Shown: positions 1 through 58,017 of the stretch, piece by piece
How the letters are laid out: every line of letters starts with the position of its first letter
How positions within the stretch are numbered: the stretch's first letter is position 1
Virus record (IMG/VR): IMGVR_UViG_3300044993_000766
Span: 1 to 58,017 of that record
Reading direction: 5' to 3' (one strand)
Origin: a virus
DNA length: 58,017 nt
The notes under the pieces: model-generated
Seen by the model: only the letters and a program-made list of their open reading frames with translations
Told to the model about the DNA's origin: nothing
Database searches by the model: none
Position numbers and translations under genes: made by a program

Positions 1-1239
1 ATGCCTCTCACCGATACCGTCATCCGTAGTCGTAAGCCTGAAGCCAAACCCGTTAAGTTGGCGGACAGCGGCGGCTTGTACCTGCTCGTTCAGCCCAGCG
101 GTTCTCGCTGGTGGCGCTGGGATTACACCCGGCCGCATGCGAAGAAGCGCAATACCCTGAGCCTCGGCACCTACCCCGAAATCAGCCTGAAGGACGCTAG
201 GCTGAAAAGAGACGAGGCCAAGACCCTACTTGCCAAAGGCATCGACCCCGGCGAACAACGGAAGGCCACCAAGGCCATAGGCGCAGAACGCGCCAGTAAC
301 AGCTTTGAGGCGATCGGACGCGAGTGGCTTGCCGTCCAGGCGGCCAAGTGGGAAGCCAGCCACCTCGCCAAACAGAGCGGGCGCCTTGAGAACCACGTTT
401 TTCCCTGGATCGGTTCACGCCCGATCGCAGAGATAGGCGTAGTCGATCTGCGCCCAATTCTGGACAGGATCGCCACTCACGGACATCACGAACAGGCCCA
501 TCGCGTTCTTGCGGCGATCGGCTGGGTGTTCAAGTTTGCAATCGCGACAGAACGTGCGGAACGGAACCCCGCGCGGGATCTCAGCGTGCTGTTGCCGCCG
601 CGCCGGAAGCGCCACTACGCCCACCTAAAAGAGCCGGCGGCCGTGGGCGAACTCATGCGAGCCATAGACGCCTTCCGCGGCACATATCCTGTAGCGGTCG
701 CGCTGAAACTGGCTCCGCTGACCTTCGTCCGACCCGGCGAACTTCGCAAGGCCGAATGGACGGAATTCGATTTGGACAACCCCGAAGGGCCGCAGTGGAT
801 CATCCCTCCTGCGAAACGCAAACTCCGCAAGGAGCGGAAGGAAAATCCCGATACCCCTCCTTTGGTCGTTCCGCTATCCACCCAAGCTGCCGCTCTGATC
901 CGCGATCTGCGGCCCTTGACCGGCCAAGCGCGGTACCTTTTCCCAGGCGCTCGCGACCTCACTCGCCCTATGTCGGAGAATACGATCAATGCAGCACTCG
1001 CCCGTATCGGTTACGACGGCGATACGATGACCGGCCACGGATTCAGACACACCGCCAGCACACTGCTCAACGAAATGGGCTTCAATAAAGACGCCATTGA
1101 ACGGCAGCTTGCTCATGTCGAACCCGGCGTGCGTGGTGTGTATAACCATGCACAGCACTTGCCGGAAAGACGAAGGATGATGCAGGCATGGGCTGATTAC
1201 CTCGATACCCTGAAAAAGAGCACCCCAAACACTTTTTAG
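1..1239 (+). CDS. int: Tyrosine recombinase (prophage integrase, P4-type)
   Basis: This 412-residue protein has the layout of P4-like prophage integrases: an N-terminal arm-type DNA-binding domain of the DUF4102 kind (about residues 1-90), a SAM-like core-binding domain (about 100-200) and a C-terminal catalytic domain. The tyrosine-recombinase residues can be read off: Arg244 in FVRPGEL, His346 and Arg349 in HGFRH, His372 in AHVEP and nucleophile Tyr381 in GVYNHA. Length is normal for the family. It would integrate and excise the element at an att site that probably lies just left of the window, because the gene starts at base 1. It is convergent with the effector gene that follows. The start cannot be tested against a ribosome-binding site since no upstream sequence is shown. 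Confidence 0.95.
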   Translation: MPLTDTVIRSRKPEAKPVKLADSGGLYLLVQPSGSRWWRWDYTRPHAKKRNTLSLGTYPEISLKDARLKRDEAKTLLAKGIDPGEQRKATKAIGAERASNSFEAIGREWLAVQAAKWEASHLAKQSGRLENHVFPWIGSRPIAEIGVVDLRPILDRIATHGHHEQAHRVLAAIGWVFKFAIATERAERNPARDLSVLLPPRRKRHYAHLKEPAAVGELMRAIDAFRGTYPVAVALKLAPLTFVRPGELRKAEWTEFDLDNPEGPQWIIPPAKRKLRKERKENPDTPPLVVPLSTQAAALIRDLRPLTGQARYLFPGARDLTRPMSENTINAALARIGYDGDTMTGHGFRHTASTLLNEMGFNKDAIERQLAHVEPGVRGVYNHAQHLPERRRMMQAWADYLDTLKKSTPNTF

Positions 1240-1295
1240 CTCACTTTGCACGCAACCAGACACTCACTAAGAACGTGTCGCAGCTCTTCGTCAGC

Positions 1296-4200
1296 TTAGC
1301 CGCCGCCCCCACCGCCGCCATCACCACCCCCACCGTCGCCTTGTGGTCCTTGTGCCGGCGACATTGAGCGCGCGCCCATCCGCATCGTCGGCCCCTTTGG
1401 ACCATCATCGTCCTGCTGCATCGCAATCTGCTGCGCCTGCTCCATCGCATGCTCGCGTGCTTGCATCACAGCCTGGGAGACAACGGACGACTGTTCAAGC
1501 GACTGCGATAGCGCCTGCTCCACGTTAATCGGAACCCGTCGATGCGCGGGGTCATCCAATGAGCCCTGTACGACAAAGAGCGTATCTGGGCGTCCTGTCT
1601 GCGGGTTAACCTTGCCGGGCACGATGTGGTCGTAGCTGGTTATGTTCCATCCTTCGGCCGCCAACGACATAGCCACAACAGATGCACCTAGCTTTTGGCG
1701 CTCATGCTGGGTCAGGCCACCCATGCCGGGGGCAACCTCGATCTGCGACAGAACGTTTTGCGCCCGTAGATACATGCCGTGGGCCGCATGCTTGGGTTCT
1801 GTGACGAGCGGGCCAGCCGACGATGCTGGCTCGGAGGTCGGCGTGTGTCCATGACGCTGATCGTCGGTCGGCTTGTGGTCCTCCTCGCGCTCGTCCCGCA
1901 TCGATGGGGGACGGATTAGCGCCGGATCGGGTGTAGTCGCAATTATCAAAGTAGAGGGCGCATCAATGCGCACGACCGGCTCCGGCTCACGCTCCTTGTC
2001 GTCTTCGACACTACGCCCACCTGAGATGGAAGGGCTGACAGAACGCGGTGCAATCACCGGTTGTGGCGCATCCGGTTCGGACTTTGGGTCGATCAAGAGC
2101 GAGCGGATCGGCGTTGCCTGTTCCGCGCGTTCGCGTTCGCGCTGTGCGGCTAAAGCTTGATCCACAGCATCGCGCGTTCCTTGATCGGCCACCCCGGTTG
2201 CGGGAATGCCATGCATCGTCTGAAACTGGCGAATAGCGTGCTCGGTTTCGGGACCATAGCGGCCATTCTGCGGGATCTGCTCTCCATCAGGGCCACGATA
2301 GCCCTGCCGATCAAGGCGGTATTGCAATAGTTCGACTGAATCGCCGCGGTCGCCCAAGCGCAATGCGTTCGAGTCAGGGCCAGTCGGTTTTTCAGCCGCG
2401 TCTACGCGGGTCTGTTGTGGAGGGATGTCATCGGAACGCGGAGTCAGGGAATCGGGCTGGCGTTCCGGGGTCGCAGATGTCGCTGGTGTCCCATCATGTC
2501 CGATGGTCCGCATAGAAGTCCGTCGGTCCTCGTCTAGCACCTGGGTCTCGTCTGCCCCCCCCTGTTGGGGGGTGTTGCTTTCGGCCTCCATGCGTTCACG
2601 TTCCAGTCGAGAGGCACCATCTTCATGCGCGCTCTGCGCGAGCGCCAATGCGGCCGTTGCCACGAGTGGCACTTCCTGGGTAACGGCATCCTCCGGCATG
2701 CGTTCAGGCCGATGTGTACGCTCCGGCTCGCCCTGAATAGCACGCACCGCACCATTTTCCATCGTCATCCCGCGTGAAGCGACCGCTAGCGTCGCCGCTT
2801 GAACTGTCTCCTGCGTCTGTTCCTGAGACAGGCCTAGCCGGTTCGCTTCGCGCGCCGCCTGCTCGCGTGCGCCGCGCTCCTCCGGGGTCGCCAGTGCGAC
2901 TGCTCGCTCAAATGGCGCTGGGTACGGCGTATCCTCCGTTCTCGCACGCACATCGGCGAGCGCGCGATTGATGTCCTCTGGCGTTGTCACAGCGACGATA
3001 CGCACCACGCCGTCGGCATTCCGGTGGATATGATGAATCGGGCTGTCGGGGCTGTACTGCCCGCTCTCGTCTGTCCCCAGCACCGTCACTGTATTGTCGG
3101 GGCCTATCCCTGCGGCGGCTCTGGTGCGCTGCACAGCAAGGTAACTGGCCTCGAACAGTTCAGGCCGAATCTCACGGTTGATGTCGTGATCCAGGTACGC
3201 TGTGCGTAACAAGGCGCGATCCGCCTGCTCTGGCGTCGGTGGTTGCCAGGACGGCATCCGAGCCAGTTCTCGCTGGTGATCTTGTAGCGCGGGCAGCATA
3301 CGATCACGGGTCAGTTCCAGCTCTAGCGCACGTTGTGCATCTGCCGGTGCGCCGTCATGTATCCATGTCCCTTGCGTATCGCGCCGGTAATGCTTTCCGT
3401 CGGAGGCTTGACGCAGATCGGGGTCAAGTGCGGTCGTCACGGCCGCAGGCATGGTATCCGCTGGTGAGGGAGTCTGGTCGTAACCATAAGCCTTATGCCC
3501 TCGCTGATATTGGGCTGCGATTTCGGCCGAGCTTGCCCTCAGGTTTGCGTCGATGACCCGTACAGCCTGCGCACTCAACTGAGCAGCACGCTCGGGATCG
3601 GCCACGGTACGCTCGACATCGACTGGCATGCGTTCGTTGTCGAGCTTCGTTACGATCCAACGCTCCCACTCACCGCTATCGGCCTTGTAAGTCCAGTTCG
3701 CCGGCGTCTGCCCCAAACTGCTGCGATCTTGTGCATTTGCGGGCTGCACGAAAGGATCAATCGGCTCGGGCACTTTGGCGATGGCCAGTTCCACGGCTTT
3801 TGCACTCGCCAGAGCACTCAACTCGCGGTGCTTGTCGGGCGGGGCCGCAAAAGATTGCTCTTGCGGAATATCGCGACCGTCATCCAGCAAGTCACCACGC
3901 AAATCCTGACGAATCCACTGCTTGCCCGTGTACTTCCAGTTCACGCCCTCACTGGCGATATTGGTGATTCCGTACTGTTGCCACCAATCCACCGCGCGCT
4001 CGGCAGCGGTACCGAATAGGTATGCCTCGCCGAGCACGAGCAGCGCTGTGCCGCCCGTGCCCGTGCCTAAAGCCGCAGCGGTGGTGGTCGCAGCAGCGGC
4101 GCCAACGACAGCGCCCGCGGTTTGAGCGCCTTGGCGCAGATATGCGTCGTTCCCTGCGGTTTCGTTGCCGAGTGTATTTTTGAATACCTCTGCACGCTGG

Positions 4201-6479
4201 TGGGTCTGCGCCCATTCATAGCCAGTCAACCCAACCTCAAGCAGTACACCACCTACCGCCGCGCGGCGGATTCGGGCTCGCTCGATTGCTTCTGGCTCAT
4301 AGGGCAGCAATTCCACCTTCGCCTCACGCGACAGTCGGGCCATCAATCCTTCAACACCTGCCTGTTCAGGTGGGCCAACGTGCGGCGTCCGCTCCACCGG
4401 GCGTGCCAGCGTTTGCAGGCGTTGCGTCATTTCACTGGCCGGTTCGGGCGCCTGCTCTGGGGTATGCACCACCTGCCCGGGCCGCACAATATGGGTGTAG
4501 TCGGGCACCAGTTGCTTAACTTCGCCCGCAGGCGTACTGCGGTCTATCTTCGGCCAATGGCGGAACAGGGCATTGCCTTCTGTAGAATGGTGAATCACGT
4601 CCATTCGGGGGTCGATGGTTTCCGGTACCCGTTGGAAGATCGGTTCACCCGTCAATGCATTACGGAAATCCGTCATCAGGTTCAGGCTGCGGTCGCCCAA
4701 GCCGCTGCGGAAGTAACTCCCCGCGAGGTCCGAATGCGCGCCTGCCACTGTGACGCTCAAGAACCGTTTATCCGCAGAGTGCCCCTCGGGAATGATGCGG
4801 TCCACCGGGAACAAGCCGCGTTGCTCGTCCGCCGCATTGATTTGGAAACCTGAGACTACCGAGGGCGGCAGACGGCGGTCAAAAAAATCTTCCAGGTAGC
4901 CCGTCGGTACCGGGTCGTACAGGCCGACCGACATGGGCACTTGCCCAGGCGTGATGTGATGGCGCGTATATGTCCTGACCGTATTGCCGTGCTCGTCGAG
5001 GGATTCGATCGCGCTGCTGGGGTCGGGGAAGCCGCGCTCATGGATCATCCGGGCCAGCAACGGTACGGTGCTGGCACCCCGGCTGAAGCCTTCGAGATGG
5101 ATACTGATCCGGGCCTGCGGATCCGCTTTGAGTATCTGGTTGATGCGCTCTGCTAACTCCGCATACATATCTTCGGCGCGCGCCAGCGACGTGCGCCCCA
5201 GCGCACCGTCCACGGTATTTTCGATGAGGTTGGTCTGTGTGCCTGGGCCGGCACGATATACGAAATCAACATTCGTGAGTCCATCCCTACGTAAATCTCT
5301 GATTTGTTCACGCAATTTCGCGACATTCGTGGCATGCAAGGGATCGCGATCCACATCGTTGCCCGTGCCATCCAGCAGACCGAACAGCATGTAAGAATGC
5401 CGGTCGTTACGATCCCACAGCGCCGGCACTTTGAATTCGCGCATCTGCGCAGCGGCGCGGTCGTAACTCTGGAGCTGCTCGCGGCTTGCGATGTCGTGCG
5501 GCACATCATCATAGGGCAGCCCATCTGCGTCCAGCCTGATCCGGGTTTTCCCTGACGCCGCATTCGCTATCTTGTCATCCAGCGCATCGAGTGTCCTCGT
5601 AATTGTGGACCTGGGCGCGGATAGCAGATTCGCTGGTGACGAGTCAGGCGACGGTGCGCGCAAAGCATCAAGATGGCGCATGCCTGCTTGCGCGAAATCG
5701 CTGGGTGGGGCCATCCGGTCGGCGAGCGGCCGAGTGACGACCGTGAAAGCCGGCGGCTGCGCAGTCAGAGCCGTCCCAGTAAAATAAGCGCGGCTATCGA
5801 TCAATAATTGCCCTGCATCGCTATATAGCGGTTTTCCGGCATCGTTGACGGCCACATTCAGCTTGCCCACATTCTCATAAGAACGCGCCTGCACAGCCTC
5901 GAATGCAGCGTTGCCACCGCGGTCGGCTTGAAGGTTCGCCAAACTGATGCGGTCGATGTCTTCGATGGTGGTGACACGCTCGTTCGCCAGCACGCGCGGA
6001 AGCTCGCTCGCCCCGAACACGCGGTCCGGCTGGGCGAAGCTGGTGATGGTCCGCACCTCACCCACCGTCTCGGCCGCGAACTTGGCCGAAACGATGTCCC
6101 AGGCGCCGTCCGCGATGCGCTTGCCGTCCGGCCCGATCGTCCCGAACAGGAACTGGTTCGCTTTCGTTCCACTCTCCAGCGGGTCGCTTTCGAAGACGCG
6201 CTCCAGCGTCTCGATCAGTTGCTGATTGCGGCTTCTTTCCGAGTACACATCCAGAAACTTGAATGCTTCGGTCTTGTCGAGAACGCGCACGTCTTCCCCA
6301 GCACTCAGCATACCGCTGATGATTTCGGTCGATGCGATCTCCGGTGCTAACCTGCCGCTGTAGAGAACAGTGACAGACCCCTGTGCCTGAACATCCAACC
6401 TGCTGATGAGCGCGCGCAGTTCCGCTTCCGATTTGATGCCCGGTAATTCGGCATTAGCCTCGGCCGACGAAATATCCAT
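1296..6479 (-). CDS. X-T4SS effector: Tle1-like (DUF2235) lipase with peptidoglycan-binding and XVIPCD domains
   Basis: A 1727-residue modular protein. Residues 1-300 are unassigned. A DUF2235/Tle1-type alpha/beta-hydrolase follows (about 365-620), with a GFSRG nucleophile elbow (Ser466), Asp522 in YDPVPTG and His582 in AGAHSD forming a plausible triad. A Gly/Ala-rich hydrophobic stretch lies near 770-840. A PG_binding_1 domain lies near 1368-1440 (LRLGDRGDSVELLQ). The C-terminal part (about 1560-1690) has the XVIPCD look: HGMYLRAQ, QIEVAPGMGGLT, then Gln-rich helices; the extreme C-terminus is poly-Gly. XVIPCD recruits effectors to VirD4 of the Xanthomonas killing T4SS. Inference: an antibacterial phospholipase delivered to the periplasm of neighbours. 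Start ATG 6479 has GAGG 7 nt upstream. Two genes immediately upstream are candidate immunity genes. Confidence 0.85.
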   Translation of the reverse strand: MDISSAEANAELPGIKSEAELRALISRLDVQAQGSVTVLYSGRLAPEIASTEIISGMLSAGEDVRVLDKTEAFKFLDVYSERSRNQQLIETLERVFESDPLESGTKANQFLFGTIGPDGKRIADGAWDIVSAKFAAETVGEVRTITSFAQPDRVFGASELPRVLANERVTTIEDIDRISLANLQADRGGNAAFEAVQARSYENVGKLNVAVNDAGKPLYSDAGQLLIDSRAYFTGTALTAQPPAFTVVTRPLADRMAPPSDFAQAGMRHLDALRAPSPDSSPANLLSAPRSTITRTLDALDDKIANAASGKTRIRLDADGLPYDDVPHDIASREQLQSYDRAAAQMREFKVPALWDRNDRHSYMLFGLLDGTGNDVDRDPLHATNVAKLREQIRDLRRDGLTNVDFVYRAGPGTQTNLIENTVDGALGRTSLARAEDMYAELAERINQILKADPQARISIHLEGFSRGASTVPLLARMIHERGFPDPSSAIESLDEHGNTVRTYTRHHITPGQVPMSVGLYDPVPTGYLEDFFDRRLPPSVVSGFQINAADEQRGLFPVDRIIPEGHSADKRFLSVTVAGAHSDLAGSYFRSGLGDRSLNLMTDFRNALTGEPIFQRVPETIDPRMDVIHHSTEGNALFRHWPKIDRSTPAGEVKQLVPDYTHIVRPGQVVHTPEQAPEPASEMTQRLQTLARPVERTPHVGPPEQAGVEGLMARLSREAKVELLPYEPEAIERARIRRAAVGGVLLEVGLTGYEWAQTHQRAEVFKNTLGNETAGNDAYLRQGAQTAGAVVGAAAATTTAAALGTGTGGTALLVLGEAYLFGTAAERAVDWWQQYGITNIASEGVNWKYTGKQWIRQDLRGDLLDDGRDIPQEQSFAAPPDKHRELSALASAKAVELAIAKVPEPIDPFVQPANAQDRSSLGQTPANWTYKADSGEWERWIVTKLDNERMPVDVERTVADPERAAQLSAQAVRVIDANLRASSAEIAAQYQRGHKAYGYDQTPSPADTMPAAVTTALDPDLRQASDGKHYRRDTQGTWIHDGAPADAQRALELELTRDRMLPALQDHQRELARMPSWQPPTPEQADRALLRTAYLDHDINREIRPELFEASYLAVQRTRAAAGIGPDNTVTVLGTDESGQYSPDSPIHHIHRNADGVVRIVAVTTPEDINRALADVRARTEDTPYPAPFERAVALATPEERGAREQAAREANRLGLSQEQTQETVQAATLAVASRGMTMENGAVRAIQGEPERTHRPERMPEDAVTQEVPLVATAALALAQSAHEDGASRLERERMEAESNTPQQGGADETQVLDEDRRTSMRTIGHDGTPATSATPERQPDSLTPRSDDIPPQQTRVDAAEKPTGPDSNALRLGDRGDSVELLQYRLDRQGYRGPDGEQIPQNGRYGPETEHAIRQFQTMHGIPATGVADQGTRDAVDQALAAQRERERAEQATPIRSLLIDPKSEPDAPQPVIAPRSVSPSISGGRSVEDDKEREPEPVVRIDAPSTLIIATTPDPALIRPPSMRDEREEDHKPTDDQRHGHTPTSEPASSAGPLVTEPKHAAHGMYLRAQNVLSQIEVAPGMGGLTQHERQKLGASVVAMSLAAEGWNITSYDHIVPGKVNPQTGRPDTLFVVQGSLDDPAHRRVPINVEQALSQSLEQSSVVSQAVMQAREHAMEQAQQIAMQQDDDGPKGPTMRMGARSMSPAQGPQGDGGGGDGGGGGGG

Positions 6480-6488
6480 GTGCGGGCC

Positions 6489-6932
6489 TCAGAACTCGAA
6501 CGACACGATCGTGTTAGGAATCTGCTTCCTTGCGCCGTCGTAGCCCCTCGCAGTCAATGCTTCCTTGAGCGTTTCGATGACTTGGCGCAGGCGCACGTCG
6601 TCGAGGTCGTCTGGATAGATTTGGACGATCTTCCCCCAAGCCACGCGATACGGCGATTCGCTTAGCGTTTTCGACCCGCTTGCCCTGTCCACCTTGACGA
6701 AAAATTTTTGCCCATCCATCTCCAGCAGGAATTCGATCCAATACTCCCCATCGCGCGCTGGATTGGCGCCGCGTATTTGGCGGAGGATGATGTTCCGCTC
6801 CCGGTCGATGGTCCATTGCGGGGCGTAATTGTCCGGCAACTTCATCTCGCCCGGATACATGGCCAAATATGACTTGGCAAGCCCATATGTCTCGATGTCC
6901 TCGGCGGACACATATTCATTGACAAACGCCAT
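6489..6932 (-). CDS. Hypothetical protein, candidate immunity protein to the X-T4SS effector
   Basis: 147 residues, no signal peptide or membrane segment, rich in charged and aromatic residues (YWIEFLLEMDGQKFFVKVD). I do not recognise the family. The ATG at 6932 has GGAGAG about 5 nt upstream, so the longer reading to 7070 is not needed. It ends 10 nt before the effector start and lies 17 nt downstream of the 272-aa gene, so the three are very probably one transcript. In characterised X-T4SS cassettes the immunity gene usually sits immediately upstream of its effector, which is the basis for the immunity suggestion. Against it, most X-Tfi proteins that neutralise periplasmic effectors carry a signal or lipoprotein sequence, and this one does not. 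Confidence 0.7.
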   Translation of the reverse strand: MAFVNEYVSAEDIETYGLAKSYLAMYPGEMKLPDNYAPQWTIDRERNIILRQIRGANPARDGEYWIEFLLEMDGQKFFVKVDRASGSKTLSESPYRVAWGKIVQIYPDDLDDVRLRQVIETLKEALTARGYDGARKQIPNTIVSFEF

Positions 6933-6948
6933 CGTTGCTCTCCGCAGG

Positions 6949-7767
6949 TCAAAATGTCTTTGTCCACGCCAGCTTAAGGTCGCGCAGACTATCGCTGTTC
7001 CTGACCGCCGGGTCACGGGGCTGCTTAAGTTCCACCAAACCGCGCATGTAGACATTGATCGTGCGGTCATTGACTTCGAGAAGGATCTCTACACGTCGCG
7101 AGCGATCGTCCAAACCCCACCCATCCTTGACCTCATGCTCTTGCGCGTTATGCAGAACCAGGCGATCGGGGAATATCTTCTCGAAGTTCAGCTTTGTGCT
7201 CCGCGCAACTCCATCCATGGCCGTCCACCAAATTTCAATGATCGGCGAGAAGACATCACTCGGCATGATGGCGAACCCTGCGGTCCAGTCGTCTTTCCAG
7301 TCGGGGCTCCTGGGTTCGCCGGACGAACTGAATCGGTTCCTTTGGGAAATATGCTGTTGGTTTATGAATATGACCGAGCATTCAAGGGTGTTATAGCATC
7401 TGGCGTCAAAACTAAATCTGTCGAACCTCAACGGCCACGGCTCGCGCGGCACTCTTTTCTTGAACAGTTTTCCGAGAATAAACATTTCAGCACCCTCTGG
7501 ATCGGTCGGAATTTCGTCTACGGCTAAAGCTGTCTGCACAGGAGTCGTTCGCTTTGGCAGGTTGGGCTTGCGCTTGGTCTGCACCGGCACGCCGCCAGCA
7601 GGCATTGGGCCATTTTCGCGCAAAGTCCTTTCATTAGCGATCTGCATGTCCCGAAGAAGCTGGAGGTCGTGATGGGTATCCTTTTTGCGCAAAGCCGAGG
7701 GCCTGCCCAAGTCTGACTCACCACTGGATTCGTTTGGATTCATCTGTACATCAGCCTGCGAACGCAT
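6949..7767 (-). CDS. Hypothetical protein, second gene of the effector operon (possible immunity/accessory)
   Basis: 272 residues. Residues 1-95 are polar, charged and low in complexity. The C-terminal ~175 residues look folded, with strand-like segments (ECSVIFINQQ, IIEIWWTAMDG, RVEILLEVNDRTINVYM). The PSDVF...IEIWWTAM pattern loosely recalls DUF2931-type proteins, but this is weak. No signal peptide. First gene of the three-gene effector cassette, 17 nt upstream of the 147-aa gene. Start is ATG 7767 or ATG 7743; neither has a strong Shine-Dalgarno sequence. An antisense frame on the plus strand is also open for 232 codons, but the minus frame fits the operon and has the better protein composition. 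Confidence 0.65.
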   Translation of the reverse strand: MRSQADVQMNPNESSGESDLGRPSALRKKDTHHDLQLLRDMQIANERTLRENGPMPAGGVPVQTKRKPNLPKRTTPVQTALAVDEIPTDPEGAEMFILGKLFKKRVPREPWPLRFDRFSFDARCYNTLECSVIFINQQHISQRNRFSSSGEPRSPDWKDDWTAGFAIMPSDVFSPIIEIWWTAMDGVARSTKLNFEKIFPDRLVLHNAQEHEVKDGWGLDDRSRRVEILLEVNDRTINVYMRGLVELKQPRDPAVRNSDSLRDLKLAWTKTF

Positions 7768-7896
7768 CCATCATGAAATTCAGACCTGCCATGCGACAGC
7801 CTTTTACTGATCTGACTCCTACTTTTGATGCCTTCATGTTCAAAACCTATCCTCAATTTACTGGCGCCTTGCGCCGATAGTAGCGGCACAAAATTA

Positions 7897-9240
7897 TCAG
7901 TGGATAGCAAAATCAATTGATGCGCCTTTCTTGATCGAAATTCGATGGATCATGTGCGTGCCGTATGTCCTCCAGTACGCCTCCCACTCACTCTCTGGGC
8001 ACTCAAAGGTGAAGGCCCACACCATTTCAAGCGCCTCATCAATGGCAATGCACTTGTGCACGATTTCGTTCGTTCGGCCGGGTTCTCTATCCCGATACCT
8101 CAGCGTGACCACCCTCAAACCGTTTTCAGTATGATCGTCCTCGATCAATCTATCGCCATCTTCAATTCGGATTTCAAAATGAAGAATATAGTCGCGATAG
8201 ACGCGATCCCCTCCGGGCCAATAGCCGGATTTCATTCCGCTCATGACGTGTAAGGTGAAGCCCGTCTCAAACGGTTCTTCTCGCGAGAAGCGCGCCGGGC
8301 TCGTCGCATACACATCCGTGGCAATACCATCTCTTACTGGACGCGCCTCCAGCGCAACCACATGCCATGACTCGGGCTGAAAAAAGAAGGCATTTCCGAA
8401 CTCCACCCACCTGAAACCGTAGGGCACTGGGACCACTCTTACAGCAGATGTCCCTAATTCTGCGACATTGTCAGCGCCCATATTTGACGATGCGGCAATG
8501 CGCGCCTCATCTTTGTTCGATGCAATCCAAGCCGATGATTGTCCCGTCACATGACCCAAGGCAGGTTCAGGCTGGCGTTGTGAATTTGCGGATGAATCGG
8601 CATTGCTCGGCTTTCTGGTGAGCTTTCGTTGACTTGGCAGTCTGTCGCGGTCGTCCAGAAAGCCTGTCCACCGCGCAATCCAATATGCGCTCGTTGCCGC
8701 AACCCAAGTCCAACCCAAGCCGATCAGGGTGCCCCTTAACGTCATGCTGCTACTGATGAGCACCAAAGTAAAAACGATGGGCGAGAGCACGATCACCGGA
8801 ATAAGCCCGATCAACATTGGCTTAACGATCCACCTCCATTCCGGCAGACTGAGAATCGCAGCTTTTGCAGCGCGATGACTTTCCTCGCGCAAGCGCGATG
8901 CCAGGACCAGACGGTCTATAACCGACATCAGACGCTGCCGATTGTCCAGACGGGAATACCACCCGCTGGCCAATCTGCGACGCAACATTTCACGCGCTTC
9001 GGCGGACCCCTTGATGACGATCCATACTGAATAGAAGGATGCGATAAGCACAGGCGGAACAGCGCATGCAATGACGAGGCCTAACTGACTTCCAAAGACC
9101 TCAATAGCAAAGCCTTCAGACCGCGTAGACATCAGGTTGGGCAAAATCTCAATCGCGATCCAGCCAAACATGGCCGCCCATGCAGCAAGCACGAACGCAA
9201 TCATGATCCTGTCGATGAACTTACCTAGAATTCTCCACAT
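7897..9240 (-). CDS. Membrane protein with four predicted TM helices and a large soluble C-terminal domain
   Basis: 447 residues of unknown family. Hydrophobic helices lie near residues 12-32 and 50-75, and a pair near 140-190 (MLIGLIPVIVLSPIVFTLVL, then GTLIGLGWTWVAATSAYW). A polar linker (about 200-265) leads to a folded C-terminal domain (about 275-447) rich in Trp and Tyr, containing WVEFGNAFFFQPESW and a C-terminal WEAYWRTYGTHM. The ATG at 9240 has GGAGGG 9 nt upstream. The gene stands alone between the CsrA array and the effector cassette, all on the same strand, so it could be an extra immunity or accessory factor of that cassette, or unrelated cargo. No function is claimed. Confidence 0.7.
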   Translation of the reverse strand: MWRILGKFIDRIMIAFVLAAWAAMFGWIAIEILPNLMSTRSEGFAIEVFGSQLGLVIACAVPPVLIASFYSVWIVIKGSAEAREMLRRRLASGWYSRLDNRQRLMSVIDRLVLASRLREESHRAAKAAILSLPEWRWIVKPMLIGLIPVIVLSPIVFTLVLISSSMTLRGTLIGLGWTWVAATSAYWIARWTGFLDDRDRLPSQRKLTRKPSNADSSANSQRQPEPALGHVTGQSSAWIASNKDEARIAASSNMGADNVAELGTSAVRVVPVPYGFRWVEFGNAFFFQPESWHVVALEARPVRDGIATDVYATSPARFSREEPFETGFTLHVMSGMKSGYWPGGDRVYRDYILHFEIRIEDGDRLIEDDHTENGLRVVTLRYRDREPGRTNEIVHKCIAIDEALEMVWAFTFECPESEWEAYWRTYGTHMIHRISIKKGASIDFAIH

Positions 9241-9504
9241 ACAATTTTTCCCTCCGCATGCTTATACCCGCATCCTGCTTTTTTAGGCTCTTATTCTGTA
9301 CTTAATCACAATCTTGGACCTAGTTCATTTTGCACACCGCATCATGCTGCGACCCAGGGCTAAAAGCGTCCAGCAACACCATGGTTAAGGAAACAGGTAT
9401 AGCACAATCGCTAGCGCCACCCTTGCCCAAAACAATACCAAATCCGCGATGACTTCAATGGTAGTTCTTTCGTCTTCAAAGCGTCCACGACGGAGCGAAA
9501 ACAA

Positions 9505-9903
9505 TTAGTGGTTCCTCCTGCACGGGACTGGTTCCCCACGCTGAATCCGTTGGTAGATTTCTTCACGATGCACCGGCACGCTACGCGGGGCCTCGACGCC
9601 CACCCGCACCTGCCGCCCTCTTGCGAGGGCCGTCAGACCGCGCTTCGAACAGCCGTTGATACACACGACGAATTCTTCGCCAATGCGGAGCGACTCGCCC
9701 AGCAGAAGCGAAATCACATAGCGTCGATGGCGGCGCCCGTACTCTGAAGGCTCCACCAACACGTCGGCATCGTCCGTGACGGTCAACGCGGCAGGCGCAG
9801 CCAGCGCAACAGTGACGTGGCCCCGCACTTTTGAGCGGATGGTCAGCCGCACGCCATCACCGATGCGGATGCTTTCGCCCACGCGGCGCGTGAGGATCAA
9901 CAT
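9505..9903 (-). CDS. Tandem CsrA: single-chain two-domain carbon storage regulator
   Basis: 132 residues made of two fused CsrA domains. Residues 1-50 match the canonical N-terminus almost exactly (MLILTRRVGESIRIGDGV), with AP at 36-37 as in E. coli CsrA, but position 44, the key RNA-binding Arg, is Asp. The second domain (about 61-123) has lost the LTRR strand (residues 61-68 read RYVISLLL) but keeps a perfect C-terminal half: VRVGVEAP then VPVHREEIYQRIQ, with VHRE at 111-114. CsrA binds RNA with beta-1 of one subunit and beta-5 of the other, so this chain keeps one complete composite site and has a dead second site. ATG 9903 has AGGTG 8 nt upstream. It is the last gene of the array, and its start overlaps the 45-aa ORF. 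Confidence 0.9.
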   Translation of the reverse strand: MLILTRRVGESIRIGDGVRLTIRSKVRGHVTVALAAPAALTVTDDADVLVEPSEYGRRHRRYVISLLLGESLRIGEEFVVCINGCSKRGLTALARGRQVRVGVEAPRSVPVHREEIYQRIQRGEPVPCRRNH

Positions 9904-10034
9904 AGCGCACCCCACCTACTGCTGTATGAGACACTTTGCTGCCAACAGGGCGCGCACCGGCTAGCGCAATCTTTCACTAGACCGAACACGCTACCGCTTC
10001 CGTTTTGATCTACGATCAGCGCATCGATCTTCAT
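9897..10034 (-). CDS. Small ORF (45 aa) translationally coupled to the tandem CsrA gene
   Basis: Begins MKIDALIVDQNG and ends in a Cys-containing tail. An excellent Shine-Dalgarno sequence (AAGGAGA) precedes ATG 10034 by about 7 nt, better than that of most neighbours. Its TGA (9899-9897) overlaps the first codons of the tandem CsrA gene (ATG 9903) by 7 nt, a standard coupling arrangement. No family recognised. It may be a real small protein or a leader whose translation controls the CsrA gene. It lies in the 183-nt gap between two CsrA-like genes, which would otherwise be empty. Confidence 0.5.
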   Translation of the reverse strand: MKIDALIVDQNGSGSVFGLVKDCASRCAPCWQQSVSYSSRWGALC

Positions 10035-10086
10035 CCTGTTTCTCCTTGAGAAATAACAGTGGAGTCGCCCGGCACGGCGGCTTGTC

Positions 10087-10461
10087 TCAAGCCTCCGAGT
10101 TCGCTGCTGAATGCCGCTGCTGCGCTGAGTCGCCACGACGAACGCTGCGGCCCGGCGCATCAATCTCCAATACGAAGCTGCGCAACACGGTCGCACCCAC
10201 CACAGGCGGCTGCCGGTCGATGCGTACCGTCATGCCTTTGACCCAGAACGTTTCGCCTGCGGCCAACCACAGCACGCCCACCACGTTCCCATGCGAGTCG
10301 CAATCGCTCTTGACGGTGTTCGACCGAGGCTCCTCGCCATCCGCGCACTGCTGTGCCGTGACCATGACGAGGCAGCAGTCAGCGTCTTTGCCAATCACCA
10401 CCATCCGCACGTCATCGCCGATCCAGACCGGTTCGCGCACGGCCACTTGCATGCGCACCAC
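10087..10461 (-). CDS. Diverged tandem CsrA-like protein (array member 2)
   Basis: 124 residues from a GTG at 10461 (AGAGG 6 nt upstream). From that start the first 16 residues align without gaps to CsrA positions 1-16 (VVRMQVAVREPVWIGD, with E10 and I14-G15-D16 kept), which decides the start. The second domain (about residues 60-110) has LAAGETFWV, VRI, and a FVLEIDAPGRSVRRGD segment matching CsrA QVRIGVNAPKEVAVHREE, including the AP. The RNA-contacting residues are gone: positions 6-7 are Val-Ala and the VHRE element is SVRR. Inference: a CsrA-fold protein that no longer binds RNA in the usual way. It sits 93 nt after member 3 and before the 45-aa ORF. Confidence 0.65.
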   Translation of the reverse strand: MVRMQVAVREPVWIGDDVRMVVIGKDADCCLVMVTAQQCADGEEPRSNTVKSDCDSHGNVVGVLWLAAGETFWVKGMTVRIDRQPPVVGATVLRSFVLEIDAPGRSVRRGDSAQQRHSAANSEA

Positions 10462-10554
10462 ACTTTGCCTCTGCCTTCTGCAACGGGACTGCCTATGTAC
10501 CTTATTGCCGCCACGCTCGCAACAAACACTTGTAGCATGTAGCAACATTTTACA

Positions 10555-10860
10555 TTAGCGCTTGCCGGTCGCGACCGCCCTGCGTTTGGTCACGGGCCGG
10601 CGGCCCAGGGCGCTACGCGCGACCGACCGCGCCGGCCGCTTTGGCGATGCGGGCACACTGTCGATGAGCAGCAGCAAGCGATGCGTCGCAGCGCCTGCAC
10701 CCAAGGCGACCGGCAGCGGCTCGCCGTTACTGCCGCACAGGCTGGCTTGCTCGGGCAGGGTGAAGTCGATCGCCCAGCCACCGACCAAGGGCTGCACACG
10801 GATATCGAGACCATGCAGCATCGCGGGGATGGAAGGCGCTTGCGCGCGACTACGGGGCAT
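10555..10860 (-). CDS. Small protein, possibly a very degenerate CsrA-like member of the array
   Basis: 101 residues. ATG 10860 has AAGGA about 8 nt upstream and overlaps the end of the preceding array gene by 11 nt. CsrA similarity is faint: a beta-rich core (GGWAIDFTLPEQASLCG) and GAGAATHRLLLLIDSVPAS, which parallels GATVLRSFVLEIDAPGRS of the neighbouring member. The C-terminal 30 residues are basic (KRPARSVARSALGRRPVTKR). I infer membership of the array from position and this local resemblance. It could equally be an unrelated small basic protein. Confidence 0.55.
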   Translation of the reverse strand: MPRSRAQAPSIPAMLHGLDIRVQPLVGGWAIDFTLPEQASLCGSNGEPLPVALGAGAATHRLLLLIDSVPASPKRPARSVARSALGRRPVTKRRAVATGKR

Positions 10861-11281
10861 GCAGAGGTTCCTTCTGTCGTAGATGAAGAAGCGGTACACA
10901 GGCGGCCGGGCGCACTGGGGGCCTGGGGCGCAGGCGCGCGCGCAGCCGCGCATGGCGCGCAATGGCCAGCTCTTGCGGGGCATCTACGCAGACCCGGTAC
11001 GGGCGCAGCAAGCTGGCCGCAGTAGGCATCGCGAGCGTCTCAATCCGCAGATACGTCGCACCCACCCAGAAGCCAGCACCAGGGGCGAGGGCCAACACCG
11101 AACTGATCCAGCCCGCATCGCCAGGGGTGCTGGCGCGAAACCCGCGCTCGACGACCAGGGCGCAGTCCCAGGCGGTTTCGACAAACACGTAGATCAACCC
11201 CGCCGCGCACCCTGTCACTTGCAGACAAGCGCCGACGCCCAATTGCAAGCGTTCCCCTGCGGCGCAGTCGATCGCGCCCAT
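10850..11281 (-). CDS. Diverged tandem CsrA-like protein (array member 4)
   Basis: 143 residues. Residues 1-24 align without gaps to CsrA 1-24 (MGAIDCAAGERLQLGVGACL then QVTG), keeping Met1, Ile4, Gly9-Glu10, Leu12, Gly15, Val22 and Gly24. The second domain (about 60-115) shows LALAPGAGFWVGATYLRI and then YRVCVDAPQELAIARH, closely parallel to VRIGVNAPKEVAVHRE. Positions 6-7 (Arg-Arg in CsrA) are Cys-Ala and the VHRE Arg is not aligned, so RNA contacts look lost. The tail (about 115-143) is Arg/Pro-rich. ATG 11281 follows the upstream stop directly (TGAATG) with little Shine-Dalgarno sequence of its own, implying coupling to member 5. Confidence 0.7.
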   Translation of the reverse strand: MGAIDCAAGERLQLGVGACLQVTGCAAGLIYVFVETAWDCALVVERGFRASTPGDAGWISSVLALAPGAGFWVGATYLRIETLAMPTAASLLRPYRVCVDAPQELAIARHARLRARLRPRPPVRPAACVPLLHLRQKEPLHAP

Positions 11282-11719
11282 TCACGGCCCACTCGAAAGT
11301 TGCCGGCGCCCGTCACCGTCCATCCGCGACATGGGCAGCGCGGTCGCAACGGGCGCCGGCAGGAGGGCAGGGTTGGAGGCAACAGGCTGCGCAGCATCGC
11401 CCGCACGGCGCTGCGTAATGCCGATATGAAGCCAGTTGTCGCAGTCCGCGGCCAGCGGCACCAGCTCGCCGGGCAACCAGACCTGAACCTCGAACGGCCC
11501 GAGGGTGAACCTGCGGAGGGCTTGCAGGGAAAACAAATAGGTCCAGACGCCCACCGTGCCGGCAATGGGGGTGACAGGCGCACCGTCCAGCGTGAGGCGG
11601 GTGCCGGCAGGCGCGGTCGCGCCCAGAACCACCCTCTCCCCCTGCCGGCGGTGGATCGCGATTCGAATGTTCTCACCGAGGCGCAGCGCGCACCCGATCT
11701 GGCATGTCTCGACCCGCAT
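11282..11719 (-). CDS. Diverged tandem CsrA-like protein (array member 5, first gene of the operon)
   Basis: 145 residues. Residues 1-44 align without gaps to CsrA: MRVETCQIGCALRLGENI with Gly9 and Gly15, then Gly27, Val30, Gly33 and Ala36-Pro37 (VVLGATAP) at identical numbering. The RNA-binding positions differ: Arg6 is Cys, Arg7 is Gln, Arg44 is Leu. A second, weaker domain follows (YLFSLQALRRFTLGPFEV, then NWLHIGITQRR near 95-106), and then a Pro/Ala-rich tail. ATG 11719 has GGGAGG 6-7 nt upstream. It is the promoter-proximal gene of the leftward array and is divergent from the S24-type regulator. Confidence 0.7.
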   Translation of the reverse strand: MRVETCQIGCALRLGENIRIAIHRRQGERVVLGATAPAGTRLTLDGAPVTPIAGTVGVWTYLFSLQALRRFTLGPFEVQVWLPGELVPLAADCDNWLHIGITQRRAGDAAQPVASNPALLPAPVATALPMSRMDGDGRRQLSSGP

Positions 11720-11847
11720 CCTGCGCCTCCCTTATTCCCGTGGGCGGTGCCCACCGTTACCGGCCAAGGAAAGCATTGCTCAGAAGAATTGTCAATGGCA
11801 ATATTTATTTCTATCGGAAAGTCTCCAGGTCGAGTAGGATCGCGATC
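11720..11847. promoter_or_regulatory. Divergent regulatory region between the CsrA array and its neighbouring regulator
   Basis: A 128-bp gap between two divergent starts, clearly AT-richer than its surroundings near 11785-11815. Minus-strand TTGACA (11795-11790) and plus-strand TTGTCA (11789-11794) are -35-like and overlap each other; I see no convincing -10 for either. The imperfect repeat ATTGTCAATGGCAAT shares the ATTGAC half-site core with the CI/Cro palindrome at 57227-57244. Inference: the regulator at 11848 controls both itself and the array from here. Confidence 0.4.
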
Positions 11848-12510
11848 ATGAACAAGTACACCGAGGCTTTGGTCGCCGCGATGGGCAAGAGACGCATCCG
11901 CAGCCGGACGCTTGCTGCGGAAGTCGGCACGATCAGTGAAAACGCTATCGCGCAATGGCGCAGCGGCCGGCGTCCGGTCCCGGTCGAGTACGCACCCAAG
12001 CTGGCGAAGTTGCTTGGCGTACCGCCGCAGTCCATCAGCGAATCCTACGATCGACTTCTGCAATCCGGTGTCATCACGTCTGCGGAGGGCGGCCACGAAG
12101 CATGGGCAAATCCGCCTGCGGGCCATGCAGTCATTGAGCGATTGATAGGGTTTGGCCGTGCGGACGAACAGGAGCGGCTCTGGCTGCCGGAACTCATGCT
12201 GCGGCGGGAATTGGGCGCGACACCGATCGAGAATGTCCGTTGGGTCACACTACATTCGCGGACGATGGAACCGGAAATCAAACGCCATGCCGTGGTGCTG
12301 GTGGACATCAGCGCCACCCGGCATGAGGAGGTCGTCGATGGCCGACTGTACGCCTACTCGCTACTCGGGCGGTCAGATATTCGTCGGATCACGATTCGTC
12401 GGGATGCCTGGATACTGATCGGCGACAACGAAGAACGGATCAAGACCAGCGTACCTACCGCGGACTTGCCGGAGCTTCACTTGCTTGGCATGGTCATCGG
12501 CTGGCTATGA
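11848..12510 (+). CDS. CI/LexA-like transcriptional regulator with degenerate S24 domain
   Basis: 220 residues: an N-terminal helix-turn-helix (about 1-65; SENAIAQWRSGRRPVP is the recognition region) and a C-terminal LexA/S24-like beta domain (about 130-215). In active S24 repressors the catalytic serine lies in G-D/E-S-M; here the matching motif is SRTMEP, with Thr139 in place of Ser, and the usual catalytic Lys region reads DIRRITIRR. Both catalytic residues therefore appear to be replaced and RecA-stimulated self-cleavage is unlikely. ATG 11848 has AGGA 8 nt upstream; the longer in-frame reading to 11704 lacks support. Divergent from the CsrA array and followed by the MASE1 gene. Likely role: local repressor not directly tied to SOS induction. 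Confidence 0.8.
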   Translation: MNKYTEALVAAMGKRRIRSRTLAAEVGTISENAIAQWRSGRRPVPVEYAPKLAKLLGVPPQSISESYDRLLQSGVITSAEGGHEAWANPPAGHAVIERLIGFGRADEQERLWLPELMLRRELGATPIENVRWVTLHSRTMEPEIKRHAVVLVDISATRHEEVVDGRLYAYSLLGRSDIRRITIRRDAWILIGDNEERIKTSVPTADLPELHLLGMVIGWL

Positions 12511-12615
12511 CGGCGGTATTTGCGCCTAGAATACGCCAGACGCAGGCTGCTGAGCATAACAGGCGGACACCCCGGGGCTGCATCACCAGCCGGCACAAGG
12601 AACAGGGAGCAGGAC

Positions 12616-14136
12616 GTGGATTACCCCAATGGAATGAGAATCGCGAAAGGACTGGCGCTCGCCATCGGCTATTGCATTGCCTATCTCGTACTTCGCTATT
12701 TCTCATATGACCAATGGTTTCTTCCGGCAGGATTACGGGCGGTCTGTCTTTTCTTTTTGCCCTATCGATATTGGCCACTTGTTTTCATAGGAGATGCCGC
12801 CGCAGTGATGTATGGGCGCATCCCGGCAGAAACCGAAAAAAATCAGATCTGGGTTTATCTTGGCCCATTTATGCTGATTGCAGGGACCTCAATTGCACCA
12901 TATTTACTTCGAAAAAGGCTGGCGAACGCACAAGCGATTGCGCATAGATTGCCGATTGCGGCCGCATGTATCTCGGCATGGGGCGGCATTTGCACAGTTG
13001 CGTTAAACGCGACACTTGGAGGTCCAGATGAATACGCTACGTTGGATTTTTTTATAACAAAACTCTTTGCAAATTATTTGGGCGCACTGCTGGGGCTGCT
13101 GCCATTTCTGATTTGGATCAATAGGCACCACTATATAGGACAACTTAAAAAAGCGGCACGAAATATTGTGCTTTCGGCCATATCGATTGCACTCATGTTT
13201 GCCTACTTGGAATACTGGCACACAGGTAGCGAAGTAGCGAGAAAAGCGGTACTAATGCTGATGATCTGTCCAGCGTTGTTTCTCACTTACTATCACGGGT
13301 GGCTAGGCGCAGCATTCGGCGTCATTCTTGTCAATATCGGCATCGCACAGACTATGACCTATATGCGAACTCCCGGTATTCCAGTCCCATACGACGAAAG
13401 CGTTTTTCTCGCTCAGATCGGACTATCCATCGCAGCGTCCGCTTTTCTGATCCTGGGAACGAGAATTACGTCCCATTACGAGAATGCGATTGAATCAGGT
13501 GTCGCAGAAAAAAAAGCCAGGAAAATATCGCGCATAGCACTACTCTCGAACGAAGAAGACGCCCGAGACCAAGTTATTTGCATGGCACAGCTACATTTAC
13601 TTCTGGATGAAAAACAGGAAGAACTTGTCCACTGGCTCAAGGCTAACGGCAAACATGAGGAGGCTTTCAACCTCAAAAGCAGTGGTGCGCAACGGCGTAA
13701 GAAGTTCCATGAGAATGCCTTGGCGGTTTACCCCATCGGCATCGAAGAAAAGGGCTTATTCGCCGTCATCCACTCGCAGACCTTCGAGGATCGATGGACA
13801 AACGGTATACCGATGGCGATCAGTCTGGATAAAGGCGACCCGAAGAAACTCTCCATTGAATTGCAAGTCGCTGCATACCGCTGCCTGTGTAGCGCGGTTG
13901 TGCTGATGTGCGACTGGAGGCCAGAAGAGCTGCACATGCGCGTTCGTGTCTGGCAGACAACCTTGCACCGAGGCGTCTATTTCTCAGTGTCAGCATTCCG
14001 CCCAGGAGAACCACAAGCGACTCAGGCGGGCGCTGCTTCCTCTTTGTATCTCGACGCAAAGGTCAGTGCGCATGGCGGCATTCTGCGCCACCATGCGCAC
14101 CGAGTTAGCGTCCTGCTTGCGGAAGAAATGACTTAG
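12616..14136 (+). CDS. MASE1-type integral membrane sensor-like protein
   Basis: About 506 residues from GTG 12616 (GGAG 5 nt upstream); ATG 12634 is an alternative. Roughly eight hydrophobic segments fill residues 1-295 and match the MASE1 sensory-domain pattern (RYFSYDQWFLPAGLRAVCLF, YRYWPLVFIGD). A charged linker (about 295-330) and a soluble C-terminal region (about 330-506) follow. No GGDEF, EAL or HATPase motif (NxxxN, GxG) is visible in the C-terminal part, so output is unknown; MASE1 is normally joined to kinases or diguanylate cyclases. The gene is visibly less GC-rich than its neighbours, with A/T-ending codons common, pointing to separate acquisition. It is 105 nt after the regulator and could be in its operon. 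Confidence 0.75.
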   Translation: MDYPNGMRIAKGLALAIGYCIAYLVLRYFSYDQWFLPAGLRAVCLFFLPYRYWPLVFIGDAAAVMYGRIPAETEKNQIWVYLGPFMLIAGTSIAPYLLRKRLANAQAIAHRLPIAAACISAWGGICTVALNATLGGPDEYATLDFFITKLFANYLGALLGLLPFLIWINRHHYIGQLKKAARNIVLSAISIALMFAYLEYWHTGSEVARKAVLMLMICPALFLTYYHGWLGAAFGVILVNIGIAQTMTYMRTPGIPVPYDESVFLAQIGLSIAASAFLILGTRITSHYENAIESGVAEKKARKISRIALLSNEEDARDQVICMAQLHLLLDEKQEELVHWLKANGKHEEAFNLKSSGAQRRKKFHENALAVYPIGIEEKGLFAVIHSQTFEDRWTNGIPMAISLDKGDPKKLSIELQVAAYRCLCSAVVLMCDWRPEELHMRVRVWQTTLHRGVYFSVSAFRPGEPQATQAGAASSLYLDAKVSAHGGILRHHAHRVSVLLAEEMT

Positions 14137-14154
14137 ATCGCAAGGCTTATGCGC

Positions 14155-14556
14155 TTACTCCGCGGGCCGAACGATCCAGCGATCTTGATCCGACTGCCGG
14201 TAGAAGATGACCTCAATCTTGTTGTCCCGATACACCATGCGGCCTGTGACCGGGGACTGCTCATCGGTCTGAATTACCCAAGACGTTGCGTCGATTTGCA
14301 GGGCCGAAACACGCACCCCGCTCACTGCGTTATTGATTTCCATATAGCGGACGCCCTGCCATGTGGCCTCCTGCTTCTGCCAAGCAGGGTCGCGCACCAA
14401 ATCAACGACGTTGGGCATCGTTGACGCCGAACCGCTCGTTACTTTTGGTGCATCACCGCCAGTACCTACTTGCGCATGGGCAGAAGCACTGGTGAACATC
14501 GTCGCAAGCAGCAGAACTGCAAGTGCGATCGCATATCGGAAAGCCGGAATGGCCAT
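14155..14556 (-). CDS. Small exported protein of unknown function
   Basis: 133 residues with a clear Sec signal peptide: FRYAIALAVLLLATMF followed by SASAHAQ, so signal peptidase I cleavage is expected after Ala-His-Ala near residue 28. The mature part of about 105 residues is beta-rich with a repeated Val-Ser-Ala/Arg-Val pattern (SGVRVSALQID, GRMVYRDNKIEVIFYR). The family is not recognised. ATG 14556 has a near-perfect AAGGAGA 6 nt upstream. It converges with the MASE1 gene (18-nt gap) and lies beyond a strong inverted repeat at the end of the late operon, so it probably has its own promoter. Confidence 0.8.
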   Translation of the reverse strand: MAIPAFRYAIALAVLLLATMFTSASAHAQVGTGGDAPKVTSGSASTMPNVVDLVRDPAWQKQEATWQGVRYMEINNAVSGVRVSALQIDATSWVIQTDEQSPVTGRMVYRDNKIEVIFYRQSDQDRWIVRPAE

Positions 14557-14588
14557 GTCAATCTCCTTGAAAATGTCCGTGATATGTG

Positions 14589-14627
14589 TGTTAGCGCATG
14601 CACTTCAAAATCTGACATGCGCTAACA
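14589..14627. terminator. 12-bp perfect inverted repeat at the end of the giant late operon
   Basis: TGTTAGCGCATG (14589-14600) is repeated inverted and exactly as CATGCGCTAACA (14616-14627) with a 15-nt loop. It overlaps the stop codon of the 43-aa ORF that ends the late operon. A GTTTT run follows on the plus strand, whereas the minus strand lacks a T-tract, so it looks like a terminator for rightward transcripts and possibly a transcript-stabilising or attenuating hairpin for leftward ones. It could also be a protein-binding palindrome. Confidence 0.55.
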
Positions 14628-14753
14628 GTTTTGCGCCCGCAAGATATAGCGTCTCCGGGGCTGTAGGACGGTAGCACCACCACACGTAGCGCAATGTGCG
14701 CATGCCACAGTCCGCCATCCAGTTCCCGTTACTGTCTGCGTTGGGTCATTCAC
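14622..14753 (-). CDS. Small Cys-rich peptide (43 aa) coupled to the giant gene
   Basis: GTG at 14753 opens 5 nt before the TGA of the giant gene ends (GTGAATGA), with AAGAAGG 9 nt upstream. The peptide begins VNDPTQTVTGTGWRTV and carries CAHCATCGG (CxxCxxC) plus a C-terminal Cys after a basic segment, suggesting a small zinc- or thiol-binding knuckle. The length, overlap and Shine-Dalgarno sequence are typical of small phage genes. No family recognised. Only its first few codons overlap the giant gene. Confidence 0.45.
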   Translation of the reverse strand: MNDPTQTVTGTGWRTVACAHCATCGGATVLQPRRRYILRAQNC

Positions 14754-17700
14754 CGCCAACACCTTCTTCTTCAGCAATTCGCTGCCGCAGTGCCGCATCG
14801 TAGGCAACACCGTTTTCGGCCCGTTTGCTGTATGCCTCACGCGCGCGCAGCGAGCGGCGGATGGTCTGCCCAGTGATGGGCTTTTCGGGGTACGCCTTGT
14901 TGAAGGCCAGTATCTTCCGGCGCACTTCGAGTGCCGCGTCCTGATCGTCCATACGCAGCGCCATGGCATAGGCCGCCAACAGCGCCTTGCGACGGTCGAG
15001 AATGTGTCGCTCGCGGTCCTTGAGTGCGCGATTCACGGCGTACTGCCGCGCCACTTCGGCCGGCGTGAAGCCGATGGCCTGCAAGAATTCATCCTTGAAG
15101 TCGGTATCGGTCACGAGGTCGCCGCGCGTGGAGGTGACGCCTTCTTCGGCATAGCGCAGCGCCTTCATCGCATCCTTGAGCGCCTTGGGCAACATGGTCT
15201 CCACACCGCGATAGACCTGACCTTCGGCAATCAACTGCGTGCCGACAAAGAAGTTTTTTGCGATGCCGAACATCGGCCCCGCCACGTTGTCCATCATGGC
15301 GTAGTAGGCATCGCGGCCGTCCAGTTCGCGATCGGCATCGCGCCACAGCAGTTGCGACATTTCCACGCGGCTGGCGATGTCGGCGCCCGTCAGTGTGTTC
15401 GCTGCACCGTTCATTGCGACTTCCGCGCCAGCTTCACCCAGAAACTGCGCGAGGAATTTGCGGATTTCGGCCTCGGTATCCCACGGGTCGTCCTCATCGC
15501 CGAATGCATGCGCGATAGCGTCGATCACGCCGATGGACAGCGACGCCATCGGCAGGCCCATCGCGCCGGAGAAAAAACCACTCATGACCAGCACACCAGC
15601 AAGATTGCGCCGCGCCAGCCGGCGCACTTCGGGGCTGTCGCCTCGGGTCGCCTTCCAGCCCATACGGCCCAGGTGCCAAAGCATGTTCAGACCGTACTGC
15701 TTGAACATCAGCACGATCTTCGCTGGCCCCGATTGCAGGTAGCGTGCGCGGTTAGCGTTGCTGTAGTTGAAGTGGGTCGCGGTAATGGTGTCGGCCGCAA
15801 AACGCACGGCGGCATCGAATGATTGCCCCGCGTCGCGCGCAAGGCGATAGGCCGCCATGCCGGACGCTTCGCGGTTCAGCACTTCTGCGGTGTGAAACAG
15901 CCAGCCGATGAGTTCCATCGCGCGCGCCAGCTTGGGGTTGTAGGTGGCAAGACCGCCCTCGGCCAGCCCCATCAGCGCGTGGGTCTGCGTCTTGTCGAGC
16001 ACACCGGCCTGCTGCAAAGCGGCGTGGGCTTTGACCTCATCCGGGCGCTTGAGCACCTTCTGCGCATGTCCGGCCGTGCGCGCCGAGTCGTTCATGGCGC
16101 GCATGAGGTGGCGCATGGCGTTCGCCGGGCCGAATTGCGACGCCAACTGCGGGAAGGTCAGGACGGCGGTCTGAGTGAGGTTGACCAGCGCCGCCGCTGG
16201 CGTCACACCCAGGAAGTAGACAAAGCCGATCGAGGACAGACGGTTGGTCATCGCGCTGTCCTGCGGATTCAGCACCCACTGGTGACGCTGATCCAGCTCG
16301 CCGAGGATGGCGTCCATCGCGACGACAGCACGGGTGTCGGTGTCCGGCTCGCGCCTGCGAATATCCTGCGCCTCACGCAGATCCGCCAAGGTGCGCTCCA
16401 GCACATGCCCATACCGCAGCCGCGCGAGCTGATGCGCGCCATGTGCCATGTTGTGAGCGAAGGCGCGCAGCGCATCAGGATCGAAGCCGGCGACGCCTTG
16501 CCGGTGGATCGCATGCTTGCGCATCGACAACTCCGGCAGCGTTTGCAGGTAGGTTTGATAGATCGCGTCCTGCGTTTTCTCCGACACACCGGCTTTACGC
16601 AGTTGTTCGATCACGTCGGCGACGAACGAGCCGCTGGGCGCGTCCTTGGCTTGCGCGCCGCGCAGCCGACCGCGAGCCTTGACCGCGAATCCGCGCGCCT
16701 TGAACGCCGCTTCCCTGCGCTCAAGCGCGGCCGGACTGTCGAGCATGAGAAACACCGGCTCGCCGTCGCGCTCGGCCGCTATGAAGTATTCGCCGTATCG
16801 CTGCAAGGGGAAGTAGACGCCCTGAAGGCGATGGGTCTCGAACTGCTGTCGAATCGAAAACACCAGCTTGCGCTTGAGGCCGTCCGGCGCCTCGCTGGCT
16901 TCGATGCGCTGAGCGAGCGCGTCTTCGACTTGCTGGGAGCGGTCGCGGTACAGGTTACGCATCTGCCGGTAGAAGCCCTGCGCCTCCGGCGACAATGCCT
17001 GCCACTGCGCGCGAAGCGTCGGGTAGATGCGCTTTCGGGATTCCTCGCGCCCCGGCATGCCGCGCAAGCGGCGGGCTTCTTCCATCATGTCGATCTTGTT
17101 GTCGGCGCTGCGCCCGAGCATCTGCTCGCGCAGGGCTTTGAGCGCCTCGCGGATATTCTTGCGATTAGCATCGTGCAACTGCCCGCCATAGCGGAATTGC
17201 AGCACCTGGTACGCCTCGGCCGGATCGACGCCTTCGAGCGTCGCCCGGTGCATCAGATCGAACAAACGCTTGGCCTCGGCCTTGTGGCGTCCGGCCCAGC
17301 GGCGGACGCTCTCGGCGAGGTCCGCACCCTCCTCCAGCAGTGCGTTACGGTCGGCCGACATGGCGTCGAGCTGGCGGGAGAATCCGGCGATGGCCGGGTC
17401 GTAGTCGCTGCCCAGTTCGGTCAGGTGGTTGGTGGCCAGTGCGCCCAGCCAGACGCTGCGGCTGGCGTCCTTGAGTTTGGCCGGGGTGCTGTCGCGCAGC
17501 CACTGTCGCACGCGATCAAGCCGGCTTGCGTCTTCATCCTGCCGCACTACGGCGTCCACGTCGGCCAGAAAACCCTCCGGCGCACGCCGGCTGAACATCG
17601 GCAACCCCTCCGCGACGGCGGTCCGCATGGCGGGTGTGATGTCGAGGGCGTGAACGTCCAGTGGAGGCGACCGGAAGCGCGGACGAATCTGTGCGGTCTT

Positions 17701-20700
17701 CGCCTGCCCACCCAACGGACGCGCCCACCGGTTGACCACCGCAGGCAGGATGCCGTCGTAGTAGCCGCCCATGCCGGCATCGCCCAGGTGGAGCGAGAGC
17801 GCATCCAGACGCCGCAGAGGCGTGCCACGCGAGCTGCCGCGCGGGGATAGGTCGCCCTCGCCCGCGCGGACGCGCGCGGCCACCTTGGCACCCAGCAGCG
17901 AGGACAGCAGGTTCGCCGGCACCTCCATTTCCCGCACCACGTCGCCCTGCTTCAAGCCAGCGACGCGGAACGCGCCCGAAGGCATGGGCATATAGTCGAT
18001 GGCATCGACCTGTTCGCCCCGCGAATAGCGCGAGGTCTGCTGCGCGCCGGTCGTCCAGCCGATGCGCTGGAAGCCACGTTCGGCCGCCATCCGCACCATG
18101 CGTTTGATCGCAAGCAACGTCCAGTCTTCGGTGGACTTGAAAGGCGCGTCAGGTGCGACGTTGCGATCGGCGCTTGGACGATACCCGTAGCGCCGGCCGT
18201 GCTGGTGCCAATCGGACTGGATCTCCTCAATGAACAGCATGCGCTTGCCGTCCACGTCCTCGCGCTCGTTGTAGCGGATGTGGACAAGGACATTCTTTAC
18301 AGAGGGGTAGTGTTCGCTATGGAAAGGTTCGTCGGGGTTGCGGCTCGATGGCTGCACCGGAAAAGTCAGGAGCAGTTCGCGGTACTCGCGCCCGCCTTCC
18401 ATCTGGTAGCTCGCGTATCGGCCTTCCGCAGAAACGAATGGCGCAGTTGTTTCTATGCCCGCCGAAAGGGTTTCAAGATCGTGCCTCTGCGATTCGGTCA
18501 GTGTGCGCTCATCGACTTCCTGGCCGTCACGCATGAGAGCAACGCCATACGACGGAAGCGTTTCGATCTCGAACCCCGCTGCCTGCAATCGATCCAGCGC
18601 CGCGTCGTAGCGGGCGACATCTCCGCCGATTTGCTGTTCGCCGATCCGCACCTGATGGGTGCGCACGAAGTCGGTCAGCGCCTCGCGTGTGATCCGCGCT
18701 TCTCCGGTTACGCTTTCCCGTGTAGTCAGCCAAACATCGACATCGAGCCAGTCGCGTTCCGCCTGCTTGAATCCACCGCGCCGCTGTACGCCATCCAGCC
18801 ATTGTTGCCACTGCTCAGCGGTTCCCCGCCGCGGTGCGCCTTGGGCGCGCTCCAGCGCCTGCAACAATGCCGAGCGAAAGCCCTCCACGCGCGAAAACGC
18901 TGGTGCCATCGACTCTTTGAGTGACAAGGCACGCTCGCTGCCGCCCAGCCGAACCTGCCTCGCGGCACGCATGACCAACTGACGAAGCTCAGCCTCCGAG
19001 AGCGTCCAGCGCACGCCGAGCTTGCGCAGGAACGCGCGCACGGCCGCGACGACACGATCAAGCACGGAATCCTTCACACCTCTCTCGGCCAGAATCGCGA
19101 TGAACTCGGCAATGGCCGTACTGTCCCAGCCGTTATCCAGGTAGCCACGCCGCGCGTGCTCGGCGAACAGGTCGCGATAGCGCCCCTTCTCTCGCAGACG
19201 ATGGACGCCTTCGGCGATCTGCGCCCACTGCGCCGGCCCGACGATGGTTTCGATGCCGTAGTGACCGATGGCCTCGTGGATCAGCACACGCTGGACGGCA
19301 CGCCGGTTCGGCAGCGCACTGGCCACCAGATAAACAGTGCCCGTGCTGCGCGCGTAATAGCCTTCGGCGAGGTGAACATCCGGCGCGCGCCGCGCTGAAG
19401 CCGGCAGATAGTCTGGGGTTGCGACGACACGCACCACGGGCGCCCCCTTCCAGTCCACCAGCATCTCGTCCACGACCCGCTGCACCTGGGCAACGCTCGC
19501 GCCAGCAGCGGCTGGGTTGCGGCGTTTGCTGAAAGCTCCGGCGTCATCGTCCCGCTGCTGCTGGTAGTCCAGCAGCTCGTCCAGCGCATCGCTGAACCCA
19601 GCCTCGCGCAGCGCCGAGCGCTGCGCCTCCAGCGCCGCATCGAGCATAGGCCGCTCATGCTCGGGAATCTCCGGCCCGCGCACCAGCAACAGCCGCTGCA
19701 CGCGACGATACTGCTCGCGTGCCTCGCGCAACGCCTGTGTCTGCTCGAAAGGCTTGGCGGCTTCGGCCCTGAAGCGTTCGGCCTCGCCTCGGGCGTTCTC
19801 AATACGGGCTTCGGTATCTACGATTTCCGCGCCGATCCGGTCGATATAGTTGTTCAGCCGAGTCAGCAGGCCGGTGGCCGAAAAGGTCTGCGCACCACGC
19901 TCGTAGCTCGTGACCTCGCCCAGATCGGACGACACGCGCACCCATTGGGCATGCACACGATCAATCTCGAAGGTCACGCCGCGATAGGCGAGTTCCACCG
20001 GACTTGCTGCGTCGCTCGGACCGATCAGCGCGCCAACGCGCCGGGCAATAGTCTGAGTCAGCGCCTTGCGCTCCCCGAACCGGGCACCGTCCAGCGTAGT
20101 ACCGCCGGGCACCGCCTCCTTGTCCTCGGGCAAGGGGTGTTGCTTGACTTGGGCTTGCACCTCGCGCAATGCCTTCAGGTAACGCGGGCCACCCATCGCG
20201 GCGTACTGCTCGGCCGTGCGCGCCTGCCGTTGCAGGGCCGTCTGGTTATCGGCGTGCGCCAACTCCAACTGTTCCAGTCGGCGCACGTCATGGCGCAACT
20301 GGGTCTCGCGCAGGATCAGCGGGTCTCCCGACGCGGCGGCCTTCATTTCGGCTGCATTCGCCGCCTCGCCGTCGATGTCCTCGATTTCGGTCTGTTGGCC
20401 GTCGTATTTGCGCAACTGCTCGATGCCGCGCGCCTTGTGTTCCAATAATTGCCAGCGCCGGGTGTCGTAGGTCTGGCGGGTCGCGTAGCGATAGATCGCC
20501 ACCTCAAACCCGTCCGGGTCGCGCTCGTAGAGCTGGTTGCCGCGTCGGATCGCTCGGCCTTCGCGCTGTTCCAGATCGCTCGGCTTCCACGGGGCATCGA
20601 TGTGGTGCAGGCCGACGATGCGATCCTGCACGTTGGTGCCGGCTCCCATCTTTGCGGTCGAACCGAACAGGAACCGCACCTCGCCGCTTTTGACGCGCTT

Positions 20701-23700
20701 GAACAGCTTGTCCTTGGCGTCGGGGTGCGGGTAATCGTGGATGAAGGCGATTTCGTTCGCGGGCACGCCGCCGGCGATGAGCTTGGCGCGCAGATCGTCG
20801 TAGACGTTGAATCCTTCCGCGCCGCTCAGGCCCACGATGTCCTGCAAACTGAGGCTGTCGCCGGCCTCGGCATCGAACCCATTGGCGTCGTTGTAGTCGT
20901 CGATTTCGGCTTGGCTCAGTTCCTGCCCGGCTTCGCGCTCGGCCTCACGTTCGGCGATCCAGCGTTCGCGACGGGCGGGATCGCGCAGGGTCTCCTGCGC
21001 CCAGGCCAGACCCTTGTCACGGCCGCCGGGCAAGATGCGTCGCGCGCGACCGGTCGCCGCGTCGTAGACGGTCGTCGTCGCCCTGGCCGCGGCACCGCGC
21101 ACCACCAGCAGAAACGGCAGTTCCTCCGCGCCCGCGACCGTGTGCGCCGTGCCGCTCGCATGCGCCAGACTGCCATCGTCCTCGCGCACGTAGACGCGCT
21201 GCGGCTTGGTCGCGGCGCTGCGTCGAGCCGTATTGGGCACCGACAAGTCGCAGAACACCAACTGCGTGCCCTTGTCGGCATCCCATTGCCGATACAGCGC
21301 CAGCATGCGCTCCAGCGCCAGATTGATCTTCGAGCCGCGGAAGTCCGGCGCCGCCGGGTCGATCAGCCGATAGTCCAGTCCTGCCTTGTTGGCCTGCCCG
21401 GTCAGGGAGAGCGCATTGACCCGGCCCTTGGTCTGCCGGGTCAACTCGCGGATGCGGGCGAAGCGGCCCAGGATCGACTCCGGGTTGAGGTCGATCTTGG
21501 GAGTCAGGGCCGCTTCCACGATGCCCATCTGGGCGTCCTCGCGCGTCGGATAGACCGCCAGGGCGCGCGGGTAGGCTTCGCCGGGCACCTCGATCTTGAC
21601 CCGGAAGCGGCCGTCTTCGGCCTCCTCGATCGTCGCCGTTTCGCCGCGCCCAGGATTGAAACCGAACACCACGCCGCCGCCCTCACTGCGCGCCAGATGC
21701 GGGACACCCATGAACTCGGCCACCTGTGGCGAGCGTTCGGCCACCACGATCTGCGGGCGGCCACCCAGCAGGTTCGGAACCGGGAAGCGCCCGCCCTTGG
21801 CCGCTTCCTGGGCCTTGAGGTCGTCCAGCGTCACCACGTCCGCGAACGCGCGGTAGTCGGCCATCAGTGACGGCAGGTTCTGGAACTTCGCAAAGCGGGT
21901 CGAAGCACGGAAGCCGGCGCCGGAGGGCGCGACCTCGTACACGTTCTCGATGCTGCCGTACTGCCGCGCCCAGGCATCGAAGACGTGCAAGTCCTTGCGC
22001 TTGAGCGTCGGGTATTGCATGTACCGCTGGAGGTTGAACATTTCGACCAGCGAATTGCTGACCGGCGTACCCGTGGCTGTCACCAGCGGCGCCTTGTCGC
22101 CCAGCGTCCCGAACAGCCACTGCGTCTTGACGAACAGATCGAACGCGCGATCGGAGCCGTTCGGATTGCCCATGCCGGGCACGCGCGACATCGCCGTGGT
22201 GTAAAACAGGTTCTTGAATTCATGAAGTTCATCGACGAACAGGGCATCGACGCCCAACTCGTCGAAGGTCAGCACGCCGTCGCGTTGGCCGATGTTCGCC
22301 AGCTTCTGCTTGACCTTGGCCTCCAAGCGTGCGCGGATGCCCTCCATGTCGCGCACGATGCCGCGGTCGCCGCGCTCGCGCTTCATCTGTTCGATGAGGC
22401 TGGCGATCTCGTCGATCTGTTCGGTCAGGATGCGGGTCTCGGTCTCGGCCGGCAGCCCGATCTTCTTCAGCGAGGAATGGCCGACGATGATCGCGTCCCA
22501 ATCGCCGGTCACGATGCGGGAAAACAGCTTCTTGCGGTTCTCCCGCGTGAAATCGTCCGGTTCCGCCGCCAGCACCACGGCCCCCGGATACAGCCGGGCG
22601 AATTCGGTGCGCCACTGCACGGTCAGATGATTGGGCACGGCGAACAGCGGCTTGCGCGCGACACCGAGCCGTCGCATTTCCATCGCGATCGCGACCATCT
22701 GGAAGGTCTTGCCGGCACCGACGACATGATCGAGCAGCAGTTGACGCGATTGCAGGCCACGCCACACCCCGTTCTGCTGGTGCGCGAGCAGGGTCAGGCC
22801 GGGACTCATGCCCGGCAGGGTCAGATGACTGCCGTCGTAGCGCCGCTCGACGGTGCGGTTCATCTTGTCGTTGTAGAGCGCAAGCAGGCGCTCGGCCCGC
22901 TCGGGGTCGCGCCAAACCCAGGCCCGCCATTCGGCCCGCAGCGCGTTCTGTTTCTCGCGGGCGCGTTCGGTTTCGGCTTCCAGCACAATGCGTTCGATCT
23001 TGCCGTCGCCATGTTTGATCGTCTTGGTCACGACCACCGCGCGCCCGGCGAGGGTCGCCTGGAAAATCTCGGTCGCGCCCATCTCCTTCGTGCCCCAGGT
23101 CGAGGCATTCAGTACCCGATCCGGTTCGCCGACGACGTTCACCAGCCACAGGCCCGACCCGCGCACATAGGTCATGCGCGCGTTCGCGCCCGTCACCTCC
23201 CGATGGAAAGCTTGCAGATCCTCTGCCGGCAGGAACGGAGCGCCGAGCGCGATGGTGATCTCGCTGGGCGTCTTGTCGCGCGGAATGACCTTGGACAACG
23301 CCCCGACGTTGCGGGCGAAGCGCGGATCGCGCCGGGCCGCGTCCTTGGCTTCGACGAGCTTGGTTTTCACATCGCCCGACAGGTAGTCGTCGGCCGTGAC
23401 CAGATTGCCGTCCGGCGTTTCGTACACCAGCGGGCCGAGTTCCTTGACGAGCGCGGTACTGTCCTTGCCGTAGACCTCGGTCATGTAGTCCAGGTCCAGA
23501 CGGCCACGGTAGTTCAGGCTGGCGAGGTAGGCGTCGCGCGCACTGTGGACGGTCACGAAATCCGACGGCGGGAACAGCACGCGACGACGGAAGATATCGG
23601 CTTTCGTCGCCTTCGGGGCGCGCGGCTCGATGCCCTCGCGCTTGGCGACGGTCTCGCTCACGCCGGCGTCGTAGTCGAACTCCAGTGCCAGAAGCAGGCT

Positions 23701-26700
23701 GGCGTCCGGGTCGTCGAAGAACAGGCTACGGTTGGTCCGCGATGCGCTGAGGTGGCCGTATCGCTTGAGGAAGGCGTCATAGCGATCGTTGAGCAGACGA
23801 CGGTTGGCCTCGATCTGCGCCTCGCTCGCGTCCGCGGCGCGTTCCAGGCGCATCTGCTGGCGCAGCACGTCGCGAATCTCGATCATGCCGCGCATGCGCG
23901 CCTCGGCGGTCGCACCGGGCGCCGTCCACGGCGCCGCTTGCGGCTCGCCCATCCGGTCCTCGCCCCGGATCATGATCCGCCCCTCGGCGTCGATGAAGTA
24001 GGCGCCGACCTTCACCCCCTCGGGCACCGCACTGGCGGTCATCGCCTCGGTGCGGTCGATCGGGCTGTAGATGCCCTCCGGCAACGTCCGCGCCCATGCC
24101 GTCAGTTGCGCGGCCAGATCGCCGGAAGGGGCGACGGTGTAGTCGTTGGCCCGGTACATGGTGCCGCCGGCCGTCTGCGTGCCGAGGATATGATCCGGGT
24201 GATCGACGTACCAGGGGTTGATGCGGAAGGAGAACGTCTCGCCCGTGGTCGGGTGTTCTAGCGTCTGTTCGACGGTCTGCACCCAGCGCAGGCGCGCGGC
24301 CCGCGTGTCGTCGCTCGGCGGGTCGGTGTCCGGGGCGCGCTTCTGGAGCACGATGATATCGGTCACGACCTCGGTGCCGGCGTTCTCGGCGAACGCGGTG
24401 TCGGGCAGGCGCGCGGCGGCGATCAGATCCGCCCGCTCCGCGATCCACTGCCGCACGCGACTGTCTTTGGCGTCCAGAAACTGACGCGACACCACCATCA
24501 TCAGCACGCCGCCCGGCCGTAGCTTGTCGATCGACTTGGCGAAGAAGTAGTTGTGGATGCTGAAGCCCGAATACGGGCTGCGCTCAGAATCGACGATGGG
24601 TTCGCTACCGAAGGGCGGATTGCCGATCGCCACGTCGAAAAATTCGCTCGGGACCGCCACGTCCTGAAACCCGCTCTGGCGAATGTGCGCTTTCGGATAG
24701 AGCGCGGCGGCGATTTGCTGGGTCAGCGGATCGAGTTCGACGCCGTAGAGCGTGGAAGCGTTCCGCAGCTTCGCCGGCATCCCGCCGAAGAAATGGCCAA
24801 TGCCGACCGCCGGTTCCAGAATGCGCCCGCGGGTGACGCCCAGACGCACCAGTGCGGAGTACATGCCGTCGATCACGGGCTTGCTGGTGTAGTGGGCGTT
24901 GAGCGTGGACGCGCGCGCCGCGCGCCATTCGGCATCCGTCAGCAGGCCCTGAAGCTCGGCGCGGACTTTCGCCCATTGGGCATTGGCCGGATCGAAGACG
25001 CCCTTCAGCGCACCCCAACCGACGTAGCGCGCGAGTTGGCGACGCTCTTCCGGCGACGCCGGCCGCTGTTCGGCGGCCATCGCCTTGACGATGCGGATCG
25101 CAGCGAGATTGTCCCGCGCCTTGCGCGCGAGCCCGCCTTTGCCCAGATCGTCGGCCAAGCCCTCGACGGCCTGCTCGGCTGTATCCACTTCCGTCGCGGT
25201 GGCGGCGACAACGCCGGCCTCTGGCCCCGCGGCAGGCTCGGCCTGCGGCGACGCGGTCTCGGCCACAACGGAAGAGGCCGCAGGATCGTCGATCGCTGCG
25301 GCCTCTTGGGTCAGGCGCTCTCGCTGCCCGGTTCGGGCGGAGGGGGATCGTCGTCGTCGGTCGTTGGTGGCTCCAGCGACAACTCCCACACCTGCGCCTT
25401 CTCCCAGCTCGACAGATGATTCAGGCTCGTATCGGCCTTCGCCCGTTCCTCCTCGGCGGTCTGGTTCGCCAGCGCCTCCAGGTAGTATCCCGACCGGATC
25501 AGTTTCTGCACCCGCTTGGGCCAACCCAGCATCCAGCGGTTCGCGACCTCGCGCGCGGTCGGCGACATCGCCAGCAGTTTCGCGCGCACGTCGGGGGGAT
25601 AAAGTTTCGGTTTGACCAGTTCCTGCATCGGTGGTGTCCTCCGGGTTGGCCTCGTCCGATCGCGCAGCTCGCGCTTGTGGGAAGGTCGTAGTGTCAGTTT
25701 GCGTCGAAGCGCCGCCAGACGGAAGCGGCTCGGACGCGCGCGAGGGGCTCGCTGCGATCTGAATATCCGCCCACAGGCGGTTGGTGCTGCTGGAGAAGGT
25801 GACGATGCCACCATCCACTGCATAGCGCGCGCCGAACCGACCACCGCTGTTGACCGCGCCAGCCCGCTCGAACGCCGAGCGAAGCGCACCCAGCGCGTTT
25901 TCCACCTCGGTGACGTGGCTGAAGGTTGCCGGAAACGCCACCCGCCCCGGCTGACCGGAACGTACCTGAGCCACTAGATCGTCCACGAATGCGGCCAGGA
26001 TCGTGTCGTTGCCGCTTGGCGAAGGCGCGTCGCGCATCGCCCGCGATGCGTCCAATGGCGTCACCGCGTCGCGCCTCTCCATCGCGACAGGTGCTTCCTC
26101 TATGCCCGCAGCGCGGGCCGCCGAGGCTTCGATCTGCGGCTCGATCTTCGTCCATCGCTCCGACCACGGCACCTCACGGCGCTGCTCGATTTTGCCCTTA
26201 TGACTGACGGTGATCGTGGTATTGGGGTCCAAGCGCACCCAAGGGAAACCGGATTTCTCGTAGAGAGTGCCGCGCGCAGTCTCGGAGGTGCCCAGCAGTA
26301 GCGACATGGAGGTCGCCTGTACCCGATCGCCGATCGCGAGGCCCGCAGCAGCTAGCGCCTGCATCCGGCGTCCACGATGCCCGTCATTGGAGGCGTCGGC
26401 CAGTCGTTTGAGAATCGGAAATAGTCGGCCGTACTCTTGGGTCGCACGGTATCGTTTCAAACCGCCAAAGGCCCGCGCACGCTTCTCCTGCCACTGCCGC
26501 GCATCTGCATAGCTGGCGAAATCGGGGAAGGTTTCCACAGGCGCACGCTGTTCCGCCTCGCGCCGGGCGCGACGTTCGGCGTCGCGGGCCAGTTCTGTCG
26601 CGCGATCTGTGCCAGCCCAGCGAAAGATCGCGTCCTCCGTCGCGCCGCGTCCACGCGGCAGCCGGATACCGGTCGCCGCAGTGAACACTGCGCGACTGGC

Positions 26701-28920
26701 CGGATTCGCCTTCGCATCGCCCAGGTTGCGCGCGACCAAGCCACGCCCATTGCGGCGCTCGATCAAGTCGATCAGCTCATCTGCACTGCGGACGTAGAAC
26801 GCGCTATCCGGGTCGGTCACGTTCGGGAATTTCCGGCGCATGGTGTCGAGGAACACCGAATGTAACTCCGCGCGGTCCAGCGCCTCGACGGAACGAGGCG
26901 CATCGGGAGTTTCGTCATTGATTGCGCCTTCGGCCGTGGCGGCTGTGGTCACATCCGGTGGCGACACGGTGCCAGCCTCGCCAGCCCGTATTGCGCGCAG
27001 GGCTGCCGCCTCGGTATCGATGGCGTCAAGCTGTACCGCTGCCTGACGCGCTTGCGCAATCTGCGCCAGCATGCGCATATTGGCAACCTGCTCGGCAGGA
27101 TCGACCATGCCGGGCGCACGGTCCTTAGTCGCCTGCGCCTTCCGCTGCTCCCGTACACGGTCGATCAACGGATTCATCCGTGCGGCAGGCAGGCCTGGGT
27201 AACGAGTTTCGACGAAACGTCGCACGTCCCCGCGCGTCGGGCGCGGCTCGGCCTTCCAGTCGTTGAGGAAAGCGTGAATCGCAGCCATTACCGCCTCCGG
27301 CTCGGGCGGCGGAGTCAGGACTTCTCCGGTTTCTGGGTCGATGCCTTCCGGCACGGCCGCAGAGACAGGCGGGATCTGCGATGTTGCGCGCGAACTGGGT
27401 GTGGCCCCAACAGCAACATCCGTGCGCAGCGCGTGATCGCGTGCAGCCGCGCGTACATCCGGGCTCTGCCCGGTCGCCTCCAGGTTCCGTGCCAGTCGCA
27501 AGTCGGCCGCACGTTGTGCGTTCTGCTGCGAAGGCGTCGAGGCCACGCCCTCTGGCGTCACCAGAACCGGCGCACGCGGATCAACCGTGCCGAAACCCGG
27601 CTGGCCATCAGGGGCAGGCAACGCGAGCGGAGCAGGCGGCACCTCTGGTATCGGCCGGTTCGGAATGCCGCCCAATGCGCCATACACGCCACCGCCGATC
27701 GCGCCCGCCGCGAAGCTGTCCAGGTACTCCGTCAGCGCCTCGCCATCGGTCAGCGACTGCGCCGCACCAAAGCGCTGCGCGGCCTGCTGGACCGCTTCGG
27801 TCGTGCCCTCGGTCAGCGCATTCTTGCCGAATGCCGTGGTCATCCTCCGCGCGAGTCCACCCGTGCCGCCGACACCTTTCAGCAACGTATCGGCCAACAC
27901 CTTGTCGCCGAAGGTCTCCGCCGCCCCGTAAATCGCACCGCCCGCCAGCACGCGCGCGAGGTCGATTTCCCCGCCGGTCTCTTGCGTTTCGCCGTAAGCC
28001 GCGTTGTAAGTGTCGCCGAACCCGCGAGCCGTCGCGCCTGCCGCCAGCGCGGTCACGCTGCCGATCTCCCGCTGCAACGTGCGAGTCAGGAATTGCTGCC
28101 CCAGTGCCGCCGCTTCGCGTTTTGCGATGTCTTCCGCCGTGCCGGCGGCGATGCGCTTCGCCGCGTGTTCGGCGACCAGCGCCGCGGTGCGTTCACGCAG
28201 TTCCTTCTTGATCGCGGTCTTGCCGAGCAGGCCCGCAATCGCGCCTGTGATGTTGCCGAGGACCGGCACCTCTGAACCTGCCGCCGCACCGGCAGCAGCC
28301 GTGATGAGCGATTCGACGACGCTCGGCAGCATCTGACCCACATTGTACTGTGCCCAGTCGAACAAGTTACCGGTGGTGTCCAGCACACCTTCGCCGCTGC
28401 CCCACGCGCTGCTGAGGCTGTCGGTCGGGCGGGCTGTCGCGCCTATTTCCCGATTGAGCGCCTGGGCGCGCTCCGCCCAGCCGTGCGCGGTGTCATCGGC
28501 CCCAAACAGATCGGCAGCCAGCGCCCCAAGACCGTAGACCGAGGCTTTTGTGCCGGGCCAGTAACTTTTCACGCCGCGCACGAAATCGCCGTCATCGCTG
28601 GCCGTCACATGCGAAGGCGAAGGGTCTGGATTGCTCGCTCGAAACGCCGCTTCCATTTGTGCCAGATCGGTACCTGTCAAGCGCGCAACTTCCGGCAGTG
28701 CGAGCGTCACGTACTCGTTGCGGATTGCACGCTGCCGTTCCGGTGGCGCGGTGTCGTAGCCAGTGCGCGCCCGCACCTTGCCCCAGTGATACTTGTCGAT
28801 CACCTCAGGGGTGAAGGTCGGCGCCTGCGGCTTGTTCGCGCCATAGGCGATGTTCATCCAGTCGGGCACCGCCGGATTCCAGGTGCGCGGCGCGAGTGGG
28901 TTGTAGGGATCGGTCGCCAT
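14746..28920 (-). CDS. Giant phage polyvalent protein: DNA methylase, SNF2-type helicase, metallopeptidase and LPD domains
   Basis: 4724 residues, one intact frame. In order: a Gly/Ala-rich hydrophobic segment (about 197-235, membrane-penetration-like); low-complexity linkers; an N6-adenine methylase (ILEPAVGIGHFFG near 1369, catalytic NPPF at 1434-1437); an SNF2/DEAD-like helicase (VGAGKT ending at 2072, DELH at 2230-2233, TATGTPVSNS, and QREGRAIRRGNQ near 2785); a zinc-peptidase-like HEAIGHYG at 3215; an EIQSDWHQ-containing polyvalent domain near 3567; a long helical region; and an LPD38-like membrane-interacting C-terminal region from about 4230. Such proteins are packaged and injected to protect or remodel incoming DNA; Bcep22-type podoviruses carry one of about 4600 residues. 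ATG 28920 overlaps the transglycosylase stop (TAATG). A 105-codon gene lies inside it in another frame at 25311-25628. Confidence 0.93.
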   Translation of the reverse strand: MATDPYNPLAPRTWNPAVPDWMNIAYGANKPQAPTFTPEVIDKYHWGKVRARTGYDTAPPERQRAIRNEYVTLALPEVARLTGTDLAQMEAAFRASNPDPSPSHVTASDDGDFVRGVKSYWPGTKASVYGLGALAADLFGADDTAHGWAERAQALNREIGATARPTDSLSSAWGSGEGVLDTTGNLFDWAQYNVGQMLPSVVESLITAAAGAAAGSEVPVLGNITGAIAGLLGKTAIKKELRERTAALVAEHAAKRIAAGTAEDIAKREAAALGQQFLTRTLQREIGSVTALAAGATARGFGDTYNAAYGETQETGGEIDLARVLAGGAIYGAAETFGDKVLADTLLKGVGGTGGLARRMTTAFGKNALTEGTTEAVQQAAQRFGAAQSLTDGEALTEYLDSFAAGAIGGGVYGALGGIPNRPIPEVPPAPLALPAPDGQPGFGTVDPRAPVLVTPEGVASTPSQQNAQRAADLRLARNLEATGQSPDVRAAARDHALRTDVAVGATPSSRATSQIPPVSAAVPEGIDPETGEVLTPPPEPEAVMAAIHAFLNDWKAEPRPTRGDVRRFVETRYPGLPAARMNPLIDRVREQRKAQATKDRAPGMVDPAEQVANMRMLAQIAQARQAAVQLDAIDTEAAALRAIRAGEAGTVSPPDVTTAATAEGAINDETPDAPRSVEALDRAELHSVFLDTMRRKFPNVTDPDSAFYVRSADELIDLIERRNGRGLVARNLGDAKANPASRAVFTAATGIRLPRGRGATEDAIFRWAGTDRATELARDAERRARREAEQRAPVETFPDFASYADARQWQEKRARAFGGLKRYRATQEYGRLFPILKRLADASNDGHRGRRMQALAAAGLAIGDRVQATSMSLLLGTSETARGTLYEKSGFPWVRLDPNTTITVSHKGKIEQRREVPWSERWTKIEPQIEASAARAAGIEEAPVAMERRDAVTPLDASRAMRDAPSPSGNDTILAAFVDDLVAQVRSGQPGRVAFPATFSHVTEVENALGALRSAFERAGAVNSGGRFGARYAVDGGIVTFSSSTNRLWADIQIAASPSRASEPLPSGGASTQTDTTTFPQARAARSDEANPEDTTDAGTGQTETLSPRRARETAGDVADRARGREPLDAGLAQAGAETDPVGILPGGAGEPDRRGGTGEGRYEPESSVELGEGAGVGVVAGATNDRRRRSPSARTGQRERLTQEAAAIDDPAASSVVAETASPQAEPAAGPEAGVVAATATEVDTAEQAVEGLADDLGKGGLARKARDNLAAIRIVKAMAAEQRPASPEERRQLARYVGWGALKGVFDPANAQWAKVRAELQGLLTDAEWRAARASTLNAHYTSKPVIDGMYSALVRLGVTRGRILEPAVGIGHFFGGMPAKLRNASTLYGVELDPLTQQIAAALYPKAHIRQSGFQDVAVPSEFFDVAIGNPPFGSEPIVDSERSPYSGFSIHNYFFAKSIDKLRPGGVLMMVVSRQFLDAKDSRVRQWIAERADLIAAARLPDTAFAENAGTEVVTDIIVLQKRAPDTDPPSDDTRAARLRWVQTVEQTLEHPTTGETFSFRINPWYVDHPDHILGTQTAGGTMYRANDYTVAPSGDLAAQLTAWARTLPEGIYSPIDRTEAMTASAVPEGVKVGAYFIDAEGRIMIRGEDRMGEPQAAPWTAPGATAEARMRGMIEIRDVLRQQMRLERAADASEAQIEANRRLLNDRYDAFLKRYGHLSASRTNRSLFFDDPDASLLLALEFDYDAGVSETVAKREGIEPRAPKATKADIFRRRVLFPPSDFVTVHSARDAYLASLNYRGRLDLDYMTEVYGKDSTALVKELGPLVYETPDGNLVTADDYLSGDVKTKLVEAKDAARRDPRFARNVGALSKVIPRDKTPSEITIALGAPFLPAEDLQAFHREVTGANARMTYVRGSGLWLVNVVGEPDRVLNASTWGTKEMGATEIFQATLAGRAVVVTKTIKHGDGKIERIVLEAETERAREKQNALRAEWRAWVWRDPERAERLLALYNDKMNRTVERRYDGSHLTLPGMSPGLTLLAHQQNGVWRGLQSRQLLLDHVVGAGKTFQMVAIAMEMRRLGVARKPLFAVPNHLTVQWRTEFARLYPGAVVLAAEPDDFTRENRKKLFSRIVTGDWDAIIVGHSSLKKIGLPAETETRILTEQIDEIASLIEQMKRERGDRGIVRDMEGIRARLEAKVKQKLANIGQRDGVLTFDELGVDALFVDELHEFKNLFYTTAMSRVPGMGNPNGSDRAFDLFVKTQWLFGTLGDKAPLVTATGTPVSNSLVEMFNLQRYMQYPTLKRKDLHVFDAWARQYGSIENVYEVAPSGAGFRASTRFAKFQNLPSLMADYRAFADVVTLDDLKAQEAAKGGRFPVPNLLGGRPQIVVAERSPQVAEFMGVPHLARSEGGGVVFGFNPGRGETATIEEAEDGRFRVKIEVPGEAYPRALAVYPTREDAQMGIVEAALTPKIDLNPESILGRFARIRELTRQTKGRVNALSLTGQANKAGLDYRLIDPAAPDFRGSKINLALERMLALYRQWDADKGTQLVFCDLSVPNTARRSAATKPQRVYVREDDGSLAHASGTAHTVAGAEELPFLLVVRGAAARATTTVYDAATGRARRILPGGRDKGLAWAQETLRDPARRERWIAEREAEREAGQELSQAEIDDYNDANGFDAEAGDSLSLQDIVGLSGAEGFNVYDDLRAKLIAGGVPANEIAFIHDYPHPDAKDKLFKRVKSGEVRFLFGSTAKMGAGTNVQDRIVGLHHIDAPWKPSDLEQREGRAIRRGNQLYERDPDGFEVAIYRYATRQTYDTRRWQLLEHKARGIEQLRKYDGQQTEIEDIDGEAANAAEMKAAASGDPLILRETQLRHDVRRLEQLELAHADNQTALQRQARTAEQYAAMGGPRYLKALREVQAQVKQHPLPEDKEAVPGGTTLDGARFGERKALTQTIARRVGALIGPSDAASPVELAYRGVTFEIDRVHAQWVRVSSDLGEVTSYERGAQTFSATGLLTRLNNYIDRIGAEIVDTEARIENARGEAERFRAEAAKPFEQTQALREAREQYRRVQRLLLVRGPEIPEHERPMLDAALEAQRSALREAGFSDALDELLDYQQQRDDDAGAFSKRRNPAAAGASVAQVQRVVDEMLVDWKGAPVVRVVATPDYLPASARRAPDVHLAEGYYARSTGTVYLVASALPNRRAVQRVLIHEAIGHYGIETIVGPAQWAQIAEGVHRLREKGRYRDLFAEHARRGYLDNGWDSTAIAEFIAILAERGVKDSVLDRVVAAVRAFLRKLGVRWTLSEAELRQLVMRAARQVRLGGSERALSLKESMAPAFSRVEGFRSALLQALERAQGAPRRGTAEQWQQWLDGVQRRGGFKQAERDWLDVDVWLTTRESVTGEARITREALTDFVRTHQVRIGEQQIGGDVARYDAALDRLQAAGFEIETLPSYGVALMRDGQEVDERTLTESQRHDLETLSAGIETTAPFVSAEGRYASYQMEGGREYRELLLTFPVQPSSRNPDEPFHSEHYPSVKNVLVHIRYNEREDVDGKRMLFIEEIQSDWHQHGRRYGYRPSADRNVAPDAPFKSTEDWTLLAIKRMVRMAAERGFQRIGWTTGAQQTSRYSRGEQVDAIDYMPMPSGAFRVAGLKQGDVVREMEVPANLLSSLLGAKVAARVRAGEGDLSPRGSSRGTPLRRLDALSLHLGDAGMGGYYDGILPAVVNRWARPLGGQAKTAQIRPRFRSPPLDVHALDITPAMRTAVAEGLPMFSRRAPEGFLADVDAVVRQDEDASRLDRVRQWLRDSTPAKLKDASRSVWLGALATNHLTELGSDYDPAIAGFSRQLDAMSADRNALLEEGADLAESVRRWAGRHKAEAKRLFDLMHRATLEGVDPAEAYQVLQFRYGGQLHDANRKNIREALKALREQMLGRSADNKIDMMEEARRLRGMPGREESRKRIYPTLRAQWQALSPEAQGFYRQMRNLYRDRSQQVEDALAQRIEASEAPDGLKRKLVFSIRQQFETHRLQGVYFPLQRYGEYFIAAERDGEPVFLMLDSPAALERREAAFKARGFAVKARGRLRGAQAKDAPSGSFVADVIEQLRKAGVSEKTQDAIYQTYLQTLPELSMRKHAIHRQGVAGFDPDALRAFAHNMAHGAHQLARLRYGHVLERTLADLREAQDIRRREPDTDTRAVVAMDAILGELDQRHQWVLNPQDSAMTNRLSSIGFVYFLGVTPAAALVNLTQTAVLTFPQLASQFGPANAMRHLMRAMNDSARTAGHAQKVLKRPDEVKAHAALQQAGVLDKTQTHALMGLAEGGLATYNPKLARAMELIGWLFHTAEVLNREASGMAAYRLARDAGQSFDAAVRFAADTITATHFNYSNANRARYLQSGPAKIVLMFKQYGLNMLWHLGRMGWKATRGDSPEVRRLARRNLAGVLVMSGFFSGAMGLPMASLSIGVIDAIAHAFGDEDDPWDTEAEIRKFLAQFLGEAGAEVAMNGAANTLTGADIASRVEMSQLLWRDADRELDGRDAYYAMMDNVAGPMFGIAKNFFVGTQLIAEGQVYRGVETMLPKALKDAMKALRYAEEGVTSTRGDLVTDTDFKDEFLQAIGFTPAEVARQYAVNRALKDRERHILDRRKALLAAYAMALRMDDQDAALEVRRKILAFNKAYPEKPITGQTIRRSLRAREAYSKRAENGVAYDAALRQRIAEEEGVGGE
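25311..25628 (-). CDS. Embedded gene (105 aa) in an alternative frame inside the giant ORF
   Basis: The frame begins MQELVKPKLYPPDVRAKLL at ATG 25628 with GGAGGA 7 nt upstream. The product has the composition of an ordinary helical protein: TAREVANRWMLGWPKRVQ, SGYYLEALANQTAEEERAK, SSWEKAQVWEL, then an acidic/Pro tail. Over the same bases the giant frame (about residues 1098-1204) encodes G/E/R/P-rich low complexity that looks like an out-of-frame translation. Small proteins of this LYPP...GWP type next to methylase/helicase genes of mobile elements seem familiar to me, but I cannot name the family. Two readings: a true overprinted gene, or an ancestral small gene whose DNA was absorbed as a linker when flanking genes fused. 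Confidence 0.65.
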   Translation of the reverse strand: MQELVKPKLYPPDVRAKLLAMSPTAREVANRWMLGWPKRVQKLIRSGYYLEALANQTAEEERAKADTSLNHLSSWEKAQVWELSLEPPTTDDDDPPPPEPGSESA

Positions 28921-29675
28921 TAGCGCAGCATCCTGAGCAGGGTTTCGAGGGGCGTCGGGTCGTTCGCGGCATCGTGCGTCGTCGGCATCGGCGCAATCGG
29001 ATCGAAGGGCACCGTGTCGGGCGCGGGCGCTGCCGCCGTCTGCGCCTGACCCGGCAGGGCGTAGGCTGCCGAGGGCAGTGCGAACGGCAGCGCGGGCGAG
29101 GCGGCAGGACGCCAGACCGGGGTCGGCGTGGTGGCGGATGGTGTCGCCTGCGTCGCAGGCGCAAAGGGGGCATAGGCGGCGCGCTGCGCGGGCACGGCAG
29201 CCGATGCGAGCGCGGCTGCACCTCTACCGCGTCGGGCAAAGTCGGCCAGCACCTGGGCCTTGGTCTTGCCGTGCAGATGGGGGTTGGCGCGGTACGCCGC
29301 GCGCGTCACCAGCGACTGCATCGGCGTGTCGTCGGTGGCGCCAAGAATCTTGCGTGCGCCTGCCGCGCCGAAATGGTGCGCCAAGTACAGATTGCCCGGT
29401 GTGGCGGCGTAACCGGCGTGCGCCAATTGCTGCGCGCTGTCCTGGTCGTACAGCGCCACCATTTGATCCGAGAGCGCACCATCGCGGCGTTTGTCGAGGA
29501 TCTGCGCGGTCGTCAGCCCCTGCGCCCAGGCCGGTTGGTGGCGCTTGACGAGGCCCAGCCACGTCGAGGCCAAAAACTGATGCTTGCCCAGCGCGCCGGA
29601 GCGTGGGTTGTAGGCGTTGTCGTCGCCGCCGGATTCCAGGCGATTGCGAAACGCATCGTAGGCGGCATCGGTCAT
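28920..29675 (-). CDS. Lytic transglycosylase-like virion protein
   Basis: 251 residues. The first ~165 residues are a lysozyme/transglycosylase-like fold: RLESGGDDNAYNPRSGALGK supplies the catalytic Glu in an ESGG context and the GKHQF segment, and NLYLAHHFGAAGARKIL is the typical second motif. Residues 170-251 are Ala/Pro-rich and disordered-looking. Encoded between internal virion protein genes and the giant injected protein, it is best read as a virion-borne peptidoglycan hydrolase that opens the cell wall during DNA entry, not as a lysis endolysin. Its ATG overlaps the upstream stop (ATGA) and its TAA overlaps the giant gene start (TAATG). Confidence 0.88.
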   Translation of the reverse strand: MTDAAYDAFRNRLESGGDDNAYNPRSGALGKHQFLASTWLGLVKRHQPAWAQGLTTAQILDKRRDGALSDQMVALYDQDSAQQLAHAGYAATPGNLYLAHHFGAAGARKILGATDDTPMQSLVTRAAYRANPHLHGKTKAQVLADFARRGRGAAALASAAVPAQRAAYAPFAPATQATPSATTPTPVWRPAASPALPFALPSAAYALPGQAQTAAAPAPDTVPFDPIAPMPTTHDAANDPTPLETLLRMLR

Positions 29676-31216
29676 GGCCGGTACGGTCCTGGGTACGGTT
29701 CGGCGCCATATGACGGGAGGGTGATCCCGTAATCGGTCGTGATCTGCGGTGCGATCGGTTGTGCCTTACGCCGCTGACGTTCGGTGTCGTCCTCCTGCCG
29801 GGCGCGCTGGTAGACGGTGCGTGCATCAAGCAAGGCACGCCGCGCCTGCGCCTCCGCCTGCGCGTAGCGTTCGACCGCGATACGTCGATCGACGCCCCGG
29901 CCAGTGCGTTCGTAGCGTGCCTGAGAGTCCTGTGCCTCTTTGAGCTTGCGCTCCGCATCGCGCCACCGCTGCGCTGCGTCGCGATAATTGTCCAGTGCAT
30001 CGGCGGTGCGTGGCTGCTCGCGCGGACGACGGATCGTGCCGGTCGCTCCGTCGATCTCGATGTTGGCGCCAGCGGCGGCGCTCGACTCCGCAGGCGGTGG
30101 GGCCAGCGCGCGAGCGCGGGCAGGCGTCGAAGCCACCGGCACAGCCGGCGCCGCCGTGGGCGCATCGGCACGCACGCCGAAGCCCAGCGCATCGAACGAT
30201 GCCGCCGGCGGCGTCGCCCGGCCACCGAACAGCGCACTCAGCGCGCGTGTCGCCTCGTCGCGCTGCTGTTGCAGGGAGGCACGTTCGGTGTCGTCCAGCG
30301 CATTCACCAGCGCCTTGTCCAGCGTCTGGATGCGGTGTTCGAGCACGGTCGTCTGACTCTCCTGCGCGGGCGTGAGCGTTGTGCTGCCGCGTGTGGCCGC
30401 GTCGGTGTAGTGCTGCCATGCGGTCGGCGATTGCGCGGTCAGGGTTTGCAGCAACGCGGCAGCCGACGCCGCCGGCATCGTCGGATAGGCGTGACCCTGC
30501 GCATCGGTGTAGGTGATCTTTCCTGCCGCATCCTTGGCGACCTGCCCAAGCCCCGCGGAGCGCAGCAGCGCATTGGCCGTGTCCACGTTCCCGGCGAGCA
30601 GCGCGGTACTCGCATTCGCATACAGGCCGCTGGCGTAGGGTGCGCCGTATTGGCCGGCGACGCCCCGCGCGCCCGGCCACGCCTCTGCCGAGCGCTGTGC
30701 GGCTTGGGCCGATTGCAGTGGATCGACACGCGAGCCGGCCGCATCGCGTGCCGCCGCGTCGGCGACCGGGTTCTGGTAGCGCATATCTTCGGCCGCATCA
30801 CGGGCGCGCTGGTTGTCTGGCGTCCAGGCACGACCCAGCGTGTCGAGCGCGAGTCGGTTCTGTTCGTGGCCCAGTCGATACGCCGACCCCTGCATCGCTT
30901 CCTGTGCTGGCAACAGCCGACCCTGCATCTGCGCCTGATCGGTGTCCAGCCGCCACAGCGCGCCTTGCCGTGTCTCGTAGGCCGGCAGCAGACGGGTGTC
31001 CGCTTCCGCCCGGCGCGCGCCGTAGACGTTGCCGACGTTGATCTTGTCGAGCGAGGTCTGGTGAGTGTTGAACGCGAGATCGTTCGCCAGACCGAAAGTG
31101 AAGGCGCGTTGCCGGGCGTCCGCCTGCCGCGCGGCGGCTTCGTCGAGTTGTTGCAACCACTGCGCCGAACTGGCGCTGGCGCGATCGAGGATCGCGAGCG
31201 GATCGTAAGTCGGCAT
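29672..31216 (-). CDS. Internal virion protein (coiled-coil, ejection-type)
   Basis: 514 residues, Ala/Arg/Gln-rich. The N-terminal ~150 residues are helical and repetitive (QWLQQLDEAAARQADAR; RRAEADTRLLPAYETRQGAL). The middle contains a helical segment with ALVNALDDTERASLQQQRDE. A long charged coiled coil occupies about 405-495 (DAERKLKEAQDSQARYER and onward). The C-terminus is Pro/Tyr-rich. No enzymatic motif. The position between the 436-aa glycine-zipper protein and the transglycosylase is that of the ejection or core proteins of podoviruses. ATG overlap with the downstream gene shows translational coupling. Confidence 0.7.
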   Translation of the reverse strand: MPTYDPLAILDRASASSAQWLQQLDEAAARQADARQRAFTFGLANDLAFNTHQTSLDKINVGNVYGARRAEADTRLLPAYETRQGALWRLDTDQAQMQGRLLPAQEAMQGSAYRLGHEQNRLALDTLGRAWTPDNQRARDAAEDMRYQNPVADAAARDAAGSRVDPLQSAQAAQRSAEAWPGARGVAGQYGAPYASGLYANASTALLAGNVDTANALLRSAGLGQVAKDAAGKITYTDAQGHAYPTMPAASAAALLQTLTAQSPTAWQHYTDAATRGSTTLTPAQESQTTVLEHRIQTLDKALVNALDDTERASLQQQRDEATRALSALFGGRATPPAASFDALGFGVRADAPTAAPAVPVASTPARARALAPPPAESSAAAGANIEIDGATGTIRRPREQPRTADALDNYRDAAQRWRDAERKLKEAQDSQARYERTGRGVDRRIAVERYAQAEAQARRALLDARTVYQRARQEDDTERQRRKAQPIAPQITTDYGITLPSYGAEPYPGPYRP

Positions 31217-31237
31217 GAGAGCGGTTCCGAAAGGGCG

Positions 31238-32548
31238 TTACGCGAAAGGGGTCATGCGTGCGGCAAGGCCGCGGGCGTCGCGCAGGTTGAGCAAAGTGTC
31301 GTCGCCCGTCGAATCGGCATCGAAGTCGCCGGAGAGGCCGGGCAGGCCGCGCGTGAGCATCGCAGTGCCCATACCGAACGATTGCAGACTGTTCGCACGC
31401 GACTGCTGCATGAGGTAGCCCGAGAAGCGCCCGAAACTCGCCTGCAACGCGCCGTAGTAACCGCTCATACCGCCCATCAACGCATCGTTCGCGCCACCGA
31501 TCGCGGCCGTTGCCGCACGCATATCGCCCGTGGCGCTGGCGTGTAGGCTGCGGCCGATGTTGAACATCTGGAGTTTGCGGTTGAACTGCACGTCGTGGCG
31601 CCGCCATACCTGCAATTCTTCGTAGCGCCACGCATGGTTCACGGCATCGACTTCCGTGCGCGCCCACTCCGAATGAATCTCGCGCAACAGGTTCGCATTC
31701 GCCCCGGCGCAGTACCGCGAGAGCCTGCGGTTCAATCCAGTGATCGCCTTACCGAAGGCGCGCGCGGCATCGTTGCGCGCGCGGCCCATGTGCAATTCAT
31801 ACTGTGGCACATAGCGCGGATCGGATGCGACCTGGGCCATCGTCGCGTCTTCGACCGGCGCGAAGATCGTCGTGTAGCGGCAATACTCCTTCTCCGCCAT
31901 CACGAGCTGGCGATTGGCGAGCGCGGCCTGATCGTTGGCGATGGAGCGCACGAGGTCGCGTTGTTTGCTGGCAATGTAGTTGTCGATCGCGATCTGGATC
32001 GCGACTTGGCCGATGGCCTTCACACCGACGCTATCGAGTTGTTGCTTGTAGGCCAGTTCCGCGAGGTAACGGTCGCGGCCGGCAGCCGGGTTCGGCGTGA
32101 CATGCAGGGTCGGCTGCGCCAGATACGCGAGCAACGCACCGAGACCAGCGCCGACGATGGTACTCGTCACCTGACTGTTGCCGTCCGGGTCGCCGGGCAC
32201 AACTTCGACATTGCCGGTCGCGCAGTTGAAGCGCGGCAGGGTCTGTCCGAAGCCGGCGTAGTCGTCGTCGTTGAGCATCCAACCGAGCAAGCCGCCGATG
32301 CCGGCACCCGCAAGGATCGTGCCCCATGAGATTGTGCCGGGCAGCATCGTCGGCAGGGTCGGGTTGTAGATGACCTGCCGGATCTGCTGATTGATGTCCT
32401 GCCTCTGCTGCGATTCCGCATTGATCCAGGCGTTGACGGCGGAGGTATTGTCGTTCTGGACGAGGTTGCGATGCTGGAGCATCGACATATACGCCGCGTC
32501 CATGAACGACGCGCCACCCCAATTGGTGACGAGAACGGCGGTCGCCAT
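31238..32548 (-). CDS. Internal virion/ejection protein with glycine-zipper segments
   Basis: 436 residues from ATG 32548, which overlaps the upstream TGA by one base (TGATG); the longer in-frame reading to 33184 is out-of-frame noise over the neighbour. Two glycine-zipper membrane-like segments lie near 75-97 (ISWGTILAGAGIGGLLGWML) and 127-145 (STIVGAGLGALLAYLAQP). The rest is helical, Arg/Gln-rich, with a C-terminal Gly/Ala/Met-rich stretch (GGANDALMGGMSGYYGALQA). Such zippers are typical of phage ejection proteins that form a conduit through the host envelope. The order 152-aa, 436-aa, 514-aa, transglycosylase, giant protein resembles an internal-core cassette. Confidence 0.75.
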   Translation of the reverse strand: MATAVLVTNWGGASFMDAAYMSMLQHRNLVQNDNTSAVNAWINAESQQRQDINQQIRQVIYNPTLPTMLPGTISWGTILAGAGIGGLLGWMLNDDDYAGFGQTLPRFNCATGNVEVVPGDPDGNSQVTSTIVGAGLGALLAYLAQPTLHVTPNPAAGRDRYLAELAYKQQLDSVGVKAIGQVAIQIAIDNYIASKQRDLVRSIANDQAALANRQLVMAEKEYCRYTTIFAPVEDATMAQVASDPRYVPQYELHMGRARNDAARAFGKAITGLNRRLSRYCAGANANLLREIHSEWARTEVDAVNHAWRYEELQVWRRHDVQFNRKLQMFNIGRSLHASATGDMRAATAAIGGANDALMGGMSGYYGALQASFGRFSGYLMQQSRANSLQSFGMGTAMLTRGLPGLSGDFDADSTGDDTLLNLRDARGLAARMTPFA

Positions 32549-33006
32549 CAGCCGATCTTCTTGCTGTAAGCCGTGGTGGAAGGCCGGAAGCCGGTGAGTA
32601 GCGGCATGCCGCATGTCGGCGCCAGTTCCACGCGCAACTGCGTCGCCTGCCGCTCCTTCGCCCAGGCCTCGAAATCGGCGACCAGTTCGGTCGCCGTCGT
32701 CGCGGTGACGCCCTCGCCTACCGCATCGACCATCAACAGCGGCGCATGCGCCTGAATCTCGCCATCCAGAGGTGCCATCGCGTTGTAGCCCATCAGCAGG
32801 CCGATCGGCACGCCCGCGGCGTTGATCGCGGCGCCGACGTACATCGAAATGCCGCCCGCGCCGGCCAGCACCGGCACCAGCGCGCGCACGATGCCGGCCT
32901 CGTGCGGCGTCGCGTCGGGATCGAGCGCGATCACATAGCGGCGCACCAGATCGACCAGCGCGTCGGCCATGCTGAGGGGAATGTCGTTGTTGCGTTTGAT
33001 GTGCAT
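32548..33006 (-). CDS. Phage GNAT-like protein in the internal protein cassette
   Basis: 152 residues. The pattern IGLLMGYNAMAPLDGEIQ followed by a helix (ELVADFEAWAKERQATQLRV) and a terminal GFRPSTTAYSKKIG resembles the acetyl-CoA-binding and C-terminal strands of GNAT acetyltransferases; GNAT-like proteins are found near internal virion genes of several podoviruses. A clean Q/RxxGxG/A acetyl-CoA loop is not obvious, so activity is uncertain. ATG 33006 has GGAGG about 7 nt upstream. The stop overlaps the next start. It directly follows a terminator-like hairpin that ends the preceding accessory block. Confidence 0.6.
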   Translation of the reverse strand: MHIKRNNDIPLSMADALVDLVRRYVIALDPDATPHEAGIVRALVPVLAGAGGISMYVGAAINAAGVPIGLLMGYNAMAPLDGEIQAHAPLLMVDAVGEGVTATTATELVADFEAWAKERQATQLRVELAPTCGMPLLTGFRPSTTAYSKKIG

Positions 33007-33020
33007 GAAACCTCCAGAAA

Positions 33021-33046
33021 CGAAAAACCCCGCCGAAGCGGGGTTT
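33021..33046 (-). terminator. Rho-independent terminator-like hairpin
   Basis: Stem AAACCCCGC / GCGGGGTTT (33025-33033 with 33038-33046), loop CGAA on the plus strand (TTCG on minus). On the minus strand the stem runs into a TTTTTCG tract. It lies between the 282-aa accessory gene and the 152-aa virion gene, so it could end the accessory block transcript or be read through by antiterminated late polymerase. Confidence 0.7.
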
Positions 33047-33066
33047 GCGTATGCGTAGCGGGAATA

Positions 33067-33816
33067 TTATTGCTCGAAATCCGTGAGGCGGGCCTGTCGA
33101 AAAGGCTCGAAACCAATCAATTCCAGAAGCATTGCCCCCAGGTGCGTGATCTCGCGCCGGACTCGAAACTTTCTGCCGCCCCATTCCATCTCGGGAACAC
33201 CATTGGCGCCCGTTGAGAGATGATCTTCCATCAAACCAAGCTGCACAAGATGACTGAGATAGCTCTCCTTGAGCGCCGAAGCGGCCATGCGCGCGTTGTC
33301 CGATGGATAGTCTGCCACCACCTTCGGTTCAAGAATCTCTCGGTGCAAGCCCTGAAATTCGTGATGCCCTCTGAAACTGTTGCCCGCATAGTGCCGCAAC
33401 CACACGATTTCGACATCGTTCAACTCTCCCAGAATGCGAAGCAAATGACGGCTATCGTGCTCATCAATCTGTTCTTGGGTCATTTCCGTTGAAAGCACTG
33501 CCGCCAAATACGCCCTGCGTTGATCGCTGGTCGCCCGCGCGGCCTGCCTGACGACCTCCTCAGCCAGCTCCAGAAAGTGGTCGTCGCTCCATTTCCGCTT
33601 TGTCACTTCGCTTTCTATTCCTGCCAGCCGACGATCAAGCTCGGCAGCGAATTTCGCGACGCGATCCAAACGCTGATTCGGAATCGCTATCCCTGCCAAT
33701 TCCGCCAGGATGGACCCCGCAAAAGGCACTGCCCCCAAGAGCGCTTTACTCGCCACGACGGCATGGTCGTGACCGGAGTTTTTCAACTCATCTGGCATAG
33801 AATCATCGTTTGACAT
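33067..33816 (-). CDS. Accessory protein of unknown function in the late operon
   Basis: 249 residues from ATG 33816. A short hydrophobic/Gly-containing segment (SKALLGAVPFAGSILAELAG, about 21-40) precedes helical, charged sequence (RVAKFAAELDRRLAGIESEV; ATSDQRRAYLAAVLSTEM). A His-rich patch HYAGNSFRGHHEFQGLH lies near 150, and the C-terminal ~80 residues look winged-helix-like (SHLVQLGLMEDHL, FRVRREITHLGAMLLEL). The AVPFAGS segment is seen in some small membrane-active or toxin-like proteins; that is only a resemblance. It is 82 nt downstream of the 217-aa membrane gene, and the pair interrupts the order tail protein to internal proteins, as expected for a moron. Confidence 0.65.
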   Translation of the reverse strand: MSNDDSMPDELKNSGHDHAVVASKALLGAVPFAGSILAELAGIAIPNQRLDRVAKFAAELDRRLAGIESEVTKRKWSDDHFLELAEEVVRQAARATSDQRRAYLAAVLSTEMTQEQIDEHDSRHLLRILGELNDVEIVWLRHYAGNSFRGHHEFQGLHREILEPKVVADYPSDNARMAASALKESYLSHLVQLGLMEDHLSTGANGVPEMEWGGRKFRVRREITHLGAMLLELIGFEPFRQARLTDFEQ

Positions 33817-33898
33817 TGAGCGATACCCCGCCAAGATCGGAATTACTCTCTGAAAGAGCGAAAGGCTTGAATATCGACCACATCGGCGCGACAGCGCA

Positions 33899-34552
33899 CT
33901 AGCCTGCCGCTTCAACCGCCTTGACGTGACTGGAAGCGCGCTTACGCCCCTTGGTCAACTCCGCAAGTACGCATTCGGCTAAGGGATAACGCTGATCCAG
34001 TTCCTCGACCAAACGCTTGGCCGCTTCAATGCATAGCGCAAGCCACGTAAAGACTGGCGTGTAGATCAGTCCCACCACGGCGATGGCCACGAGCAGGCCG
34101 GGCGATGCAAAGGGCGTATAGATCAAAATCGCCGCAATGATCCACGGGGAAATCGAAATCAGGTGAAGCCCTCTGGCGGTCCATTTCAGACTAGGCCGCG
34201 CAAAGTAACGGTTGTCAACGAACCCCGAACCGTCGGAGTCAAGGCGAACGATACCGAGCGCGTACTTGCAGTCGCTTAGCATGCGCATCGAATTGTGCCT
34301 GGAGAGCGCCATCTTGATCGCTCGACCGTCCAGCACACAGCGAAACGCATCGGACACCGCAATTTCCCACGCGATGGGATCAGCATGACGCCATCGACCC
34401 GATTTGGTCAGGTCATACAAACGCTTCATGCGCTCTTTCGACAATCGAAGCGCAAGACTGCGAACCTTGTAGAGCAGCAACAGTCCGAGTATCGGCAATA
34501 CGAGCGCCAGCACCCAAGGATAGCGTTCGACCACACCCCCTAACCAGCTCAT
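33899..34552 (-). CDS. Accessory membrane protein
   Basis: 217 residues with an N-terminal TM helix (about 12-28, VLALVLPILGLLLLYKV) and a hairpin of two TM helices (about 128-175, WIIAAILIYTPFASPGLLVAIAVVG). Between them is a cytosolic-looking segment of about 100 residues (KERMKRLYDLTKSGRW), and after them a basic, Lys/Arg-rich tail. No family recognised. The codon usage is less GC-biased than in the structural genes around it. Encoded with the 249-aa gene inside the late operon, it is a candidate superinfection-exclusion or defence component. No function is asserted. Confidence 0.65.
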   Translation of the reverse strand: MSWLGGVVERYPWVLALVLPILGLLLLYKVRSLALRLSKERMKRLYDLTKSGRWRHADPIAWEIAVSDAFRCVLDGRAIKMALSRHNSMRMLSDCKYALGIVRLDSDGSGFVDNRYFARPSLKWTARGLHLISISPWIIAAILIYTPFASPGLLVAIAVVGLIYTPVFTWLALCIEAAKRLVEELDQRYPLAECVLAELTKGRKRASSHVKAVEAAG

Positions 34553-34766
34553 TGCGGATCATCCTCTGAGAAACTCGAACTCGCTTATTTGCACGACCAC
34601 CGTCTCAAACCATGAGAATGGTAGGCAATGCCGCGTGCAGCGCCTTGCCGTCAGCGGGGGCCGTGCCCGACGGCCGTCCGGGTTGGGCGGCCAATGGCCC
34701 CGGACCTGACGAGAGACAGATTAGCCATCTGCGCCTGCCTTTGGAATCGGACATCGGCTCCTCTGA

Positions 34767-34786
34767 GGGTAGGAATTTTCCTACCC
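34767..34786. repeat. Hairpin overlapping the stop codon of the tail gene
   Basis: GGGTAGGA ATTT TCCTACCC: an 8-bp perfect stem with a 4-nt loop. The right arm contains the TAG stop of the 557-aa tail gene. No T-tract follows on either strand. It could protect or attenuate the late transcript just before the accessory pair. The remaining gap to 34552 shows nothing coding. Confidence 0.45.
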
Positions 34787-36454
34787 CTCCGCGAGTTCGG
34801 CGATGCTGCTGGCGATGTGAAGCTCCCGCAGCACGCCTTTGTCGGGTGATTCCGGCCGTTCGACCTCGATCTCGAACCCCAGGTGCCGGCTCAGGTGCGG
34901 CAGGCGGAACGGGTTGGAATGACGGATTTCGCGCTCAAACCGTAGCCGGTCGTCGGCCCACAGCCTGAATGTGGTCGCGGGGGTGGCTTCGCCCCAGTCG
35001 CCCCGGAACGGATGCGCGTCCCAGACCACCTTCGCCGCCGCCCAGTTGATATGCCCCGGCATGACCGTGCAACGGGTCCGGTAGCGCAGAGGCAGGTAGG
35101 TGCGGCCGGCGTTCCACTGGCCGATGCCGGTCGGCAGCGCCAGGAACAGCGCATCGGTACGACTGCGGTGCAGCGCGGTCGGTCGCAGCGACAGGGCGAT
35201 CAGCCCCAACTGCCGACCGGGATAGGTCGGATCGGTCAGATCGAGCATCCAGCCGCTATTCGCGGTGAAACCGAACCACAGCCCATCATGGACGGCGGCG
35301 AGCAGCGTCTCCGGCCGCAGGGCCGCGAAGTCATCCTCACCCCAATACGCCTGGCTCACGCGCTGGCACTGGCGACCCGAGAGCAACACCAGCCCATCCC
35401 GGCCGGCGTAGAGCGCGCCACCGCTTGGGGTTGTCGCCATCGAGCGGCGCGCTACGCAGGGCATCGGTTCGGGCATCCGAAACACCTCGCGCCTGCCCCA
35501 CTCGTCCGCCTGCGGCGCGATCCAGTAGGGGTGCCCGTCCGTGGCCACGTACAGCCCGCTGTCGGTCCAAGCCAACGCGACGATCGTGTCGTCCAGGTGC
35601 AGGCGGTAGGCATCCGGCCACGCATGGAACTCGTGCGGCTCGCAGACCCAGAGGTCGCGACCCACGGCACCGGCCAATTGCGTGCCGTTCGGCTCGGGGA
35701 CCAGATGGGTCAGTCCTTCCGGCGGCGGGGCGAAGCGCATGGTGGTCAGCGGTTCGCCCAGATCGAGATTCGGTAGGGCATCGTTGACGCCGCCGGCCGC
35801 CGCCAGGAACTCTCCAACTAGGTGAAACTCCTCCATGCGCGGCAAGCCGATCTGCTCGGCCCCGGCATCGCTCGCGGTCAGGCGGTAGAGCCGCAGCGCC
35901 TGCACGTCCCAACCGCCGACCGGCGCGCCGTCCCACTGCACCCGAACGGCGGCACCGTCGTCGATCTTGAACCGCACGCTCGGCAATGAGGGCGGCCCCT
36001 CGTTCCCGAAACGATCCACATACGTCACCACGTAGGCCCGGTACTCGCTGCGCTGGTCGTTCGGCCCGGCCCAGCCCGGCGGCGCGCTGGGGGTCGCGAT
36101 CGGCGGCGTCGGCACAGGCAGACCCAACCGCCACCAGCGTCCGGCCACGGCGTCCGCCGCATCGGCCCAGACAGGGAAGCGCAGATCCTCGCCGACCGCG
36201 ATCACGCGCGGGCAACCGGGCAGACCGGAGACAAGATCATCGACGCCGGGCAGGACGATCCAGCCAGCCTCCGTCCGGTAGATTGTGCGATGTGGCACCC
36301 CACGCGGATCGACCGGTAGCGGTGTGGGATACGCCTCGATGGTGCCGTGCCACAGGTTGACGTTCTCGGCCCAGATCGCCTCATTGCCCTGCAACAGCGT
36401 GTGGTTGAGCCGAGGACGCATGCCGGCAAAGACGGTTTTCTGGAGTGAGGGCAT
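34781..36454 (-). CDS. Tail tubular protein B-like / tail structural protein
   Basis: 557 residues, beta-rich and repetitive with many Trp and Pro, no signal peptide. It begins MPSLQKTVFAGMRPRLN and has GLPVPTPPIATPSAPPGW followed by an Ig/FN3-like segment (YVVTYVDRFGNEGPPSLPS, about 145-165), then beta-propeller-like repeats (LWVCEPHEFHAWPDAYRL; LYVATDGHPYWIAP; ALYAGRDGLVLLSG). This matches the tail-tubular-B or nozzle proteins of podoviruses. In the late gene order it follows the connector genes and precedes internal virion genes, although two accessory blocks now flank it. Its ATG is 52 nt from the opposing protease gene start. Confidence 0.7.
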   Translation of the reverse strand: MPSLQKTVFAGMRPRLNHTLLQGNEAIWAENVNLWHGTIEAYPTPLPVDPRGVPHRTIYRTEAGWIVLPGVDDLVSGLPGCPRVIAVGEDLRFPVWADAADAVAGRWWRLGLPVPTPPIATPSAPPGWAGPNDQRSEYRAYVVTYVDRFGNEGPPSLPSVRFKIDDGAAVRVQWDGAPVGGWDVQALRLYRLTASDAGAEQIGLPRMEEFHLVGEFLAAAGGVNDALPNLDLGEPLTTMRFAPPPEGLTHLVPEPNGTQLAGAVGRDLWVCEPHEFHAWPDAYRLHLDDTIVALAWTDSGLYVATDGHPYWIAPQADEWGRREVFRMPEPMPCVARRSMATTPSGGALYAGRDGLVLLSGRQCQRVSQAYWGEDDFAALRPETLLAAVHDGLWFGFTANSGWMLDLTDPTYPGRQLGLIALSLRPTALHRSRTDALFLALPTGIGQWNAGRTYLPLRYRTRCTVMPGHINWAAAKVVWDAHPFRGDWGEATPATTFRLWADDRLRFEREIRHSNPFRLPHLSRHLGFEIEVERPESPDKGVLRELHIASSIAELAEG

Positions 36455-36512
36455 AATTCAGGCTTGATGTGCACGATGGCCGATTCCCGGCCACCCACAG
36501 GACACCTTGGAC

Positions 36513-37607
36513 ATGAACACGTCCGCGCAACCGGATGCAGACGACGGGAAGACACCGGAACCACCGCTGCCGCCATCGACAGTGCCGGCAACGACCACGT
36601 TGAACCTGCGTGGCTTGGGTTCGGATGCCGAGTGGAACGAACGCTTCGCCGGCAACCTTCGCTATGTGATCGTCGAATGTGGAAGATTCATGGACCTGCA
36701 TCTGCTGGAAGGCGTGACGGTGGGTTTCGATTACAACGATGCGTTGAACTCTGTGGACCTCGGCTACGAATCGTCTGTCGCCAAGGGATACACGAACGAA
36801 GAAGGTTTGATCGGCGTCGGCAAGCTGCTCCGGGTTCGTCGCGACGACGGCATCAAGGCGCATATCGTCATCGATGCGGGGGTTCTGCACCTCCTCGCAG
36901 AGCCCGAACACCCGTTGTTCCTGTCCACGGCGAACATCCTCGCGCATGAACTGGCGCATGTGAACGTGATGCAGTGGTTCATCGAACACAGCCCCGGCAT
37001 CCTGCTCGAACGTCCCGAAGGCGATTGGGCAACCTATGTGATGCGCGATACCGCTCACATCGTCTGGGAGGAATACGCCGCCTGTCGCTTGAGCGCCAGA
37101 ATTTCCGGCGATCAGGTGATGGAAAACTATGCGAAGAATGTCGAAATCTCGATGGCCGGCGCCGTCCAGAACGCCCGTGAAAGCATCAAGACCTACCGCA
37201 CGCACGGTGATCGTGGACGACTGCTGACCGAAACTCTGACCGCCATCGCCAAGCCCATCAAGATGCTCGCCTATCTGCTCGGACATCTTGATGGGCTGGA
37301 TCGAGAGGCTGACCTCAAAGCCATCGCGCCTGCTTGCGATGGCGACGAGCTATCCCCCGCCGTACTGATCGTGCATGACGCCTTGCGTCAAGCATGGGAG
37401 ACGCGGCACGACTGGCAAGGCATGAAGGGCGTGGACGGGGTCGTCAACGCATTGCTGCGCGCGATGGAGATTGCGGGCATCCAGCTTCGCCTCAGCGAAG
37501 AAGGCGATGGCTCGATGATCCACGCCCCGTTCACTGCGGCCACCCTGCCCAATGGCGAGGCGGATATGGCCATCATCCGGCTCCAGCGCATGCTGGAGCC
37601 GGAATAA
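36513..37607 (+). CDS. Zinc metalloprotease-like protein (HExxH), partner of a HEPN protein
   Basis: 364 residues from ATG 36513; an in-frame TTG at 36507 with AGGA 4 nt upstream is an alternative. The N-terminus is Pro-rich. The catalytic region has NILAHELAHVNVMQ (HExxH, about residues 146-150) and, about 40 residues later, WEEYAACRLSA, which can supply the third zinc ligand Glu as in gluzincin-type peptidases. The C-terminal part is helical. It lies on the strand opposite the surrounding late operon and is followed after 22 nt by the HEPN gene, so the two form their own transcription unit. Inference: a toxin/antitoxin or abortive-infection pair in which protease and RNase-like proteins act together. 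Confidence 0.75.
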   Translation: MNTSAQPDADDGKTPEPPLPPSTVPATTTLNLRGLGSDAEWNERFAGNLRYVIVECGRFMDLHLLEGVTVGFDYNDALNSVDLGYESSVAKGYTNEEGLIGVGKLLRVRRDDGIKAHIVIDAGVLHLLAEPEHPLFLSTANILAHELAHVNVMQWFIEHSPGILLERPEGDWATYVMRDTAHIVWEEYAACRLSARISGDQVMENYAKNVEISMAGAVQNARESIKTYRTHGDRGRLLTETLTAIAKPIKMLAYLLGHLDGLDREADLKAIAPACDGDELSPAVLIVHDALRQAWETRHDWQGMKGVDGVVNALLRAMEIAGIQLRLSEEGDGSMIHAPFTAATLPNGEADMAIIRLQRMLEPE

Positions 37608-37629
37608 GCGAGTTCACTCAGGGAACGAC

Positions 37630-38223
37630 ATGGCAATCATGGCCATACTCCTACGCACCCACTTCTCCCTCCATCATGCGCAAGCGGCCACTTTCCACGC
37701 GCGTCAAGCAGCGAATATCGCGCTGGATGGGACAGAGGAGGCTGCGATCGCCCTGGGCGCACACGTCTCGGCGGCCGTGATCTCCGCTGGTGCATTTCTG
37801 GAAGCCACCATCAACGAAATCAGCGAGAACGACGAGCGCAGCGGCGCTTTGGAGCGTCTGAACACCTATCTCAAGGCGCATCACGCCAAGGGCATTCCAA
37901 AGAGCGATCCGCGCTGGCGATCAGCCAAGACCTTGATGGACCTCCGCAACCGACTTGTGCATTACACACACGACTGGCTGGACGAAGGTTCAGATAACAT
38001 GATTGGCGAAAAGGCGCTCAATAAGTCCACGCTTCTGACGCGCATGCAAAAAGAATTTGCATTCCTTCCACCACCAGTAAATTACATTCCACGATTCCTG
38101 TCGCCGGACTGCGCAGCGTGGGCCATCGGCACTGCGACAGCGCTTCTGGATGAGTTCTTTCAGCGACTTAACTCGGAACCCTTTTTCAACCATTTACGAG
38201 ACCGCATCGAAGTTAAACGATAA
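37630..38223 (+). CDS. HEPN-domain protein (putative RNase), partner of the metalloprotease
   Basis: 197 residues from ATG 37630. The HEPN signature is LMDLRNRLVHYTHDW (about residues 103-117), an RNxxxH motif inside a helix, the active-site motif of HEPN ribonucleases and related proteins. The upstream helices (GAHVSAAVISAGAFLEATI) fit the four-helix HEPN core. HEPN proteins are common RNA-cleaving effectors of toxin-antitoxin, abortive-infection and CRISPR systems, though some are non-catalytic. It sits 22 nt after the metalloprotease gene and converges with the GIY-YIG gene (29-nt gap). The longer in-frame reading upstream overlaps the protease gene and is not supported. Confidence 0.78.
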   Translation: MAIMAILLRTHFSLHHAQAATFHARQAANIALDGTEEAAIALGAHVSAAVISAGAFLEATINEISENDERSGALERLNTYLKAHHAKGIPKSDPRWRSAKTLMDLRNRLVHYTHDWLDEGSDNMIGEKALNKSTLLTRMQKEFAFLPPPVNYIPRFLSPDCAAWAIGTATALLDEFFQRLNSEPFFNHLRDRIEVKR

Positions 38224-38252
38224 CGATCACCATGCCCATAATCGGCTTCATA

Positions 38253-38891
38253 TTACATCAAGATATGCAGGGGCATTGAAACTTCATCGCGCCGCAGATC
38301 ATGTGCAATGGCCATGCGAAGACTAAGGCGATCCCGCATCTGCGCCGAGTCGAAGTTGGCTATTTCCGCCACTGCATTCTCGAAGATGGCCGAATCAAAC
38401 CATTCCTTATGCCCATAGGCCCCGAACGGCACGGAATGCGGCGGTTCAGTCCTCGCGAACTGAAAACGCTTTTTTGCCATTCTCTCGGCCGCCAAAGCGC
38501 TTGCCTTGTCACCGCCGAAGTAGATGCCGACACTTCGGTCAAGATCAAAGTCGCAGTTGAACTGAGCGGCCCGACTGGTCCAGTCACCGGAGCAACCCAA
38601 CTTTAGCTTCGAGCTGGCCGGGTCTAGCAGCAAATAGACTCGATAGAGCGGCACATTGACCGGCGCGTAGATTCTGCTCGGAACACGGACCCGGTAGAGC
38701 TTCAGAAGTGCGGAAACGAAAATCATGGAGCCAGGATGCTTCATACTGTACTTCGCGGCGCTACGCTCCACTTTTGCCGACCCGATTTGTTCGATCAGGT
38801 ACAGCAGCCGGCGGGCATCCATCTCATTTTCAACGTGGACATCGAAATGATGGGCCGGCAACTTCGGGTGGAATGGACTTATCCTGTTCAT
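38253..38891 (-). CDS. GIY-YIG nuclease-like protein (T5orf172 type)
   Basis: 212 residues. The C-terminal half shows the GIY-YIG pattern: YRVYLLLD for the GIY strand, KLKLGCSGDWTSRAAQF for the YIG strand and catalytic-Arg helix, AAERMAKKRFQF for the following helix, and GHKEWFDSAI, in which the Glu of EWF is the metal-binding position of the family. GIY itself is degenerate (VYL), as often in this subfamily. The N-terminal ~75 residues are unassigned (FHPKLPAHHFDVHVENEMD). Inference: a homing or anti-phage nuclease, or a remnant. It is convergent with the protease-HEPN unit and the three form a compact 2.4-kb accessory block in the late operon. Confidence 0.65.
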   Translation of the reverse strand: MNRISPFHPKLPAHHFDVHVENEMDARRLLYLIEQIGSAKVERSAAKYSMKHPGSMIFVSALLKLYRVRVPSRIYAPVNVPLYRVYLLLDPASSKLKLGCSGDWTSRAAQFNCDFDLDRSVGIYFGGDKASALAAERMAKKRFQFARTEPPHSVPFGAYGHKEWFDSAIFENAVAEIANFDSAQMRDRLSLRMAIAHDLRRDEVSMPLHILM

Positions 38892-38989
38892 TGTTAGCCG
38901 CGATCGTTAGTCTGCCTGGGTAATGCTCGAAGCACGAAGCAGATGCAGACTTCAGTTGGACCACAAAATATCGAACAGGGCGGGATAGG

Positions 38990-39487
38990 TCATCGCCTCA
39001 CAACCCGCCCTGTAGCTCCACAAAGCCTCACCCATATCGTCAGTGCCGTTACTTCACAGCCTTCTACAGCCACGCGCCCATGATACCAGCCTGCCGGCGC
39101 TTCGGTCAGATCGTGGTCGATGATGAACGTCGCGACGCCGCCCACGATGGATTCTGCAATGTAGGTCTTCGAGGGCGGCGGCACGACAACCGGCAATCCA
39201 CCATCGCAAGGGCGACACCGCGCCAGCGTCGGCGCCCACTTGCCACAATCGCCGCAATTCGATTCGCCACAGCCGCCACATCCACCCCAGCGGCCTTCCA
39301 TCACGTCATCCGCGCGCGGGTACCGCGGCGTGCAGGCATCCGCGCGGTCCAGCACGGGCTGACACACGCTTTCGCCCTTGCGGGTGACGGTCAAGGTCAC
39401 GTTCGTCACATGGACGGTTGCGCAGTCGCGCATCAGCAGGACATGCAGGCGTTCGGTGTTCGGCTCGACGATCAGCGGACGGGCCAT
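38990..39487 (-). CDS. Cys-rich late protein, putative structural
   Basis: 165 residues. The central part is unusually Cys/Gly-rich (GGCGGCGESNCGDCGKW, then ARCRPCDGG, about residues 68-96), enough for a zinc site or disulfides. The flanks are beta-rich (VHVTNVTLTVTRKGE; SIVGGVATFIIDHD). It follows the connector genes and precedes the tail protein, with the accessory block now between. Start ATG 39487, with the AGGAG of the preceding intergenic bases close by. No family recognised; a tail or head-completion role is only positional inference. Confidence 0.7.
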   Translation of the reverse strand: MARPLIVEPNTERLHVLLMRDCATVHVTNVTLTVTRKGESVCQPVLDRADACTPRYPRADDVMEGRWGGCGGCGESNCGDCGKWAPTLARCRPCDGGLPVVVPPPSKTYIAESIVGGVATFIIDHDLTEAPAGWYHGRVAVEGCEVTALTIWVRLCGATGRVVRR

Positions 39488-39496
39488 GCGCTTCTC

Positions 39497-40141
39497 CTAA
39501 ATGGCAAAGTCGCCGCGTTCCGGCACCATCGCCCGCGCGCCGCCCGTGCGACCACGCAGGCGTCGCGTGCGGGCGCGCAGGATGGCGGCGTCGAAGCGTT
39601 GGCTGTAGACGGCTGCCAAGCGGGGATCACTGAACGGGTGCCCAGGCAACAGCAACACATCCGCGAGCCCGCCCTCGACCAGCGCGCGCCCCCACTCCTC
39701 GGCGAGCCGTGCATCGAGCCGGCAGGCATCGTGACGCGGCGCGGCGACGTAGCGCACGCGCAAGGTGTCGCAAGTATCGCCGTCGCGATCGATCCAGACC
39801 GACACATCCGGCGTCTCCAACGCTTCCACCCGGAAACCGCAGCCCGTTTCGATCACGTCCCGGCGCGGATCAAGCATGCTCTCATCAGGCATGCCGCATC
39901 CGATCGACACCGCGACAATGCGCACCACACGCTCGCAGTCTGCCGGCACCACCGGGTAATCGCGCACCCCGCAGGCCATCGGCAATGCCGCCTCGCGTTC
40001 CAGCCATCCGCTGGCTTCGCAGAACCGGATCGCCGCATCGCGCAAGTAGCTGTGTGCCGCGACATCGGGCAAGCCCGGCGTGGCAGCGACCATACGGGCC
40101 AGGAACGGCGCGAAGTCGGTGAAGCCCGGCCCGCAACTCAC
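39497..40141 (-). CDS. Head-tail connector / tail protein
   Basis: 214 residues from GTG 40141, overlapping the upstream stop (GTGA); the longer frame reading to 40306 runs over the neighbour. An alpha/beta protein with FAPFLARMVAATPGLPDV, SYLRDAAIRFCEASGWLERE and RVRYVAAPRHDACRLDARL near the C-terminal half, then a basic end. The pattern of an N-terminal helix-rich domain, beta-rich middle (VRDYPVVPADCERVVRIVAV) and C-terminal EEWGRALVEGGLADVLLLP resembles connector proteins of podoviruses. Gene order between the tail-tubular-A-like gene and the Cys-rich gene supports a structural role. Confidence 0.65.
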   Translation of the reverse strand: MSCGPGFTDFAPFLARMVAATPGLPDVAAHSYLRDAAIRFCEASGWLEREAALPMACGVRDYPVVPADCERVVRIVAVSIGCGMPDESMLDPRRDVIETGCGFRVEALETPDVSVWIDRDGDTCDTLRVRYVAAPRHDACRLDARLAEEWGRALVEGGLADVLLLPGHPFSDPRLAAVYSQRFDAAILRARTRRLRGRTGGARAMVPERGDFAI

Positions 40142-40848
40142 GGCTGCGCCCCTTCCGGCGCGCGCCCGGCCTGCGAGACTGCGACAAGCCGTTCCTTCGC
40201 CTCGGAGACGCCGAGCATGGCGTAGAAGTGCTGACGGTGCGCTTCCTGCTTGGCGAAGGACTGCGCCGATTCCATATCGACGCTGTAAGCGCGGTACAGC
40301 ATCCATTCGATCAGCGCATTGTGCATGCGCGCGGGCGTGACCAGCCGATCATTGCGCGGATCGGCATCGTCGATTTGCGCGAGCGTCATCGCCTCGGGGG
40401 ATTGCTGGCACACCAGGGCGACGGTGTACGCCTGCCCGTCGTCGGGTACGGGCGGATCGACGAAGAACGCGCGCGGGTCTTGCGGCGTGAAGCTGTAGCC
40501 GCGCACGCGGTAGTCTCCGCAGACGCTGACCGGCGCGCAGCCGGTGTCGGCGAACGCCTGCAACAAGCCGTCATCGACCTTGCGCGCGCGACCGGCATCG
40601 CCCGCCGACCCGATGATTTTCTGCAACTGGCAACCCTCCGGCAGCGGACCCTGTCGCGCACCCGGCACCAGGGCGAGCACGTCCGTCTGTGCGTACAACT
40701 CCGGCCGGTACAGATAGACCTGTCGCTGGGCGTCGTTGAGGTAGTCCAGCAGATCGGCACGAGTCCAGCGGATGTGCTCGAAGCCCGGTTCGGCATCGTT
40801 GAGCAAGCGCGCGACTTCGCCGATTAGCGCCGCCGCGAACTCGGCCAT
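40138..40848 (-). CDS. Tail tubular A / head-tail adaptor-like protein (DUF6682-like)
   Basis: 236 residues. N-terminal helices AALIGEVARLLNDAE and WTRADLLDYLNDAQRQVYLY are typical of gp11/gp4-type connectors of podoviruses, followed by beta-rich sequence (VRGYSFTPQDPRAFFVDPPV) and terminal helices (MHNALIEWMLYRAYSVDMES; AHRQHFYAML). I recall similar proteins as DUF6682. It would form the ring between portal and tail nozzle. ATG 40848 is adjacent to the upstream stop, and its own stop overlaps the next GTG. Confidence 0.7.
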   Translation of the reverse strand: MAEFAAALIGEVARLLNDAEPGFEHIRWTRADLLDYLNDAQRQVYLYRPELYAQTDVLALVPGARQGPLPEGCQLQKIIGSAGDAGRARKVDDGLLQAFADTGCAPVSVCGDYRVRGYSFTPQDPRAFFVDPPVPDDGQAYTVALVCQQSPEAMTLAQIDDADPRNDRLVTPARMHNALIEWMLYRAYSVDMESAQSFAKQEAHRQHFYAMLGVSEAKERLVAVSQAGRAPEGAQP

Positions 40849-41249
40849 TACAGCGCCGCTCCGCTGGCGCCGTCGTCGATGCGCTGATTACGCTGCTTGA
40901 CCGCCTTGCGCTTGGTCTCGCCGGCCCGGTTATGGGCATCCTCGAACCCACCTTCCAGGCCAGCGGTCGCCATGTCGAGCGGATTGCCGTGGATGTCGGT
41001 TTCGATGGTGGGCACGGTGAGAATGGAGCCGACCTTGCGGATCGTTTCGCCTGCCTGCTCGAAGTCGCGGCCGTTGGTGGTATAGCCGGGCGTGAGACCC
41101 GGTAACAGCTCGAACTCGTCATCGCGCGGATACAGATGGCCGTGTTCGTCCTGCAAGACCTGCATCTTCTCGCCGGTATGTTCGATGTTGCGGTGGATGT
41201 CCAGCGACGTATGCGGCTGGGTCGTTTGCGGCATGGGAAAAGGTTGCAT
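40848..41249 (-). CDS. Hypothetical late protein
   Basis: 133 residues, polar, no signal or membrane segment. It begins MQPFPMPQTTQPHTSLDIHR and contains LLPGLTPGYTTNGRDF and a basic helix at the end (RAGETKRKAVKQRNQRIDD). No family recognised. It follows a terminator-like hairpin and precedes the tail-tubular-A-like gene, overlapping it at one base. Likely a minor structural or assembly protein by position. Confidence 0.6.
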   Translation of the reverse strand: MQPFPMPQTTQPHTSLDIHRNIEHTGEKMQVLQDEHGHLYPRDDEFELLPGLTPGYTTNGRDFEQAGETIRKVGSILTVPTIETDIHGNPLDMATAGLEGGFEDAHNRAGETKRKAVKQRNQRIDDGASGAAL

Positions 41250-41265
41250 GCGAGTCCTCAGGCAA

Positions 41266-41290
41266 GAAAAAGCCCCGCCGAAGCGGGGCT
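41266..41290 (-). terminator. Rho-independent terminator-like hairpin after the capsid genes
   Basis: Stem AGCCCCGC / GCGGGGCT (41271-41278 with 41283-41290), tetraloop TTCG on the minus strand, followed there by TTTTTC. It lies between the 209-aa gene and the 133-aa gene, that is just after the heavily expressed capsid gene pair, where partial termination would raise capsid transcript levels relative to downstream genes. Confidence 0.75.
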
Positions 41291-41324
41291 GTGGGGGTGA
41301 CGCGGCGGAGGATGTGCGCGGCGA

Positions 41325-41954
41325 TCAGTTGCCGGTGTCGGGGTGGAAGATCACCGCCGAGACAGTGAGCCGCAGTTTCGTGGCGCCGGTCGCGGGCCAC
41401 CCCACCACGGCGAGCGTCACCGCATCGGCCAGCGGCTGCCACGCATTGACCAGGACGTAACCGCTACCCAGGACCGCGCCGTCGATCGCGGCGTTGAACG
41501 CGCCGCGCACCGAGGACAGATCGAGGGTGACGCCGGCTTCGGCCGATTCGACTTTCCAGTACACGCCATGCAGGAAGCAGCCCGGCGGAATGACGATCGG
41601 GTAGATCACGTCCTCGTTGGCGATGTCGTGGCAGACCAGATACTGCTGCAACCCCGGCTGCAAGCGACCCTCGTCGCCATTGGGCACGACGCAATCGCCG
41701 CGCATGGTGTAGCCGGTATCGACCAGCGCCGGATAGAAGTCCAACGAGCGCGAGAGGCCATAGGCGACGTGGACCTTGTGCCCGGCCGCTTCGGTATTCA
41801 CCCGATCGAGCAGTTCGGTGGTGAGCGCGCCGGCCAGATCGGCCGGCGTGGGACAGGCGGTGCAGCCGTCGTCGATCCAGCCGGCGGCGCTCTGGCCGAA
41901 CAGCGCATCGAACGGGGTCTTGCCGCCGCCGTGGTACAGGTGGTGGTAGGCCAT
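41325..41954 (-). CDS. Capsid-associated (decoration-like) protein
   Basis: 209 residues from ATG 41954; the longer reading overlaps the capsid gene. It begins MAYHHLYHGGGKTPFDALFG. The rest is beta-rich (VDTGYTMRGDCVVPNGDEG; VIYPIVIPPGCFLHGVYWKV; TLAVVGWPATGATKLRLTV), compatible with a jelly-roll-like head protein. It lies immediately downstream of the major capsid gene (10-nt gap) and before a terminator, the usual place for a head decoration or head-completion gene. No family recognised with certainty. Confidence 0.65.
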   Translation of the reverse strand: MAYHHLYHGGGKTPFDALFGQSAAGWIDDGCTACPTPADLAGALTTELLDRVNTEAAGHKVHVAYGLSRSLDFYPALVDTGYTMRGDCVVPNGDEGRLQPGLQQYLVCHDIANEDVIYPIVIPPGCFLHGVYWKVESAEAGVTLDLSSVRGAFNAAIDGAVLGSGYVLVNAWQPLADAVTLAVVGWPATGATKLRLTVSAVIFHPDTGN

Positions 41955-41964
41955 GAAGGTCTCC

Positions 41965-42915
41965 TCAATTGAAGCGCACGTAGGCGACGCCGAGCTGCTC
42001 GGGGAACAGCGGCTTGTGTCCGAAGATCGACAGGCCACGGAAGTAGCTGCCGAAGAAGTGTTCGGACTTGATGACATCCGCATCCGAAAGCTGCTGCACG
42101 TAGCCGGTCGCCATGCGTCGGCCGAAGATCACGAAACTGCACTGCGCATTGGCGGTGGTGTCGTAGACGGTCGGGACGAAGTTCGAGCCGAGCAGGCGGA
42201 AGCCGGCCGGATCGAGGTTGCGCATGGGTTTGCCGCTGGCATCGACGAGGAAGCTGCGCGGCAGGCCGGTGACGAAGGCGTTGGACAGCGGCGAGGTGAA
42301 CAACGGCGCGGTCGCGGCCGGGGGCAGGATCATGAACATCTCGCCCGCCTCCCAGACATTGCTCTCGCACATCACCTGATTGCAGCGGGCAAAGAACTCC
42401 AGCAGGTTGCCGCCGGTGATCTGGAGCGGATTGCCGACCGCGCCCAGATTGACGTTGCGGCTGTTGAGACCGGCGTTGATGCCTTTGTTATACGGCGCGG
42501 CATCGCGGATCATCTTGGCGAGGATCGACTTCTCCTGCGCGTAGCCGACCGACCGGCCACCCGAGGTGATGAGGACGGTTTGCAGTTCGTCCGCGTTGCG
42601 GATCTGCTTCACATCGACGCGATCAAGCTTGTAGTTCCAATAGAACCCCTCGTCAACCGTGAGCGTGGTGGTCTCGATCTCGGGCGTATCGGTCTGGAGC
42701 CGGATGTTCTTCTGGTAGCGGTGGATGCGCGCGACCGGCTCGCGCTGGAAGGTGATCTGGTCGCCGAACTGGCGCAGTTGTCCGGTGTAGGTGGTGGAAG
42801 TGATGTCCTTCATCAGCGTTTCGGCATACGAACGCATCAGAAAGCGCGGATAGAAGTGCGGCTGGATCAGCGACCCGCTGTACTGCGGGTAGCCGGTCGC
42901 GGCGGGGATGGTCAT
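41965..42915 (-). CDS. Major capsid protein
   Basis: 316 residues. Begins MTIPAATGYPQYSGSL; an N-terminal arm is followed by a beta-strand/E-loop-like region (TYTGQLRQFGDQITFQREPV), a spine-helix-like segment (SVGYAQEKSILAKMIRDAAP), and AGEMFMILPPAATAPLFTSP with a C-terminal FFGSYFRGLSIFGHKPLFPE. This is the pattern of HK97-fold capsids of T7- and Bcep22-like podoviruses. Gene context is decisive: portal, scaffold and then this gene, with a Shine-Dalgarno sequence before ATG 42915 (GGAGA about 6 nt upstream). Confidence 0.85.
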   Translation of the reverse strand: MTIPAATGYPQYSGSLIQPHFYPRFLMRSYAETLMKDITSTTYTGQLRQFGDQITFQREPVARIHRYQKNIRLQTDTPEIETTTLTVDEGFYWNYKLDRVDVKQIRNADELQTVLITSGGRSVGYAQEKSILAKMIRDAAPYNKGINAGLNSRNVNLGAVGNPLQITGGNLLEFFARCNQVMCESNVWEAGEMFMILPPAATAPLFTSPLSNAFVTGLPRSFLVDASGKPMRNLDPAGFRLLGSNFVPTVYDTTANAQCSFVIFGRRMATGYVQQLSDADVIKSEHFFGSYFRGLSIFGHKPLFPEQLGVAYVRFN

Positions 42916-42974
42916 GGAACGTGTCTCCGTGAGTCAGCGTGGGGAATGCGCTGTCCACGGCCCTCAAGCGAAGA

Positions 42975-44012
42975 TCAGGGATCGACCCGACCCTCGCGTA
43001 GCGCCTGCTGGAAAGCGCGCTCGAACTGCTGAAGCTCCTGAAACGTCTTCTGCCCGCGTTGCCACAGCCCCATCATCGATTCCATATCGCCCGAGCGGAA
43101 CCGCTGGCCGGCAACCGGTGCGCCGCCCGCGTGGATGCGGTCGGGCACGGCGAGCGCGTCCAACGCCGAGGGCGACGCGGTGCGATCGGTGGGAGCGGCC
43201 TTGCGCTGCTGGAACGCCTGCACGATTTCGACGATGCCGTCGATGTCGCGGCGGGCGTCCGCCTCTTGCAGCGCCTGATTGAAGGTCTTGCCGCCGCCGA
43301 AGGGCATCGGCTGGAACACGAAGCTCGCCCACTCGCTGTCCTGAAACACCGATTGCGCGGTGCCGAGGCGCTGCGCGAGGCGTTCGCGGAAGCCTTGGGC
43401 TTCGCTTTGCGTCAGGCGGGTTTCGAGCGGCTTGACCTGTTCGGTGACTTGCTGTTGCAAGCCATCGACCTTGGTCAAGAGCGCGCGAATCGCCTTGGCG
43501 CCGTTCTCGCCGAACTCGAAGGCCAGATCGTCGTCGCTCAAGTCGCCCAAACCATCACCCGCCGCAGGAGCGCGCGCGGGATCGGTCGGAGTTTTCTGCT
43601 TGAGCGCGTCGAGTTCCTGCGCCTGTCGCTGCGTGAGATCGCGCAGCAATTGCAGTTCGGTGCTCGTGTCCAGTCCGTCGCCCTGCCCGCTCCGCGCCTT
43701 GAGGGTGCGGACTTCTTCGGACAGGCGCGGGACTTCGGCGTCATACTTGCCCTTCAGGGCGTGATAGCGGGCTTCCCACTTCGCGTCGTCGGCGCTCGAT
43801 GCGGCGGTATCCGAGCCGGACGGGTCCGGGTCGGGTCGCCAGGAGTCGAGGTTGACGTATTGCGCATCGGGCGCGGCCGGCGAGGCCGGTATCGCGACAG
43901 GAGCGGCGGGTGTGGGCGGTGTGTCAGGGGCCGGCGTCGGCGGGGTGCGTGTCGCACCCGGCGCGGCGTCGGCCTGCTGTTGCAGTTGTTCAAGCGAGAA
44001 AAAATCGGACAT
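42975..44012 (-). CDS. Capsid assembly scaffolding protein
   Basis: 345 residues from ATG 44012 (GAGG 7 nt upstream); the longer frame to 44402 reads over a neighbouring gene. Residues 20-90 are Pro/Ala-rich and disordered. A coiled-coil-like region follows (WEARYHALKGKYDAEVPRL; ELQLLRDLTQRQAQELDAL), then Gln-rich helices to the end (QKTFQELQQFERAFQQALRE). The acidic, helical, Gln/Ala-rich composition and position directly before the capsid gene are typical of phage scaffolding proteins. Confidence 0.8.
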   Translation of the reverse strand: MSDFFSLEQLQQQADAAPGATRTPPTPAPDTPPTPAAPVAIPASPAAPDAQYVNLDSWRPDPDPSGSDTAASSADDAKWEARYHALKGKYDAEVPRLSEEVRTLKARSGQGDGLDTSTELQLLRDLTQRQAQELDALKQKTPTDPARAPAAGDGLGDLSDDDLAFEFGENGAKAIRALLTKVDGLQQQVTEQVKPLETRLTQSEAQGFRERLAQRLGTAQSVFQDSEWASFVFQPMPFGGGKTFNQALQEADARRDIDGIVEIVQAFQQRKAAPTDRTASPSALDALAVPDRIHAGGAPVAGQRFRSGDMESMMGLWQRGQKTFQELQQFERAFQQALREGRVDP

Positions 44013-44172
44013 GAGAACCTCGGGGTCGGAGCCGCGACGGGGCCGCGCGGCATCGCGCCGGAGCCGTGACATGCGGCTGGCCAGCCGGTGGCATCGGTGT
44101 TCCGGTGCGACGCGCTGCGGGCGTCGTCGGTATTCCTGGGAGGACGAGAAACCGGCGTGCGCCGGGGTGGCA

Positions 44173-44442
44173 CTACAGCAACGGGTCGTGCGACGCCGCT
44201 GCGGCGGTGTGGGGGGTGCTGTCGGCGGACGCCGCCAGCACGTAAATCTGTCGAATGGCGCGCGCTGCGCCCTGCTGGCGCAGCATGTCGGTCGTGTCGT
44301 CCATGCCGACGAGCCGGTCGGCGGCGTCCTGGTCGAGCTGCGCGAGGTGCGCGACGAAGATGCGCCACGCATTTGCGTTCGCGGACAGCGAACGTACTGC
44401 ATCGCGCACGCGCGCGAATTCGCGCTGTGGATCGCGGCTCAT
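44173..44442 (-). CDS. Small helical late protein
   Basis: 89 residues, helical and Ala-rich: MSRDPQREFARVRDAVRSL, ANAWRIFVAHLAQLDQDAAD and RQQGAARAIRQIYVLAAS. ATG 44442 overlaps the upstream stop (ATGA). A 160-nt non-coding stretch separates it from the scaffold gene. No family recognised; probably a head-associated or assembly protein by position. Confidence 0.6.
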   Translation of the reverse strand: MSRDPQREFARVRDAVRSLSANANAWRIFVAHLAQLDQDAADRLVGMDDTTDMLRQQGAARAIRQIYVLAASADSTPHTAAAASHDPLL

Positions 44443-44837
44443 GCGAGCGCCTGCGTCACGCCGTTGCGACGCAGGACAATCACCGTCGGCATATCGATGC
44501 CCGGCGCGACGCCTTCGGCGACCAGCCGATAGCGGCCGGGCAGCACGACGGCGAGTTGGGTATTCGTCGGATCGAGTTGCAGCGGTTGGCCGTGGTGAAT
44601 GGCAGGGGCGTACAGTGTGGTGTCGCGAAACCCCGTCACCATGTCTACACGCACACGCTGGCCCGGTTTCAGATCGAACGCGCAGACCACGGCCGCAGGC
44701 GCAATCACCTCAAACTCCGGCGATTCGACCGAATCGCTCAGCGGCGACAGGTACACGTCGTCGCGGCGGCCGTTCGCCTGTCCGGCGTACCCCAGAATGC
44801 CGGGCGCGCAGCCCGGTGTATTGAAAATGCTGGTCAT
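44439..44837 (-). CDS. Late beta-rich protein, putative head protein
   Basis: 132 residues, no signal peptide. Beta-rich: FEVIAPAAVVCAFDLKPGQR, TQLAVVLPGRYRLVAEGVAP and MPTVIVLRRNGVTQ. The PGRYRLVAEG segment resembles the PGTYRVRVCRG segment of the 126-aa protein at 47946-48326, so the two may share a fold or ancestry. ATG 44837 lies just after the 150-aa gene, and its stop overlaps the next start. Family not recognised. Confidence 0.6.
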   Translation of the reverse strand: MTSIFNTPGCAPGILGYAGQANGRRDDVYLSPLSDSVESPEFEVIAPAAVVCAFDLKPGQRVRVDMVTGFRDTTLYAPAIHHGQPLQLDPTNTQLAVVLPGRYRLVAEGVAPGIDMPTVIVLRRNGVTQALA

Positions 44838-44844
44838 GCCGGCC

Positions 44845-45297
44845 TCACACGCACTCGACGTTGACGCCGAGTTGCACGGTGTCCACGGCTGCCGTATCGA
44901 TCACGGCGCCATCGCTCACGCGGCGCAATTCCAGCGTCGCGGACAGGAAGCGGCCACCGGAGGCGCCGGAGAGCGTGTATGACCAGCCGAGCACGCGCCC
45001 GGCCGCCAGCGACAACCACGCGCCGACGACCACGCCATCGGGCGCGTCGCCGCTGGCGACACGCAGTTCGTAGTTCGACGCCACATCGCCCGTGGCGAGC
45101 CAGCGCCCGCGATTGCCGGGCGTCGCGGGCGCAAGGCTGGAGCCTTCGGTCACGCTCCCGTCTTGGCGAATGTCGATGAAATACTGCACCGACGCGCCCG
45201 CACCGCCGTTCACGACAAAGCAACCGCCTTGCGCACGCTCGAAGGGGAAGCCTGTGGTGCTTCCCGCCACCACCGGGTTACAGACGATATTCGCCAT
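44845..45297 (-). CDS. Late beta-sandwich protein, putative virion surface protein
   Basis: 150 residues from ATG 45297. It begins MANIVCNPVVAGSTTGFPF, with later strands YFIDIRQDGSVTEGSSLAPA, VGAWLSLAAGRVLGWSYTL and RFLSATLELRRVSDGAVID. The last part closely mirrors the C-terminus of the 544-aa protein upstream (EVWLSLGVARAWTRTFGCG, GGRVQIRRSSDQQLVVD), indicating an internal duplication. Function unknown; a capsid fibre or decoration component is the positional guess. Confidence 0.65.
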   Translation of the reverse strand: MANIVCNPVVAGSTTGFPFERAQGGCFVVNGGAGASVQYFIDIRQDGSVTEGSSLAPATPGNRGRWLATGDVASNYELRVASGDAPDGVVVGAWLSLAAGRVLGWSYTLSGASGGRFLSATLELRRVSDGAVIDTAAVDTVQLGVNVECV

Positions 45298-45313
45298 GTT
45301 GTTCGCTCCGAAC

Positions 45314-46948
45314 TCAAGGGCACTGGGCATTGATGCCCGTGTAGACCTGAAAACCGCCGTAAGGCTCGTCCACGACGAGTTGCTGGTCGCTGCTGCGGCG
45401 GATCTGCACGCGACCGCCGATCAAGCCACTGGTGCCGCAGCCGAAGGTGCGCGTCCAAGCGCGCGCGACGCCGAGCGACAACCACACCTCCAACGCATCG
45501 GGACCGCCCGACAACCCGCCGCTGACGCGCACCTCAAAGTCGGCCGGATTGACGCCGCTGCTGCCGATCCAATTACCACCATCGCCCGCCGCAGCGCCGC
45601 CGATGTCGCCGTTCGGCGTGATCGTCAGATCGGCGGTGTAGACGTTGGCGTTCGGTGGCGTGCAGTCCAGCGCGAAGCACTGCCCGGTATCGCGCGCCAG
45701 CGCGCCGGCCGGCAGTCCGGGCGTCGCCGGCAGCAGATGGCAGACCGTCGCCGTTGTCGCACCCGCGACGATCTGGCTGGAGAGCGTGGTCAGCACCGGC
45801 CCGCTGGCCGTGCCGTCGTAACTGGCGCACACCTGACCACCATCGACGACGCTGCCGCTGACGTTCACGACGAAGGGGAAGCCGCCGACCGGCGCGGGGC
45901 CATTGAGGTAGACCGTCCAGCACACCGTCTCGCCGGGCGACACCGCGCCGGGGTGATCGCTGGTGATGTCGATGAGCGCAAGCGTCACGTCATTGTCGGT
46001 GATCGTGACCGGCACGCGCCCGCCCGGGAAGGTCGGAATACGCGGCGTGGTGCCGATGTCGAACCCCAGTTCGCGATCCGGCTCGTCGATCGTGTCGTCG
46101 GTCGTCTGCACGCACACGCTGGCGCGCGACTGGCCGATGGGAATGGTCAGCGGCGAAGTGATGGCGTAGCCGTGGATCGCCTGCTCATCGCCCGACAGCG
46201 ACACCGGGATCGTCACCGCCGCGCCGGTGACGGGCGCATTCAGCACGATCTCCCAACAGACGTTCGTGCCCTCGGGTACGGTGTAACCGGGTGAGACGTT
46301 GACCGACGTGATCGTATGCGTCGAGGGTGGCGCCTCGTCGTTGTCGAGGATCGCGACACAGGCACTGCCACCGGCCGACAACCGCGGCGCATCGACTTGC
46401 AGGCAGAGTTCGCGCGGTCCCAGCACCGTGCCGTCGTCGAGCGTCGCGACGCAGACTTCCACCGCCGCCTGCCCGACCGGAATGACGACGCCGGTCGGCG
46501 CGGGATAGCCGCGCAGCGCCTGTTCCGAACCGAACAACGCCAACGTCAGCGGTAGATCGCGGCCGGCGACGGCTGGCGTCACTTCGATCCGCCAGCACGC
46601 TGGCTGCCCTTCGACGATCGGCGTCGCCAGCGGCAGGATACCGATCAGCGTGTGCTGCGAGTCGCAACAGGTATTCGTGATGATCCGCGTGCCGCCCGGC
46701 CCGCCCGTGATCGCGATCCCAGGACCGGCGACGATGCGGTTGAGGAAGGTCTGTTGCGCGAGTTCAATGGCAACGGCCAGTTCCGCGCACGTCGGAATCG
46801 CGTTGCCGGGCGCATGATCCGCGCCGGCACAGGTCTTGAACACGCGGGCGAAGGATTCTGGCGGAATCACATCCGGCGGCAGGGTATCGCCGGGCGCGAA
46901 CGGCGTGTGCTGTCCGCGCTCGTATTTCAGGGGGCGACGCTCGGGCAT
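45314..46948 (-). CDS. Calx-beta repeat protein, putative virion adhesin or decoration protein
   Basis: 544 residues. The N-terminal ~100 residues form a module shared with the next two genes (FKTCAGADHAPGNAIPTCAE, then GPGIAITGGPGGTRIITNTC). Two or more Calx-beta-like repeats follow (about 105-330), each ending in a DxDN element: ACVAILDNDEA and VPVTITDNDVT, with VPEGTNVCWEIVLN type openings. The C-terminal ~120 residues form a beta-sandwich resembling the downstream 150-aa protein. Calx-beta modules bind calcium and occur in adhesins and tail fibres. ATG 46948 has GGAG 5 nt upstream. Being coded between portal and capsid, it could decorate the head or serve as a fibre. Confidence 0.7.
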   Translation of the reverse strand: MPERRPLKYERGQHTPFAPGDTLPPDVIPPESFARVFKTCAGADHAPGNAIPTCAELAVAIELAQQTFLNRIVAGPGIAITGGPGGTRIITNTCCDSQHTLIGILPLATPIVEGQPACWRIEVTPAVAGRDLPLTLALFGSEQALRGYPAPTGVVIPVGQAAVEVCVATLDDGTVLGPRELCLQVDAPRLSAGGSACVAILDNDEAPPSTHTITSVNVSPGYTVPEGTNVCWEIVLNAPVTGAAVTIPVSLSGDEQAIHGYAITSPLTIPIGQSRASVCVQTTDDTIDEPDRELGFDIGTTPRIPTFPGGRVPVTITDNDVTLALIDITSDHPGAVSPGETVCWTVYLNGPAPVGGFPFVVNVSGSVVDGGQVCASYDGTASGPVLTTLSSQIVAGATTATVCHLLPATPGLPAGALARDTGQCFALDCTPPNANVYTADLTITPNGDIGGAAAGDGGNWIGSSGVNPADFEVRVSGGLSGGPDALEVWLSLGVARAWTRTFGCGTSGLIGGRVQIRRSSDQQLVVDEPYGGFQVYTGINAQCP

Positions 46949-46958
46949 GGGAACTCCG

Positions 46959-47267
46959 TCAGGCTTCGACGTGGGTCTGGTCGCAGCAGGTGTTGGTCAG
47001 CAAGACAGTGCCGTCCGGCCGCAGGGTGATCGCGATGCCGGTCCCGGCGATGAGCCGGGCCAGCGCCTGCACGAATGCCTGTTCGATCGCGGCGCGCATT
47101 TCGGCGCATAACGGAATCGCTGCGCCCGGAACGTGAGCCGAACCGGCGCAGGTCACGAACGCGGCAGCGAATCCACCGCCCGGCACCGTGCCCACGGGCA
47201 CCGTGTCGCCTTCGGCGAACGGGCGGTGTACGCCTGCGTCGTATTTGAGGGGACGTTGCGTACTCAT
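46959..47267 (-). CDS. Small protein repeating the N-terminal module of the Calx-beta protein
   Basis: 102 residues, about half identical over its whole length to residues 1-103 of the 544-aa protein: RPLKYDAGVHRPFAEGDTVP against RPLKYERGQHTPFAPGDTLP, FVTCAGSAHVPGAAIPLCAE, and GTGIAITLRPDGTVLLTNTC. It is thus a stand-alone copy of the module. ATG 47267 overlaps the upstream stop (ATGA). Conserved Cys and His (TCAG..H, CAE, TCC) suggest a metal or disulfide site. Function unknown. Confidence 0.7.
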   Translation of the reverse strand: MSTQRPLKYDAGVHRPFAEGDTVPVGTVPGGGFAAAFVTCAGSAHVPGAAIPLCAEMRAAIEQAFVQALARLIAGTGIAITLRPDGTVLLTNTCCDQTHVEA

Positions 47268-47932
47268 GGCGATGTCTCCGCTCGCGCACGGCGGCGGCGC
47301 GTCGTCGTGGTCGTGCTGCTCGCGACCCTCGCGGTCGCATTAGCGTTGCCGCCGCAATCGACGAAGGCGTAGTACGGCAGCACATAGCCGCCGATGTTGA
47401 CCCAGCCGATGGGACGGCCCAGCAATCCGTCGCGCCCGCCGTAGAGCGTCGTCGGCAGGGTGTCGTTCTCGCTGGTCGCGGGCGGATTCGCGCCCGTGAT
47501 CCCGATGCGCGCACCACTTGTCGCGATGTCGATCGCGTCCTGCATCTCCGCACAGGTCGGAATGCGTGCGCCGGGCATGTGCGCCTGACCCGCACAGGTG
47601 CGAAACACCGCCGCCACCTGGTCCGTGGTCAGCGAGGCGGGTGTCGGGGTTTCGACATGCGTCCCATCCGACATCGAAATGACCAATCGTCCATCGGCGG
47701 TGAAGGTCACGGCGGTCACGCGCACAGTGGTGCCGGGTGTCGGCAATCCGTCGATGGCGGCGGCGAGGTCCGCGCACGTCGCCAGGGGCGTTTGTCCCGC
47801 CAGCACGGGCGCACCCCGGCAATCCGTACCGATGGTGGTCCCCAGCAGCGCACCGCCGACGATGCGTGCATCGATCAGGGTCAGATTGCGGACGGTCGTA
47901 CCGTCGATGTTGATCTCGTCGCAACAGGACAT
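47264..47932 (-). CDS. Late protein with a third copy of the TCAG-H-PG-CAE module
   Basis: 222 residues from ATG 47932. The N-terminal ~95 residues are beta-rich (VRNLTLIDARIVGGALLGTT) with a TCADLAAAIDGL segment that is itself half of the module. The full module follows near 105-135 (FRTCAGQAHMPGARIPTCAE). After a Gly-rich segment (GGYVLPYYAFVDCGG) the chain ends in poly-Thr and a basic tail. Overlaps the next start (ATGA). Function unknown; probable virion protein by location. Confidence 0.65.
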   Translation of the reverse strand: MSCCDEINIDGTTVRNLTLIDARIVGGALLGTTIGTDCRGAPVLAGQTPLATCADLAAAIDGLPTPGTTVRVTAVTFTADGRLVISMSDGTHVETPTPASLTTDQVAAVFRTCAGQAHMPGARIPTCAEMQDAIDIATSGARIGITGANPPATSENDTLPTTLYGGRDGLLGRPIGWVNIGGYVLPYYAFVDCGGNANATARVASSTTTTTRRRRARAETSP

Positions 47933-47945
47933 GCGTACTCCTCCT

Positions 47946-48326
47946 TCAGTGATTCGCTGGCATAGGCAGCAGCGCCCGGCTTGCCAGCGCCTCGGATTCT
48001 TCCCAATAGACCACCGTGTCCAGGTCGCCCCGGCACACGCGCACGCGGTAGGTGCCGGGGATCGCCAACACCACCTGGTTGTGGCGCTCGCAGAGCACCG
48101 TCTTGCAACCGTCAATGCGGTAGGTCGCCCACAACTCCGGCGCGCTCGGCGGCGCGCAGCAGGCGTCGGCCTGATCCTTGATGCGCGGGTGGATGAGCAA
48201 TTCGATTTCGGCGCAGCCGTGACCGGCGAAGCGCAGAATCACGGGCGCGAAGGTCACTTCGACGTTCGGGGCCTCGTCCGCCAGCGTCGGCAGAGCGCCG
48301 TAGTACAGGAAACCTTCACGGGCCAT
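47946..48326 (-). CDS. Late beta-rich protein, putative head protein
   Basis: 126 residues. It begins MAREGFLYYGALPTLADEAP and is beta-rich (VEVTFAPVILRFAGHGCAEI), with Cys pairs (QADACCAPP; GCKTVLCERH) and PGTYRVRVCRGDLDTVVYW. Overlaps the upstream gene end by 11 nt. Resembles the 132-aa protein at 44439 in its PG-Y-R-V segment. Family not recognised. Confidence 0.6.
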   Translation of the reverse strand: MAREGFLYYGALPTLADEAPNVEVTFAPVILRFAGHGCAEIELLIHPRIKDQADACCAPPSAPELWATYRIDGCKTVLCERHNQVVLAIPGTYRVRVCRGDLDTVVYWEESEALASRALLPMPANH

Positions 48327-48639
48327 GCGCTGGCTCCTGCGCGATGACTTCGACCAGCGGATCGCGCTCGATCGTGCGCCACAGCGCGCGCACCATCCGC
48401 AGCAGCAACTGCCACTTCGCCTGCGATTTGCTCGGCACGAAGACCACCGGGTCTTGCCAGTACAGCGTGCGTCGCTGCGCGCGGTCGCTCACGCCATCGG
48501 GCCGGTAGCCGGCGCTGCGATGGCCGAAGCGCACGAAGAACGCCTGCGCGTTCGTGTCGATGCGGTGGATGAAACCTGGGCCGTACACGATGTCGAACAC
48601 CGCATCGCCCGGCTGCAACTCGTCGCCGTCCATTCGCAT
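48316..48639 (-). CDS. Small late protein next to portal
   Basis: 107 residues from ATG 48639 (GGAGAA upstream at 7-8 nt; a second in-frame ATG lies at 48633). It begins MRMDGDELQPGDAVFDIVYG, an SH3-like opening (GFIHRIDTNAQAFFVRFG), then a basic helical end (KWQLLLRMVRALWRTIERDP). It lies 19 nt downstream of the portal gene. No family recognised; head-completion role is positional. Confidence 0.6.
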   Translation of the reverse strand: MRMDGDELQPGDAVFDIVYGPGFIHRIDTNAQAFFVRFGHRSAGYRPDGVSDRAQRRTLYWQDPVVFVPSKSQAKWQLLLRMVRALWRTIERDPLVEVIAQEPAHGP

Positions 48640-48658
48640 GGGGCGGTTCTCCTCGTGG

Positions 48659-50758
48659 TCAGATCGAAACGCCTGCCAATGCATCGACGATGCTGCCCTG
48701 GCGGCCATCGAGCGCCGGCATCGCCGTCGCGGGCGCGCTCGCGGGCATCGCACGGGCACCGACGCCTTCCGCGCCGGCCGCCGGATCGGGCGGCAGCGCG
48801 CCTAGCGCGTTCATCGGCGTCGCCTTGCCGAAAATCAGGTCCGGGTTGAAGCCTTGCAGCCCCACCCAGTCGCGCAGCAGGTTCACTAAACCTTCCCGCG
48901 GCAACAATCCGCCCTGCGCGAACGGCGTGATCGCTTGCAGCGTCTCCACGGTGCGCGCTTGGCGCATCTCGCGGGCCATGATTCCTTTCGCGCCGCGCGC
49001 GACGACCGTCGCGTCGGCCTTCAAGCTCGCATCGGGGTTCAGCAGCATGTTCAGCAGGTAGTACGCTTTGATCGTCGGTTCGATCAGATGCTTGTCGAGG
49101 TTGCCGATGGCCTGCTTGATGCCGCGTAGTGCGCTGTTGTAGAGCAGACTCAAGCCGCCCATCGTCGCCGCCGCACCCGTGGCCGGACTCGTGCCACCGT
49201 AGGCGTAGGCGGGGACGCCGCTGACCTCATCGGCGAGCCGCCAGTAGGCTTGCAGCACCGCATTCAATTCCGCCGCGACGCTCGGAATCTTCTCCATGTT
49301 GATCGCGCGGCCCTTCCCGGCGCCCTGGGTGTAGAACACGCGATACGGGCGGACGAGGTTCGGCGCGTCCTCGCTCTCGTCGAGCAGATCGAGGTTGATT
49401 TCGGCGATTGGACCGGAGGCGTAGGCCATGTTTTGCACCAGCCGACGCGCGGCCGAGTTCACTTGCCGCTGTACGTCGCGCAGAATCTGTCCCAGCCCCT
49501 CGCCCCAGAAGCTGCCGGGGAGTCGCGAGAACGACGCGACCTGATACGGCCGCTGGCCGGTCGGAATTGGGTTGAGCAGCGAACGCAGCACCAGATCGCC
49601 CAGCAGCCAGACGTTCGCCTCGTAATAGGCATCGGGATCGACGCTGCGCTCGCCGAACACGGCGCTCGGCGGCAAGCCTTCAAGCTGGCACCACTCCAGC
49701 AGCACCGCGCCCGGCACCCGGCCCCAGAAGTCCACCACGTCGTAAGTGCCGTCATGGCCCGTGGACGAGGCGTTTGATGCGCCCCAGGCGCCCGCGGTCG
49801 CCAGCCCTTCCAACTGCGCGCGTTCGTTGGCGATCGGGTCGCCGCAAACGTAGCCGCTGGGGTGCAGCGTCAACGCCGTGCGGATCGCACGCTCGGAGAA
49901 ATTCGGCAGGCCGATGCAGTCCGACAGCGCCTTGCCGGTCATCGGCATTCGCTCGCACAGGTAGCTGCCATCCTGCGGATGGGTCGCATCCGGGGCCGGA
50001 TACAGGTCGAAGGGCGAGACGCGCTCAACCCGGACCTTCGTGCGCGCAACGATCCGCAGCCGCTCGCCGTCCCACTGCGGCGCCTGCACCCGGCGCACGA
50101 TGGGCGACTTCAATACCGCACCCGGAAACACCGTCAAATCCTCGATCGCCGCGTCGAACGCCTCGCGCCAGCCGCCCTCTTCGAGCTGGTCGGCGATGTG
50201 CTTCTCCATCCGCGCGCACGCCTCGCGCGCGGTCTCCAGCACGAGGTCGGCGGCCACGTCTTCGAGTTGCTTGATCCGTGCCTGCACCTGATGCGGGGCG
50301 AGATACTGAAGTTCGACGCCGCTGCGCTGCAACTCCACTAGGAACGCCTGCCGCGCCGCCTGCTTGCCGGCGTCGGACAGTTCGGGGATCGGTGTCGGCT
50401 CCACCGTCCAGGGCTTGTCCTCGGCGTTCGCCAGCGTGTCGCGTATCCACGCCTGCGCCGCGCGCATCTTCATCGACGCCAGCGGCATGTAGACATCGAT
50501 CCCGTCCAGCGCACGCGCCAGTTCCGGGTCATACTCGTTGTGACGCATGCGCAGGCAGCGCATCATCGTCTCGTGGACGCTGGCGCCGTTACGCCAGACC
50601 ACAGCTTCCTTGTGCCGCTTGGCGCGCACGAAGGCGTCACGCACGAATGTCCCCAAGCGCGAGCGCAGGCCGACCGACTGTTCGACCTGATAGGCATGCG
50701 CCGCATGCTCCCGCCGCAGCAGGAGGTCGCCTGCGGCGTTGGAAGCGTCTGCGAACAT
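48659..50758 (-). CDS. Portal protein
   Basis: 699 residues from ATG 50758 (GTG 50761 is in frame and adjacent); the longer reading overlaps the terminase gene. The chain is helical with wing-like regions: MRAAQAWIRDTLANAEDKPW early, PFDLYPAPDATHPQDGSYLC, SFWGEGLGQILRDVQRQVNS (a typical portal helix), PAYAYGGTSPATGAAATMGG near 540, and a C-terminal helix bundle. This matches the ~700-residue portal proteins of Bcep22/P22-size podoviruses. It follows the large terminase gene by 10 nt, the classical order. Confidence 0.85.
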   Translation of the reverse strand: MFADASNAAGDLLLRREHAAHAYQVEQSVGLRSRLGTFVRDAFVRAKRHKEAVVWRNGASVHETMMRCLRMRHNEYDPELARALDGIDVYMPLASMKMRAAQAWIRDTLANAEDKPWTVEPTPIPELSDAGKQAARQAFLVELQRSGVELQYLAPHQVQARIKQLEDVAADLVLETAREACARMEKHIADQLEEGGWREAFDAAIEDLTVFPGAVLKSPIVRRVQAPQWDGERLRIVARTKVRVERVSPFDLYPAPDATHPQDGSYLCERMPMTGKALSDCIGLPNFSERAIRTALTLHPSGYVCGDPIANERAQLEGLATAGAWGASNASSTGHDGTYDVVDFWGRVPGAVLLEWCQLEGLPPSAVFGERSVDPDAYYEANVWLLGDLVLRSLLNPIPTGQRPYQVASFSRLPGSFWGEGLGQILRDVQRQVNSAARRLVQNMAYASGPIAEINLDLLDESEDAPNLVRPYRVFYTQGAGKGRAINMEKIPSVAAELNAVLQAYWRLADEVSGVPAYAYGGTSPATGAAATMGGLSLLYNSALRGIKQAIGNLDKHLIEPTIKAYYLLNMLLNPDASLKADATVVARGAKGIMAREMRQARTVETLQAITPFAQGGLLPREGLVNLLRDWVGLQGFNPDLIFGKATPMNALGALPPDPAAGAEGVGARAMPASAPATAMPALDGRQGSIVDALAGVSI

Positions 50759-50768
50759 CACGGGCGGT

Positions 50769-52229
50769 TCACCATGCGAAAGTCGAATCCGACGCCGACG
50801 CGCGGCGCACGCTGCCGGTTCCCTTCGGGAACACGGCGCCGATGTCGTAAATACGCGCCATGCTGTCGAGCATGTCGTCATGGACGCCGGCCGGGAAGGT
50901 CAGGTACTCCTCGTTGACGAATCGCTCCATCACGTCCACCGGCTTGCCGTCGTGCAGCGCCTTGGGCAGTGCGCGCGGCAACCACCAGCGACCGTTCTCG
51001 AAGTCCGGCTCCAACCGCTTGATCCGCGCCTCCTTGGACATCTGGCCGCCGACCTCAAAGACAGTGAAGCGGTAGTTCTCCGCCTCCATCGCCACCGTCA
51101 GGTGTTCGATATCCGCGTCCTTGCCGTATTTCTCGTACCCGACCTTGTGCGGCTTCCACTTGCGGTGCATGCGGATCGTCAACGCCGCGCGTTCGCGCAG
51201 ATTGAGCTTGTCGCGCACGGCGTCCAGCAGGTAATAGCGGCCATCGGTGTTCAATCCGACGACCACCGCCGCCGTGAAATCGGACTTCTTCGCCTTGCTG
51301 CCGGCCGGATCGACCAGCAGGTAGCGATTCATCGGCCGGGCGATGGTGATCGGGATGCTGTCGTACTCGCGCAGCCACGCGCGCTTGAAAAATCCGCCCG
51401 TGCCGGCGACCGGGCGCTGCATGTAGAGCGCCTCCCAGTCGCGGCTGCCGCTGGCGATGCGCTTGAGTTCCAGGGCGGCCTCGGAATACCGCTCCGGGCA
51501 CAGCGCCTGTCCCACTTCCCGCCCCAGCGCGTCGCCTTCCAGCGCCAGCGCCGGCAGGTTAATGACCTCCCAGTCCTCATGCGCGTGTTCGCGCAGCAGC
51601 CAGCCGGCCAGATCGTCTTCGTGCCAGCGCGTGTGCATCAGGATCAGCACCGCGTCTTCGGCAAGGCGCGAGTAGACGACCGACCGATACCAGTCCTTCA
51701 CCCGCTCGCGCACGACCTCCGAATCGGCCTCGGCACGCGACTTGAACGGGTCATCGACCACGAACAGCTTGGACGAGAAGCCTGTCCCGCCGCCCATGAC
51801 CGTCGTCCCGTAATACTGGCCGCCGGCCGTGGTCTGGAAGTCGGTTTTGGCGGTGCTGCTGCCGTCAAGCCGTGATGCGGGGAAGATCGCGCCGTGGATC
51901 GGCGAGCCGATCAGGTCGCGCACCGCCTTGCCGTTGCGCTCCACCAGATCGACGCCGTAGCTCGCCGCGATCACCGGCCAGTCGGGGTGCCGACCCATCA
52001 CCCAGGCGGGCAATTTGCAACTGACGAGCGCGCTCTTGCCATGCTGGGGCGGGGCAAAAATCATCACCCTGGCGCGTCCGCGCCGGATCGCCGCCTCTAA
52101 CCGCCTGCACAGGTACTTGTGCCACGCATAGGGGATGTACTTCGGATCGACCGCGCAGCAGTAGGCCAGCAGGTTGTCGCGCGCGGCCGTCAGCAGCGCC
52201 GCGATCTGCGTCTTATTCGCCGTCGCCAT
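50769..52229 (-). CDS. terL: Terminase large subunit
   Basis: 486 residues. The N-terminal ATPase has a Walker A-like MIFAPPQHGKSALVS (Lys65) and Walker B KLFVVDDPF near residue 158, with a coupling-like LILMHTRWHEDDL about 190-202. The C-terminal nuclease shows RYLLVDPAGSKAKKSDFTAA (catalytic Asp) and a terminal VHDDMLDSMARIY with paired Asp. It cuts and packages the genome with TerS and the portal. ATG 52229 overlaps the small-subunit gene by 17 nt. Confidence 0.95.
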   Translation of the reverse strand: MATANKTQIAALLTAARDNLLAYCCAVDPKYIPYAWHKYLCRRLEAAIRRGRARVMIFAPPQHGKSALVSCKLPAWVMGRHPDWPVIAASYGVDLVERNGKAVRDLIGSPIHGAIFPASRLDGSSTAKTDFQTTAGGQYYGTTVMGGGTGFSSKLFVVDDPFKSRAEADSEVVRERVKDWYRSVVYSRLAEDAVLILMHTRWHEDDLAGWLLREHAHEDWEVINLPALALEGDALGREVGQALCPERYSEAALELKRIASGSRDWEALYMQRPVAGTGGFFKRAWLREYDSIPITIARPMNRYLLVDPAGSKAKKSDFTAAVVVGLNTDGRYYLLDAVRDKLNLRERAALTIRMHRKWKPHKVGYEKYGKDADIEHLTVAMEAENYRFTVFEVGGQMSKEARIKRLEPDFENGRWWLPRALPKALHDGKPVDVMERFVNEEYLTFPAGVHDDMLDSMARIYDIGAVFPKGTGSVRRASASDSTFAW

Positions 52230-52764
52230 CGGGCGCCCCTGCCTCGGCGACGCCCTCCAGCACCGCCTGCGCGACTCGCTGCAACTGCTCCGGGGTCAGC
52301 GCCTGCGCCGCGTCGAACACACCGAGCGCACCGCCGACCTCGACCTTGCTGCGGTCGGCGTAGGTGGGGCTGAGTTTGGACGCACGCCAGCGGAGGTGTT
52401 GCGCCAGTTCGCGGGCCTTGCCGAGCGACAGCACGTCCGTCGCGGCCCGGATGCCGGCCTCCGCTTCCTCGTCCCAGACCCTGGCCGCCATCCCCGCCGC
52501 CTCGCGCGCGCGCGCGGAACGATTAGGTTCCGCCGCCAGCCACAGCGACAGCGCACCCTGGGTCTTGCCGTAATCCGCTGCGATGGCGGTGTAGGTCTCG
52601 CCTGCGGCGATGCGTTCGCACACGTCGTCCAAGTCCCAGTCCTGTCGCGCCTGCGTTGTCAGCGGCGCGGATGGCAGCGCGGCATCCACCGACGGCGAAC
52701 CCTTGCCGCGCTGCTTCGCAGGCGTGCGCTTGCGTTTGCCGCGCGGGTCTTGGCTGGCGTTCAC
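52213..52764 (-). CDS. terS: Terminase small subunit
   Basis: 183 residues from GTG 52764, which overlaps the upstream TGA (GTGA). Residues 1-30 are basic and disordered (DPRGKRKRTPAKQRGKGSPS). An HTH follows (DDVCERIAAGETYTAIAADY then GKTQGALSLWL, about 43-75), and then oligomerisation helices (EAEAGIRAATDVLSLGKARE) and a C-terminal tail. This is the usual TerS architecture: DNA recognition by an N-terminal HTH, ring formation by the core. Immediately upstream of terL with a 17-nt overlap. Confidence 0.85.
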   Translation of the reverse strand: MNASQDPRGKRKRTPAKQRGKGSPSVDAALPSAPLTTQARQDWDLDDVCERIAAGETYTAIAADYGKTQGALSLWLAAEPNRSARAREAAGMAARVWDEEAEAGIRAATDVLSLGKARELAQHLRWRASKLSPTYADRSKVEVGGALGVFDAAQALTPEQLQRVAQAVLEGVAEAGAPDGDGE

Positions 52765-53060
52765 ACCAGCACCGACACCACCGTCGCCAACGCGCCCGCA
52801 GCCAGTGCGCCGACCACGGCGCCGCGCCAGAACAGGCACACGCCGCAGTCGGTCCACAGCCGTAGCGGCAGCCATGCCAGCACGCGCATCGCGAGGCTCA
52901 CGCGGGCGTCGTCGGCGAGGGCTGCGGCGGGCTCGGAAGCGGGCTCGGTATTGGGCTCGCCGGAGGCGGTAGCGTCGGCGGCGACAGTGGGGGCGGGAGG
53001 TTCGGACGCTGGATCGGTCGGCGGCAGGGGGTACAAGGCATGCGGTTCAGTCCTGGTCAT
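52761..53060 (-). CDS. Small late membrane protein (holin candidate)
   Basis: 99 residues from ATG 53060 (AGGA 6 nt upstream; ATG 53066 in frame is too close to it). The N-terminal half is Pro/Ala/Glu-rich and disordered (PTDPASEPPAPTVAADATAS). The C-terminal ~50 residues hold two hydrophobic segments (VSLAMRVLAWLPLRLW; WRGAVVGALAAGALATVVSV). It is the first gene after the tRNA-like element and terminator, thus the first late gene, and overlaps the terS start (GTGA). A holin is plausible from size, topology and position, but nothing proves it. Confidence 0.6.
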   Translation of the reverse strand: MTRTEPHALYPLPPTDPASEPPAPTVAADATASGEPNTEPASEPAAALADDARVSLAMRVLAWLPLRLWTDCGVCLFWRGAVVGALAAGALATVVSVLV

Positions 53061-53098
53061 GGCCATTCCTGGTGGGTGTGCCGCGCGCGGCGGACACG

Positions 53099-53120
53099 AA
53101 AACGCCCGCGGTTGCGGGCG
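53099..53120 (-). terminator. Rho-independent terminator at the head of the late operon
   Basis: Stem CGCCCGC / GCGGGCG (53103-53109 with 53114-53120), 4-nt loop, followed on the minus strand by TTTT. It lies between the tRNA-like element and the first late gene. With a zinc-finger Q-like protein coded just upstream, this is the natural site for late antitermination. Confidence 0.75.
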
Positions 53121-53130
53121 TGGGGCGACA

Positions 53131-53203
53131 TGGTGGCGGGGACCGGAGTCGAACCGGCGTCTTGGGCAGATGAAGCCCGAGCGGGACCACTCCTCACCCC
53201 GCG
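53131..53203 (-). tRNA. tRNA-like gene, CAU anticodon, degenerate D-arm
   Basis: A 73-nt cloverleaf-like sequence on the minus strand ending in encoded CCA (53133-53131). Acceptor 3' strand CCCCGCC+A pairs with GCGGGG of the 5' strand, leaving one C-C mismatch at the first pair. The T-arm is perfect in form: GCCGG TTCGACT CCGGT, with one G-U pair. The anticodon arm CGGGC TTCATCT GCCCA gives CAU (Met-type) but has C at position 37, where A is usual. The D-arm is badly reduced (GGA GTGG TCC). Likely a non-decoding tRNA-like RNA or pseudo-tRNA. I recall similar CAU tRNA-like sequences upstream of terminase genes in other prophages. Confidence 0.55.
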
Positions 53204-53245
53204 ATCGCGGCAGCAACTCCGCGTGTAATCAGAATCCGGTTTTTC

Positions 53246-53266
53246 TGCGGAGGCATCACCTCCGCA
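53246..53266. repeat. Hairpin between the Q-like gene and the tRNA-like element
   Basis: TGCGGAGG / CCTCCGCA, 8-bp perfect stem with a 5-nt loop. On the minus strand it is followed by GAAAAACC, not a T-tract, so a classical terminator is unlikely. It lies 19 nt after the Q-like gene stop. Possible antitermination (put/qut-like) or mRNA-stability element; function unproved. Confidence 0.4.
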
Positions 53267-53284
53267 CGCACACCGCGCTCGCGA

Positions 53285-54001
53285 TCACGCACGCGGCACG
53301 GGCGCGACCTCATCGCCGGTACGCAGGGCCGCCGCCAGTTCGCGCCGCGCTTGTGCCTCGGCATCGGAGAGCAGTCGCAGCAGCCATTCGTACATCGGTC
53401 GCCATGTCCGCCGATACGACGCCTCATCGCGATCAATCCGCGCCGCGCGCGCGCGGTCGGATACCGGCAACACGCCGCGCCCTTCGCAGGTTTCGCAAGT
53501 GATGCGCAACGCCTCCAGCATCATCTCGCCGGCACCGCCGCAGTCCGGGCACAGGTTCGGCCGTGCCAGTTCGTCCAACACGGCGCGCCGGATGACGACG
53601 TGCATCTCCGGGCGCCACGGCCACACTGCATCTTTTGCCAGAGCTGCTTTCGCACGTAAGCCCGCGATCCGAACGCGCACATCGGTCGAAACGCGGTTCG
53701 TGGCGAACGCCGCTTCCTCTGCGCAATGCAGTTCCAGTTGCGCGACCTCCAGCACCTGACGCCGCCGCGCAAACTCCGCGCGCTGGCGCTCGGCGATGGC
53801 TTCGTGCAACGCTTCGCGGCTCAGACGCGCACCCTCGGGCCACCATAGCGCGCACAGCACCTCACGGCCCAGCCCCGCCGGCACGAACGCCAGCGCCGCC
53901 GCTACATCCTGCGGGGTCAATTCGCATCCGCCGCCGTGGCCCATTTCCAGGCGGGACGTGGCGGGGTTGAGGCGCGCGAGCATTCTGCGCACATCGGTCA
54001 T
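53285..54001 (-). CDS. Zinc-finger protein, putative late antiterminator (Q-like)
   Basis: 238 residues from ATG 54001 (CAGGAGA 7 nt upstream). The middle is a long charged helix (RRQVLEVAQLELHCAEEAAF). A DnaJ-like zinc module follows (about 163-195): CPDCGGAGEM and CETCEGRG, four Cys pairs in CxxCxG spacing. Q-type late regulators of lambdoid phages often carry such a Cys finger. The placement is ideal: last gene of the early/replication operon, just before a terminator and the late genes. An alternative is a general DNA-binding protein. It starts within the stop of the 25-aa ORF (ATGA). Confidence 0.65.
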   Translation of the reverse strand: MTDVRRMLARLNPATSRLEMGHGGGCELTPQDVAAALAFVPAGLGREVLCALWWPEGARLSREALHEAIAERQRAEFARRRQVLEVAQLELHCAEEAAFATNRVSTDVRVRIAGLRAKAALAKDAVWPWRPEMHVVIRRAVLDELARPNLCPDCGGAGEMMLEALRITCETCEGRGVLPVSDRARAARIDRDEASYRRTWRPMYEWLLRLLSDAEAQARRELAAALRTGDEVAPVPRA

Positions 54002-54075
54002 GGTGCAATCTCCTGAAAAGTGTTCATGGTCCGCGCCGCAGCGGCGCGCGTATCGATCGCGCATAGGGTCGTCAT
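53998..54075 (-). CDS. 25-aa ORF linking dnaB and the Q-like gene
   Basis: MTTLCAIDTRAAAARTMNTF plus five residues. AGGAGGA lies 6 nt upstream of ATG 54075, the strongest ribosome-binding site in the early operon. The start overlaps the dnaB stop (ATGA) and the stop overlaps the Q-like gene start (ATGA). It is probably translated; whether the peptide matters or only couples or regulates translation of the Q-like gene is open. Confidence 0.5.
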   Translation of the reverse strand: MTTLCAIDTRAAAARTMNTFQEIAP

Positions 54076-55544
54076 CGCTGGTCCTCCTGCGAGTACATGC
54101 CCCAGCGCGCGCGGGTCTTGGTCGCGCGCGTCGGTCGGTGAGGGGTGGATGGGAGCATCGGTCTTGGTGGCTCGTCGCAATCGTCGATCCGGCCCACGTC
54201 TAGGCGGCTACGTCCCCAAACGCGCCCGGTGACGCCTTCGCGTTGTTTGGCAATGTTGAGTTCGATCAGGCCGGGATACTCGCTCTCGCGACCTTCCTGT
54301 TCAGCGTAGTAGTCGTCGCGGTAGACGAACACGATTGAATCGGCATCCTGCTCGATGCTGCCCGACTCGCGCAGATCCCGCATAACCGGGCGCTTGTTCG
54401 GACGCGCCTCGACACCGCGATTCAACTGCGAGAGTGCGATCACAGGACAGCCGAGTTCTTTACCGAGGGCTTTAAGGTCGCGCGTGTTCGCACCGATCTC
54501 GACCGTCTCACGGGTCTTGCCCGGCAACGGCATCAGGTGCATGTGATCGACGACAATCAAGTCCACGGGCTGGTGGAGATGTTCGCGACGCGCGCGCACC
54601 ACAATCTGCTCGCACGTCAACGACGGCGTATCGTCGATCAACAAGCTAGCGCCGCGCATGCGCCGCACGCCCTCGGCCACGCGCGCCCAGTACGTTTCGC
54701 TCTCGGCGGTGTCGTCGGCCGGGTGCCGTAGCCACTGCAAGGGCACGTCCATGATCGACGCGATGCATCGGTTGAAGATGCTGACATCGGTCATTTCGAG
54801 GTTGAAGAACAACACGCGCTTACCGCTCAACGCATTCGCGGTGGCGATGTTGATCGCGACCGCACTCTTGCCCATGCCCGGCCTACCGGCCAGAACGATC
54901 AGATCGCCCGGCATCAGGCCGCCAGTGATCGCATTGAACTTCGCCCAGGGTGTCGCGAGGCCACAGAGTCCGCCCTTCTGGTCATAGCGGCGCTGTAAGT
55001 CTGCGAACCAACGCTGGGCGACCTCTGTCATCGTCTTCACACCACCCGCGCGCGGATGGCCCGCCAAGCGCGCGATGGCGTGCTGAGCCTCGGCTATCAG
55101 ATCGCGCGTGTCCCGGCCCTCGGGCTGAAAGCCAGCGTTGACGATGATCGAACCCAAGTCGATCAACTGCCGCAGTTTCGCCTTGTCTACGACGATTTCG
55201 GCATAGGCGGTGATGTTGGCCGCCGATGGCGTGGTGCTGGCCAATTCGACGAGATAGGCGCCGCCGGCTACCTGCTCGGACAAGCCCTGCGCCTCGAACC
55301 ACTCACCGAGGGTCACGGCATCGTAGGGGCATGACTTCGCGGCAAGTTCGCAAACGGCGCGGTAGATCAACTGGTGATCGCGCCGATAGAAATCCTCGGA
55401 CTTGATCCAGTCCGCGATCCGCGTCAGCGCATCCGGCGCGAGCATCAACCCACCCAGGACCGCCTGCTCAGCCTCGATCGATTGCGGCGGCACGCGCCAC
55501 TGCTCCTGGCGGCTGTCGTTGTGGGCACGCGACCGGGCGTTCAC
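54072..55544 (-). CDS. dnaB: Replicative DNA helicase, DnaB type
   Basis: 490 residues from GTG 55544 (overlaps upstream TGA). The N-terminal DnaB domain is typical (VPPQSIEAEQAVLGGLMLAP, about 19-38). The RecA-like motor has Walker A LAGRPGMGKSAVAINIA (Lys226), Walker B LIVVDHMHLMPLPG, and the ALSQLNRGVEARPNKRPVM motif followed by SGSIEQDADSIVF. Full length for the family, so it is expected to be a working hexameric helicase at the phage fork, loaded by the protein encoded upstream. The C-terminal ~40 residues are Pro/Arg-rich. Confidence 0.95.
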   Translation of the reverse strand: MNARSRAHNDSRQEQWRVPPQSIEAEQAVLGGLMLAPDALTRIADWIKSEDFYRRDHQLIYRAVCELAAKSCPYDAVTLGEWFEAQGLSEQVAGGAYLVELASTTPSAANITAYAEIVVDKAKLRQLIDLGSIIVNAGFQPEGRDTRDLIAEAQHAIARLAGHPRAGGVKTMTEVAQRWFADLQRRYDQKGGLCGLATPWAKFNAITGGLMPGDLIVLAGRPGMGKSAVAINIATANALSGKRVLFFNLEMTDVSIFNRCIASIMDVPLQWLRHPADDTAESETYWARVAEGVRRMRGASLLIDDTPSLTCEQIVVRARREHLHQPVDLIVVDHMHLMPLPGKTRETVEIGANTRDLKALGKELGCPVIALSQLNRGVEARPNKRPVMRDLRESGSIEQDADSIVFVYRDDYYAEQEGRESEYPGLIELNIAKQREGVTGRVWGRSRLDVGRIDDCDEPPRPMLPSTPHRPTRATKTRARWGMYSQEDQR

Positions 55545-56629
55545 TCGCCACGCTCCATGCGATCCATTGCCGCTTCAAAAATCTTCGTCACCACATCCGC
55601 GCGCAGCAGGTAGTCGAAAGTCGGCCGCCAATTCTCGTGCGGCGATCGGTACGGCCCAGTGCCGTTGTTGAACGGATCGTCCTGGCACTCGTCGAAATAC
55701 GCCTGCCAGAACTTCACGCTGCGTCGCTGTGCCGACGCCTGCCATGCCGAGCGGATCAGTGCGCGACGCTTGGGCGACAGCTCCCGCGCCTTCGCCAATC
55801 CCGTCATCGTGGCGTTGTAGGCATCCACGATGGCTTGGTAAGGAATCCGGTCAGCCGAAGGCGACGCTACGCTTTGCTGACCATTAGCGGGGGCGGAGGG
55901 GGCGGCGCCGTCAGGCGACGCACTCCCCTGCTCTTGATTTTCTTCTACCTCTACTTCTGCCTCTGCCTCTTTCGTAGTGCGACCCGTCGCTACGCCGTCG
56001 CTACCCGTAGCGACCGGTCGTCGGTTTGTGGCCCCCGGTGTCTGCTGACCTGGGCGTCCAAGGACGGCGATCAGACAGTCGAGTGCCGGCGACCTTCGGA
56101 ACCATTCGCCTTTGGCACGCTCAGCGGCGAATTCGCAATGGCGTTTCTGTTTGTCGTGTCCGGTGCCTTTCTCGACCGCCAACAATTCGATGTCTGGGTG
56201 CGTGTCCCGTAGATCGGAGCACCGCGACCACGGATTCTTGCTGAACCCGATCTTCACCGTCTCCGAGCGCGGCTCGCCGATGTAATAGACGTAGCCTTCG
56301 GCATCCAACCCAGCGTTGCCACTATCGCTGTCTCCCGCACGGTAGGCGCGATAGTTGATGATCTGCCAGCCGCCGCTGACCTTGCGCAAACGGCGTCCTT
56401 CGTCGTTTTCCGAACGCGAATCGGGGTCGGGCGACTCCAACAAGGTCAGAATCTCGCGAATGCGATCGACCGATTTCATGCAATTCATCGCGAGCGCCGG
56501 AGCGGCGACACGCACCACACCATCGGCATCGGCCTGGGACAGCATCCAGATCCAGACGCGCAACACGTCATCCGGCTGCACCCAGAGCGTGCTGTTGACG
56601 ATGCCGCTGTCCAGCTTGGCGAAACTCAT
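55541..56629 (-). CDS. Phage replication/helicase-loader protein with an inserted GIY-YIG domain
   Basis: 362 residues from ATG 56629 (overlaps the previous TGA). Residues 1-95 are the winged-helix N-terminus of phage replication proteins (FAKLDSGIVNSTLWVQPDDV; SGGWQIINYRAYR). Residues ~110-190 are a T5orf172-type GIY-YIG domain: GYVYYIGEP at 112, KIGFSKNPWSRC with the Arg, and GEWFRR with catalytic-type Glu175. An acidic linker (EAEAEVEVEENQEQG) leads to a C-terminal loader domain (PYQAIVDAYNATMTGLAKAR; KFWQAYFDECQDDPF; WRPTFDYLLRADVVTKI). The nuclease fold thus sits between two halves that normally adjoin. It directly precedes dnaB. Confidence 0.8.
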   Translation of the reverse strand: MSFAKLDSGIVNSTLWVQPDDVLRVWIWMLSQADADGVVRVAAPALAMNCMKSVDRIREILTLLESPDPDSRSENDEGRRLRKVSGGWQIINYRAYRAGDSDSGNAGLDAEGYVYYIGEPRSETVKIGFSKNPWSRCSDLRDTHPDIELLAVEKGTGHDKQKRHCEFAAERAKGEWFRRSPALDCLIAVLGRPGQQTPGATNRRPVATGSDGVATGRTTKEAEAEVEVEENQEQGSASPDGAAPSAPANGQQSVASPSADRIPYQAIVDAYNATMTGLAKARELSPKRRALIRSAWQASAQRRSVKFWQAYFDECQDDPFNNGTGPYRSPHENWRPTFDYLLRADVVTKIFEAAMDRMERGE

Positions 56630-56733
56630 CCCACGCGCTCCATCCGAACCAAGAGGCCAGCGGATTCGATCCGTTGGCGCCACGCAGCCGGTGCGGTCAT
56701 GCGAACGAGCGAGGGCAGGACGCGACTGCGCAT
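56626..56733 (-). CDS. 35-aa ORF between the Cro-like and replication genes
   Basis: It begins MRSRVLPSLVRMTAPAAWRQ and is basic. GGAGGGGG lies about 5 nt upstream of ATG 56733; the start overlaps the Cro-like stop (TAATG) and the stop overlaps the replication gene start (ATGA). Short but fully integrated into the coupled operon, so likely translated. No family recognised. Confidence 0.5.
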   Translation of the reverse strand: MRSRVLPSLVRMTAPAAWRQRIESAGLLVRMERVG

Positions 56734-57197
56734 TACACCCCCTCCACCAGCGAAGGTGCCGCATACAAGGTCGCCGGCTTGCGCGCGCCCGGCCGCTTCA
56801 CTCGCATCGCGATCAGTTCGCCGCGTCGGATCGCATCGCGTAGCAGGCGTTCCAGCGCGCATGCGCTCGGCGGATCACCCAAGCCCTCTTGGCGCGCCCA
56901 GTTCAGAAACGCCTCTGCCGACCACGGTGTCGTTCGGCTCGATGCGAAACGGTGCAGCAGATCGTCCGCGCGATCGGTCCAGTCCGGGCCGTCGAAGAAC
57001 ACCAGCGCCTCCTTGCGCAACGCTCCACCGGTCGCCGCCTCGATCTGGCGCGCGCGCTGGGGCGTGATCGCAATCGCACCCCGCTCCCAATGCGACACCA
57101 GCCCCTGGGTACAGGGGCAGCCGGCATCGGCGAGTAGCGTGGCGAATTGGGCTTGGGTCAGACCCAGGGCACGGCGGTAGTCGGCAAGGCTTTTCAT
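56733..57197 (-). CDS. Cro-like lytic regulator with extra C-terminal domain
   Basis: 154 residues. Residues 1-60 are an XRE/Cro-type HTH (ALGLTQAQFATLLADAGCP, then GLVSHWERGAIAITPQRARQ). Residues ~75-154 form a second helical, winged-helix-like domain (SAEAFLNWARQEGLGDPPSA; LERLLRDAIRRGELIAMRV), longer than simple Cro proteins (60-80 residues). Divergent from the CI-like gene across a 79-bp region with a palindromic operator, and first gene of the leftward early operon. Probably represses the CI promoter and tunes early transcription. Confidence 0.8.
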   Translation of the reverse strand: MKSLADYRRALGLTQAQFATLLADAGCPCTQGLVSHWERGAIAITPQRARQIEAATGGALRKEALVFFDGPDWTDRADDLLHRFASSRTTPWSAEAFLNWARQEGLGDPPSACALERLLRDAIRRGELIAMRVKRPGARKPATLYAAPSLVEGV

Positions 57198-57276
57198 GCC
57201 GATAGATTACGCGCCATATTTACTAGGTCAATACTTGTATTGACTTAATATCGCGTCATGTATTAGGATCGCTCAT
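57198..57276. promoter_or_regulatory. CI/Cro divergent operator-promoter region with 18-bp palindrome
   Basis: GTCAATACTTGTATTGAC at 57227-57244 is a perfect palindrome. Its arms read outward as TTGAC on each strand: minus-strand TTGACC with TAATCT 16 nt on for the Cro-like gene, and plus-strand TTGACT (57240-57245) with TAGGAT 18 nt on for the repressor. A repressor dimer at this one site would cover both -35 elements. The -10 boxes are only moderate matches. Confidence 0.75.
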
Positions 57277-58017
57277 ATGACGCCGCGCCCTCACAGCTCA
57301 AAACCCTCACCAGCCGACATCGCCGCTGCCCAGCGCCTCCGCGCACACTGGCTGGAACGCGGCAGCAAGCCGACCCAGCTCCAACTCGCCACCGCCCTGG
57401 GCGTGACCCAGGGCGCGATCAGTCATTACCTGAACGGTCGGAACAAGATGAGCTTCACGACGCTCGCGCTGCTCTGCCGGGAATTGGAAATCGACCCCTC
57501 GGCGATCCGCACCGATCTACCTGAACAGCAGTTGCTGTCCTCGCCGAATGAGGCGGCCACCGGGCGGGTGTCTATCGCAGCCACTGAGACGCGCGGAGCC
57601 TACGTTCGTGTCTCACAGCTAGACGCGACAGCAGCAATGGGCGAAGGCACGATCAACGCGGATTACCCTGAAATCATAGGCTCGATCGACATCGCGGCGA
57701 GCTATTTGCGCAACCTCTTCGGTTACGTGCCGCCGGCCGGACGCCTACGCATCATCACCGGCCGGGGCGAGTCGATGGCCCCCAAGATCATGCCCGGCGA
57801 TACCTTGATCGTGGATACCGGCATTACCGCTTACCAAGGGGATGGCATCTACTTGGTCAACAGCGGCCACGGTCAGCAGATCAAACTGCTACAGGATCGC
57901 GGCGATGCGCTCTACGTGTGCAGCGTCAACCCCGACTACCCCGCCTTCCCCGCGCCGCGATCATTGGTCATCGGCGGCAAGGTCTGCGTGAAGAACCGTT
58001 TTGAGCGGCTTGAATAA
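57277..58017 (+). CDS. CI-like phage repressor (HTH plus S24 peptidase)
   Basis: 246 residues, complete with its stop at the window end. N-terminal XRE HTH (about 12-70; TQLQLATALGVTQGAISHYL). C-terminal S24/LexA-like domain with the catalytic dyad visible: Ser166 in GRGESMAPKIMPGD and Lys203 in GQQIKLLQ. Both residues are intact, in contrast with the regulator at 11848, so RecA-stimulated self-cleavage and SOS induction are plausible; no obvious Ala-Gly cleavage site is seen. Divergent from the Cro-like gene and likely binder of the palindrome at 57227-57244. It would hold the lytic operon silent in the lysogen. Confidence 0.92.
   Translation: MTPRPHSSKPSPADIAAAQRLRAHWLERGSKPTQLQLATALGVTQGAISHYLNGRNKMSFTTLALLCRELEIDPSAIRTDLPEQQLLSSPNEAATGRVSIAATETRGAYVRVSQLDATAAMGEGTINADYPEIIGSIDIAASYLRNLFGYVPPAGRLRIITGRGESMAPKIMPGDTLIVDTGITAYQGDGIYLVNSGHGQQIKLLQDRGDALYVCSVNPDYPAFPAPRSLVIGGKVCVKNRFERLE

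Follow-up and report, generated by a model that had tools for sequence, protein, structure and literature searches.

How many RNA-binding sites are left in a phage-encoded CsrA in which two domains are joined in one chain, and what might such a protein do? The question was raised by a gene in a virus record from IMG/VR, which was analysed here as a stretch of 58,017 bases (referred to below as the window; the features are listed in Table 1). The sequence-only reading of this gene had described its product as two fused CsrA domains, each of which had lost a different half of the RNA-binding surface. The need for two CsrA sites in regulation has so far been addressed mainly through engineered one-site dimers. 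A natural, conserved single-chain CsrA with one site would make the two-site question directly testable and would provide a tool whose sites are separately mutable in cis.

Table 1. Positions of the features discussed in the text, numbered along the window.
Feature	Positions	Strand	Basis or remarks
Virus record	1-58,017		58,017 bases, IMG/VR; window = positions 1-58,017 of IMGVR_UViG_3300044993_000766
Putative antibacterial effector, 1727 aa, downstream cargo	1296..6479	-	Tle1-like phospholipase, PG_binding_1, XVIPCD
39-aa small ORF, single TM (predicted)	9385..9504	-	TTG start immediately follows the fused csrA stop
Fused single-chain CsrA, 132 aa	9505..9903	-	two PF02599 matches, homologue alignments, AF2 model
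Retained half-site, domain 2 beta-5	9556..9576	-	residues 110-116, PVHREEI
Lost half-site, domain 2 beta-1	9700..9720	-	residues 62-68, YVISLLL
Lost half-site, domain 1 beta-5	9766..9786	-	residues 40-46, LTVTDDA
Retained half-site, domain 1 beta-1	9880..9900	-	residues 2-8, LILTRRV
45-aa ORF	9897..10034	-	strong SD; overlaps the fused csrA start
Gamma paralogue	10087..10461	-	aligned with beta; start uncertain, 10461 GTG or 10452 ATG
101-aa ORF in the array	10555..10860	-	ORF and SD
Beta paralogue	10850..11281	-	I-D-C-A replaces LTRR; Arg at the domain-2 R44 position
Alpha paralogue	11282..11719	-	E-T-C-Q replaces LTRR; domain-2 R44 lost
cI-like repressor (HTH_3 and peptidase S24-like)	11851..12510	+	Pfam; S24 just below its cut-off
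MASE1 membrane protein	12616..14136	+	PF05231 4.8e-21; no output domain recognised
133-aa protein, signal-like N-terminus	14155..14556	-	conserved next to the MASE1 gene

Sequence anatomy and predicted fold of the fused CsrA

The fused csrA gene starts with an ATG at 9903, with AGGTGGGG upstream, and its stop codon ends at 9505. The product was matched by PF02599 in two stretches (E 5e-22, 78 bits against a curated cut-off of 27), and its sequence profile matched the CsrA structure 2jpp (E 5e-21). Residues 1-46 form domain 1, which aligned with E. coli CsrA without a gap, and are followed by a linker (about residues 47-61) and by domain 2 (residues 62-121). The PF02599 matches and the alignment to E. 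coli CsrA confirmed a two-domain fusion with its halves as previously described. In domain 1, L4, T5, R6 and R7 are present, while H43-R44 is changed to T43-D44. In domain 2, when aligned on the GES motif, LTRR is replaced by I64-S65-L66-L67, and V111, H112, R113, E114 and E115 correspond to residues 42-46 of CsrA within an intact VHREEIYQRIQ. The earlier statement that the domain-2 motif reads SLLL was out of register, since SLLL occupies the positions of T5 to V8, but the loss of both arginines held.

The RNA-binding surface of CsrA is formed by beta-1 and beta-5 from opposing monomers, and L4 and R44 are critical for it (PMC7652899). Since beta-1 and beta-5 of opposite subunits share one site, the two retained halves belong to one composite site and the two lost halves to the other. 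The published geometry therefore agrees with the sequence-only reading, which had placed the retained halves in the same site.

A model of the protein was built by AlphaFold2 (AF2) with seven sequences (pLDDT 79.6, pTM 0.72). Prediction of the monomer, which had been suggested as a check, returned the CsrA strand order twice (strands at 2-7, 11-14, 18-26 and 29-37, then at 59-67, 71-74, 78-82 and 98-104) with a single helix at 114-121, domain 1 being helix-free. The confidence dropped, however, at the end of domain 2, where it averaged below 70 around the C-terminal end, and the beta-5 strands were assigned weakly. When the model was compared with the PDB by Foldseek, no CsrA chain was among the matches. 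Comparison with BFVD matched the model, at a probability of 1.00, to short CsrA-like proteins of phages, among them a 'carbon storage regulator' of 114 aa. What the model contributes to the fold assignment is thus the strand order and the BFVD matches.

By sequence and predicted fold, the protein belongs to the CsrA family. It shares with the CsrA/RsmA/RsmE homodimer (E. coli CsrA; PDB 1y00, 2jpp) the strand order and L4/R6/R7, and at one site also V42-H43-R44-E45-E46. Whereas the homodimer consists of two chains with two identical sites, the fused CsrA is a single chain with one site and one helix. It therefore lacks one CsrA-defining feature, the two composite sites, and replaces another, the homodimer. 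We consider it probable that the protein is a pseudo-dimer formed by a single chain, in which one RNA site is complete.

Conservation of the one-sided pattern

The first homologues found were four full-length viral proteins (L003-L006, 53-63% identical) and one protein encoded in a Lysobacteraceae MAG (L079). When 395 Lysobacteraceae genomes were searched with a profile, 15 loci were found in 10 genomes, with a maximum of four per genome; these 15 include the L079 gene again. Altogether, 19 further members were found in viral and Lysobacteraceae genomes, with pairwise identity as low as 29%. Residue counts and column entropies were obtained from 19 sequences with a complete N-terminus; the 20th sequence (L265), probably a remnant because its N-terminal strand is missing, was left out.

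In beta-1 of domain 1, R6 was present in 19/19 sequences, L4 in 16 (F in three) and R7 in 15, with G, Q or H in its place in the other four. In beta-5 of domain 2, all 19 sequences had V111, R113 (the counterpart of R44), E114 and E115. R44 of domain 1 was replaced in 18 of the 19 (by D in 8, C in 6, Y in 2, and V and L in one each), and a single member, L273, had Arg there. R6 and R7 of the domain-2 beta-1 were lost in every sequence, with L or V in the first position and L, M or H in the second, while Y62 was invariant. The mean column entropy was 0.67 bits for domain-1 beta-1 and 0.51 bits for domain-2 beta-5, the retained strands, against 2.00 bits for domain-1 beta-5 and 1.29 bits for domain-2 beta-1, the lost strands; the overall value was 1.36. 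For close pairs (L003, L004, L005), dN/dS of the fused csrA was 0.10-0.13. A complete second site was regained in 0/19 members.

For the family as a whole, the RNA-site residues L4/R6/R7 and R44 are thus complete at one composite site only. The claim that a single set of RNA-site residues is intact was borne out, and this state proved to be deeply conserved. Random variation of the losses between the halves, which had been named in advance as an outcome that would count against it, was not seen; the same halves were lost across the 19 sequences, except for the domain-1 Arg of L273. In a single sequence, the chance that both losses fall in the same site is one half. It is the conservation across the family, and not the single sequence, that makes the one-sidedness meaningful. 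On the evidence of these alignments, selection visibly maintains the remaining RNA site.

A 114-aa tandem CsrA, L007, is encoded in an unrelated prophage. Its domain 1 retains LTRR but has no beta-5 at all, and its domain 2 retains IHREEIYQRIQ. L007 looks like a second, independent instance of a one-sided tandem CsrA; it has no linker, is found without the gene cassette described below, and probably arose by a separate fusion. The BFVD match A0A6J5RUQ1 (114-aa 'Carbon storage regulator', uncultured Caudovirales phage) resembles a tandem CsrA in length and, as judged by the match only, in fold. Both proteins are shorter than the fused CsrA. Searches of phage and plasmid records gave partial matches only, and those with names were annotated as ordinary CsrA.

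The window encodes an integrase, a terminase and a DarB-like protein of 4724 aa. A relative of the terminase with 81% identity was found in 1 of the 395 sampled Lysobacteraceae genomes, which suggests that the host of the phage belongs to this family of Xanthomonas-like bacteria. Because no further fused-CsrA member was found in order-wide and class-wide genome samples apart from the seed genome, the family looks confined to Lysobacteraceae. A canonical csrA gene was found in 9/9 carrier genomes searched and also in genome G006. When locus L161 (record G003) was compared with the window, the terminases were 96% and the DarB proteins 88% identical, whereas the csrA arrays were only about 60% identical. 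By these identities, the array is either swapped between genomes or faster-evolving than its surroundings. A tRNA-Met (CAT) was predicted by ARAGORN within the phage genome (53131-53203, minus strand).

The paralogue array, the cassette and its cargo

The fused csrA is the last gene of a minus-strand array of diverged tandem CsrA paralogues, with alpha, beta and gamma upstream of it. In hhalign comparisons with the fused family, alpha scored a probability of 93.4% (E 2.5e-7) over columns 1-84 only, and beta one of 95.4% (E 1.9e-8) over 114 columns. Alpha also matched phrog_5527 (E 2.3e-4) and has orthologues at about 60% in L003-L005; on plasmids it had no match. The beta orthologue in L003 was matched by PF02599 (E 1.5e-4). 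An AF2 model of beta (pLDDT 80.7) has its strands in the same order as the fused CsrA, and its two best BFVD matches are also among those of the fused CsrA. Gamma was found in the window alone among the loci seen.

None of the three paralogues has an intact LTRR, and all six aligned beta and gamma sequences have Arg at the domain-2 R44 position. Cys occupies position 6, an Arg in functional CsrA, in all alpha (8/8) and all beta (5/5) sequences compared; gamma has V there. The dN/dS values of 0.2-0.4 for alpha and beta indicate that they are under constraint. A redox or metal role is possible for this cysteine (window 10850-11719, minus strand; L277-L285). A candidate CsrA site over the alpha start, GCAGGATGC, is kept in four loci; it was dropped because most Shine-Dalgarno sequences contain GGA and the ANGGA core was not present.

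Small open reading frames accompany the array. An ORF comparable to the small TM ORF follows the fused csrA in 10/14 loci examined, and in the closest three loci (L159/L160/L161) its pN of 0.011 against a pS of 0.14-0.38 reveals strong purifying selection. The 101-aa ORF had no match in Pfam or PHROG, and an ORF in L006 resembles it by eye. A homologue of the 45-aa ORF was absent from the compared loci.

The cI-like repressor gene is also divergent from the array in L160-L162, in L079 and in 9/10 chromosomal loci, and the MASE1 gene adjoins it in every locus seen. The order of array, repressor, MASE1 gene and the gene for the small exported-looking 133-aa protein is kept in L160-L162 and in 9/10 chromosomal loci, where alpha and/or beta are variably present. 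Distant MASE1 homologues (about 31%) occur on Xanthomonas plasmids, with no annotated csrA gene nearby. In L003 (4399-5088), a LuxR-type response regulator takes the place of the repressor upstream of the array, which recalls Gac/Rsm wiring.

Downstream of the array in the window, the 1727-aa protein was matched by PF09994 (2.7e-14), PF01471 (1e-14) and PF20410 (6.5e-13), the last of which, the XVIPCD, scored 49.6 bits against a cut-off of 24.9. We regard it as a putative phage-borne X-T4SS effector. Two ORFs upstream of its gene (6489-6947 and 6949-7767) are likewise conserved in L162 alongside it, and one may be its immunity gene. In L279, the array is followed by an XVIPCD protein and an RHS protein. 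Directly downstream in the chromosomes of L282, L284, L285 and L286 lies a gene for an RHS protein (1605-1701 aa), one of these proteins having a deaminase domain, and in L280 and L281 housekeeping genes (trpG-like) follow, so that effector cargo is not universal. These RHS or housekeeping neighbours place the cassette also outside complete phages.

In X. citri, CsrA represses the X-T4SS virB operon via its 5'UTR (PMC7286519), which provides a precedent for linking CsrA to such effectors. In the leaders that lie downstream of the array, ANGGA motifs were not consistently enriched.

Proposed mode of action and alternative explanations

For the fused CsrA we infer RNA binding, pairing within the chain, a single-site mode and a set of targets. 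Domains 1 and 2 would pair with each other as the subunits of the homodimer do, which would leave one composite RNA site, made of domain-1 beta-1 and domain-2 beta-5, and a dead site on the side of the junction. Such a protein would bind GGA sites singly, such as one that overlaps a Shine-Dalgarno sequence, and would not bridge two sites on one RNA. Heterodimers with host CsrA would be unlikely because the dimer interface is satisfied internally, and the protein would act uncoupled from host CsrA. Its operon also encodes diverged tandem paralogues without the same site, and the gene of a cI/S24-type repressor lies opposite. Most probably, the fused CsrA would serve as a dedicated post-transcriptional repressor for the genes of its own cassette, the downstream effector cargo included.

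Taken whole, the proposal that an intrachain pseudo-dimer binds one GGA and represses its own cassette and effectors, with neither bridging nor mixing with host CsrA, seems to us evenly balanced between right and wrong. A wider version is more doubtful: that the mobile cassette of cI/S24-type repressor, MASE1 protein, single-chain CsrA array and TM peptide controls interbacterial effectors, that its CsrA is obligately single-site and non-bridging, and that the site-less Cys6 paralogues are its sensors or antagonists. If the cassette reading were true, it would show antibacterial effectors to be controlled post-transcriptionally by a phage-borne regulator, in the same family where host CsrA already holds the X-T4SS in check.

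The fused CsrA might instead be an antagonist of host CsrA, as the sequence-only reading had suggested as one outcome. It would sit on individual GGA sites of host mRNAs or of CsrB/RsmZ-like RNAs without bridging them, and by competing with host CsrA or titrating it would shift host physiology. Its GGA-site residues are intact, and canonical csrA coexists with it in every host genome examined. Moreover, engineered one-site CsrA dimers repress glgC incompletely (PMC7652899), and the plasmid protein RsmQ interferes with host Rsm regulation (PMC9928087). However, the gene travels with the repressor, MASE1, paralogues and effectors, also outside complete prophages, as suits a local regulator, and nothing in the sequence indicates host targets. 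The cassette of repressor, paralogues and effectors points to a dedicated local regulator at least as well as to blocking of host CsrA, and we consider an antagonist unlikely.

A complete site needs domain 1 to meet domain 2, which is possible between chains as well. If the chains were swapped or built a higher oligomer, each domain 1 would pair with domain 2 of the other chain, a two-chain dimer would have two intact sites, bridging would be kept, and the fusion would mainly fix the pairing of subunits. The linker of about 15 residues is compatible with both arrangements, although it is expected to favour pairing within the chain, and AF2 modelled the single chain with good core confidence. 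We judge such an oligomer to be quite improbable.

As the cause of the pattern, the sequence-only reading had invoked selection for a one-site CsrA. This is not required, as the lost strands flank the fusion junction. They are both ends joined by the fusion and together form one site; any reshaping of the junction therefore destroys this site but leaves the other one intact. From this topology, we infer that the one-site state can arise without selection for one-sitedness. The second site could even have been lost neutrally, with the protein used as an ordinary CsrA at single-site targets and no adaptive meaning to the loss. The exact position of the lost strands on either side of the junction fits this account, as do the deletion of the same strand in the apparently independent tandem L007 and the single-site target known for canonical CsrA (PMC7652899). 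It has to explain, on the other hand, why the state persisted through extensive divergence and gene-family expansion without return of the second site in any of the 19 members. Purely neutral decay, which overlaps with the favoured intrachain pseudo-dimer and is poorly separated from it by sequence, has in our estimate a small chance of being the whole explanation. That alpha, beta and the fused CsrA are adaptors, for instance for MASE1 or the small TM peptide, with the retained site serving as a protein surface, would agree with the constraint on alpha and beta despite the loss of LTRR, with their Cys6 and with the reported binding of CsrA by CesT (PMC5864733), but it is precisely the RNA-contact residues that are near-invariant in the fused member, which makes this idea highly implausible.

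A close parallel to the proposed single-chain, one-site protein is found in the engineered one-site CsrA dimers, which were made by introducing R44A into one subunit (Mercante et al. 2009, reviewed in PMC7652899) and likewise have one intact and one dead composite site. Those dimers are a laboratory construct, whereas the fused CsrA is natural, covalent and conserved, and in its dead site neither half is left. The CsrA fold is also naturally rearranged in RsmN/RsmF of Pseudomonas aeruginosa (PDB 4kji, 4k59; PMC3791407), which is, however, a reported dimer of rearranged topology with no fusion. CsrA is carried on mobile elements also in the case of the RsmM phages, JC1 gp47 and RsmQ (PMC7366521, PMC9144972, PMC9928087); these are, in contrast, single-domain proteins of about 60 aa. 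The csrA of JC1-type phages, which lies between the portal and capsid genes, was ruled out as the same gene by its architecture and position. A full-text literature search, which mostly did not reach subscription papers, found no report of a tandem or fused CsrA.

Two further arrangements of csrA genes were observed. In L250 (3336-3999), two csrA genes are adjacent, the second with TIARY at the LTRR position and with HR of beta-5 kept; judging from these residues, the pair is possibly an obligate heterodimer, a step before fusion. In L030, L174 and L186, canonical csrA is accompanied by csrA-like phage ORFs that carry an insertion behind LILGRRVGEK, several per genome.

Follow-up and report, generated by a model that had tools for sequence, protein, structure and literature searches.

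Results

The nested open reading frame and its host gene

The window, that is, the whole stretch of DNA analysed, is an IMG/VR virus record of 58,017 nucleotides (IMGVR_UViG_3300044993_000766). Its minus strand carries a giant ORF for a DarB-like polyvalent protein, within which a much smaller frame is found. The features of the locus are as follows.

14746..28920, minus strand: giant ORF, 4724 aa, DarB-like polyvalent protein, host gene of the small frame
25630..28920, minus strand: N-terminal half of the giant, variable among relatives (tblastn)
25637..25642, minus strand: Shine-Dalgarno sequence GGAGGA, 8 nt before the nested ATG
25311..25628, minus strand: candidate nested small gene (family 1), 105 aa, predicted all-helical, +1 frame of the giant ORF
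24241..25158, minus strand: Eco57I-type adenine methylase region with an N-terminal GKGG-containing stretch (Pfam Eco57I, 2.3e-7; alignment)
20539..22752, minus strand: SF2/SNF2-type helicase module (Pfam Helicase_C, 4.9e-5; ResIII, 5.1e-4)
16807..17493, minus strand: LPD39, large polyvalent protein-associated domain (Pfam, 2.8e-26)

The Eco57I match of the giant scored 31.5 bits (cut-off 25.3), and its GNPPF motif agrees with NPP(Y/F), with G, N, P and F invariant in the methylase alignment. An SF2/SNF2 helicase is fused C-terminally to the methylase; Helicase_C scored 24.0 bits against a cut-off of 23.5, and the Pfam matches to ResIII and SNF2 stayed below theirs. A GKGG stretch was spotted by eye when we looked for LPD36 with its GXGU motif, but the LPD36 model had no match. 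The methylase and helicase parts are common to the phage relatives, and tblastn searches with the N-terminal pieces N1-N3 gave matches in the closest relatives of the window only. In three giants the N-terminal half gave matches to DdrB of phage P1 (1e-16 to 1e-20), which places the nested gene of these three at a DdrB-like/DarB-like joint. The virions of phage JC1 are reported to contain its DarB-like protein, which is annotated at 4515 aa (PMC9144972).

The nested ORF starts with an ATG at 25628, ends with a TGA at 25311 and overlaps giant codons 1098-1203. The first-pass annotation had pointed out this 105-codon frame without giving its strand, and had placed a GGAGGA Shine-Dalgarno sequence 7 nt from the start; the frame and the motif are present, but the measured spacing is 8 nt. 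Its description of the giant frame over the same bases as rich in Gly, Glu, Arg and Pro was broadly right, Ala and Asp being abundant as well. The length of the nested ORF by itself is unremarkable, because 15 out-of-frame sense ORFs of at least 90 aa were found inside the giant, the longest of 306 aa. Over the overlap, codon preference was 0.56 in the small frame, -0.12 in the giant frame and -1.09 in the third frame; 318-nt true-frame windows of the giant, used as the reference, have a mean of 0.60 and a minimum of 0.05. The small frame has the codon preference typical of the genome, whereas the giant frame has no such preference over the overlap, and nowhere else in the giant does the +1 frame outscore the giant frame. 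Third-position GC over the overlap is 0.83 in the small frame versus 0.47 in the giant frame.

The other long out-of-frame ORFs of the giant were set aside, since most of them gain stops in relatives. Two of these, at 22232-23149 (306 aa) and 23780-24448 (223 aa), both on the minus strand, have gained stops in most relatives and look like chance products of GC-rich DNA; in this comparison the linker is poorly aligned and its own row also contains stops, which is evidence neither way.

Homologues and arrangements of the small gene

Family-1 homologues were found in Pseudomonas phage 8P, two plasmids, 28 viral contigs and 35 bacterial-genome loci, so that the homologue search proposed by the first-pass annotation returned relatives in phages, prophages, plasmids and bacterial genomes. 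The 8P homologue (48.8% identity) lies within the 15.4-kb gene 8P_023, likewise in the +1 frame relative to the giant. The giant frame is free of stops across the small ORF in 28/28 viral family-1 loci, one of which (L014) is cut by the contig end.

Four arrangements were distinguished. In the phages and in the prophage-like loci L041, L043 and L045, the small gene is nested in a giant with about 270-1740 codons upstream. In the plasmids L008 and L009 and in Burkholderia (L069), what precedes the nested gene is a short N-terminal domain, 131-139 aa long. In Azoarcus (L062, L068), the methylase frame opens no more than about 26 codons away from the nested gene. Finally, free-standing copies with starts of their own occur in bacterial genomes, where the methylase is absent from the fetched flanking DNA. 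Stops have appeared in the former giant frame at 17 of the 20 free loci analysed, 26 in total versus 37.8 expected; this set was drawn from the 35 bacterial-genome loci and excludes L046, L049, L060, L065-L067 and L070-L072 (start unclear, context incomplete or arrangement different).

The short N-terminal domain of the second arrangement is 53-73% identical among the three loci. Between L009 and L069 its substitutions at giant-frame positions 1/2/3 number 23/19/69, and because they fall mostly at third positions, we regard the domain as coding. The starts annotated for the plasmid methylase genes are therefore too far downstream: in both plasmids they lie beyond the small gene, and the conserved N-terminal domain before them (L008, upstream of 15594; L009, upstream of 2241) is missing from the annotation. 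All three methylases (L008, L009, L069) start with MQLDLFGA, which we take to resemble a beta-clamp binding motif.

Several loci show variations on these arrangements. Small copies also occur in different host ORFs, namely a giant with ddrB-ParB and PBECR1 nuclease domains in L041 (828-12278), followed by little of the window-type methylase-helicase, and a KfrB ORF in L067. A tandem, diverged second copy of the small frame lies just upstream in the +1 frame in L002 (4704-4883), L003 (4704-4871) and L004 (4695-4868); none was seen in the window. The free copies L048 (1322-5803) and L050 (3641-5803) follow relaxase-like genes (AAA_30/TraI-like; Relaxase with LPD7) by about 200 nt. In Pseudomonas aestuarii (L072, 6001), the giant frame is open and the small frame is interrupted by stops.

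A second family in other methylase giants

Family 1 is absent from eleven named phages whose methylase giants are related, but in every one of them the same linker contains a +1 ORF that starts with ATG and is at least about 100 aa long. Eight of these ORFs constitute family 2; with its profile, eight of the eleven phages gave good matches, L082 a weak one (2e-3), and JC1 and Y7 none, although both have +1 ORFs of their own. Among the best 80 of 402 viral loci by methylase-domain closeness, 77 contained a nested match to the family-1 or family-2 profile. Without exception these 77 nested ORFs use the +1 frame and lie in the linker, 218-923 nt ahead of the methylase match. The three misses comprised L124 and L136, with other protein-like +1 ORFs, and L155, without any. 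A protein-like nested ORF was absent in L155, L232, L233 (Streptococcus phage records), L235 and L236 (human faecal contigs); L234, a cyanophage record, has its own +1 ORF. Because the same contig had been fetched twice for several loci (e.g., L002, L010, L085), the start-codon and shuffling counts given below were made on unique sequences.

The family-2 profile retrieved 67 viral loci, of which 63 are nested and two are cut by the contig end; the exceptions are L173 and L192, the latter being the PBC5 copy. In the Sinorhizobium phage PBC5 (L079), the ORF for the N-terminal half continues in frame into the small ORF. This arrangement is due to a one-base difference from Atu_ph08, possibly a natural change or a sequencing error in an old record. 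No separate gene was annotated under the match in 21 phage records with family-2 matches, nor in 8P; in PBC5 the small ORF lies inside its orf33. In Pseudomonas phage Itty13 (L076), the annotated ORFs over the fetched stretch run on the strand opposite to the methylase giant, which is unannotated there. The family-2 search of plasmids gave no match. Neither did that of 3 genomes and 274 genomes of one class, too uninformative a sample to carry weight, nor a DNA-level search of E. coli genomes.

Family 2 is probably related to family 1, with a weak linkage in sequence. Alignment of the two families by hhalign gave a probability of 2.7% (E 0.017), rising to 18% (E 0.0013) with extended sets; one locus, L125, matched both profiles, and iterated hmmsearch at 1e-4 did not merge them.

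Selection on the two frames and start signals

The 72 unique nested ORFs, a count that does not include L082 (E 2e-3), start with ATG in 71 cases and GTG in one, and contain no stop in the giant frame. A Shine-Dalgarno sequence of at least 4 nt precedes 68/72 of their starts, versus 1098/6177 (18%) of the other +1-phase ATGs.

For the stop test, synonymous codons were permuted within each small ORF in 51 representatives less than 70% identical to one another, L014 being left out of the shuffling. We observed 0 giant-frame stops where 52.1 were expected; the product of the single-locus probabilities of no stop is 10^-30.9, from a sample in which shared ancestry is reduced, not removed. Since free copies do gain stops, this result indicates that the giant frame is kept open by selection.

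The codon-wise substitution analysis called for in the first-pass annotation was carried out on 15 pairs sharing no locus, 75-99.5% identical and with at least 6 substitutions each. Substitutions at small-frame positions 1/2/3 number 88/75/217, indicating purifying selection on the small frame. Over the overlap, amino-acid identity averages 0.91 for the small frame and 0.82 for the giant frame, against 0.95 for the methylase; in 14/15 pairs the small frame is the better conserved of the two. The synonymous difference is 0.139 in the small frame versus 0.235 in the methylase. Judged by the substitution pattern, the identities and the synonymous difference, the small frame is the main constraint and behaves as a normal gene, while the giant frame is open and mildly constrained, as a looser linker would be. 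A lack of homologues together with a relaxed small frame, which would have counted against the gene, was looked for; homologues and a constrained frame were found instead.

Predicted structure and possible function

The family-1 model contains helices at residues 23-35, 37-46, 49-65 and 74-80, and the family-2 model at 3-17, 19-28, 31-51 and 56-68, both with a mean pLDDT of 77. Both proteins are thus predicted to be helical bundles with the same helix order. No significant match to the family-1 fold was found in the PDB or BFVD, or to the family-2 fold in the PDB, and the small protein has no known family in Pfam, PHROGs, NCBIfam, PADLOC or PDB sequences. Each of three Pfam families had a match in a single member out of 35 (best 0.0023), and one further match reached 0.076; all were taken as chance. 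TnpV (PF14198) was matched weakly by 2/8 family-2 members (best 4.3e-4, 20.7 bits versus a cut-off of 27) and by no family-1 member, and was set aside. The P1 proteins Ulx, DdrA, Hdf and Hxr were rejected as homologues, showing no profile relationship to the nested protein.

Our leading guess, a tentative one at somewhat less than even odds, is that the nested protein may be a partner for folding, packaging or ejection of the giant. It draws on two analogies, the JC1 giant found in virions and the small Dar proteins of P1, which in the sources consulted assist or accompany DarB (PMC9024508, PMC12810830). The likeness to these P1 proteins is positional only. The protein could instead be a stand-alone anti-defence or anti-restriction factor. 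We consider this less probable, yet still a serious candidate, given that free copies occur without the methylase and that L048 and L050 closely follow relaxase genes of mobile elements; against it stands the near-constant place beside one methylase-helicase module in 77/80 phage loci (best 80 of 402).

Discussion

A probable gene within a gene, and its alternatives

We consider it probable, at roughly 80%, that the small frame functions as a nested gene, internally initiated from the mRNA of the DarB-like giant, and that the same bases serve as a loosely constrained linker of the giant. The support comes from sequence comparison: the small protein has homologues, its frame is under selection and its start site is conserved, the giant frame stays open, and phages share the position and frame of the nested ORF. 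The suggestion of the first-pass annotation that two proteins are encoded by one stretch is thereby strongly supported at this level, by the homologues, the selection on the small frame and the stop-free giant frame. Ribosomes would initiate internally on the giant's mRNA at the nested Shine-Dalgarno sequence and ATG, and so make a separate, helical protein of about 12 kDa. The giant frame would be translated across the same bases, giving a linker that would join the N-terminal half to the methylase-helicase half. The small protein might then help the giant to fold, to enter the head or to be ejected, in parallel with the small Dar proteins and DarB of P1. Observations that count against a nested gene are the loci without a protein-like nested ORF (L155, L232, L233, L235, L236), the broken small frame of L072 and the N-terminal half of PBC5, which lies in the small frame.

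The PBC5 arrangement is what would be expected if the small sequence were the C-terminal tail of the N-terminal half, reached from the giant frame by programmed frameshifting. We regard this as rather improbable, because the Shine-Dalgarno sequence and ATG are conserved, a stop 5-122 codons upstream of the ATG closes the small frame in the nested family-1 loci, and free copies have their own starts; PBC5, moreover, is one base off its relative, possibly through a sequencing error. The poor codon preference and lower conservation of the giant frame over the overlap would also suit three separate genes (N-terminal half, small gene and methylase half), with the giant frame open at the joint only by chance. 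This is very unlikely, since 51 divergent loci contain 0 stops versus 52 expected, stops do accumulate in free copies, synonymous change is slower in the overlap, and JC1 virions were found to contain the DarB-like protein annotated at 4515 aa (PMC9144972). Least credible of all is a chance ORF in GC-rich DNA, conserved only through conservation of the giant frame. Other long out-of-frame ORFs do exist in the giant, but the codon-position pattern tracks the small frame and not the giant frame, and the free-standing homologues without a methylase in their fetched flanks already refute this reading.

Another alternative, unlikely but better placed than the preceding three, concerns the order of events. 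In classic overprinting, the small protein would have been born de novo in an older giant linker, and the free copies would be later escapees. The family-1 tree, built from 62 proteins over 95 columns and with many of its forks open, contains branches that fit this view: the free clade L038-L047 lies within nested phage copies (support 99/98), and the free L070 lies among nested plasmid copies. However, the genome-typical codon preference is shown by the small frame and not by the giant frame, conservation is also higher in the small frame, and small copies occur in different host ORFs (L041, L067).

Origin of the arrangement

Codon preference, conservation and the free copies lead us to infer that the small frame is older than the giant linker, the tree being unrooted. 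The giant frame would then have been overprinted across the older small frame when the two halves joined. The DdrB-like N-terminal half of three giants, set against the separate ddrB and darB genes of P1, fits, and does not prove, a fusion across a small gene lying between ddrB-like and darB-like genes. The first-pass annotation had offered the absorption of a separate gene during fusion, its frame left behind as a fossil. A gene-fusion origin is plausible in view of the free copies, the DdrB-like/DarB-like joint and the separate ddrB and darB genes of P1, whose darB has no comparable nested gene. The small frame, in contrast, is live and not decaying, and a single absorption event does not agree with the tree, which requires 9 changes between the nested and free states, at least 7 of them forced by well-supported branches. 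At least one such change looks like an escape from nesting, with the small frame alone kept, because the members of the clade L038-L047 lie inside nested copies and have stops in the former giant frame.

Implications

Whether the window exemplifies a general pattern is, in our estimate, an even bet: DarB-like phage giants would almost as a rule hold an unannotated +1 internal cistron at the joint, encoding a small helical partner that moves in and out of nesting, with a linker created by reading across it. If so, the giant gene of many tailed phages would be two genes, the second missing from the annotated phage records examined. The small protein would be a hidden element of the machinery for DNA protection and packaging in phages, and a new candidate for the list of their antirestriction and packaging components. 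Since a single small gene exists concurrently in nested, partly overlapping and free-standing form, it offers a clean natural test of fused-gene origin. The comparison also exposes an annotation error in plasmids, whose methylase genes were cut short.

Comparison with known systems

The host ORF shares an adenine methylase, an SNF2-type helicase and an LPD domain with the DarB-like MTase-SF2 "dyad" polyvalent proteins (Iyer et al. 2017, PMC5512222); the main text of that paper does not use the word "overlapping", and the parts consulted describe no second frame. Our literature search, by title and abstract and with most subscription journals outside its reach, found no report of a nested gene in DarB-like giants. 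Nested phage genes (Rz/Rz1) and these giants are already known, and the new element, not found reported, is the conserved nested gene within them.

The Dar system of P1 (DarB, DdrB, DdrA, Ulx, DarA, Hdf) shares the DarB-like half and, in three giants, the DdrB-like N-terminal half, and the sources consulted describe small companion proteins packaged in the head (PMC9024508, PMC12810830). Unlike the present giants, P1 has separate genes, including ddrB and darB, and its small Dar proteins are unrelated to the nested protein by profile. The embedded spanin genes Rz/Rz1, as described for JC1 (PMC9144972), likewise place a complete phage gene inside another in a different frame, but their proteins are unrelated and function in lysis. 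TnpV (PF14198) is similar in being a small mobile-element protein with weak family-2 matches, and differs in that these fall below the curated cut-off. The overprinted viral genes described in PMC8227390 share the same-strand +1 internal overlap; in the present case, however, it is the long enclosing frame, and not the small one, that looks like the later arrival over the overlap.

Follow-up and report, generated by a model that had tools for sequence, protein, structure and literature searches.

Why would a temperate phage carry, inside its block of late genes, two genes that run against all the others around them? The question is raised by a 58-kb virus record (hereafter the window, taken at its full length of 58,017 nucleotides), in which a gene with an HExxH motif (36513-37607, plus strand, 364 aa) is followed by a gene with an RNxxxH motif (37630-38223, plus strand, 197 aa). 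The two products, predicted to be a metal-dependent protease and an RNA-cutting protein, probably help the host to resist rival viruses; the pair could serve another moron function instead.

The locus and its phage

An earlier note on this DNA had described two co-directional genes opposite to the surrounding late genes, and both open reading frames and their orientations are confirmed. The HEPN gene begins 22 bp downstream of the protease stop codon, in the same direction, and the pair opposes all neighbouring late genes, every one of which lies on the minus strand. Several flanking genes belong to head, packaging or virion families, the head genes lying beyond position 39487. The phage itself is temperate, as the note supposed, since it encodes an integrase, a CI-like repressor, a Q-like antiterminator, a DnaB-like helicase and an O-like protein. 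The features relevant here are the following.

1-1239: integrase
11704-12510: CI-like repressor
33046-34649: cargo slot I, which in the window holds the next two genes
33067-33915, minus strand: slot I gene, 282 aa; weak Abi_alpha match (E 0.081), not accepted as an assignment
33899-34552, minus strand: slot I gene, 217 aa, without any match
34781-36454, minus strand: internal virion protein, conserved left flank (phrog_511, E=5e-78)
36431-39025: cargo slot II, delimited by blastn breakpoints; in the relatives L057-L061 the late genes on either side are conserved and the content is non-homologous
36513-37607, plus strand: predicted HExxH metalloprotease of phrog_11743, with an alternative start at an in-frame TTG (36507)
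36945-36959, plus strand: HELAH (H145, E146, H149), residues 145-149, predicted metal ligands and catalytic Glu
37071-37073, plus strand: E187 of WEEY, predicted third metal ligand, invariant in homologues
37630-38223, plus strand: HEPN-domain protein, predicted RNase from motif conservation and predicted fold
37945-37962, plus strand: RNRLVH, residues 106-111, predicted HEPN catalytic motif (R106, H111)
38253-38891, minus strand: T5orf172/GIY-YIG-like gene (PF10544, E=0.011, below cut-off), the third gene of the slot II cargo, running with the late genes and missing in L004/L056
38990-39487, minus strand: late gene without assigned function, conserved right flank, within which the homology of relatives resumes
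39497-40306, minus strand: late-region gene

Elsewhere in the window, one open reading frame of 4724 aa (14746-28920, minus strand) takes up a quarter of the record.

Two cargo slots among the late genes

The virion protein of the left flank was found in seven virus records at 89-100% identity, one of them identical to the window. When L057-L061 are aligned to the window by blastn, homology ends at 36425-36458 and returns at 39026-39030, and in all six non-identical relatives it is also broken between about 33045 and 34650. Beside the slots the flanks of L057-L061 keep about 83-86% nucleotide identity and the cargo is not alignable. Base composition follows the same division, with a G+C content of 55-60% in the cargo versus 65-69% in the late genes. 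The contents of the slots, based on longest-ORF calls in the relatives, are as follows.

Slot II, window: the protease-HEPN pair and the T5orf172 gene
Slot II, L056 (same contig as L004): the protease-HEPN pair alone
Slot II, L057: little content
Slot II, L058 (5566-7830): a 432-aa HEPN-motif gene (RNSFMH) and a GMSGGPV serine-protease-like gene on opposite strands, the latter product with a weak LmuA match (2.8e-4)
Slot II, L059: a transglutaminase-like peptidase gene
Slot II, L060: a TnsA-like nuclease (1.2e-12) fused to sigma-70 region 4
Slot II, L061: a Schlafen AlbA_2 gene (1.1e-18)
Slot I, L056: a HEPN-motif gene
Slot I, L057, L059 and L061: a CoiA-type nuclease (4e-5, Pfam run on the L057 copy)
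Slot I, L058: a complete type II restriction-modification system, with a C5-methylase (PF00145, 1.5e-59) and an Eco29kI nuclease (PF09517, 2.4e-64)

Most of these cargo genes have no assigned function, and the restriction-modification system of L058 is the only already named system among them. The strongest evidence for a role in defence is the location of the pair at an exchange site in a group of prophages, one of which has taken up a known defence system as well. The initial description of the pair as a moron of a temperate phage agrees with this picture of exchangeable cargo, the slots of relatives holding restriction-modification and other defence-type genes. A more specific reading would make slot II a site of protease-linked immunity, with the window pair acting as a protease-gated HEPN RNase, the cargoes of L058 and L059 as unrelated versions of the same principle, and late antisense transcription as the off-switch; we regard it as unlikely.

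The predicted protease

The product of the upstream gene is a member of phrog_11743 (E=1.3e-28), a PHROG without assigned function. Residues H145, E146, H149, E187 and Y188 are invariant among 18 divergent homologues, the majority of which share 21-31% identity with the window protease, and because the HExxH and Glu residues are so conserved the motif is more than a chance occurrence. The HExxH with a downstream Glu, which had first drawn attention to this gene, is present as HELAH and E187 and, at the level of sequence, is a gluzincin-like metalloprotease layout. The AF2 model of the protein (pLDDT 84.5) has zincins among its nearest solved structures, including the M1 aminopeptidase 4z7i (Z 7.7), M61 and MMPs, all with Z below 8, and Foldseek returned no match for it at E<=0.001. 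Since the structural matches of a good model reach only Z 7.7, a zincin fold of the protease is likely rather than proven. The M34-type and talin rows obtained with the same model were set aside, their Z being under 8, and a sigma-factor match of the protein (E 0.11) is noise. Pfam, NCBIfam and PADLOC gave the protease no significant name, none of them having a model for it, and a tblastn search of phage records with either the protease or the HEPN protein gave no match.

Homologues with about 20-42% identity are found on plasmids of Rhizobium, Agrobacterium and others (33 plasmid records), in sphingomonads, Rhodanobacter and others, and in other phages. A single one of 5,426 E. coli genomes carries a homologue, inserted cleanly as a 1.1-kb block downstream of the tape-measure gene, and related E. 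coli prophages are without this block at exactly that point. In phages L017-L020 a homologue also follows the tape-measure gene and runs in the same direction. These co-directional positions in L017-L020 and in the E. coli prophage would suit a virion or late lytic role, with the protease packaged in the particle or taking part in its assembly. The window protease, however, opposes the late genes, many homologues reside on plasmids and the related E. coli prophages cleanly lack the gene, so that we consider such a function highly improbable.

Two variations on the family were also observed. The 710-aa fusion encoded at 742-2874 of L076 matches the protease family in its C-terminal half and has lost the HExxH motif, making it an apparent pseudo-protease. 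In the rhizobial loci L010, L025, L032, L035, L038 and L039, two protease paralogues are separated by one gene (DUF5677 in L010); upstream lies an XRE-HExxH gene and downstream one of HipA type, an arrangement that is recurrent.

The predicted HEPN protein

In the product of the downstream gene, R106 and H111 of the RNxxxH motif are invariant in nine divergent homologues, including those of Streptomyces and haloarchaea, and are found in sequence A2 as well; the motif is more than chance for this reason. The AF2 model, built from five sequences only, is all-helical (pLDDT 72.1) and locates RNRLVH in a long helix spanning residues 94-120. The top 17 rows of its structural list are HEPN-fold entries, led by 2hsb (Z 9.9, rmsd 3.2 A, 120 residues aligned) and with HEPN toxins at Z 8.3, values to be read with the reservation that a Z < 13 between helical bundles may reflect a common arrangement and that a predicted model was compared. 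Foldseek alone gave no significant match for this model, and the protein itself matches no curated profile in Pfam, NCBIfam or PADLOC. Its relatives L005-L007 match the helical bundle and the motif of PF18735 (HEPN_RiboL-PSP) with E values from 6.5e-4 to 0.023, all below the gathering score (20.1 bits for L005, against a cut-off of 28.4). An MTase_II match of the HEPN protein (E 0.044) is noise.

On its own the motif would be a poor argument for a HEPN protein, whereas the fold combined with the conservation makes a good one. The gene at 37630-38223 is thus predicted to encode an RNase with a HEPN-like fold carrying RxxxxH, and the initial proposal that this motif lies within a HEPN fold is supported by a predicted structure that matches HEPN entries first.

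Relatives of the HEPN protein occur in three unrelated phages (L005, L006 and L007), all without the protease, on plasmids of Streptomyces, haloarchaea and Achromobacter, and in a small number of genomes from the order and family to which a Rhodanobacter-like centre genome belongs. As these relatives occur without the protease, the HEPN protein is the likely effector. Two remnants lacking the N-terminal part (L088, 4220-4882, and L089, 4252-4890) read through a tRNA-like sequence, and the one in L089 adjoins an integrase-like gene; both are probably decayed cargo at an integration site.

One machine or two genes?

Outside the window lineage the pair is kept only in L004/L056, with 77% and 84% identity to the window and a gap of about 16 bp. 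Between the window and L004, dN/dS is 0.23 for the protease and 0.15 for the HEPN gene, indicating purifying selection on both. The synonymous divergence of the pair (dS 0.58-0.72) exceeds that of the flanking genes (0.35), so the cargo has a history of its own.

The earlier note had gone further and suggested a sensor or activator role of the protease towards the HEPN protein. In such a true two-component system the metalloprotease would be the sensor or switch, cleaving the HEPN protein or its inhibitor and thereby releasing or quenching the RNase. The short gaps between adjacent, co-directional genes in the two phages with the pair, and the retention of both genes together under purifying selection, speak for this arrangement. 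The distribution of the two families speaks against it. No HEPN relative was found near the protease in the 39 protease loci outside the lineage (several of them near-identical, and usually with 5-6 kb on each side), and no protease near the HEPN relative in the 14 HEPN loci. Among 247 genomes, apparently of one bacterial family (two samples), five carry the HEPN gene, three the protease and none both, and the HEPN relatives of other phages do without the protease. Class-level random genome samples are thin (HEPN in 0/369, the protease only in the centre genome); the samples at the level of order and family gave relatives. A literature search for HEPN proteins with a metalloprotease in anti-phage operons found none. 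Since in these loci and genomes the two families never come together outside the lineage, an outcome that the note itself had named as refuting, the proposed coupling is weakly founded and we hold it to be doubtful; this result bears on the coupling and leaves the role in defence as it was. That two genes are neighbours in one phage lineage does not show that they form one machine, and the protease and the HEPN protein need not do so.

Known and candidate defence genes near each family

The three closest proteases outside the phage group (38-42% identity) are those of L075, L091 and L008. In L075 the protease lies 110 bp downstream of an AAA_13 ATPase matching PADLOC PDC-S06 (5.7e-302) and runs in the same direction, and in L091 it is convergent with another PDC-S06 ATPase (3.4e-210). 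On the Kosakonia plasmid L008 it belongs to a cassette that runs from an integrase through a HEPN/Toprim gene, HEC-08 (4.1e-143) and a 455-aa gene to the protease itself. PDC-S06 and HEC-08 are candidate rather than proven defence systems. In many protease loci none of the neighbouring genes is a recognised defence gene, and defence neighbours were counted without matched control genes. On the side of the HEPN family, a remnant in L078 adjoins a CBASS cyclase and a SAVED-HNH effector.

These neighbourhoods also bear on two further readings. The protease could be an ImmA-type regulator cleaving the repressors of its own or other mobile elements, with the HEPN gene as unrelated cargo, a view that accords with the presence of the HExxH protein on many mobile elements and of XRE-HExxH proteins two genes away in the rhizobial loci. 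The window protease, however, has no adjacent HTH gene and is far from the repressor at 11704-12510, and its nearest relatives adjoin candidate defence ATPases; this role is very unlikely. Alternatively, the pair could ensure prophage maintenance by toxin-antitoxin-like addiction rather than act primarily against phages, the protease controlling a HEPN toxin. The match of the HEPN model to HepT/HEPN toxins would fit, as would the many protease homologues on plasmids, some of them beside HipA/XRE genes. Against this, the neighbours are the HExxH gene and the T5orf172-like gene, with no MNT partner or other known antitoxin, and the HEPN family is present in phages and on archaeal and Streptomyces plasmids without a shared neighbour, so that addiction appears quite unlikely.

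A model for the pair

The slot and its variable content, the conservation of the active sites, the purifying selection and the predicted HEPN-like fold can all be read from the sequence. We favour, with moderate confidence, the view that the pair is accessory anti-phage cargo of a temperate phage, swapped as a block in a late-gene slot, with the HEPN protein as an abortive-infection RNase and the protease as an independent or facultative component. Most likely, the predicted HEPN protein is self-contained in this role, and the protease is a second defence gene, independent or facultatively coupled. The closest protease relatives adjoin candidate defence ATPases and HEPN-type defence genes and not the HEPN family of the window.

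In a lysogen, the HEPN protein would stay inactive until some component of an infecting phage sets it off. It would then cleave RNA through R106 and H111 and stop the infection at the cost of the cell, as the prophage HEPN system Tha does. The putative protease probably cleaves a protein of the infecting phage or of the host, either by itself or together with partners that vary from one element to the next. Upon induction of the resident phage, the leftward late transcript would run antisense across both genes and reduce their expression, thereby helping the phage to escape its own defence. Expression in the lysogen from a promoter of the pair's own, which the note had suggested, is read from gene orientation alone. 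A scan of 36300-39100 for sigma-70-like promoters and terminators found no match, a result that says little because it is about what shuffled sequences give.

Known systems and significance

The closest worked-out precedent for the window HEPN is Tha, found in S. aureus prophages (PMC11087260). This HEPN RNase responds to the tail proteins of infecting phages; its gene is transcribed from the cI promoter, and during induction both opposed transcription and a small inhibitor, the product of the antisense gene ith, hold it back. Like Tha, the window HEPN is prophage-encoded by a gene set against lytic transcription, so that the lytic programme can lower it; unlike Tha, it lies in the late region, where no inhibitor gene was recognised. 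A search of 50,697 phage records, which may or may not include Tha-bearing phages, gave no match to the window HEPN or to its L007 relative.

HepS, encoded by the Salmonella Gifsy-1 prophage, has a role in phage defence. It is a prophage HEPN protein like that of the window, to which its structure (PDB 9oij) matches with Z 4.6, below the HEPN toxins, and no sequence relation between the two was found. AbiV (PDB 9bj7, 9bj6), a HEPN RNase that belongs to a two-component anti-phage system from lactococci, matches with Z 7.0 over 132 residues, again with no sequence match.

The defence hotspots of P2-like phages and P4-like satellites are sites where many different defence genes alternate between conserved phage genes (PMC9122126). 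The window group similarly combines conserved flanks with alternative cargo, and differs from those hotspots in belonging to another phage group, in having two slots inside the late block and in holding one named system, of type II restriction-modification. The two late-gene cargo slots of this uncultivated temperate phage group are thus added to the known reservoirs of anti-phage genes. The protease family is unnamed in domain and defence libraries, yet it recurs as a clean late-region insertion and beside candidate defence ATPases. The HEPN subfamily, which spans proteobacteria, Streptomyces and haloarchaea, could easily be tested. In the late region of the phage L007, a GmrSD_N (DUF262) gene (6.4e-20) and a 221-aa gene with an RNASAH motif, at 3882-5722, lie beside the HEPN relative.
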